From IMG/VR virus record IMGVR_UViG_3300032286_000496, positions 1 through 29,289 of that record: a DNA stretch of 29,289 nucleotides; one strand, 5' to 3'. Origin of the DNA: a virus. The position numbers and the translations under genes are program-made. The notes beneath the pieces were generated by a model. The model was not told the origin of the DNA. It saw nothing but the letters and a program-made list of their open reading frames with translations, and made no database searches. Every line of letters begins with the position of its first letter. Position 1 is the stretch's first letter. Below, piece after piece: positions 1 to 29,289 of the stretch.

Positions 1-108
1 ACTCACGCCCACGCTATTCTAAGTCACGCAAGGTTTGGGAATTGGAAACAACAACAACTTGGACTTGCGAAACACATCAAGAATTGTCAGACCAATAGGA
101 TAAGGTGA
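1..108 (+). CDS. C-terminal fragment of an unrecognised protein
   Basis: The reading frame is open from the first base and ends at TGA 106-108, giving the last 35 residues of a protein whose start lies outside the window. The tail is basic and polar (it ends HIKNCQTNRIR) with one cysteine. I do not recognise the family. The stop is followed after 4 nt by the ATG of the next small gene, whose Shine-Dalgarno AAGGTGA overlaps this stop. That tight packing supports a real gene in a rightward operon of small genes. Confidence 0.5.
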   Translation, partial: THAHAILSHARFGNWKQQQLGLAKHIKNCQTNRIR

Positions 109-112
109 AACT

Positions 113-238
113 ATGAATGATTATGAATACGAAAATGACGTAGAGGTTATCACTAACACTAAGTGTGTTGAATGTGGTGACAAACTTACAGGGTGGGAAA
201 CTACCCTATGTTGTATCTGTGAAGCAATGAGTGAATAA
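113..238 (+). CDS. 41-aa small zinc-ribbon-like protein
   Basis: This is a short gene of 41 codons plus stop. The ATG at 113 is preceded by AAGGTGA at a suitable distance. The product is acidic at its N-terminus and has Cys18-x2-Cys21 and Cys33/Cys34-x-Cys36, a CxxC-x11-CxxC arrangement typical of a one-zinc ribbon. The coding call rests on the ribosome-binding site, tight packing between neighbours and the paired CxxC motifs. Function is unknown. Small zinc-ribbon proteins in phages often act as host-takeover or nucleic-acid-binding factors, but nothing here proves that. Confidence 0.55.
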   Translation: MNDYEYENDVEVITNTKCVECGDKLTGWETTLCCICEAMSE

Positions 239-250
239 GAGGTAATGAAA

Positions 251-433
251 ATGAATGAACTAACACTAGGGCGAAAAGTCCACATCACATACACACAACC
301 ATTCAATGGTGCAGGTGCACCACGTTGGAAGGTAGGCGAGATTGCTAAGGTAACGCCTAAGTGGGTGCTATTGAAAGGGCATAGAGGTGGTTGGCTACCT
401 CGTGAGGGTATCAAAACAATTCAAGATTGGTGA
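251..433 (+). CDS. 60-aa small basic protein, unknown function
   Basis: The product starts MNELTLGRKVHITY and ends IKTIQDW. An in-frame ATG two codons upstream (245) exists, but the Shine-Dalgarno AAGAGGT at 237-243 lies only 1 nt from it and 7 nt from the ATG at 251, so 251 is the better start. The sequence reads as a small beta-rich fold: a KVHITYTQP strand, WKVGEIAKVTPKWVLLK, then GGWLP. This resembles SH3-like small barrels in outline only; no family is recognised. It is the last gene before the terminator at 451-483. Confidence 0.6.
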   Translation: MNELTLGRKVHITYTQPFNGAGAPRWKVGEIAKVTPKWVLLKGHRGGWLPREGIKTIQDW

Positions 434-450
434 TACCCCACAAATAATTC

Positions 451-483
451 TAGTGTGTCCGTATGGGCGCACTATCCTTTTTT
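451..483 (+). terminator. Intrinsic terminator of the leftmost small-gene operon
   Basis: A 10-bp stem (451-460 paired with 465-474, including two G-U pairs) closes a GTAT tetraloop and is followed by a T-rich tract at 478-483. It lies 18 nt past the stop of the 60-aa gene. A wider 8-bp inverted repeat, ATACCCCA at 433-440 and TGGGGTAT at 496-503, encloses the hairpin. Confidence 0.75.
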
Positions 484-553
484 GCGATTACTGTTTGGGG
501 TATGTATCATACATACAAAAAATATATTAACATTTTGCCAAAACTGATTTTAT

Positions 554-571
554 ATGTGACCAAAATCACAT
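554..571. promoter_or_regulatory. CRP/GlxR-like palindrome or weak hairpin
   Basis: ATGTGA (554-559), a 6-nt spacer, then TCACAT (566-571) form a perfect 6-bp inverted repeat. It matches the TGTGA-N6-TCACA layout known for CRP-family regulators, including actinobacterial GlxR. It sits between convergent genes, immediately past the stop of the leftward operon. A simple transcript-end hairpin is therefore equally possible; there is no clear U-tract on either strand. Confidence 0.3.
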
Positions 572-721
572 TTATACGATCAAATTGGTAATTCCGTACA
601 AAATTAAGCCTACAAAAAACAAAATATTAAATTTGGCGGGACTAAAAGGCTCACCTTGCTGCCAATATGTCCATCTTGACACAATATACAGGGTAATATA
701 GAGCAAAATAAAGAGCATCAT
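572..721 (-). CDS. 49-aa putative two-helix membrane protein downstream of thyX
   Basis: This short gene is read leftwards. Its ATG (721-719, with a second in-frame ATG at 718-716) overlaps the TGA of thyX as an ATGA junction, which suggests translational coupling. The product has 49 residues and two hydrophobic stretches, about residues 2-14 (MLFILLYITLYIV) and 31-48 (FNILFFVGLILYGITNLI), joined by a polar, aromatic loop (SRWTYWQQGEPFSPAK). That pattern fits a helical hairpin in the inner membrane. It fills most of what otherwise looks like an intergenic space. Function is unknown; a holin-like or superinfection role would be speculation. Confidence 0.5.
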   Translation of the reverse strand: MMLFILLYITLYIVSRWTYWQQGEPFSPAKFNILFFVGLILYGITNLIV

Positions 722-1419
722 GGTGCTACACGACCATTCTTAATAAACGCTTGATAGGTAATTGGCATCAATTCGGCAAAAATAGCCTCATATTGCTCTG
801 CAACCATTTCAATTTCACGCTGTGGATAACTCGGAAAATGCGAATTTTCATCTTTTGTGCGTAAACTCAAAAAATTCATCAATGCTCTAGCATTCATAGT
901 GACATAAGCACTACTGTAAATATTTAATGGTAAAATCTCACGAGCTACTTCCTTAGCAATACCTAGCTGCAACATAGTAGAATATGCCTCATAACAGTCC
1001 TTAGAGGCGTTTATAAAATTGTTTTGGACAGCATAGTGCTGTTCGGGTGTACCTTCTTCAAAAGTATATTTTCCTGCTTTACCAATTTGAATTAACTTGC
1101 GATCATCGGCGGGAATATAAAATTCTGGGTCAAGAACCTTGTATCGACCAGATTCCTCATTATATGAAGCAATACGATGACGCATATGCTCACGCCATAC
1201 AAAAATGGGGGCTTTGACATAAAATGTGAAATTTGAATGCTCAAATGGTGAACCATGACGTTCACGCATAAGAAAGTTAATTAGCCCAGATAATTCGGGG
1301 GATTCAATGGATGTATTAGCTTGCTCACCTTTAGTAGATACACGGGCAGCAAATGCTACGTCATTATCTGATGCTGAATGTTTAATTAATTCAACAGTCA
1401 TATCACTAGAAAATTTCAC
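718..1419 (-). CDS. thyX: FAD-dependent thymidylate synthase ThyX
   Basis: ThyX makes dTMP from dUMP using methylenetetrahydrofolate, FAD and NADPH, and gives phage DNA replication its own thymidylate supply. The signature RHRxxSxNxxSxR is present as RHRIASYNEESGR (about residues 80-92), and the substrate-site HGSPFEH lies near residue 55. The frame extends upstream to an ATG at 1458, but I place the start at GTG 1419-1417: a clean GGAGG lies 8 nt upstream, and this GTG overlaps the TGA of a small upstream gene. The product is then 233 aa, normal for the family. It lies in a leftward operon of tiny overlapping genes and pairs functionally with the class II ribonucleotide reductase encoded to the right. 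Confidence 0.95.
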   Translation of the reverse strand: MKFSSDMTVELIKHSASDNDVAFAARVSTKGEQANTSIESPELSGLINFLMRERHGSPFEHSNFTFYVKAPIFVWREHMRHRIASYNEESGRYKVLDPEFYIPADDRKLIQIGKAGKYTFEEGTPEQHYAVQNNFINASKDCYEAYSTMLQLGIAKEVAREILPLNIYSSAYVTMNARALMNFLSLRTKDENSHFPSYPQREIEMVAEQYEAIFAELMPITYQAFIKNGRVAP

Positions 1420-1517
1420 GATACATGCCTCCAAGCATGGTAAATAGCCAACCAACACAAAGTTGGAGCAATAACATATACGGTAAAGAACTGAATTAAG
1501 CGTTTAATTATAGCCAC
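1416..1517 (-). CDS. 33-aa putative single-span membrane peptide upstream of thyX
   Basis: A GTG at 1517-1515 opens 33 codons ending at TGA 1418-1416. The stop overlaps the thyX GTG, and the start overlaps the end of the preceding 87-aa gene. The peptide has one hydrophobic segment (residues about 7-26, LIQFFTVYVIAPTLCWLAIY) followed by a polar end, HAWRHVS. An AAGGA lies about 11 nt before the GTG. Overlapping junctions at both ends and the transmembrane-like segment make chance less likely, but with 33 codons the call stays tentative. It could instead be a translational-coupling leader for thyX. Confidence 0.4.
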   Translation of the reverse strand: MAIIKRLIQFFTVYVIAPTLCWLAIYHAWRHVS

Positions 1518-1767
1518 GAACCATCTTATCCTTAAAGTCAGAAATCTGTTTCAAAATTTCGGGGGTTTTGAGAGAAGCATCCATATTCTCTAATCTAGTT
1601 AAATCCTGACATACATTAGCATGCTCATCAAAGCGTTCGAAAGACTTTTTATCAATAGGAATGATTACATTCATTGAATATGTCTTACAATGTGGACAAC
1701 TTATCTTACCTACACGATAAGATTGCATTTTTCTAGGTTTGTCAGTAAATTCAATTACAGGATTCAT
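1504..1767 (-). CDS. 87-aa protein with one CxxC-x21-HxxxC module
   Basis: This is a small protein with a zinc-finger-like ligand set, Cys24-x2-Cys27-x21-His49-x3-Cys53, followed by a charged helical tail (residues 55-87). The same spacing occurs twice in the neighbouring 104-aa protein, so the two genes are likely related by duplication. The ATG overlaps the stop of the upstream gene (ATGA), and the upstream purine run AGAGAGAAGA can serve as the ribosome-binding site. The CPHC motif and spacing suggest a treble-clef or C2HC-type zinc site, which could bind nucleic acid or a host protein. No named family is recognised. Confidence 0.7.
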   Translation of the reverse strand: MNPVIEFTDKPRKMQSYRVGKISCPHCKTYSMNVIIPIDKKSFERFDEHANVCQDLTRLENMDASLKTPEILKQISDFKDKMVRGYN

Positions 1768-2078
1768 AATTCTTCTCTCTTTTTACAGTTGTTTAGATGC
1801 TTAGTATAGGATATATTGGCACTATCTGTCAAGGGTAATTGACAAAGCATTTTAAATTCAAGACAGAATGGGCATACAATAATTCTCACTTTATCATTTA
1901 TGTAGTCATCTGTCCAATGATCAGGTTTACAATCTATTAGGTGATTCTCAATTTCTTCAAGTTGTTTATAATTAAAAAACAAATTAGCCATAACATTCCA
2001 GTCTTTACATTTTTTACATTTAAATACTACAACATGACCAAATGCTGGATCATTATATTTTTCAAATTTAATCATCAT
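1764..2078 (-). CDS. 104-aa protein with two tandem CxxC-x21-HxxxC modules
   Basis: Two modules follow one another: Cys21-x2-Cys24-x21-His46-x3-Cys50, and Cys69-x2-Cys72-x21-His94-x3-Cys98. Their ligand spacing is identical to each other and to the single module in the next gene. Each has a hydrophobic aromatic strand after CxxC and an amphipathic helix before HxxxC. Two ATGs are adjacent (2078 and 2075), both overlapping the end of the 65-68-aa gene upstream. Metal binding is inferred from the ligand pattern. The biological target is unknown. Confidence 0.7.
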   Translation of the reverse strand: MMIKFEKYNDPAFGHVVVFKCKKCKDWNVMANLFFNYKQLEEIENHLIDCKPDHWTDDYINDKVRIIVCPFCLEFKMLCQLPLTDSANISYTKHLNNCKKREEL

Positions 2079-2265
2079 CTAGTATTAGGGCGGGATCTGG
2101 AGACAGGACCTTTCCTGACTCATGCAAAGAAACCAACTCTGATAACTTATCCCTATCAGGCACTATAAGAGCTAATAAGTCATAGATACGCAATAACTGA
2201 ATATACATACCACCTATAATTTCATATAGTGGTTGTAAGTCAGAATTTAGGTCTTCATTCGCCAT
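2068..2265 (-). CDS. 65-aa small acidic protein, unknown function
   Basis: I start this gene at the ATG giving MANEDLNSDLQ (2265). An in-frame ATG three codons upstream (2274) is possible; neither has a strong Shine-Dalgarno, and both lie inside the end of the preceding gene, so coupling is likely. The product is helical-looking, with a hydrophobic centre (EIIGGMYIQLLRIYDLLALIV), and ends in an acidic tail (LILDDD). It has no metal-ligand pattern. No family is recognised. Confidence 0.55.
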   Translation of the reverse strand: MANEDLNSDLQPLYEIIGGMYIQLLRIYDLLALIVPDRDKLSELVSLHESGKVLSPDPALILDDD

Positions 2266-2485
2266 CTGGCACATCCGTTCTTGATATAATATCTTTCATT
2301 GAGTTGTATAAGTTTAACCCAGGTTTCTTCCTGAATGAGCATTCCGTACAAATTAAAACAATTTGGTCTTCATCCTCAAGCCTGGGAAATAGACCCAAAT
2401 GCTCATCACTTGTCTGACATTTGATATCTGGAACTAGACCCTGAGTTGCCAAAAAATAGTACCTGGAGAAAACTGCAAAATTCAT
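2255..2485 (-). CDS. 76-aa CxxC protein, first gene of the leftward operon
   Basis: The product has Cys23, His29 and Cys46-x2-Cys49 (ICTEC), a possible zinc site, within an acidic protein. It does not share the x21 spacing of the two downstream finger-like genes. It is the first gene after the divergent promoter region. TATAAT lies 4 nt before its ATG, but the better promoter (TTGACA-17 nt-TACAAT) sits about 95 nt upstream, which would give a long AT-rich leader. No convincing Shine-Dalgarno is present. Function is unknown. Confidence 0.55.
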   Translation of the reverse strand: MNFAVFSRYYFLATQGLVPDIKCQTSDEHLGLFPRLEDEDQIVLICTECSFRKKPGLNLYNSMKDIISRTDVPDGE

Positions 2486-2577
2486 TAGTATTATATTCTT
2501 TTCTTATATTAGTTATATAATTCTTTTAATTATATCTATTATATATATTATATATTATTTATATACACACAGATGTA

Positions 2578-2606
2578 ATTGTAGAAATTAATTCCAATGT
2601 TGTCAA
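2578..2606 (-). promoter_or_regulatory. Leftward promoter for the thyX operon
   Basis: On the minus strand a perfect -35 TTGACA (2606-2601) is followed after exactly 17 nt by TACAAT (2583-2578). Transcription would start near 2571 and run leftwards into the 76-aa gene through a leader of roughly 85 nt that is nearly all A/T. The -35 overlaps five bases of the rightward promoter's -35. Confidence 0.65.
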
Positions 2607-2628
2607 ATTAAATACAAATTGCTATAAT
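2600..2628 (+). promoter_or_regulatory. Rightward promoter giving a leaderless glycosyltransferase mRNA
   Basis: TTGTCA (2600-2605), a 17-nt spacer and TATAAT (2623-2628) form a near-consensus sigma-70/SigA promoter. Only 6 nt separate the -10 box from the ATG at 2635, so transcription should start at or next to the A of the start codon. There is no Shine-Dalgarno. Leaderless mRNAs of this geometry are common in Actinobacteria. Confidence 0.75.
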
Positions 2629-2634
2629 CAAGCA

Positions 2635-3627
2635 ATGGAGATTTCTTTTACGGGTGCCCCCGAATATATGGCAACGGTGGTGGGATTTGGTAATGCCTCT
2701 TGGCATATCTGGAACACTTTTCGTAAACAAGGCATTGATTGCCTTGTTGACGCAGACACCAATATTGGAATCTCTTTCACCCAACCCCACGAATATAAAT
2801 TCAAAGAAGACCAATACAAGATTGGTTATACCCCTTGGGAATCTACCGACTTTATGCCCGACTGGAAAGAAAACTTCGACAGATGCGATGAAATCTGGAC
2901 AACATCCAATTTTAACAGAATGCTATTCGAAAAACAACTAGATCGGGAAGTTTTTGTATATATGCATGGAATTGACCACGCATATGCGCCCAAGAAGCGA
3001 AAATATCTTTTAAATCAGCCTTTTACTTTTTTGCATATTGGTGAGCCGTTTGCCAGAAAAGATGGGCAACTCGTGGTCGATACCTTTATTCGGCTTTATG
3101 GCAATAATCCCAATTTCCGCCTAATTATGAAATGCACAGGTTCTCATACGCTAAAAGTACAAGAACCTAATGGATATAACTGGGATAGCCCAGATAAGTT
3201 CTATTCAAATATTATTCTTAATCAGGAAATTCTCTCAAGCGGAGAAATGCTTACTCTTTACTCCTCGGCTCATTGCTTTGTGTATCCGAGCTGGGGGGAA
3301 GGATTTGGGTTTAATCCATTACAAGCTATGGCTATGGGTATTCCCACAATATCGACTCATGCTTGGGCAGAGTACGCAAATAGAATCACATTGCCACTAG
3401 AATCTTCATGGTCAGATAATCCTTGGCAGATTATTCATCCTGGACAAATGCTTAAGCCAGATGCTGCCCACTTAGAGCAACTTATGTTGGATGTGGTAAA
3501 CGACTATGGCAAATATAGCGATTCTGCTTTTAAAAACTCATTTAAAATTCACGAAGAGTACGATTGGGACCTAGTTAGCAAACCTGCAATCGGAAAATTA
3601 AAAAAAATCCAAAAGTCTAGATTTTAG
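2635..3627 (+). CDS. GT4-like (GT-B fold) glycosyltransferase
   Basis: This is a 330-aa protein with the GT-B layout of retaining GT4 enzymes. It has an N-terminal acceptor half with G-F-G-N-A-S near residues 18-23, then the linker strand FTFLHIGEPFARKDGQ, where Arg141/Lys142 match the donor-phosphate-binding basic pair. The nucleotide-sugar motif YPSWGEGFGFNPLQAMAMG lies near residues 217-235. The usual E-x7-E appears as Glu222-x7-Gln230, so the second acidic residue is replaced. The start is the ATG 6 nt behind a -10 box, with no Shine-Dalgarno. Possible substrates are modified DNA bases, virion proteins or host surface glycans; the sequence does not decide. It is followed by nrdJ after about 50 nt. 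Confidence 0.8.
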   Translation: MEISFTGAPEYMATVVGFGNASWHIWNTFRKQGIDCLVDADTNIGISFTQPHEYKFKEDQYKIGYTPWESTDFMPDWKENFDRCDEIWTTSNFNRMLFEKQLDREVFVYMHGIDHAYAPKKRKYLLNQPFTFLHIGEPFARKDGQLVVDTFIRLYGNNPNFRLIMKCTGSHTLKVQEPNGYNWDSPDKFYSNIILNQEILSSGEMLTLYSSAHCFVYPSWGEGFGFNPLQAMAMGIPTISTHAWAEYANRITLPLESSWSDNPWQIIHPGQMLKPDAAHLEQLMLDVVNDYGKYSDSAFKNSFKIHEEYDWDLVSKPAIGKLKKIQKSRF

Positions 3628-3637
3628 AATTTTTAAA

Positions 3638-3646
3638 TGGTACACT
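3638..3646 (+). promoter_or_regulatory. Possible extended -10 promoter before nrdJ
   Basis: TGGTACACT resembles the TGGTATAAT extended -10 element found upstream of the structural genes, but the hexamer matches poorly and no T-rich -35 aligns at the position seen in the other copies. It lies 35 nt before the nrdJ start. It may be a weak internal promoter or a chance match. Confidence 0.25.
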
Positions 3647-3681
3647 AGAAACCTAAATCCAAAAATTGAAGAGGTATACAC

Positions 3682-5610
3682 ATGAGCGGGATCGAAAATC
3701 CGTATGAAAATTTTATTGCCCTAAGCAGATATGCTAGATGGCTAGAGAACGAAAATAGAAGAGAAACTTGGTCAGAGACTGTGGATCGTTATTTCGATCA
3801 CATGACAAAGCATTTAAATAATAAGCATGAGTATGTCCCAGATTCAAAGCTCCTTGCAGAGTTAAAGCAATTCGTATTCGACAGAAATGTTATGCCGTCT
3901 ATGCGTTCCGTTATGACCGCAGGTTCCGCATTGGAACGAGATAATGTGGCAGGATACAACTGTTCGTTTCTTCCTGTAGACTCACTTCGTTCATTCGATG
4001 AGGCTATGTACATTCTTATGTGTGGAACAGGGGTAGGTTTCTCCGTAGAGCATATGTATGTGGACAAACTGCCAATTGTTAACGAGCATTTTGAAAAGAC
4101 AGATACGGTCATTATTGTAGAAGACTCTAAGGCTGGTTGGGCAAAAGCCCTTCGTGAACTCCTCGCTCTTTTGTATCAAGGTCAGATTCCTGCAATCGAC
4201 ATTTCAAAGGTACGCCCAGCGGGTGCTAGACTTAAGACCTTTGGTGGTCGTGCATCAGGTCCACAGCCATTAGTAAACCTCTTTGACTTTGCAATAAAAA
4301 CAATTCGTGGAGCAGCAGGTCGCAAACTTAAGCCACTTGAGGCACACGACATTATGTGTAAGATTGGCGAAGTAGTTGTAGTTGGTGGAGTTCGCCGTTC
4401 TGCAATGATTTCCCTATCTGACTTGAATGATCACGATATGGCAACTGCCAAGGCAGGGGCATGGTGGGAAAACACTCCACAACGTGCACTTTCTAACAAC
4501 TCTGTAGCATATACAGCAAAGCCAGAGATGAATGATTTCATCGCCGAATGGAAGTCACTATATGACTCAAAGTCTGGAGAGCGTGGCATTTACAATGTTA
4601 AGGCTGCACAGGCTCAGGCTGCAAAATATGGTCGCAGAGATGAAAGCATCCACTATGGAACAAATCCATGCTCCGAGATCATTCTTCGCCCATACCAGTT
4701 CTGTAATCTATCTGAGGTTATCATTCGTGAAGAAGACTCAGTTAAAGATATTAAGCGTAAGGTAGAACTTGCAACCATCCTTGGTACATGGCAGTCAACA
4801 CTTACAGACTTTAAGTATCTTCGCAAGATTTGGAAAGACAATACAGAGGAAGAGCGTCTACTTGGCGTTTCAATCACTGGTCAGTTTGGTCATTCATTGC
4901 TTTCTGGAAATGAAGGAATTGAAGAACTAGAAAAGGTGCTTAACAACCTTAGACTTATTGCTGTAAGCACAAATGTGGCGGAAGCTAATAAGATTGGAAT
5001 CAATCCATCAGCAGCAATTACTTGTGTTAAGCCTTCTGGAACAGTATCCCAGCTAACTGGTGTATCTTCGGGTATGCATCCTTGGCATAGCGAATACTAT
5101 GTTCGTACTGTTCGTGGAGACAAGAAGGATCCACTTACACAGTTCCTTGCAGACTCTGGAATTCATGCAGAAGATGATTTTATGAAGCCACAGGACACCA
5201 CAGTATTTAGTTTCCCGATTAAGGCACCCAAGGGAGCAATTACTCGTAAAGATTTAACTGCGACCCAACACCTTGATGTATGGCTAACATATCAAAGAGC
5301 CTGGTGTGAGCATAAGCCTTCTATTACAGTTTCTGTTCGTGAAGAAGAGTGGATGGAAGTTGGGGCATGGGTGTTCAAACACTTCGATGAACTATCTGGA
5401 GTTTCTTTCTTGCCACACTCTGATCATACATACAAGCAAGCTCCTTATCAAGAAGTTTCTAAAGAAGAGTATGATGAATTTGTCAACAAGATGCCAAAGA
5501 ATATTGTCTGGGAAAATCTTTCACTTTATGAAACCGAAGATAGCACTACAGGAACTCAGGCTCTTGCTTGTGTATCTGGCGAATGTGATATTGTAGATAT
5601 TGGAAAGTAA
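3682..5610 (+). CDS. nrdJ: Class II (adenosylcobalamin-dependent) ribonucleoside-triphosphate reductase
   Basis: The enzyme reduces ribonucleotides to deoxyribonucleotides using adenosylcobalamin to generate a thiyl radical. The family's catalytic residues are visible: Cys94 in GYNCSFLPV; Asn328, Cys330 and Glu332 in NPCSE; and Cys341, 11 residues after the radical cysteine, as in the Lactobacillus enzyme. A C-terminal Cys630-x4-Cys635 pair would serve re-reduction by thioredoxin. Other hallmarks are CGTGVGFS, GGRASGPQPL, VVVGGVRRSAM and KPSGTVSQLTGVSSG. At 642 aa it is shorter than the 739-aa Lactobacillus protein, as is usual for phage forms. GAAGAGGT precedes the ATG at a good distance. 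It works with ThyX in precursor supply and depends on host or environmental B12. Confidence 0.95.
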   Translation: MSGIENPYENFIALSRYARWLENENRRETWSETVDRYFDHMTKHLNNKHEYVPDSKLLAELKQFVFDRNVMPSMRSVMTAGSALERDNVAGYNCSFLPVDSLRSFDEAMYILMCGTGVGFSVEHMYVDKLPIVNEHFEKTDTVIIVEDSKAGWAKALRELLALLYQGQIPAIDISKVRPAGARLKTFGGRASGPQPLVNLFDFAIKTIRGAAGRKLKPLEAHDIMCKIGEVVVVGGVRRSAMISLSDLNDHDMATAKAGAWWENTPQRALSNNSVAYTAKPEMNDFIAEWKSLYDSKSGERGIYNVKAAQAQAAKYGRRDESIHYGTNPCSEIILRPYQFCNLSEVIIREEDSVKDIKRKVELATILGTWQSTLTDFKYLRKIWKDNTEEERLLGVSITGQFGHSLLSGNEGIEELEKVLNNLRLIAVSTNVAEANKIGINPSAAITCVKPSGTVSQLTGVSSGMHPWHSEYYVRTVRGDKKDPLTQFLADSGIHAEDDFMKPQDTTVFSFPIKAPKGAITRKDLTATQHLDVWLTYQRAWCEHKPSITVSVREEEWMEVGAWVFKHFDELSGVSFLPHSDHTYKQAPYQEVSKEEYDEFVNKMPKNIVWENLSLYETEDSTTGTQALACVSGECDIVDIGK

Positions 5611-5629
5611 AGTATAATTAATTTAGACC

Positions 5630-5660
5630 ACCCGCCTCCTCTGGGGGCGGGTTTTCTTTT
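5630..5660 (+). terminator. Strong intrinsic terminator after nrdJ
   Basis: A 9-bp G+C-rich stem (5631-5639 with 5643-5651, one G-U pair) closes a 3-nt loop and is followed by TTTTCTTTT (5652-5660). It lies 20 nt past the nrdJ stop. The T-tract also occupies the -35 position of the promoter driving the fibre genes. Confidence 0.92.
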
Positions 5661-5681
5661 AGGGCATTAAGGTGGTATAAT
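5652..5681 (+). promoter_or_regulatory. Structural promoter 1 (fibre block), extended -10 TGGTATAAT
   Basis: TATAAT (5676-5681) is preceded directly by TGG, giving an extended -10. A T-rich -35-like element (TTTTCT, 5652-5657) lies 18 nt upstream and is the terminator's T-tract. Exactly 24 nt separate the hairpin from the -10 hexamer. The predicted leader to the ATG at 5713 is about 25 nt. Confidence 0.65.
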
Positions 5682-5712
5682 TTAGTTATAAATCTTATGG
5701 AATGGTTGTGGC

Positions 5713-6093
5713 ATGACGAAAAAAAGCTTTGAAATTATTCAGGGGGATTCATTCCAAATATCTGTTGTTTTTGAAAATCCCTCAAATTCCCCAATAAACC
5801 TTTCTGGTTATACATCATATTGTGAAGTTAGAGACCAGCCAGGTGGTCAAATTTTATGCGCCACAGCATCATTGTCATCAATCCCCTACTCTGGATCATT
5901 TTCAGGAGATGGTATTTATGGAAATAGCGCAAGCACTGGTCAGCTATTTTTAAACCTAGTTCCTTCAAAAACACTTAACTTTAATTATCCAAGATCATCT
6001 ATTCAATGGAGAATTACTAGCCCATCTGGAGAAAATACAACTTTGGTAGATGGATGGTTAATTGTGGATGCAGGTACTATCCCAAATGCCTGA
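5713..6093 (+). CDS. 126-aa beta-sandwich virion protein at the head of the fibre block
   Basis: The product begins with SFEIIQGDSFQISVVFENPSNSPINLSGYT, the 'QGDTF... pI(D/N)LtGYt' pattern seen at the N-terminus of many phage baseplate and tail-tip accessory proteins of BppU-like or immunoglobulin-like fold. It ends with WRITSPSGENTTLVDGWLIVDAG, consistent with closing beta strands. It has no signal peptide or membrane segment. It is the first gene after structural promoter 1, and its end overlaps the start of the large fibre gene, so the two are probably co-translated and may interact. The upstream Shine-Dalgarno is weak (GGAATGG). Confidence 0.65.
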   Translation: MTKKSFEIIQGDSFQISVVFENPSNSPINLSGYTSYCEVRDQPGGQILCATASLSSIPYSGSFSGDGIYGNSASTGQLFLNLVPSKTLNFNYPRSSIQWRITSPSGENTTLVDGWLIVDAGTIPNA

Positions 6094-9000
6094 TAATATT
6101 GTTATTCAAACTAACCCAAAAGTAATTACGGTAACTCAGCAAAGCAACAACATTGTTGTTTCCGCTCCTGGACCACAAGGTCCAACTGGACAAATGATTA
6201 TTGCAAATATTCCAACCGTATCTCCAATTATTAATACTGGCTCAAGTATAGCCTTTGACCAAGTTGCACAATATATTACTTTGGATACAAGATACGCAAA
6301 GATCACGGGTTCTGTGCAATATTCTGCATCGTCAGGATCTGCACTATATTCTACAAATGCTGGTTCTGCTACATATGCTACAAATTCAGGAAGTTCTTTA
6401 TATTCTAATTTATCAGCATCTACATCTCAAACCAATTTTGCAACATTATTTATTGCTGGTTCTGCAGTTGCTACACAATCTTATGTAAATAATGCATCTG
6501 TTCTATTTGCGGTATTATCAAGTTCCGCCCAGTATGCATCAAGTGCTGGATATGCAACAAATTCAGGAAGTTCAGACTATGCAACAAACTCTAGTTCTGC
6601 AACATATGCAGCATCTGCAAGTTTTGCTACAAACTCTGGAAGTTCACTGTTTGCAACAAATGCAACAAATTCATCAAGTGCAAACTTTGCAACATCGGCG
6701 GGCAACTCAAATACGACATCCCAAACAGACTTTAATCCATTAACTATTTCTGGGTCTGCAGTTGCAACTCAAGATTATGTAAACTCTCAAGATTTTCAAA
6801 AATCAACAGGCTCTGTTGCATTTGCAACCAATTCAGGTTCATCATCATATGCAACTAATTCAGGCAATTCTTTAACTACCAGCCAAACATCTTTTAACAA
6901 TATAAATATTACTGCATCTACACAATCTACAAATACCGTAAACGGAGCACTTGTTGTCGCTGGTGGAATTGGAACTGGTGATAGTGTAAATATTGGCGGG
7001 AACCTAAATGTTACTGGAAATATATTCATGTCGGGAAGTGCATTCACCGTTGGTGCTTCTAATTTAGAGGTAATAGATTCTATAATCTTACTTTCCGCCT
7101 CAAATTATTACTCAGACCTCCTTGACATTGGTTTCTATGGAGCATACGGTTCTACAGGTCATGATAGTGCATCAAATCATTATCACACAGGTTTAGTAAG
7201 AGATCATTTAGATGATAAATGGAAACTATTCTCATCAGGCTCAGAAACATCACCAAATACTATTGATTTTAATACCGCCACATATGACACATTAAAACTA
7301 GGTACAATTGAAGTTTCGTCTAGTGCTCAGGTTGATAATCTTAATGCCCAATATCTGGCGGGAATTGGAAGTGCATCCTATGCTAGACTAAATCAAGCAC
7401 AAACATTTATTGGAACACAAACATTTAATAACTTTATTCAAGCTTACGGAAATCAACTTCAATCTGGAAAAATGACATTGGGACAAAACACGTTTGATAA
7501 CAACAATATGCTTACCGTTACATCTAATGCTAGTACAAATGTTGGTATTTCTGTCAAGAGTTCTGCAAGCCAAACAGCTGACAATTTTCAGGTATTGGAC
7601 TCTTCTTCTAATTTAAGATTTAGGATTTTATCTTCTGGAAGAACAGTTATTCAATCTTCCAATATAACCAATCCACAACTTTTAATTCAAAATATTAGCA
7701 CAAATCAATCTGGAGATTTTATTCAGTTCCAAAACTTATCGGCATCTATTCTGGCAGGTGTAACAGCAAGCGGTCAAATATATACAGGGTCAAATACACC
7801 ACTTTATATTTCTAGTATTCCCGCTCAACTTTCAGTTAGGTCTGCTGCATCTACCGCAACAACGATATTAGCACAATCAGCAAGTGGTCAAACAACAAAC
7901 ATATACGAAGCATTGAATCAAGACGGAACTTCTGTTTTTAGAGTTAGGGCGGGAGGAAATCTTGGTCTCGGAAGTTTGATAACGGGAGTTGGATTTGGCT
8001 TAAATATGAATCTTATGGGTGCAGGAACCATTGGAATGGTTACTCGGGGATACACAGGTCAAACAGCAGACCTACAACAATTCCAAGATAATAATGCAAA
8101 TATTTTGGCAGGTGTAACAGCAAGTGGTCAATTCTATACTGGCTTAACATCACCAATTGTTAGTGGAAGTTCAGCTCAATTATCAGTTCAAACATCGGGA
8201 TCTACAACTCCTGGAATTATTGTTAGAATGTCTGCATCGCAAACTTCAACTGCGTACCCGCTTGAAATTGAAGATTCATTAGGAACAACAAAATCTTATT
8301 TGTCAACATCTGGTGGTGGTCATTTCACCGCACAACTTAGTGCTACATCAGCATTGACGGCGGGAACTTCCAACTATCTGACTGCTGCCCTAAGCGTTAT
8401 CCCATTAAATGATTCAGTTAATGGTGCGGTAATTAAGGGATTCTCCGCTTCGCAGACCGCTGACTTGCAACAGTGGCAAAAATCCGATAGCACTGTCTTG
8501 AGCCGTGTCACTAGCATTGGGTCAGTTATTGCACCTTACCTAGTCGCAGGTCCATCTGGCATTGCCTCCACCAGACTTTATGTGAACCCTAGTGCTGCTG
8601 AAGTTGGTGCCGTAATTCGTGGTTCTGCATCTCAAACTGCCAATATTCAAGAATGGCAGGACTCAAATGGAAGTGCTTTATTAAGAATTAATTCAAGGGG
8701 TTTTATTTCTGGTTTAGGAAGCTATGGCTTTCTTACGGGTCAAAGCCAGTTTGATCCTAATGGAAATCTGACTGTTAACTTTTTTACAGCATTACAAGGA
8801 ACAGTTTTAAGATCTTCTGCAAGTACATCTATTCCAGTTACAGTAAGGGGATCTGCATCTCAAACCGCCAACTTACAAGAATGGCAATCTTCAGATACTA
8901 CAATTATGGCTAGAGTCACTAATATCGGGGAGATTGTAACATCTACAACCGTTTATGCCAACGGAGTACAAAATAATAATAGTTACTGGTCATTCAACAA

Positions 9001-10738
9001 TAATGGCGTTGGTCAAATTGCCGCAAGGAATGCCACAAACATTCCACTTACGCTTAAGGGTTCTGCTTCTCAAACTGCCAACTTACAAGAATGGCAGGAC
9101 TCGGCTGGAGCAGTGGTTGCGGGTATTAATAATGTTGGTGGCTATTTTAATACAAATCGTCTTGCAATTGGATTTAGTTCTGTTCAACTTGGAGCTAAAG
9201 CAATTATTGGAGTTAGTAGTTCCACAGATATTGGTTTGATTGTCAGGGGTACTGCTTCTCAAACAGAAGATTTGCAAGAATGGCAAAATTCATCAGGGTC
9301 TGCTCTTGCAGGTGTGAATGCATCTGGTCAACTATATACAGGTTCGGCGGGACCTGTCACAAACTTGGCGGGAACTACACAATCCCAACTTTCAGCAGTA
9401 AGTTCTGCATCTAACATAATCCCTCTTATTGTTAGAAGACCAGCAACTGGAACGGCAAACACTTTTGAAATACAGCAATCAGCAGGAACTCCATATGTTT
9501 GGGTTGACCAAAATATGGTTTTAAATTCAATAGCAGCCTTTAACGCTAGACCAGCCACTATTGATGCAACACCAATTAATTCTTATCCTACAACAATAAA
9601 TCATCGTGCGGATTTGTTCAGAGTTGCAGATAGCACTAACGCAACTACAAGAGCAGCCTTTAATGCTGCTGGTCAAATATATACGGGTTCGGCGCAACCA
9701 ATTCTAACTACCGTATCTACAATTTCATCAATTAGTGCTTCGTCTTTAACTGCATCAGTTACTACTACCACCGCATCTCACAACTTATCAGTTGGTCAAA
9801 TTGTTTATATCACTGGTGCATCACCAAACGAATATAATGGAAACTTTGCTGTAAACGCTATTATTTCTTCAAGTGCGTATTTAATTTCTAAATCATCTGC
9901 ATTTGCTACATCAAGTGCTGTAACTCCAGGAACTGTTTCACTACCCGCCCAAATATCAGTTGTAACTGCTTCCGCTAATACTCCTGGAATTCTTGTAAAA
10001 TATTCAGCAAGTCAAACAGCATTTCCCTTTGCTATATATGACAGTGTAAATAGCGTTAAATTTTATGTAAATCAATTTGGAAATGCTATAGCAAACAGTG
10101 GCATACAAGTTACTGGAAATATAGGGTCATTTCCCGTAGCAGGAGCAATGGTTGTTAACCCAGCAAACGCAACAAGTAAGGGTATTGTCTTTAAGGCTAA
10201 TGCTTCGGCAACAGCCAACATGCTTGAAGTTATGGATTCGTCAAACAATATCTTGTATGGTGTAAATCCTATTGGTCAAATATTCTCAGGATCGGCAGGA
10301 CCACTGACAAATATTTCTGGAAGTGCTGCCCAATTATCAGTAGTAACATCAGGATCTACAACTCCAGGAATTATTGTTAGGGCTGCATCAAGCCAGGTTG
10401 AAGATTATCAACAATGGCAAGATTCAACGGGCACTATCAAGGCAAGAGTAAGCAGCAATGGTGAAGTGTTTGGCACTGGTGTCAGAACTTTGAACACATC
10501 TTGCAGACTTCTTGAAGAAAGTGCTGGTGGCAATCTTCAACTGAAGAAATCAACCTCAGCAGTAGCACTTCCAGGAACAGTAGATTTTGCCAAACTGTAC
10601 CTTCGTGACGGCACTGTTCCTGGCACATTGAAACTTGTTGTTCGTGCTGGCACTGCTGGCGCAGAAACGCCAATATTAGACAATATTGATCAAACAAATG
10701 GTATACTTAGTGGAACAATTGATGGAGGAAGTGCATAA
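6086..10738 (+). CDS. 1,550-aa modular tail-fibre protein
   Basis: I choose the ATG at 6086 (MPDNIVIQTNPKV), which overlaps the upstream TGA and has AGGT 10 nt before it. Upstream TTG and ATG codons in frame are less likely. After an N-terminal segment with a short collagen-like GPQGPTGQ come low-complexity repeats of the type YATNSGSS (about residues 75-270) and a trimer-type neck. At least 13 modules of about 60-70 aa then follow, built around SASQTANLQEWQDSxGxxxAxVxxxG. An inserted beta domain (ASHNLSVGQIVYITGA) lies near residue 1230. A conserved C-terminal region (LYLRDGTVPGTLKLVVRAGTAGAETPILDNI) ends the protein. It is probably a trimeric receptor-binding fibre. Repeat number may vary between relatives. 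Some modules use noticeably more C/G-ending codons than the rest. Confidence 0.85.
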   Translation: MPDNIVIQTNPKVITVTQQSNNIVVSAPGPQGPTGQMIIANIPTVSPIINTGSSIAFDQVAQYITLDTRYAKITGSVQYSASSGSALYSTNAGSATYATNSGSSLYSNLSASTSQTNFATLFIAGSAVATQSYVNNASVLFAVLSSSAQYASSAGYATNSGSSDYATNSSSATYAASASFATNSGSSLFATNATNSSSANFATSAGNSNTTSQTDFNPLTISGSAVATQDYVNSQDFQKSTGSVAFATNSGSSSYATNSGNSLTTSQTSFNNINITASTQSTNTVNGALVVAGGIGTGDSVNIGGNLNVTGNIFMSGSAFTVGASNLEVIDSIILLSASNYYSDLLDIGFYGAYGSTGHDSASNHYHTGLVRDHLDDKWKLFSSGSETSPNTIDFNTATYDTLKLGTIEVSSSAQVDNLNAQYLAGIGSASYARLNQAQTFIGTQTFNNFIQAYGNQLQSGKMTLGQNTFDNNNMLTVTSNASTNVGISVKSSASQTADNFQVLDSSSNLRFRILSSGRTVIQSSNITNPQLLIQNISTNQSGDFIQFQNLSASILAGVTASGQIYTGSNTPLYISSIPAQLSVRSAASTATTILAQSASGQTTNIYEALNQDGTSVFRVRAGGNLGLGSLITGVGFGLNMNLMGAGTIGMVTRGYTGQTADLQQFQDNNANILAGVTASGQFYTGLTSPIVSGSSAQLSVQTSGSTTPGIIVRMSASQTSTAYPLEIEDSLGTTKSYLSTSGGGHFTAQLSATSALTAGTSNYLTAALSVIPLNDSVNGAVIKGFSASQTADLQQWQKSDSTVLSRVTSIGSVIAPYLVAGPSGIASTRLYVNPSAAEVGAVIRGSASQTANIQEWQDSNGSALLRINSRGFISGLGSYGFLTGQSQFDPNGNLTVNFFTALQGTVLRSSASTSIPVTVRGSASQTANLQEWQSSDTTIMARVTNIGEIVTSTTVYANGVQNNNSYWSFNNNGVGQIAARNATNIPLTLKGSASQTANLQEWQDSAGAVVAGINNVGGYFNTNRLAIGFSSVQLGAKAIIGVSSSTDIGLIVRGTASQTEDLQEWQNSSGSALAGVNASGQLYTGSAGPVTNLAGTTQSQLSAVSSASNIIPLIVRRPATGTANTFEIQQSAGTPYVWVDQNMVLNSIAAFNARPATIDATPINSYPTTINHRADLFRVADSTNATTRAAFNAAGQIYTGSAQPILTTVSTISSISASSLTASVTTTTASHNLSVGQIVYITGASPNEYNGNFAVNAIISSSAYLISKSSAFATSSAVTPGTVSLPAQISVVTASANTPGILVKYSASQTAFPFAIYDSVNSVKFYVNQFGNAIANSGIQVTGNIGSFPVAGAMVVNPANATSKGIVFKANASATANMLEVMDSSNNILYGVNPIGQIFSGSAGPLTNISGSAAQLSVVTSGSTTPGIIVRAASSQVEDYQQWQDSTGTIKARVSSNGEVFGTGVRTLNTSCRLLEESAGGNLQLKKSTSAVALPGTVDFAKLYLRDGTVPGTLKLVVRAGTAGAETPILDNIDQTNGILSGTIDGGSA
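6328..6880 (+). repeat. Short Y-A-T-N-S-G-S-S coding repeats in the fibre N-terminus
   Basis: About a dozen copies of an 8-12-residue unit with consensus (S/N)-G-S-(S/A)-x-(Y/F)-A-T-N lie in this stretch, encoded by recurring AT-rich segments such as GCAACAAATTCAGGAAG. Ser, Ala, Thr and Asn dominate. The pattern fits a beta-helical or coiled shaft of a trimeric fibre and is prone to slippage and recombination. Confidence 0.7.
7558..10460 (+). repeat. Tandem fibre modules SASQTANLQEWQ
   Basis: Thirteen to fourteen diverged modules start near 7558, 7880, 8044, 8228, 8430, 8620, 8848, 9056, 9244, 9430, 9590, 10000, 10190 and 10380. Core residues are Arg/Lys-Gly-x-Ala-Ser-Gln-Thr-Ala-x-Leu-Gln-x-Trp-Gln, followed by a Gly turn and V-x-x-x-G-x-x-x-(S/T)-G. 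Nucleotide identity is highest between the copies near 7757 and 8107 (GGTGTAACAGCAAG) and among those at 8620-9110. Confidence 0.8.
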
Positions 10739-12030
10739 TGGCAGTACAAACAACTATTAAACTTAGAAGAGATACAGCAGCTAACTGGGCTTCTGTAAAT
10801 CCCGTCCTTTCGGCGGGAGAACAAGGTCTTGAAACAGACACTAATAGACTTAAAGTAGGAAACGGAACAGCATCCTGGAATAGCATAGGTTATTCAAATC
10901 TTACGCAAACCGACTTTTTACAAACATTCTTTGGATATTCAGCATCTGGATATGAAACTATGCCAAGAGCATTAGCAACAAATACCAGCTTTCATGCAAA
11001 CAATCAAATTTCTTGGACATTATTTACACCATTGAAAACATTTACGGCAAGCACTGTATCAACAATGGCATCCACATCTCGTAGTTCTTATGGGTATATT
11101 TCAAGTTACAAAGGAATTGGAGTTTATCAGGCAGTTCCTGCAATCTCAGCAAACGTCACACTTACTCCACTTGCAGTTACATGGGACAAAGATGATTCTT
11201 TATGGACAATTAGCAATCATGGTCCAGGTCTTACAACAACAACGCTTGCAACATCGGTTGCATCAAACAGCAATAACTTTACCTTAGTTACCTGCACAGG
11301 AACAGGTGCAACATTTACTAATGGACAAACAGTTACAGTTTCTGGAGGAACTGGAGGATTTACATCATTTACTGGTAGGGTAGTGGGTTCTCCAACAGCA
11401 ACAACTTGGATATTACAGGCAACAGGATCTGGTGTTGTAACTGGAACAATGACTGGTGGATCAGCAGTGGGTCTTACATTTGCCACAGGAACTCCTCCAG
11501 CAGTCACAAGTGGATCTGTAGTTGGAGGAACTGGATTTGTGGCATCAGTTAGCATTACTACCGCTTCATCCGCAACCGTATTTGCTGCAGGTCAGTGGTT
11601 ATCAGTAAATGGAGCATCCAATAGTTTTTCTGGATATGTAGCAGAGTCTCCAACACCAACAACTACAGGATTTACACTTATTTGTCCATCCACACTAACA
11701 TCTGGAAGTGTGGGATCTGGAACCATTATTAATGGTGATTCTTTTGGAAGAAATGTTAGACCACTGTTTTCTCCAACGCCAAGCGGTTCTGGGGTAGTAA
11801 CTCCAACGACAGTAACTTTTAATGCGGGAACAACTTATGCTGTAGGATTTTTGATTTCAGCATCTGGAGGAACTGTACAATTCCCAGCTTTGGCAGCAAA
11901 CACAGCAGTGCACAATACTCTATTTTTACCCGTATTAACATCAGGTTTAACAGGTCAAACTACAATTACATCTGCGTCTGTTCAGGGTGGCGGTATTACT
12001 GCAAATGCTGCATGGGCTAGATTAACATAG
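10738..12030 (+). CDS. 430-aa tail-fibre or receptor-binding protein with Mtd-N-like start
   Basis: The N-terminus (MAVQTTIKLRRDTAANWAS, then NPVLSAGEQGLETDTNRLKVGNGTASWNSI) is the classic start of phage fibre proteins annotated as major tropism determinant or hyaluronidase N-terminal domain, a small trimerising attachment module of about 55 aa. The rest is beta-rich. It holds two related domains of roughly 65 aa (about residues 160-225 and 265-325), each with an 'xxFxxGQ-x-(V/L)-(T/S)-V' strand, a Gly/Ser turn and a 'G-x-V-x-x-S-P' segment. The ATG overlaps the last base of the upstream TAA, with GGAGGA 8-9 nt before. It probably attaches beside or on the large fibre and binds the host. Confidence 0.8.
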   Translation: MAVQTTIKLRRDTAANWASVNPVLSAGEQGLETDTNRLKVGNGTASWNSIGYSNLTQTDFLQTFFGYSASGYETMPRALATNTSFHANNQISWTLFTPLKTFTASTVSTMASTSRSSYGYISSYKGIGVYQAVPAISANVTLTPLAVTWDKDDSLWTISNHGPGLTTTTLATSVASNSNNFTLVTCTGTGATFTNGQTVTVSGGTGGFTSFTGRVVGSPTATTWILQATGSGVVTGTMTGGSAVGLTFATGTPPAVTSGSVVGGTGFVASVSITTASSATVFAAGQWLSVNGASNSFSGYVAESPTPTTTGFTLICPSTLTSGSVGSGTIINGDSFGRNVRPLFSPTPSGSGVVTPTTVTFNAGTTYAVGFLISASGGTVQFPALAANTAVHNTLFLPVLTSGLTGQTTITSASVQGGGITANAAWARLT

Positions 12031-12040
12031 AGGTATATAT

Positions 12041-15000
12041 ATGTCATACGACTTAAAAATTCTAAAAGACAATCCAATTGGTTATTGGTCTTTTAACAAC
12101 ACCGCAAACGACCTGACTATAAATGCTAATAATGCTTATAGCAATGATGATGTATTAAATTTAACTCCACTTTCAGCAGGAGATGTTTGGACCAATTCAA
12201 CTGGATCAAATGATCAAGTGCTTGTAGGTCAAAGTTACACGGCTACAGCGTATACAAAAACAACTACTGGAAATAGAAATACCTATATCCGAATTGATTG
12301 GTATAAAAATGACAATAGTCTAATTACCACAAATTCTGGAAGCACTTTATCTGCTAATAATACTAGTTGGACTCAAATTTCTGTTACAGCAACTGCACCA
12401 GCAAGTGCTGTTTATGCAATTACAACAATAACTGTTCAAGGTGCTACAGGAGACACAGATATACAATTTATAAGAGGTGTAGTTTTTAATAATTCCTTAT
12501 TGCCAGTATCTCGTTTTGTTTCTGGATTCAATACAAATTTGTCTAATACAAAAGCTTCTGGTTATTACACATCCCCACCAATTATTGCAAATAGTGGTTC
12601 ATCGTTAAAAATTTTAAATTCATCAAGTGTTGTTATTTCAAATACGGCGGGTAAGTATGAAGTGCTTTCTAAAAACTTTGAAAACAACACATTTGTTGTT
12701 AGTTTTTGGTTCAGCTTAAACAATCAATTAAATGGAAGTGGAAATAACTCATCTCCATACTCAGGAAACAAATTAAATCTATTTAACATTAAGTCTGGCT
12801 CTGTCGTAATTGGAAAAGTGTATTACGATTATTTATCCAATACAATTAGATTTTCAATTACTGGTTCTGGTAATAGCGATGCCTATTATGTTGTTAATGA
12901 TCTAGACAAACAGTTTTATGTTGTTGCAACATACTCAAATCAATCTACGTCAATTGTTGTTAATGGCATTCCTGGAGAAACAGGTTCTGTTTTAGACACA
13001 TCCGCAATGTCTTCTTACTCAAAAGCATCCCTAACTTTTACACTTGATGGATCATCTATTACTGGAACATCCACATTACCGCAAAACTTCTTGGTAAACT
13101 CTTTAGCGTTTTTTAACTACAATTTGAGCCAAGAGCAGATAAAGAGCCATATGCTTTGGGCGGGAAACACAGAAAAACCATTATTCCAAGGAAATCTTTC
13201 AGCAAGTACATCCCTGTTCGACTTCTCTATAGATCCCTCGGAATATGGAACCTATAGGGTTATTTCTGGATTAGATTTTGGAAATCTTGGAACGGTGACT
13301 AACCTGTCTGTAACAAAAAGTGGATTACAGCCTCTTATCATTAATGATAATAATTTTAACAAAGATTACGATAGCACAGCAACCTATTCTATATCCAGCT
13401 CAAGCGGTATAAGTTGGTCTGGGTCGGCTGGGGTAGACTTTACAGAAATTAACAATTACTTTAGCCTAACAAATGGCTTTGTTATTGGTGGAAGTCTATT
13501 TAGAACTGCAGCGAGTACAGCCTATACAGCAAATGGCGGGGAGTATGTGTTTGGAATAAGTAGCGTCAATAACGGCAAGCACCTATTCCTTGAATACAAG
13601 TACGTTAGTTCCAGTTGGCAATACAACTTAAATATTTATGACCCAAGTGATGCTACAACTACAACTTTATTGACAGCGTACAATACCAGTTTTGCAAATG
13701 ATAATTTTGCCTTAAAGATTGATAGTAATTCTATTCAGTTGGAAATCTTAACATCAACATCTGGAAGTAGTGCTAGTGTTTCAACTACAGCCATACCCAA
13801 TTACTTACCGTTGTCTTTGGGAACAAATAGCACACTAACAATCGGAAACTCTTATCATTCTCCAAAAACATTTTTATCTTCAATAAATTATGTTAACCTT
13901 GGAAACTTTTCCATTACAAGCTCAAGTTTGAGATCTATTTATAGTGCAAGTTATTTAACAACACCTATGACCTTTATGTTTGATATGAGTAGTTCAGTCA
14001 ACCCATTCTTTGTTTCACAGTATGGGCGGTGGGAGTTCATAGTTCCTTCATCTAATATTTCAAATTCATACCTACAAGGAACATCGTTTGACTGGAAGTC
14101 TATGGATAACTGTAGAGTTTCTATATCCTATGATGGCGGAACAACATTTTCAACTTTAAATAGGTGTCAAGCAGCAACTGGATATGATCTATCAAAATCC
14201 CCCAAAAACTTAGTGATTGGTGTAGATATCTTTACAAGATATGATATGGATTCAAGTTATCAATCATTTAACAATTTTTCATACGCATTCTACAATGACC
14301 TTGATATTTATTCAGATGCAGAGTATTATAAAATATCAACACCTTCAGATAGAACACTTGCAAACTATATTCCGCAGGTTGTGGATGGTAATATTTTATC
14401 CCGACCAGAAAATTTTGGAATAAGGTTTACGGGAGATTCAAATAAAAGACAGGGATATGGACTGATTACAGTTCCATCAACATCTAGCTACAGAGCAATT
14501 GAATTTTGGTATAGACCAGAATTTACAGTTGGACCTGTTGCAAGAACAAACATTATTCAAAACCCATCATTTGAGTCACAGCCACCACTTGGATATGGAT
14601 GGTTTTCTCAGCCAAACTCTACATCAGCATCTAGAACAAACTCTCAAAGCTATGTTGGCTCATATTCGGCAATCGTTACTGGAAGTTATACATCAACCGA
14701 CTATATGGGAATAAGTGCTCAGACAACAGGCGGAACAAGGTTGCTTGCAAGCCCTGGAGCAACTTATACTTTTTCAGCATACGTTAGGAATATTGACTTA
14801 GGATTACCACTCAATCCTCTAATATATTTTTATGGCTCAGCAGCCACCCCCATATCAATTGTCGCTGGAGCTAGTGTTGTTCCTACTGCTTCTGGATGGA
14901 CAAGGATTTCTGTAACCGCCACAGCACCAGCAAACACAGCATCAATTACTCCAAGAGTTTTCACCGCTAGTCAAGTTTCACCATCATCTCATGGAAAATC

Positions 15001-15532
15001 CTTTTTGGTGGATGCAGCTCTACTGGAAGTTACAGCATCAGCAAACCCCTATTTTGACGGAAATAGTCTGGGGGGAACTTGGTCTGGAACAACAAACCTT
15101 TCATCATCAAGCATTCGCATGCACTCTATAATAAGCACCAACTCTTTAGTTTCAGCATCACCAGTCATATGGATAAACTCTAGTTCAGCACTAAAGTATC
15201 TTGGCGGAACCCTCTCTGTTAATGGTGCAGCGGTATCTGATGGATCTTTTGTTGTTTCCAGGAATGAACTATATCATTTGACCCTACAGTTGTCATCTAG
15301 CGCAAATAGTAATCTATACTTAAACGGCGGGGATGGAAGTTTCTCTGCAAGTAACAGTTTAGCTACATATGGCTATCTTCAATTTTGGAATACCACCCCT
15401 TCATCAACGGAGATTTTAGCAAGATACAATCAGTTTATCGGCAAAGTTCCCGCAAGAATTACAGATAACAACACCCTGAAAGTGGTATCATCTTCGTCAA
15501 CAGATAGGTTTGTCATTACCAAAATTGGTTAA
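12041..15532 (+). CDS. 1,163-aa LamG/concanavalin-like adhesin with inserted CBM-like modules
   Basis: The protein opens with SYDLKILKDNPIGYWSFNN, the usual start of phage LamG-like (concanavalin-fold) domains. The first LamG domain appears interrupted at about residues 33-165 by a carbohydrate-binding-like module containing WTQISVTATAP at 110-120. Another LamG-like domain near 790-1140 (AIEFWYRPEF ... LYHLTLQLSS) is interrupted at about 834-1030 by a fuller module. This one runs from NIIQNPSFES (837) through WTRISVTATAPA (953) to YFDG (about 1003) and a WSGT ending. The middle region is a beta-rich stretch without a recognised family. AGAGGT lies before the ATG. It is likely a tail-tip adhesin binding surface glycans; no hydrolase motif was seen. 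Confidence 0.8.
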   Translation: MSYDLKILKDNPIGYWSFNNTANDLTINANNAYSNDDVLNLTPLSAGDVWTNSTGSNDQVLVGQSYTATAYTKTTTGNRNTYIRIDWYKNDNSLITTNSGSTLSANNTSWTQISVTATAPASAVYAITTITVQGATGDTDIQFIRGVVFNNSLLPVSRFVSGFNTNLSNTKASGYYTSPPIIANSGSSLKILNSSSVVISNTAGKYEVLSKNFENNTFVVSFWFSLNNQLNGSGNNSSPYSGNKLNLFNIKSGSVVIGKVYYDYLSNTIRFSITGSGNSDAYYVVNDLDKQFYVVATYSNQSTSIVVNGIPGETGSVLDTSAMSSYSKASLTFTLDGSSITGTSTLPQNFLVNSLAFFNYNLSQEQIKSHMLWAGNTEKPLFQGNLSASTSLFDFSIDPSEYGTYRVISGLDFGNLGTVTNLSVTKSGLQPLIINDNNFNKDYDSTATYSISSSSGISWSGSAGVDFTEINNYFSLTNGFVIGGSLFRTAASTAYTANGGEYVFGISSVNNGKHLFLEYKYVSSSWQYNLNIYDPSDATTTTLLTAYNTSFANDNFALKIDSNSIQLEILTSTSGSSASVSTTAIPNYLPLSLGTNSTLTIGNSYHSPKTFLSSINYVNLGNFSITSSSLRSIYSASYLTTPMTFMFDMSSSVNPFFVSQYGRWEFIVPSSNISNSYLQGTSFDWKSMDNCRVSISYDGGTTFSTLNRCQAATGYDLSKSPKNLVIGVDIFTRYDMDSSYQSFNNFSYAFYNDLDIYSDAEYYKISTPSDRTLANYIPQVVDGNILSRPENFGIRFTGDSNKRQGYGLITVPSTSSYRAIEFWYRPEFTVGPVARTNIIQNPSFESQPPLGYGWFSQPNSTSASRTNSQSYVGSYSAIVTGSYTSTDYMGISAQTTGGTRLLASPGATYTFSAYVRNIDLGLPLNPLIYFYGSAATPISIVAGASVVPTASGWTRISVTATAPANTASITPRVFTASQVSPSSHGKSFLVDAALLEVTASANPYFDGNSLGGTWSGTTNLSSSSIRMHSIISTNSLVSASPVIWINSSSALKYLGGTLSVNGAAVSDGSFVVSRNELYHLTLQLSSSANSNLYLNGGDGSFSASNSLATYGYLQFWNTTPSSTEILARYNQFIGKVPARITDNNTLKVVSSSSTDRFVITKIG

Positions 15533-15546
15533 TATATGTTCAGAAA

Positions 15547-15576
15547 TTTCGTTTTCATCGTCAATAATGGTAGAAT
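15547..15576 (+). promoter_or_regulatory. Structural promoter 2 (head genes), leaderless
   Basis: TGG-TAGAAT (hexamer 15571-15576) with TTTCGT (15547-15552) 18 nt upstream matches the other structural promoters. Only 6 nt separate the hexamer from the ATG at 15583, predicting a leaderless mRNA. It lies in the short space after the adhesin stop; no hairpin precedes it. Confidence 0.5.
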
Positions 15577-15582
15577 TTATTC

Positions 15583-15924
15583 ATGAGTAGAATGAACGTA
15601 ACAGAAATCGATGAAGTCAATTATGGCTTATACCTTTGGGAAATGCCAGGCGGGGCTTTGGTCATGGATGAAGAAGGAAATTATTTAAATATTGCTGCAA
15701 TGAAGGGCGATATTGTAAGAATTAAAAGACTTAAAGATTCTGCAAAATCTTATGGACTTGAGGAAGGAAAGCCAGTATGGTTTTCTGCCCATAGAAGAGT
15801 TACCGATGAAGAATATGAATTGCAGAGACAAAGAATGGAAGTGGGACTCGTTCCAGACGAATTAGATGTTCCTGCCATCAAAGAAGATATCGAACAAAAG
15901 AGAAAATTAGGACTTTATAAATAA
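15583..15924 (+). CDS. 113-aa protein preceding the portal, unknown function
   Basis: This is an acidic and basic mixed protein with an N-terminal beta-like part (YGLYLWEMPGGALVMDEEGNYLNIAAMKGDIVRI) and a helical C-terminal half (TDEEYELQRQRMEVG ... IEQKRKLGLYK). It has no cysteine cluster, signal or membrane segment. The start codon lies 6 nt after a -10 box with no Shine-Dalgarno, so I infer leaderless translation. The stop overlaps the portal ATG (TAATG), implying coupled expression. Location suggests a head or packaging-accessory role. I do not recognise the family, and it does not look like a terminase small subunit. Confidence 0.7.
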   Translation: MSRMNVTEIDEVNYGLYLWEMPGGALVMDEEGNYLNIAAMKGDIVRIKRLKDSAKSYGLEEGKPVWFSAHRRVTDEEYELQRQRMEVGLVPDELDVPAIKEDIEQKRKLGLYK

Positions 15925-17504
15925 TGGCAAATTTAATACCAGTAGATGACGATAACGATTCAGATTTTGTTCAAATTAGAACAGATAGAGATTATGGATC
16001 AAATAACCCAGAGTCAGAATTTGACGATCCCTTTGCAAAAAGCTGGGACGACCTAAAAAAGATTGAAGGTCTAAATGAAAACTTTAAGCGTAGAGCCAAT
16101 AGGCTAGAAAAGTCATTCACTGGTATTGACGGGGCTAAGTCAAAAAAGCTAGACCCACTTGACCTAACAGGATACTCCCTGTTTATGATTGTTCAACCCC
16201 CATACAATGTTATGTACCTTTCTCAACTTTTTGACATATCTCCATTCCATCACGCTGCAGTTCAAGCAAAGACTGCAAATATTATTGGACTTGGATATGA
16301 CTTTGAAGAGACCCAGAGAACCCTTGATAGAGTTGAGGATGTTCTTGAAGATGAAGATAAATTAGATAAGTTACGCAGAAAGATTTCTCGTGGAAAGCAA
16401 GACCTTAGACAGTATCTAGAAAGCATGAACTCCGATGACGGTTTCTTAGAAACAATGAAAAAGATTTGTACAGATTTAGAGGTTACTGGTAACGCCTATC
16501 TAGAAATTGGTAGAACATCTTCTGGAAAGATTGGATACATTGGTCACATTCCATCCATCACTATGCGTATCCGCCGTCACAGAGACGGGTTTGTTCAGGT
16601 AGTTTATAATCGCTACACATTCTTTAGAAATTATGGAGATACCACAACAGAGGATCAGATTGGTACAGATCCCCGACCAAACGAAGTAATTCACTTTAAG
16701 GTTTATACTCCAACAAACACCTACTACGGAGTCCCAGATATTATTTCTGCAAAGAATGCTATTGCTGGTGACGAGTTTGCACAGCGTTATAACTTGGATT
16801 ACTTTGAGAACAAGGCTGTTCCAAGATACATTATTACTGTAAAGGGAGCAAAGCTTAATGCAGACTCCGAAAGAAAGCTTTTGGAGTTTTTCCAGACAGG
16901 TCTTCGTGGAAGAAACCACAGAACACTTTACATCCCACTCCCATCAGATGGAGAAAATGCTCGTGTTGAATTTAACATGGAAGCTATCGAAGCAGGTATT
17001 CAGGATTCATCATTCAAGGAATATGCTGTAGAAAGTCGTGACCGTATTCTTTTGGCGCACCGTGTTCCAATTAGCAAGTTGGGAACACCGCAGGGCACAT
17101 CTTTGGCGGGAGCAAGAGATGCAGATAAGACATTCAAAGAGCAGGTATGTAGACCACAACAGGACTACTTTGAATACAAACTTAATAAGTTAATCTCTGA
17201 AATGACAGATGCCTTTACAATTAGATTTAATGAACTTACTCTTACAGATGAAGAGATGCAAGCCCGAATTGACGATGTTTACCTGAAGGATCAAGTTATT
17301 GTTCCTAACGATGTTAGACTTCGCAAGGGTCTCCCACCAAGAAAGGGTGGGGATGAACCATTAGTTATTGGTGCTAAAGATGCAGCAGAAACAAAGGCTC
17401 AAGAAAATGGCACACGACAAAGAGATCAACAAAGAAAAATTAATGCAACCGACACGCAAGGTGAAGCAAGAAACCCAAAGGGCGAGGGAAGAACCCAAAA
17501 ATAA
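15924..17504 (+). CDS. Phage portal protein (PBSX/HK97-type)
   Basis: The portal forms the dodecameric ring at one capsid vertex through which DNA is packaged and to which the neck attaches. The 526-aa length is typical. Family features are visible in order: a hydrophobic entry (YSLFMIVQPPYNVMYLSQL), FHHAAVQAKTANIIGLGYDF, YLEIGRTSSGKIGYIGHIP, the wing region with PNEVIHFKVYTPTNTYYGVPDIISA, the stem/clip segment FENKAVPRYIITVKG, then ILLAHRVPISKLGTPQGTSLAGARDAD and a charged tail. The N-terminal 60 residues and C-terminal 50 residues are very polar. The gene directly follows a small unknown gene and precedes the maturation protease, the standard order. Confidence 0.92.
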   Translation: MANLIPVDDDNDSDFVQIRTDRDYGSNNPESEFDDPFAKSWDDLKKIEGLNENFKRRANRLEKSFTGIDGAKSKKLDPLDLTGYSLFMIVQPPYNVMYLSQLFDISPFHHAAVQAKTANIIGLGYDFEETQRTLDRVEDVLEDEDKLDKLRRKISRGKQDLRQYLESMNSDDGFLETMKKICTDLEVTGNAYLEIGRTSSGKIGYIGHIPSITMRIRRHRDGFVQVVYNRYTFFRNYGDTTTEDQIGTDPRPNEVIHFKVYTPTNTYYGVPDIISAKNAIAGDEFAQRYNLDYFENKAVPRYIITVKGAKLNADSERKLLEFFQTGLRGRNHRTLYIPLPSDGENARVEFNMEAIEAGIQDSSFKEYAVESRDRILLAHRVPISKLGTPQGTSLAGARDADKTFKEQVCRPQQDYFEYKLNKLISEMTDAFTIRFNELTLTDEEMQARIDDVYLKDQVIVPNDVRLRKGLPPRKGGDEPLVIGAKDAAETKAQENGTRQRDQQRKINATDTQGEARNPKGEGRTQK

Positions 17505-17514
17505 ATAGGAGCGT

Positions 17515-17557
17515 ATAATACCACAAATTTTGTATTAGTTTACAATCTTGGTATTAT
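17515..17557. repeat. Inverted repeat around structural promoter 3
   Basis: ATAATACCA (17515-17523) and TGGTATTAT (17549-17557) form a perfect 9-bp inverted repeat with a 25-nt centre. Each arm read outward contains a TGGTATTAT extended -10 sequence, so the minus strand carries a mirror copy of the plus-strand promoter element. Confidence 0.55.
17528..17557 (+). promoter_or_regulatory. Structural promoter 3 (protease and capsid)
   Basis: TTGG-TATTAT (hexamer 17552-17557) with TTTTGT (17528-17533) 18 nt upstream. The ATG at 17567 is 9 nt past the hexamer and has no Shine-Dalgarno, so the mRNA would be nearly leaderless. Confidence 0.55.
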
Positions 17558-17566
17558 TTAATTAAT

Positions 17567-18946
17567 ATGAATATTGAAAAAGCTACATGGGCAAACGGAG
17601 AACGCAAGATGAGTCTTGCATTCCCCTTTGCTAAAGTCGATAAAGAAAATCGCACAGTATCTGGATTCGCTACACTAAACAATCCAGATAAGCATGGCGA
17701 TATTGTAGAGCCTGACGCAAGCAAGCGAGCATTTGAAAGATTTCGTGGAAATATTAGAGAAATGCATCAGCCAATTGCTGTTGGTAAAGTTCTTTCTTTT
17801 AACGAGGAAGATTACTACGATCCACAATCAGGAAATACCTACAAGGGTGTTTATGTAAATGTTTATGTTTCAAAGGGTGCTCAGGATACTTGGGAAAAAG
17901 TATTAGATGGCACCCTTACTGGATTTTCAATTGGCGGGAATATCGTAGAGGCTTCAATGGAAAAGGGAGCTTCCGAGACAGATGAAGAACGTAGAGTTAT
18001 TAAAGATTATGACCTGCATGAATTAAGTCTTGTTGATAACCCCGCAAACCCACTAGCGAATATTTTTTCTATTCAAAAAAGTGGAGATAATTTAATTTTT
18101 AAAGGAATGGCAACAGAAATTGAAACGGAAAACGTCTTCTGGTGCGGAACAGATCAGATTGCTACATCTACTGCGAACGAAACAAAAGATTGCAGCGTTT
18201 GCGGAGATTCAATGGAGACCATTGGTTGGATTGAAAAGTCTGATACAGAAAAGTCTGAATCTATTCAAAAGGTAGTTGACGGGTACTTAAAGAAAGATGA
18301 CGCTCCAGGTCCAGATCATGGTCCAAATGGAATTGTCGAATCTCCCTCAAAGCCAATTAATTCTCAGAGTACTATTAATAGATACCCTGATCAAAACAAT
18401 ATCAGCACTACGAAAGATATTGATGAAAAAAATAAAATCAGCAAAGGAGGTAGTATCGTGGCACAAGAAAGCCCAGAAGAACTAGAATACGACCAAGCTG
18501 AAGAAATCAATGAAGTTGTTGAAGAGGTAGAAGACACACAGATTGAAAAGTCTGCAGATATCTCTGAAGTTGAGGTTGACGAACTAGACTTTACCAAGAT
18601 GGTTACTGACCTTAAAGACTTTGTTGGCGAAAAGCTTGAGAAGAGCATCAATGATACAAGTACAGAAACATCCGAACTCCGCAAGGCTCTGGAAACAGAG
18701 AAGTCAGATCTAGTAAAAAGATTTGATGAAGTTCGTGAAGAGAATGTAGAACTTAAAAAGTCAATTGATGACATTAAGACGCTTGTTACCGATCTACAAA
18801 AATCATTGATGGAAACATCAGAAAGAGTTGCTATGTACGAAAACGACACAGCATTCAAAAAGTCTGGCGACATGGATAAGCCAGAGGTAGCAAGAAAAGA
18901 AAATAATATTTGGCAAGGACACTTCCTCGGAGTCCAAGACCTATAA
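17567..18946 (+). CDS. Prohead maturation protease (XkdF-like) fused to a scaffold-like tail
   Basis: Residues about 15-180 match the XkdF/HK97-type prohead serine protease pattern: FAKVDKENRTVSGFATLNNPDKHGDIV, His67 in REMHQP, Ser121 in GFSIGG, and ELSLVDNPANPLA. His67 and Ser121 are the expected catalytic pair. A cysteine-containing insert follows (Cys193, Cys209-x2-Cys212, then ETIGWI). Then comes an acidic, glutamate/lysine-rich region with a long coiled coil (about 330-435), which looks like a delta-domain/scaffold. Protease and scaffold would thus be one polypeptide and the scaffold removed on maturation. The ATG at 17567 fits a near-leaderless mRNA; an alternative ATG at 17609 (MSLAFPF) has GGAG 8 nt upstream. 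It precedes the capsid gene. Confidence 0.85.
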   Translation: MNIEKATWANGERKMSLAFPFAKVDKENRTVSGFATLNNPDKHGDIVEPDASKRAFERFRGNIREMHQPIAVGKVLSFNEEDYYDPQSGNTYKGVYVNVYVSKGAQDTWEKVLDGTLTGFSIGGNIVEASMEKGASETDEERRVIKDYDLHELSLVDNPANPLANIFSIQKSGDNLIFKGMATEIETENVFWCGTDQIATSTANETKDCSVCGDSMETIGWIEKSDTEKSESIQKVVDGYLKKDDAPGPDHGPNGIVESPSKPINSQSTINRYPDQNNISTTKDIDEKNKISKGGSIVAQESPEELEYDQAEEINEVVEEVEDTQIEKSADISEVEVDELDFTKMVTDLKDFVGEKLEKSINDTSTETSELRKALETEKSDLVKRFDEVREENVELKKSIDDIKTLVTDLQKSLMETSERVAMYENDTAFKKSGDMDKPEVARKENNIWQGHFLGVQDL

Positions 18947-18958
18947 TAAATCTATTTT

Positions 18959-18973
18959 GAAAGGTAGGTGAAA
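18959..18973 (+). promoter_or_regulatory. Extended ribosome-binding leader of the capsid gene
   Basis: GAAAGGTAGGTGAAA lies 6 nt before the capsid ATG. It differs from the complement of the conserved 16S rRNA 3' end (AGAAAGGAGGTGA) essentially by one inserted T. The identical 15-mer, at the identical distance, precedes the major tail gene (23367-23381). Confidence 0.8.
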
Positions 18974-18979
18974 TAAAAA

Positions 18980-20185
18980 ATGAGTAATGAACTTTTACAA
19001 AAAGTAATTGATACAACAAACCTCGGTCAGAATGGTGCAGTTAATGCATCAGGTGATGCCAGCAACCTTAGCGGTGTTGGTCTTCTCTACCCTGATCAGG
19101 CTAACCGATTCCTAGACTACATGTGGGATGCAACAATTCTGGCTAAGTCAGCTCGTACAATCCGTATGCGCTCAAACACAACCGAAATTGATCGTACCGC
19201 AGTTGGTCAGAGAATTATGACAGTAGCTCAGGAAGATAAGCCAGTGGATTACACAGGCTACAATACTGGACAGGCTGGTCAGATCACATCACAAAACGCT
19301 GTGTTCTCAAAGGTATCTTTGACAACTCGCAAGTTGCGCCTTGACTGGGAACTCTCAGCAGAAGCACTTGAGGATAACATTGAAGGTCCAGATCTAGAAG
19401 ATCACATTGCACGTCTCATGGCTACCCAAGCGGGTAACGATATTGAAGACGTATTGATCAACGGAACTGGAACTGGTGCTGGACTTATGTCTGCATTCAC
19501 AGGTTTCCGCAAGTTAGCTGCAACTAACGCACACGTTGTTGACGCACAGGGTTACGGTCTAGATAAGGCTGTATTCAACCTTGCAATCAAGCAGCTTCCT
19601 CGTAAGTACAAGCAACGCCGTAACCAGCTGCGCTTCTTCGCAGGATCTAACTTGGTTCAGGATTACCTGTACAACCTGACTAACACAGGTGGTAACTTCC
19701 TACCATTCGATATCTCTTCAGGTATCCTTCGTGGTGAAGTAGCTGCTAATGATGGTGGTCCAGGTACAACAACGCCGTTCGCTTTCGGTATTCCAGTAAT
19801 CAACGTCCCATTAATGGACGAGACATTGGCATACGAAGGTAGCACAAGCCCAACAGGTTCAACAAGCGGTCTGCATGGTGATATCCACCTTACATTCCCA
19901 CAGAACTTCATCGTTGGTATTAAGCGTGATGTTACAGTTTACCGTCTCTTCCAACCGAAGAAGGATACAATTGAGTATACCCTCTTCATCCGTGTTGGTT
20001 GTGTATTGGAAAACTATGACGCTCACGTTCTTGTCAAGAATGTTCGTGTTTCGGGTACAGCAGTACCTCAAGGTTCAGCATTCGGCTCTCTCTTCAACGG
20101 ATCTACTACAACTGATCCAAACTTTGTTAAGGGATCTAATGTTAACTTCCAACCAGGCGATGGTCGTGGATTGGGTACTTACTAA
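18980..20185 (+). CDS. Major capsid protein (HK97 fold)
   Basis: The 401-aa product shows the HK97-type capsid pattern: an N-terminal arm, LYPDQANRFLDYMWDATILAKSARTIRM, a KPVDYTGYNTGQAGQITSQNAVFSKVSLTTRKLRLDWELSAEALED segment (E-loop to spine helix), IEDVLINGTGT, and a P-domain/A-domain stretch with YKQRRNQLRFFAGSNLVQDYL. It ends with HLTFPQNFIVGIKRDVTVYRL and the final beta strands. Codon choice differs from the neighbours: C-ending and CGT/AAG/CAG codons are frequent, as expected for a very highly expressed gene. The extended leader supports the same conclusion. It follows the protease-scaffold gene and ends just before a terminator. Confidence 0.93.
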   Translation: MSNELLQKVIDTTNLGQNGAVNASGDASNLSGVGLLYPDQANRFLDYMWDATILAKSARTIRMRSNTTEIDRTAVGQRIMTVAQEDKPVDYTGYNTGQAGQITSQNAVFSKVSLTTRKLRLDWELSAEALEDNIEGPDLEDHIARLMATQAGNDIEDVLINGTGTGAGLMSAFTGFRKLAATNAHVVDAQGYGLDKAVFNLAIKQLPRKYKQRRNQLRFFAGSNLVQDYLYNLTNTGGNFLPFDISSGILRGEVAANDGGPGTTTPFAFGIPVINVPLMDETLAYEGSTSPTGSTSGLHGDIHLTFPQNFIVGIKRDVTVYRLFQPKKDTIEYTLFIRVGCVLENYDAHVLVKNVRVSGTAVPQGSAFGSLFNGSTTTDPNFVKGSNVNFQPGDGRGLGTY

Positions 20186-20207
20186 AAATCTTAGTAAAAC
20201 AATGGGT

Positions 20208-20240
20208 AAGGGGAGCATATATTGGCTCCCTTTATTCATT
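20208..20240 (+). terminator. Intrinsic terminator after the capsid gene
   Basis: A stem of up to 9 bp (20208-20216 with 20225-20233; GGGAGC/GCTCCC core plus a G-U and two A-T pairs) closes an 8-nt loop and is followed by a T-rich tract. It would isolate capsid over-expression from the connector genes. Confidence 0.8.
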
Positions 20241-20261
20241 TTACAAATTATTTGGTATAAT
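20232..20261 (+). promoter_or_regulatory. Structural promoter 4 (connector genes)
   Basis: TTGG-TATAAT (hexamer 20256-20261) lies 22-25 nt downstream of the capsid terminator stem, whose T-rich tract fills the -35 region. The predicted leader of about 17 nt contains GAGAAAGGA in front of the ATG at 20285. Confidence 0.65.
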
Positions 20262-20284
20262 CATTACATAGAGAAAGGAATCAA

Positions 20285-20677
20285 ATGTCTTTTGATACGA
20301 TGAAAGTACAGGAGCTTCGTGAGGTAGCGGAGTCTTTTGCGGTAGAATTACCAGTAAAAATTGCAAAACAAAAGCTAATTTTGTTATTGGAAGAAGAAGG
20401 TATCACTTACGATACTTATAAAAGATTTTTCGATAGTGAAAAAGTAGAGCCAGAGTTAGCACCAGCACCCCGCCCACAGCCAGTAGATGTAAATTCTCCT
20501 GGAGTTGTTTTGGTAAAGATGGATAGAGACAATATGTCTTATCAGTTTGGAAACTTTGTTTTCACAAAAGATCATCCATTTGTGCCAATGACAGAAAATG
20601 ATGCACAATTGATTTTTGACACACTTGAAGGTTTTAGGTTAGCGACACCTAGGGAAGCCCAGGAATTCTACCGCTAA
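20285..20677 (+). CDS. 130-aa head protein with SAP/HeH-like N-terminal helix domain
   Basis: Residues about 5-40 (MKVQELREVAESFAVELPVKIAKQKLILLLEEEG) have the 'V-x-E-L-(R/K) ... K-x-x-L-I-x-x-L' helix-extended-helix pattern of SAP, LEM and Rho-N domains, commonly found in phage head-associated proteins. A proline-rich linker (APAPRPQPVDVNSPG) leads to a C-terminal beta-rich part (VVLVKMDRDNMSYQFGNFVFTKDHPFVPM). AAAGGA before the ATG is a good Shine-Dalgarno. It is the first connector-block gene, right after the capsid terminator. It could be a head accessory or DNA-contacting protein. Another possibility is that the short C-terminal domain decorates the capsid. Confidence 0.7.
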   Translation: MSFDTMKVQELREVAESFAVELPVKIAKQKLILLLEEEGITYDTYKRFFDSEKVEPELAPAPRPQPVDVNSPGVVLVKMDRDNMSYQFGNFVFTKDHPFVPMTENDAQLIFDTLEGFRLATPREAQEFYR

Positions 20678-20695
20678 TTATTGGAGGAATCTTAA

Positions 20696-21637
20696 TTGCA
20701 ACAAATTCATAATGGAACAACTCAGACACTGAGTTTGGCTATTTACAGTCAGGGTTTTTTAACCGATGCAGACGGTGCTGTAATTGTTAGGATTACGGAT
20801 GCTGACACAGGAGTTGTCTTGGTCGCATCCGCATCCGCAATTAGCCAACCACCAAGCGGAGAGTACACATATGATGTAACTCCAGATGTTACACAGTCTA
20901 ACCGAGTTCTGCAGGTGCTTTGGTCGTACTCTCTGAATGGTAAAGCAACATCACAAACACAATTCGTTGAGGTAGTTACTCCCTATGCTTTAGTTAGCGA
21001 TATTGTCAGTTACTACAAATTGGGAACCAAGCCATCTGAAATCAATTATTTTTCCGAGTCGGATATAATGATTGCAGAAAATATTGCAAGAACTCAGATT
21101 AATAATTACACCATGCAGGACTTCGGAAGAAGATACGACTATCAAGAAATTTTCGGAATTGGTAGCGATGCAATAGAGCTTACAGAAAGAATGCTGTGGG
21201 TAGATAAACTTTACGAAAATGATCAGCTAGTTATTGACTACACAGCAAGTCCAACATACAACAGCTTCGGGTTTGATGTAGAGTTGACACAAACTGGAAA
21301 AGCGTTAAGAATTAAAACCAATATGTTCGACACCCGTTATGATAATCAGGTAGACCCAACAATTTTTTCTTACGGAAAGTTTAGAAACAACTCTCGCTAC
21401 AAAATTATTGGAGAAATTGGGTACAATTATGTACCACAAGATATTAAACTTTGCACACTGTTGCTCTGTGGCGATTTATTGTCAAATGATGCAGCATGGA
21501 GAAACAAGTATTTAAAGAAGGTTTCTCTAGCCGAAGTATCCTTCGAATTAAGTGCGGGGGCACTAAACGGTACAGGAAACGTCATAGTTGATGGAATTCT
21601 AGATCAGTATCGCAATATAAACATTGTTGTGATATAA
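20696..21637 (+). CDS. Head-tail connector/adaptor protein (313 aa)
   Basis: The gene starts at TTG 20696 with GGAGGA 7 nt upstream; no ATG or GTG is better placed. The N-terminal ~95 residues form a beta domain (GTTQTLSLAIYSQGFLTDADGAVIVRITDADTG ... SGEYTYDVTPDVTQ) like those on phage head fibres or adaptor tips. The remainder (YALVSDIVSYYKLGTKPSEINYFSESDIMIAENIARTQINNYT ... KLCTLLLCGDLL) has the helical profile of gp6/gp15-type connectors that dock under the portal. Gene order (after capsid, before stopper) agrees. The fusion of a beta domain to a connector is common in actinophages. The exact assignment is by context and profile rather than a decisive motif. Confidence 0.7.
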   Translation: MQQIHNGTTQTLSLAIYSQGFLTDADGAVIVRITDADTGVVLVASASAISQPPSGEYTYDVTPDVTQSNRVLQVLWSYSLNGKATSQTQFVEVVTPYALVSDIVSYYKLGTKPSEINYFSESDIMIAENIARTQINNYTMQDFGRRYDYQEIFGIGSDAIELTERMLWVDKLYENDQLVIDYTASPTYNSFGFDVELTQTGKALRIKTNMFDTRYDNQVDPTIFSYGKFRNNSRYKIIGEIGYNYVPQDIKLCTLLLCGDLLSNDAAWRNKYLKKVSLAEVSFELSAGALNGTGNVIVDGILDQYRNINIVVI

Positions 21638-22093
21638 ATGTCAATATTTCAGTTAAATTCTTATGTAAATAGTTTTATGAATATGACCGCAGATATTTAT
21701 TCTCAGAAAAATACGCAGTCTGAAAGCGGTGCCATGTCAAGGCAGTGGTCTTATGAAAAAACAATTACTTGCAAGGCAATGGTTGTTAAAGATGATGGCG
21801 GTAAAGCAATCAGTGATGATAAACAATACAAGACTGGCAACCAAGGATATCAGGAAAACCTTCACGTTAAACTACAATCTCCAGTTAGATTAAGTAAGCG
21901 TTTTAGGGTTGTTGGAATTAGAACGTCAGATGGGAATAGTGTTTTTGTAGAATCGGACAAGTATGATCAAAAAGACACAGTGTTTGATGTTATTTCTAGC
22001 CATCCCGTCCTAGATCCATTTGGCAAAATATCTTACTATGAAGTAAACCTAAGAAGGGCACAGGTTCAAAACAATGATATCGCTTCGGTTTGA
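21638..22093 (+). CDS. Head-tail stopper-like protein (151 aa)
   Basis: A beta-rich protein with features of the SPP1 gp16-like stopper family: MTADIYSQKNTQSESGAMSRQWSYEKTITCKAMV at the N-terminus, then LSKRFRVVGIRTSDGNSVFVESDKYDQKDTVFDVISSHPVLDPFGKISYYEVNLRRAQ. The pattern is that of an SH3/beta-barrel describing 'instrument-like' strands ending in YEVxLRR. It begins directly after the adaptor stop and overlaps the next gene by 20 nt. The role, closing the neck after packaging, is inferred from order and size. Confidence 0.6.
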   Translation: MSIFQLNSYVNSFMNMTADIYSQKNTQSESGAMSRQWSYEKTITCKAMVVKDDGGKAISDDKQYKTGNQGYQENLHVKLQSPVRLSKRFRVVGIRTSDGNSVFVESDKYDQKDTVFDVISSHPVLDPFGKISYYEVNLRRAQVQNNDIASV

Positions 22094-22799
22094 GAACATT
22101 AATACTCTTTTTAACGAGTTAGAAAATAAGATTGATGGTGTTAATCAGTTAATAACAAAAGAGACGGAATCTCAATTGGCAAAAGCAGTCTTTACAATAA
22201 CTACCAAAAAGTTTATTAAAGATTTTGGTATAGAGGCTGCCCTAAACCCTAAAAAATATTTTCATATGTACGAATGGAACAGCGTTGGAAATCCAAGCAA
22301 AAAGTTATTTTCGATAAAAAGGCAATCCGCTTCTTATGGCAATTTAAAGATTGCTGTAAACTACAAGCAATCTAGAACACCAGTTCCCATTCCAGGAAAA
22401 TTACAAGAATCTCGTAATAAAAACAAGAGAGTTAAAAAGAGATCCGTATTTGTTAACAAAGCCGAGATTATGGAAACTGGAAAGCCAGTGTCTTTTACTA
22501 CAAAACAGTATATTGCATTCTTGTCTCAAAAAGATGGAAAAGTTCGCTTTGTTGCTCCAGGAAAAACGGTAAGAATATCAAATCCTGGAGGTAACCTTAC
22601 AAAAGGAGCGTTTGACAAGTTTTTAACAACTTGGTATGCAAATAAAGTAGAGTCTGCTGTCTCTTCATCTGGTATGATAGATATGGTCGGAAAGCGTGTG
22701 GCTACGTCTTTAAATCAAAAGGGTGGCGGTAAGGTTGCAGCAAAAGAAGCTATTCGAATTGTTGCAGAATCATATTCACAAGGAGTAACTGAATTATAA
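22074..22799 (+). CDS. Neck/tail-completion protein, HK97-gp10-like position (241 aa)
   Basis: A strongly basic protein that starts with a helix (MISLRFENINTLFNELENKIDGVNQLITKETESQLAKAVF). It continues with YFHMYEWNSVGNPSKKLFSIKRQ, a lysine/arginine-rich loop (ESRNKNKRVKKRS), and ends in helices (GKVAAKEAIRIVAESYSQG). Position between stopper and tail terminator, together with this 'helix - HMYEW - beta' layout, matches minor neck proteins of actinophages related to HK97 gp10. The start overlaps the preceding gene and the stop overlaps the next ATG (TAATG). Confidence 0.6.
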   Translation: MISLRFENINTLFNELENKIDGVNQLITKETESQLAKAVFTITTKKFIKDFGIEAALNPKKYFHMYEWNSVGNPSKKLFSIKRQSASYGNLKIAVNYKQSRTPVPIPGKLQESRNKNKRVKKRSVFVNKAEIMETGKPVSFTTKQYIAFLSQKDGKVRFVAPGKTVRISNPGGNLTKGAFDKFLTTWYANKVESAVSSSGMIDMVGKRVATSLNQKGGGKVAAKEAIRIVAESYSQGVTEL

Positions 22800-23287
22800 T
22801 GACTGATTATTCAAAATTGGCGGTATACGGAATAAATAATTATCTTTGGAAAAAACTAAAAGATGAAAACCTTCTTGACGAGCAGGATTACTATGTAGAT
22901 GAATTTGCAGACTTCTTAGTTCCAATAATTCCCGCCCAACAAATACCTGAGTTTAACAATTTGTTGCCAGGAAAAACCTATTTAATTTATGACTATGAAA
23001 TTCTTAGAACTGGAGAGAACTATTGGATCACAGAAGAGATTCTTACCTATACAATTGTGTCTCCAAACTACGACAAAATTAATCAAATTATCACATTTAT
23101 CCAAGCCATCCTTAGCAAGTATGATGATGCAGCCCACGATATAAATGCGTACAATAGCAATACAACCCCTTTTGAGTACCATTTCTTGTATAACGAGAAT
23201 ACCGTATCCCCCCAAAACTTTGTTACAGAGGGCGGGTTCATGGTTGGTGAAACTCAAATTAGATATACTTATGTAAGAAAAGATTGA
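22799..23287 (+). CDS. Tail terminator protein (162 aa)
   Basis: The gene is placed just before the major tail protein, the standard site for the tail terminator that caps the tube and joins it to the neck. The sequence has the expected alpha/beta profile: YSKLAVYGINNYLWKKLKDENLL, VPIIPAQQIPEFNNLLPGKTYLIYDYEI, WITEEILTYTIVSPNYDKINQIITFIQAIL, and a closing strand GGFMVGETQIRYTYVRKD. The ATG overlaps the preceding TAA. An AGGAG lies about 14 nt upstream, so coupling probably matters more than direct binding. Confidence 0.7.
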   Translation: MTDYSKLAVYGINNYLWKKLKDENLLDEQDYYVDEFADFLVPIIPAQQIPEFNNLLPGKTYLIYDYEILRTGENYWITEEILTYTIVSPNYDKINQIITFIQAILSKYDDAAHDINAYNSNTTPFEYHFLYNENTVSPQNFVTEGGFMVGETQIRYTYVRKD

Positions 23288-23292
23288 GATTG

Positions 23293-23311
23293 CAACAAGT
23301 TTGTCTTGTTG
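23293..23311. promoter_or_regulatory. Perfect hairpin/operator-like inverted repeat before the tail-tube gene
   Basis: CAACAAG (23293-23299), a TTTGT loop and CTTGTTG (23305-23311) are a perfect 7-bp inverted repeat just after the tail-terminator stop. No T-tract follows. It overlaps the proposed -35 of the promoter ending at 23328, so it may act as an operator or mRNA-end structure. Confidence 0.45.
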
Positions 23312-23328
23312 TCTACTCATGATAAAAT
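23299..23328 (+). promoter_or_regulatory. Candidate promoter for the major tail protein
   Basis: An extended -10 of form TGA-TAAAAT (hexamer 23323-23328) has TTTGT at the same upstream position as in structural promoter 3. The leader would be about 50 nt and contain the extended ribosome-binding site at 23367-23381. Confidence 0.4.
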
Positions 23329-23366
23329 AAAAGAGAGGAAGTGAAATTCGCCAATACCTTAAAAAA

Positions 23367-23381
23367 GAAAGGTAGGTGAAA
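23367..23381 (+). promoter_or_regulatory. Extended ribosome-binding leader of the major tail gene
   Basis: GAAAGGTAGGTGAAA is identical to the capsid leader and lies at the same 6-nt distance from ATG 23388. It decides the start: the in-frame GTG at 23376 lies inside this element and cannot be the initiation codon. Confidence 0.8.
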
Positions 23382-23387
23382 AATAAT

Positions 23388-24128
23388 ATGGCAGACGTAA
23401 GAAATATTTTAGTTGGTGCAGCGCAAATTTTCGTTTCAACAGGAACGGGAAATTCACGCCCATCAACACAAACAGGTTCAGCAGGAGACATTGGCTGGTC
23501 AGCATCACAAAGTGCAAAGTCGTACTTAACAAGTGCAAGCACAAAGTGGAGAGATGTTGGTTATACCAACGCTGGTCTTGAAGTTTCGTATGAACCAGGA
23601 TACAACGATGTAAGCGTAGATCAGTTGCTTGACGCAGCTCGTCTATTCAAGGCATCAATCAAAGTTATGCTAAAGACAGAATTGACAGAGGCAACCCTTC
23701 AGAATATCAACTTGGTATTCGGACAGGCTGAGACTTCAACAGTATATTCAGACACAGGTACGGCAACCACCGCATCAGCAATCACTGGATCATACACTGG
23801 TAGTGCAGCAGCTACAGGTTCGGCAGTTCTCAACATTGCTGCTGGATCACTAGGTGACGCACCAGTTGAAAGATCGATTGTTGCTGTTGGAAATGCTCCA
23901 ACATCAATTTCAACATCAGCATCAGGTGCCCCTGTTTCTGCATCAGCAGCAATTAATAAAGAAAGAGTTTATGTTGCTCGCAGAGTAGTTCAAGTAGAAT
24001 CTTCATCGCATGGTTTGAAGCGTGATTCTGCAACGGTATTCCCCGTTCAGTTCCGTTGCTTACCAGATGATGCAGACAAGTACGATGGCGCAGAATACGG
24101 CGTTATCATCGATAGAATTTTAAGCTAG
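23388..24128 (+). CDS. Major tail (tube) protein, 246 aa
   Basis: The product starts MADVRNILVGAAQIFVSTG and shows the tail-tube pattern of actinophage siphoviruses: WRDVGYTNAGLEVSYEPGYNDVSVDQLLDAARLFKASIKVMLKTELTEATLQNI, then a terminal strand region (FPVQFRCLPDDADKYDGAEYGVIIDRIL). Between them (about residues 125-190) lies a Ser/Ala/Thr/Gly-rich segment that is probably a surface loop or inserted domain. Codons are biased as in the capsid gene, and the leader is the same extended ribosome-binding element. Both fit a very abundant virion component. It ends at a terminator and precedes the chaperone pair, as in other siphoviruses. Confidence 0.85.
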   Translation: MADVRNILVGAAQIFVSTGTGNSRPSTQTGSAGDIGWSASQSAKSYLTSASTKWRDVGYTNAGLEVSYEPGYNDVSVDQLLDAARLFKASIKVMLKTELTEATLQNINLVFGQAETSTVYSDTGTATTASAITGSYTGSAAATGSAVLNIAAGSLGDAPVERSIVAVGNAPTSISTSASGAPVSASAAINKERVYVARRVVQVESSSHGLKRDSATVFPVQFRCLPDDADKYDGAEYGVIIDRILS

Positions 24129-24152
24129 TCAATAGTTTAAGGCTTTACATAG

Positions 24153-24187
24153 ATACCCTCCAGAAATGGGGGGTATTTATGGTTTTG
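24153..24187 (+). terminator. Intrinsic terminator after the major tail gene
   Basis: A 9-bp stem (24153-24161 with 24168-24176, one G-U pair) closes a 6-nt loop and is followed by TTATGGTTTTG. It ends exactly 24 nt before the TATAAT of structural promoter 5. Confidence 0.85.
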
Positions 24188-24206
24188 ATTATATTATTGG
24201 TATAAT
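24177..24206 (+). promoter_or_regulatory. Structural promoter 5 (chaperones and tape measure)
   Basis: TTGG-TATAAT (24201-24206 hexamer) is an extended -10 with a T-rich -35 region formed by the terminator tail. The predicted start near 24213 gives a leader of about 19 nt carrying AAGGAGG. Confidence 0.65.
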
Positions 24207-24231
24207 GTTATAAGAATATAAGGAGGATGCT

Positions 24232-24567
24232 TTGCCAACTACAGTATACGATGTTGAGGAAATTCAACTATCAAACGGTAAAACACTAACAATCAAACCG
24301 CTTACAATTAAGCACTTAAAGAAATTTTTAAAAGTTATTAAGAAGATGGATGATCCAGAGATCACAGAAGAAGACCAGATTATGGAAATCTTTATCGAAG
24401 GTGCTATGGTCTGTTTAGAACAGTTAATGCCAGATCTTGCAGAAGACCGTGATCTATTTGAGGACACTATCGAAGTGCCTACCATGATGAAAATCTTGGA
24501 GGTAGCTGGGGGGCTAAAACTGAATGACCCAAACCTAGCACTGGCGGATCTGGCTGGGATGAACTAG
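24232..24567 (+). CDS. Tail assembly chaperone, short form (gpG-like)
   Basis: The gene starts at TTG 24232 with AAGGAGG 5 nt upstream. It encodes 111 aa with the actinophage chaperone pattern (EIQLSNGKTLTIKPLTIKHLKKFLKVIKKM ... ALVCLEQLMPDL-like helices). Its end overlaps a second frame. At CCCAAAC (24528-24534) a fraction of ribosomes can shift -1 to make the longer form. Short and long forms together coat the tape-measure protein and guide tail-tube assembly around it, as lambda gpG and gpGT do. It lies between the major tail and tape-measure genes, the diagnostic position. Confidence 0.9.
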   Translation: MPTTVYDVEEIQLSNGKTLTIKPLTIKHLKKFLKVIKKMDDPEITEEDQIMEIFIEGAMVCLEQLMPDLAEDRDLFEDTIEVPTMMKILEVAGGLKLNDPNLALADLAGMN

Positions 24568-24842
24568 ATCTCGCCAAGTTAGAATCTGAAGTTTTTCTTC
24601 TTGGACACTGGAAGAATTATGAAGAACTTGAATCTAGCTTATCGGTTGAAGAGTTGCTTGCAACAATTCGGGCGATATACGAAAAAGAGGATAGATCAAA
24701 TAGATTCCAGGCTGCAATACAAGGTGTAGACATGGAAGAACAATCGGACTCTACGGCTCAAGATGTTTTGGGTCTTAAGGGTTACGAAGCCCAAAAAGCG
24801 GGATTTGGAATAGGTCTTGGTCTTGGGTATATGGAGGAATAA
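24232..24842 (+). CDS. Tail assembly chaperone, -1 frameshifted long form (gpGT-like)
   Basis: The coding sequence is join(24232..24534, 24534..24842), 203 aa. The second frame has its own stop at 24525-24527, so the shift must occur between there and the zero-frame TAG at 24565-24567. CCCAAAC at 24528-24534 is the only good slippery heptamer in that interval. After the shift the protein continues PSTGGSGWDELDLAKLESEV, then FLLGHWKNYEELESSLSVEELL and FQAAIQGVD. This is the conserved second domain of actinophage chaperones, which has no start codon of its own in a suitable place. GGAGG inside its last codons serves the tape-measure gene. Confidence 0.88.
24528..24575 (+). other. -1 programmed ribosomal frameshift signal
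   Basis: The slippery heptamer C-CCA-AAC (24528-24534) is in the correct phase for both tRNAs to re-pair in -1 (CCC, AAA). After an 8-nt spacer a stem forms from GGCGGATCT (24543-24551) and AGATC-T-CGCC (24566-24575), 9 bp with one bulged T and a 14-nt loop. The zero-frame stop TAG lies at the loop-stem junction. Spacing and structure are those of classical -1 frameshift sites. Confidence 0.85.
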
Positions 24843-24845
24843 TTA

Positions 24846-27800
24846 GTGGTAAACCGCATTGATATTGAAGTTAGTGCTCTTGGTAATTTTTCGCAAATTC
24901 AAACAGAGCTTACTAAACTTAAGGCTACCATTGCCCAATTACAATCACAACCACTATTAGGAACTTCTGGTCAGGAAACCGCTAAAGAAATTCAAAATGT
25001 TCAAAAGCGATTCGACCAGATGGTTCTTTCTACAAGAGCCTTCAATGTTCAAATGGTTGAAATGTCCGACTCTGTGGACAAGTTTGGTCAAAATCTTGAA
25101 AGAGGAAAATTAAAACTTCACGATTACTTTAGGATTTATCGGGAAAATGCAAGAGGAATAAGAAACGAACTAGACGAACTTTCCGAAAGACAGGCAAGAA
25201 TCGGAAAGTCCGTAATTATTCCAGATGCTCTCAAAACGGGTTATTCAAGAGTAATCACCAGCATCAACGCTGATCTCAAAACACTTGGGGCACAGGAAGA
25301 TGCCGTAAGAATTAAAGCACAAGCTTTAAATACCGTCATTCGTGGAATGGGTACCGAACTTGTTAACTTGGGTAAAAATACCCAGTGGGCAGGTAGACAA
25401 CTTACAGTTGGTCTAACGGTACCCCTTTCTGCATTTGGGGCAGCAGCAGCAAAAGCTTTCCGAGATGTAGATAAAGAGTTGACCAGAATGGCAAAGGTCT
25501 ATGGAGATGGAGTAACTCAAACATCAGAGAAAACTATCTCCGAGATTCGTTCTCAAACTTTAGCTTTGGCAAATGAACTTGCTGCAACATATGGTATGGC
25601 AGCACAACAAACCGCAGCAGTCGCTGCTGATTTAGCTGCTACTGGTTTGCAAGGAAATGACCTACTTAAAGCAACTAAAGAAACTATGCGACTTTCAACT
25701 CTTGGTGAATTAGATCAGCAGAGTGCAATTAAGGCAACCGTAGCCCTTCAAAGAACTTTTAGACTCTCTACTAAGGATCTAAGTGAATCTATCAACTACC
25801 TAAACGCAGTGGAAAACCAAACAAGTACATCACTTGGGGATCTTGTTGAAGGATTGCCTCGTGCTGCTGTTGTTGTTAGACAGTTGGGTGGTTCCTACAA
25901 AGACCTCTCAGCAATGATGGTCGCTATGCGTGAAGCAGGTGTTCCAGCAGCAGAAGCAGCAAACTCCATCAAATCGGCAATGGCTTCTATTATTAATCCC
26001 AGCACAAAAGCAACAGAGTCCCTAAAGTCTTTTGGAATTGACATTCAAGACATTACGACAAAAAATGCTGGAAATCTTATTGGAATGATTCGTGATTTGC
26101 AATCTGCTCTAGACTCTATTGGCGGAACCAATAAAGTTCGAATGATTGAAGAAATCTTTGGAAAATTCCAGTTTGCTAAAGTTACAGCCTTGCTAGACAA
26201 CTTAGGAAAAGCGGGAAGCCAAACTCAAAGAGCATTCCAACTTGCAGCATCGTCATCTTCACAACTTGCAACCTTGGCGGAATCAGAATTAAAGCGTCAA
26301 ACAGAAAGTGTTAGCGGTAGATATAACAGAGCAATTCAAGATTTTAAAACTAAAATTGTTCCACTTGGAGAGCAAGTAACAAAGTGGGCTACTACCGCAA
26401 TGAATGTTTTCAACAAGTTCCTGGATATATTGAACAAATTTGCTCCACTTAAAAATCTTTTCGTTGGCTTGTTTGGAGGCTTGGCTATAGTTGGTCCAGT
26501 CCTCATGATGACTGGTATCATGGCAAATCTTGTTGGATCCATTATTAAGGGTGCAAACGCCTTTAGAATGTTTAAAGACGGATTTAAAACGGGCGGGCTA
26601 AGAGAAGCTTTCTCTAGTATTCAAAACTTCTACCAGAACATTGATATTAGTGCTATGGCTGCAGCACAAAATACTCAACAGTTTGGAAGCAACGCCCTTA
26701 ATGCTGTAAAGGCTTTTGAGGTACTTAACCTAGAACTTGTAAAGTTGAAAGAAAGACTTCACGACCTAGCCTTACACCCAATCACATTAAACCTAAAGAC
26801 AAACTACGCAAGCCTCTCTGATGAAGAACTATATGCAATGAATCTATACGAAAAAGATTCTAAGCAACAGGGTGGAGAAAGACCACACTATACATCAAAA
26901 TCAGATGCTATGCGAATGTATCAATCAAACCCCTCATCCTACAGACATTTGCAGGAAATTGAAAAGGATTACATTTCTCAACACGGACCACAAGAAGGTG
27001 CTAGAAAGTTCAAGCAATACTTTGAAGAAGGTCAGTCGGCACAATATGGCATGGTTCAACAAGGTGGGGCAGCAGCATTACTTCAACAAAGATATGGAAA
27101 AGAAAATGTAATCTATGGTCCAAAGTCGGGGGTAACTAAAGAAGAAATTTACACAAGAGAAGTAGCCAGACTTGTTGACATTCACGATCAAATTCTTGTT
27201 GGAAAAATTAAAGATCAAGAATTAGCAGCAGAGCAGTTAACAAGAATTCTTGGAACAGAAAGCAAAAAGGGTCAGGCTCTTAATGCAAGCGAATTATCTA
27301 AATTAGAGTCTATTGTTGCTCAGGTTACATTTGCCGAAGAGCAAATGGAGAAGGCTGTTATTGACAATCTTGTTCAACAAAGAGCAGTTCTTTCAGGTTC
27401 GGCTGAGTCTATTGAAGAGTTAAACATTGAAATAAAAAGAATTATGACTACTGGAGATCCTGGAAGTAGAGCTGCAAGAGTGGGTGCTGCTTGGAGCAAC
27501 TTCTTAAATACTCTGTCCCAAGAAGCCATTGATGAAATTACAACATTGAGAAATACTCTGTCTACTTACGCAGGTGCATCTACCCCTCAACAGACCCTGA
27601 TGATGGCAAGAAATGTTGAGGCTCGTATTGCAAGGCAAGCTCTTCAAGCTGGAGACATTCATGCTGCACAACTTGGTCCAGGTGAAACAATGGGTGCTCA
27701 AAGAATTAGATCCGCACTTGTTGCATATACTCCAACACTTCCAAACAAATTGCAAGCTGGTGGAAGTCCTTGGGTTCCAGGAAGCGGGGATGGAGACAAA

Positions 27801-29289
27801 GTTCCAGCCATGTTGGAGCCTGGAGAGTTTGTAGTTAATAAAAAAGCTGCCAAGCAATATGGTGGCTTACTTCATGATATTAATTGGAATAAAGCACCAA
27901 GATTCCAAACTGGAGATTTAGTTCCAGGCGGAGGGCTTCAAAGATCTCACATCATGTCAGACAAATCGGGACCACTCCTTCTATTAGACAAAGAAGCAAA
28001 CCTTGGTATGGAGCATGGAATATCTGGAACTAAATTGGCTCAAGCATTTAGTAATCCTCAAGCTTATGCCCTGATGCATCAAACTGGATTAAGGCTCGGA
28101 CTGACCCCAGAACAGTCAATAGAAAGTATTTCTAAGTTGAGGGAACAACTAATTAGAGCAGCACGAGCAAATCCAGACAAAATTTTCAGTGGGGGAAGTT
28201 TTGAAGAACTCTTTGGCGACCAGATTGTTCGATCTTCCCTATTCGATGGAAAAAACGGACACCTGTGGGCTTTAACATCTGAGGCTTTGTCCGTTAGAAC
28301 AAAAGAAGACCTTGAAAGAGCAAGAAAGTGGCAATCTGAAGGTTTGTTAGATGAAAAAATGATTAAAAGGCTGGACAAGGTTGAAGAAAAACTTAAACTT
28401 GGTCAATCTCTTGGTGGCACTGGTACCTCTGTATTGACTACAAGAGCAAAACAAGCTGGACTAATTAGATCTATGACAGCAACGGGTGGAGGGCTTGGAT
28501 CAAATGTTTGGCAAGCCATGAGATCTAATTTCCCAAACCTTGTCGGTGCATTTAGTAATGCACCAGGATTTGTAAGTGGCGGTTCCACCCTTGAAGATAT
28601 TTGGGGAGATAATCAAAGAATATATCGTGCACCACAATGGCAGGGACCAAGATTACCAGTTGACTATGGATTTAAAACTCGCCTACCAGTAGATGCTAAA
28701 CACCCATTCTTTTCAACAGAAGAGGAAGCAGAAGCATATCGTAAAGAATATCTTTCAACACCTCGTGGTGGAAGCGAAAAATTAGATCTTAGAGACATTC
28801 ACAGATTTGATAACGACAAGTATAATTTAGAGGCATTGGCAAACACTTGGCAACAGGGTCCAAAGGGCATTAGAAACCATCCAGAAAAGCTAGAAGCATT
28901 ACTACGTTTCTTTGCTCCAATTAAGCAAGCAATGACCTTAAGAAGAAAGTCGATGTTGGGAATTCCTGGAGAAATGCCAGACGCTCAACAGATTGCTATA
29001 TTAAAAGCACTTGAGTCTGGCAACTACGAATCAATACTTGGAAGTAAATTTAGCCTATCTGGAAAGCCTTCTGCATATACAGAATGGGGACCACAATGGT
29101 TAATGTCTCGTGAATTCCATGACCACCCGCTTAAAATGCGTCAAGCAGAGAATTCGGTGTCTAGTTCTCAATCAGAGATAGAAAACTTAGAGCGTTTTGT
29201 AGCGAATTTGCAAAGCCCAGATAAAGAAACAGCTAAGTTTGCTAGAGATCAACTTGTGTCAAGAAATTCTGTGTTTAAATCAGCCGAAG
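24846..29289 (+). CDS. Tape-measure protein, N-terminal 1,481 residues (cut by window end)
   Basis: The gene starts at GTG 24846 with GGAGG 8 nt upstream and stays open to the last base. It fixes tail length and is wrapped by the chaperones encoded just before it. Residues 1-130 are helical and coiled-coil-like. About 185-420 match the TP901-type tape-measure core (WAGRQLTVGLTVPLSAFG, then LAATGLQGNDLLKATKETMRLSTL). A hydrophobic segment (about 535-570) may insert in membrane during DNA entry. Residues 973-1000 carry the common GDxVPAMLEPGEFVVNKKAA motif. Beyond about 1010 the sequence no longer looks like tape: it is rich in Trp, Pro, His and charged residues and resembles a globular, possibly enzymatic, region that continues outside the window. 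Confidence 0.92.
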   Translation, partial: MVNRIDIEVSALGNFSQIQTELTKLKATIAQLQSQPLLGTSGQETAKEIQNVQKRFDQMVLSTRAFNVQMVEMSDSVDKFGQNLERGKLKLHDYFRIYRENARGIRNELDELSERQARIGKSVIIPDALKTGYSRVITSINADLKTLGAQEDAVRIKAQALNTVIRGMGTELVNLGKNTQWAGRQLTVGLTVPLSAFGAAAAKAFRDVDKELTRMAKVYGDGVTQTSEKTISEIRSQTLALANELAATYGMAAQQTAAVAADLAATGLQGNDLLKATKETMRLSTLGELDQQSAIKATVALQRTFRLSTKDLSESINYLNAVENQTSTSLGDLVEGLPRAAVVVRQLGGSYKDLSAMMVAMREAGVPAAEAANSIKSAMASIINPSTKATESLKSFGIDIQDITTKNAGNLIGMIRDLQSALDSIGGTNKVRMIEEIFGKFQFAKVTALLDNLGKAGSQTQRAFQLAASSSSQLATLAESELKRQTESVSGRYNRAIQDFKTKIVPLGEQVTKWATTAMNVFNKFLDILNKFAPLKNLFVGLFGGLAIVGPVLMMTGIMANLVGSIIKGANAFRMFKDGFKTGGLREAFSSIQNFYQNIDISAMAAAQNTQQFGSNALNAVKAFEVLNLELVKLKERLHDLALHPITLNLKTNYASLSDEELYAMNLYEKDSKQQGGERPHYTSKSDAMRMYQSNPSSYRHLQEIEKDYISQHGPQEGARKFKQYFEEGQSAQYGMVQQGGAAALLQQRYGKENVIYGPKSGVTKEEIYTREVARLVDIHDQILVGKIKDQELAAEQLTRILGTESKKGQALNASELSKLESIVAQVTFAEEQMEKAVIDNLVQQRAVLSGSAESIEELNIEIKRIMTTGDPGSRAARVGAAWSNFLNTLSQEAIDEITTLRNTLSTYAGASTPQQTLMMARNVEARIARQALQAGDIHAAQLGPGETMGAQRIRSALVAYTPTLPNKLQAGGSPWVPGSGDGDKVPAMLEPGEFVVNKKAAKQYGGLLHDINWNKAPRFQTGDLVPGGGLQRSHIMSDKSGPLLLLDKEANLGMEHGISGTKLAQAFSNPQAYALMHQTGLRLGLTPEQSIESISKLREQLIRAARANPDKIFSGGSFEELFGDQIVRSSLFDGKNGHLWALTSEALSVRTKEDLERARKWQSEGLLDEKMIKRLDKVEEKLKLGQSLGGTGTSVLTTRAKQAGLIRSMTATGGGLGSNVWQAMRSNFPNLVGAFSNAPGFVSGGSTLEDIWGDNQRIYRAPQWQGPRLPVDYGFKTRLPVDAKHPFFSTEEEAEAYRKEYLSTPRGGSEKLDLRDIHRFDNDKYNLEALANTWQQGPKGIRNHPEKLEALLRFFAPIKQAMTLRRKSMLGIPGEMPDAQQIAILKALESGNYESILGSKFSLSGKPSAYTEWGPQWLMSREFHDHPLKMRQAENSVSSSQSEIENLERFVANLQSPDKETAKFARDQLVSRNSVFKSAE

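Follow-up and report, generated by a model that had tools for sequence, protein, structure and literature searches.

Two divergent promoters predicted to share one -35 region at a glycosyltransferase junction of a putative actinobacteriophage

Sequence, spacing and conservation of the promoter pair

The 29,289-base IMG/VR virus record IMGVR_UViG_3300032286_000496 (positions 1-29,289, here called the window) carries a junction from which two genome arms are read in opposite directions, and the question raised by this locus is whether two promoters built on the same -35 letters could act as a switch between them. The original prediction had described an either/or switch between two nucleotide-metabolism arms. 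On the plus strand, a promoter scan identified a -35 box TTGTCA (2600-2605), a spacer of 17 nt and an extended -10 element, TGcTATAAT (2620-2628; hexamer 2623-2628, TG 2620-2621), followed by the six nucleotides CAAGCA and the ATG, at 2635, of a glycosyltransferase gene (GT; 2635-3627, plus strand; Pfam PF13692/PF00534, PHROG 2170). On the minus strand, the box TTGACA (2606-2601) is separated by 17 nt from TACAAT (2583-2578). The two -35 boxes overlap by 5 bp, a common TTGTCAA being read in opposite directions, and the predicted transcription starts, placed 7 nt beyond each -10, lie at 2635 (plus) and 2571 (minus), 64 bp apart. The boxes, both spacers, the 6-nt gap and the five-base overlap had all been predicted exactly to the base; the TGc extension of the plus -10 is an addition to that description.

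Single promoter-like sites mean little in this DNA, since positions 1-15,000 hold 54 of them versus 51.6 expected from shuffles. Sites matching at least 11/12 positions number only three in the same 15 kb: the divergent pair and a minus-strand site at 1832-1803. A pair in which both promoters reach at least 11/12 and share a -35 arose once in 20,000 dinucleotide shuffles of 2486-2634 and in 0/300 shuffles of the whole window. At the laxer threshold of 10/12, such pairs appeared in 0.6% of local shuffles and in 9/300 window shuffles, and the divergent pair is the only one in the real window.

Relatives were collected by GT protein alone, and the best 80 of 370 (46-90% identity) provided 58 distinct upstream sequences, or 59 with the window, of which 57 were scored and two were too short. 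At a GT identity of at least 58%, both promoters were found around one TGTCAA in all nine distinct upstreams (the window, L215-L219 and L221-L223; L220 has the same upstream as L219), with a 5-bp -35 overlap and predicted starts 64-65 bp apart throughout; the shared -35 pair was present in 0/48 other scored rows. L217 and L216 correspond to L053 and L077 of the pattern scan described below, but were found independently by protein. Among the nine close upstreams, the plus -35 reads TTGTCA in seven and GTGTCA in two, whereas the minus TTGACA is found in 9/9. The plus -10 is TATAAT or TATACT in all nine and is preceded by TG in seven; the two GTGTCA rows retain the extended -10, while L222 and L223 are without it. 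The minus -10 reads TACAAT (3/9), TATAAT (4/9) or TATACT (2/9). Over positions 2578-2634 of these nine sequences, majority identity averages 0.94 in the element columns versus 0.66 in the spacers and the 6-nt gap (0.65-0.69 in the spacers alone), a contrast reached in 0/20,000 permutations, in which columns of related sequences are not independent.

The two promoters could in principle be chance promoter-like letters in A+T-rich DNA, as would agree with the overall number of sites in the first 15 kb and with the 10/12 pairs of the shuffled windows. Such an explanation is extremely improbable in view of the conservation in all nine close lineages, the single occurrence in 20,000 shuffles, the contrast between element and spacer columns, and the peak of -10 boxes at 6 nt from start codons described in the next section. 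Because both promoters are found in 9/9 close lineages, the comparison supports a genuine divergent pair built on one -35 region, which by its 5-bp core-element overlap belongs among overlapping divergent promoters.

We also searched IMG/VR for the shared -35 pattern. With the ATG it was found in 60 stretches and without the ATG in at least 120; a control pattern whose minus spacer was set to 12 bp gave 0 and 1, respectively. When 171 matches were read back, 151 lay before gp55 of T4-like cyanophages, six before GT and 14 elsewhere. In four annotated T4-like cyanophages (isolates L211-L214) the gene upstream of gp55 runs in the same direction, so no annotated gene there uses a minus promoter. 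We therefore claim no general enrichment of this architecture in phages. Three T4-like cyanophage contigs of IMG/VR (L035, L052 and L044) show the same two-way pattern before the late sigma gene gp55. In the reverse complement of L043, from 1403, there is an unrelated mirror-symmetric pair built on one common TTGTCAA, in which each of the two divergent genes begins 6 nt beyond its -10. At position 7809 of L129, the shared -35 pattern lies between a minus gene and a small plus gene; the product of this minus gene presumably resembles a transposon TnpB protein.

Host assignment and the predicted leaderless transcript

The genes of the window include portal, protease and head genes, as well as a protein with the N-terminal domain of a major tropism determinant (10738-12030; PF18454). 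Isolate records matching GT number 137, and comprise 127 Streptomyces phages, nine Rhodococcus phages and one Microcystis phage. WhiB was found in 7/17 records searched and psbA in 0/17, which favours the actinophage part of the reading developed below; in the control search of 14 genomes, WhiB matched in Corynebacterium only, and it was not found in the window's own record. A host search of genome contigs gave one match, in a metagenome-assembled genome labelled as a cyanobacterium; it is perhaps a misbinned phage contig and was not used for host assignment. We take the host as actinobacterial and the phage as a low-GC actinobacteriophage.

The plus transcript had been predicted to be leaderless. 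Placed by the spacing from the -10, its start would coincide with the A of the GT start codon (2635), and the distance from the -10 to the start codon is 6 nt in 8/9 close rows, even though the gap itself is variable in sequence (majority 0.63). The first T of TATAAT is located 12 nt before the ATG, again with the same spacing in 8/9, and thus within the range of approximately 10-12 bp that a TANNNT box keeps from the start codon in leaderless genes of Actinobacteria, where such genes are described as exceeding 20% (PMC3160421). The difference from the genes discussed in that source is that we deal here with a phage gene whose start is predicted from sequence alone.

As expected for a leaderless gene, no Shine-Dalgarno match was found before GT in 4/4 phages, while the called genes of the same four phages are preceded by one in 12/29, 60/101, 11/36 and 4/20 cases. 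In this set of 186 genes, 6 nt is the most frequent distance from a -10 box to the start codon (11 genes; the next highest value is 7, at 34 nt). Nine of these 11 genes have extended -10s, versus at most three at every other distance. The 11 genes make up only five families, namely GT and the gene at 15583 in all four phages, and three more genes in the sister contig. In the ninth close lineage, L221, the gap after the -10 measures 26 nt, and a TTG start is preceded, by eye, by AAAGGA. Taken together, the 6-nt spacing, the lack of a Shine-Dalgarno match in the four phages and the 6-nt peak bear out the prediction, and a leaderless GT mRNA is well supported by sequence comparison. GT is thus a promising candidate for an actinophage gene translated without a leader, and in one relative it has apparently changed to a leadered form.

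A second leaderless candidate is the gene at 15583-15924 of the window (PHROG 9394), where TGGTAGAAT is followed by 6 nt and an ATG, with the same spacing in 4/4 phages. In the reverse complement of G001, genes at 16992 and 78005 both carry AAGGTATAATAGATAWATG at their starts, perhaps a second promoter class. The next gene of the plus arm encodes a B12-type ribonucleotide reductase (3682-5610, plus strand; profile matches), and no plus promoter-like site of at least 9/12 was detected ahead of it in 3500-3700.

The minus arm, its leader and thyX

The minus promoter had been said to point into the thyX operon. The direction is as described, but four small ORFs (about 1.1 kb) separate this promoter from thyX downstream, which has another promoter. 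From the junction leftward, all on the minus strand, the arm consists of a gene for a 76-residue protein to which no function was assigned (2255-2485), a 68-residue protein with a weak match to PHROG 12271, of unknown function (2068-2274), two further small proteins (1764-2078 and 1504-1767) and thyX (718-1458; ORF from a GTG, its true start being uncertain; PF02511, E 7.5e-50). The third and fourth proteins carry, respectively, two and one modules of the exact form C-x2-C-x22-H-x3-C, that is, three in 1504-2078; the third has no Pfam or PDB match and the fourth no Pfam match. Overall, Pfam, PHROG (weak at best) and PDB matches gave nothing firm on minus-arm protein functions, and no recognizable repressor was found among the four, the zinc-finger-like modules being the candidates.

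Homologues of the first three genes are present in 8/8 close loci with upstream sequence, window included, and the 1504 homologue in 7/8, L218 offering only 938 upstream bases. thyX, the last minus gene, is present in four close loci (the window, L215, L216 and L217), and in all four a separate near-consensus promoter (TTGACA-18-TATACT or TATAAT; TTGACA-18-TATACT at 1803-1832, minus strand, in the window) precedes the half of the arm running from 1504 to thyX, ending 32-35 nt before the 1504 gene. L218, L219, L222 and L223 keep the promoter pair, and no thyX was found either in the upstream stretch read or in their contigs, one of which has 100,657 bases and all of which may be fragments. In two sister contigs the thyX matches are weak only (33-34% identical).

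These observations weigh against the proposed either/or choice between two arms of nucleotide metabolism. All four phages that carry thyX at this place have a separate promoter for the thyX half, and four close lineages keep the pair in possibly fragmentary contigs where thyX was not found, so the pair is not a dedicated thyX switch. Furthermore, the constant minus-arm genes encode small proteins with no Pfam match, two of them with the CxxC...HxxxC modules, and the first plus gene encodes a glycosyltransferase.

The predicted minus transcript would carry an A+T-rich leader of 86 nt (2486-2571, minus strand), which is more conserved than the genes on both sides. The 92 bases of 2486-2577 have an A+T content of 88% and are identical to L077 at 0.93 and to L053 at 0.83-0.84, versus approximately 0.5-0.6 for the left gene and 0.66 for GT. 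Among the four phages they form a conservation island (0.83-0.97, versus 0.52-0.70 for the left gene and 0.66-0.87 for GT). The conservation of this leader points to selection on more than the promoters; the region may represent selected DNA or a recombination boundary. An RNA structure in the leader was rejected (z -0.22; 81/200 shuffles fold at least as well), and so was a repeated regulon motif, as the 79-kb sister contig, outside the homologous place, repeats none of the 14-mers of 2486-2634. Within the window, two overlapping 14-mers of this region occur one more time, on the opposite strand.

Promoter overlap and its possible consequences

RNA polymerase covers a promoter from about -55 to +20. 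Bound at either promoter, it would extend over the other promoter's -35 box and a large part of its spacer. Exclusion during binding is thus near certain by geometry, and the original proposal that both promoters cannot be bound at once is plausible. Our best reading, to which we give an even chance of being correct, is that two near-consensus promoters compete for polymerase and thereby set the ratio between a leftward arm of small genes and a rightward arm comprising GT, the reductase and structural genes, with no latched switch. Both promoters would probably be read by the main RNA polymerase of the host; one bound polymerase would cover both, and each firing would briefly block the other. 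Unless a regulator acts, competition would set a ratio instead of latching. The rightward RNA would have the A of the GT start codon as its first base and be translated as a leaderless message, and the leftward RNA would carry the 86-nt leader.

Overlapping divergent promoters as such are already known (PMC4207663, PMC7273328), and bidirectional promoters have been found in many bacteria, with competition described as possible (PMC12825309, PMC10268837). In the bidirectional promoters of Warman, Grainger and colleagues, as here, one polymerase cannot serve both divergent starts at once. They differ in having one -10 used both ways and starts 7-25 bp apart (PMC12825309, PMC10268837), whereas our pair has a shared -35, separate -10 boxes and predicted starts 64 bp apart, and thus falls outside that class. 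Five E. coli pairs sharing a -10 are reported to show no competition at basal strength, but to be able to compete once one side is strengthened or activated (PMC12825309). This speaks both against the competition reading and against an either/or switch, as exclusion during one binding event does not amount to a switch. As the two promoters of our pair are near consensus, competition would be likelier than at the basal E. coli pairs. A search of open-licence literature, by title and start of abstract, returned no paper on divergent phage promoters with a shared -35.

A regulated either/or switch, in which a factor of the phage or of the host would give preference to one promoter at a given stage and the polymerase bound there would silence the other, seems improbable. 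The near-consensus promoters on both sides would suit it, a minus-arm protein with the zinc-finger-like modules could be the factor, and pLS20 Pc/Pr is a published switch of this kind, where polymerase is held to bind one of two overlapping divergent promoters at a time (PMC4207663). In that system, the -10 of one promoter lies on the -35 of the other, strengths are unequal and a regulator acts; at our junction no regulator or operator was found, the promoters are similar in strength, and the thyX half has its own promoter. Coordinate control, with the shared -35 as one target of a repressor or activator that turns both arms on or off together, is less probable still. It has a precedent in ddrR/umuDAb of Acinetobacter, whose starts were mapped by 5' RACE and whose adjacent -35 elements lie inside one repressor site covering both promoters (PMC7273328). 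In our case the -35 boxes overlap by 5 bp, no operator was found, the conserved columns are the promoter elements themselves, with spacers well below them, and a search of the sister contig gave no additional copy of the region.

Relatives beyond the close group show a second arrangement at the same junction. In 34 of the 48 other scored rows (among the best 80 of 370 relatives) the divergent promoters also overlap: a plus and a minus extended -10 abut (type TATCA|TGATA), the predicted starts lie at a distance of 31 bp, and the plus transcript would have a leader of 14-27 nt. Two of the 14 rows left over, L224 and L253, contain this motif when inspected by eye, although other sites were used for their score; for the other 12 the scoring gave no overlap of the 31-bp kind. 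In a midpoint-rooted GT tree, where 36 rows were labelled as 31-bp, L224 and L253 included, the shared -35 rows form one clade (100/99) with 31-bp rows on both sides. The simplest reading of this tree is that promoter overlap is older than the shared -35, tentatively so because of the midpoint root, and overlap at the GT junction may outlast a change of geometry. Six loci of a more distant group (L008, L015, L017, L019, L021 and L025) have a clear minus promoter and no good plus promoter, which argues against promoter overlap being universal.

These rows bear on whether the overlap matters at all. Two real promoters could overlap as an inherited compact layout without function, each box being kept for its own gene; each element is indeed conserved as its own promoter needs, and the shared -35 group is one clade, for which a single origin suffices. 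We find this unlikely, as overlap recurs in another geometry in 34/48 rows and the 86-nt leader gives room to separate the promoters. Going further, the selected trait could be mutual blocking itself, kept at the GT-reductase junction in this group of actinophages as the layout changed between abutting extended -10s (31 bp) and a shared -35 (64 bp), with self-exclusion, perhaps tuned by the zinc-finger-like minus-arm proteins, setting arm ratio or timing; we regard this as possible but doubtful. If overlap is selected, the phage would balance two genome arms by polymerase competition, perhaps with no repressor, and the junction would offer two natural geometries, with starts 31 and 64 bp apart, for studying interference set by overlap.

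Ratio-setting competition therefore ranks first, followed by overlap without function and a regulated switch, and then by control from one operator. It is favoured by the shared -35 in 9/9 close lineages versus 0/48 other scored rows, by the column contrast, the shuffles, the 6-nt spacing and the 6-nt peak, by promoters that stay overlapped although the leader leaves room for separation, by the other overlapping pair in 34/48 rows, and by the competition described for overlapping divergent promoters when strong (PMC12825309). Against it stand, besides the basal E. coli promoters, the distant group, the 14/48 rows not scored as 31-bp overlap, the conserved leader and the missing WhiB in the window's record.

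The gene order of the junction extends to the Streptomyces phages Gilson, Kenrey and StarPlatinum (Stanwilliamsviridae), where leftward small genes are likewise followed by one or more rightward GT genes and the ribonucleotide reductase. Unlike the window, these phages showed no shared -35 in the scan, with about 40 nt between their best plus promoter and GT. In StarPlatinum (L296), a plus -10 (TATAAT) and a minus -10 (TACGAT) have 2 bp in common at approximately 2952-2961, which may represent a bidirectional promoter like those already published.
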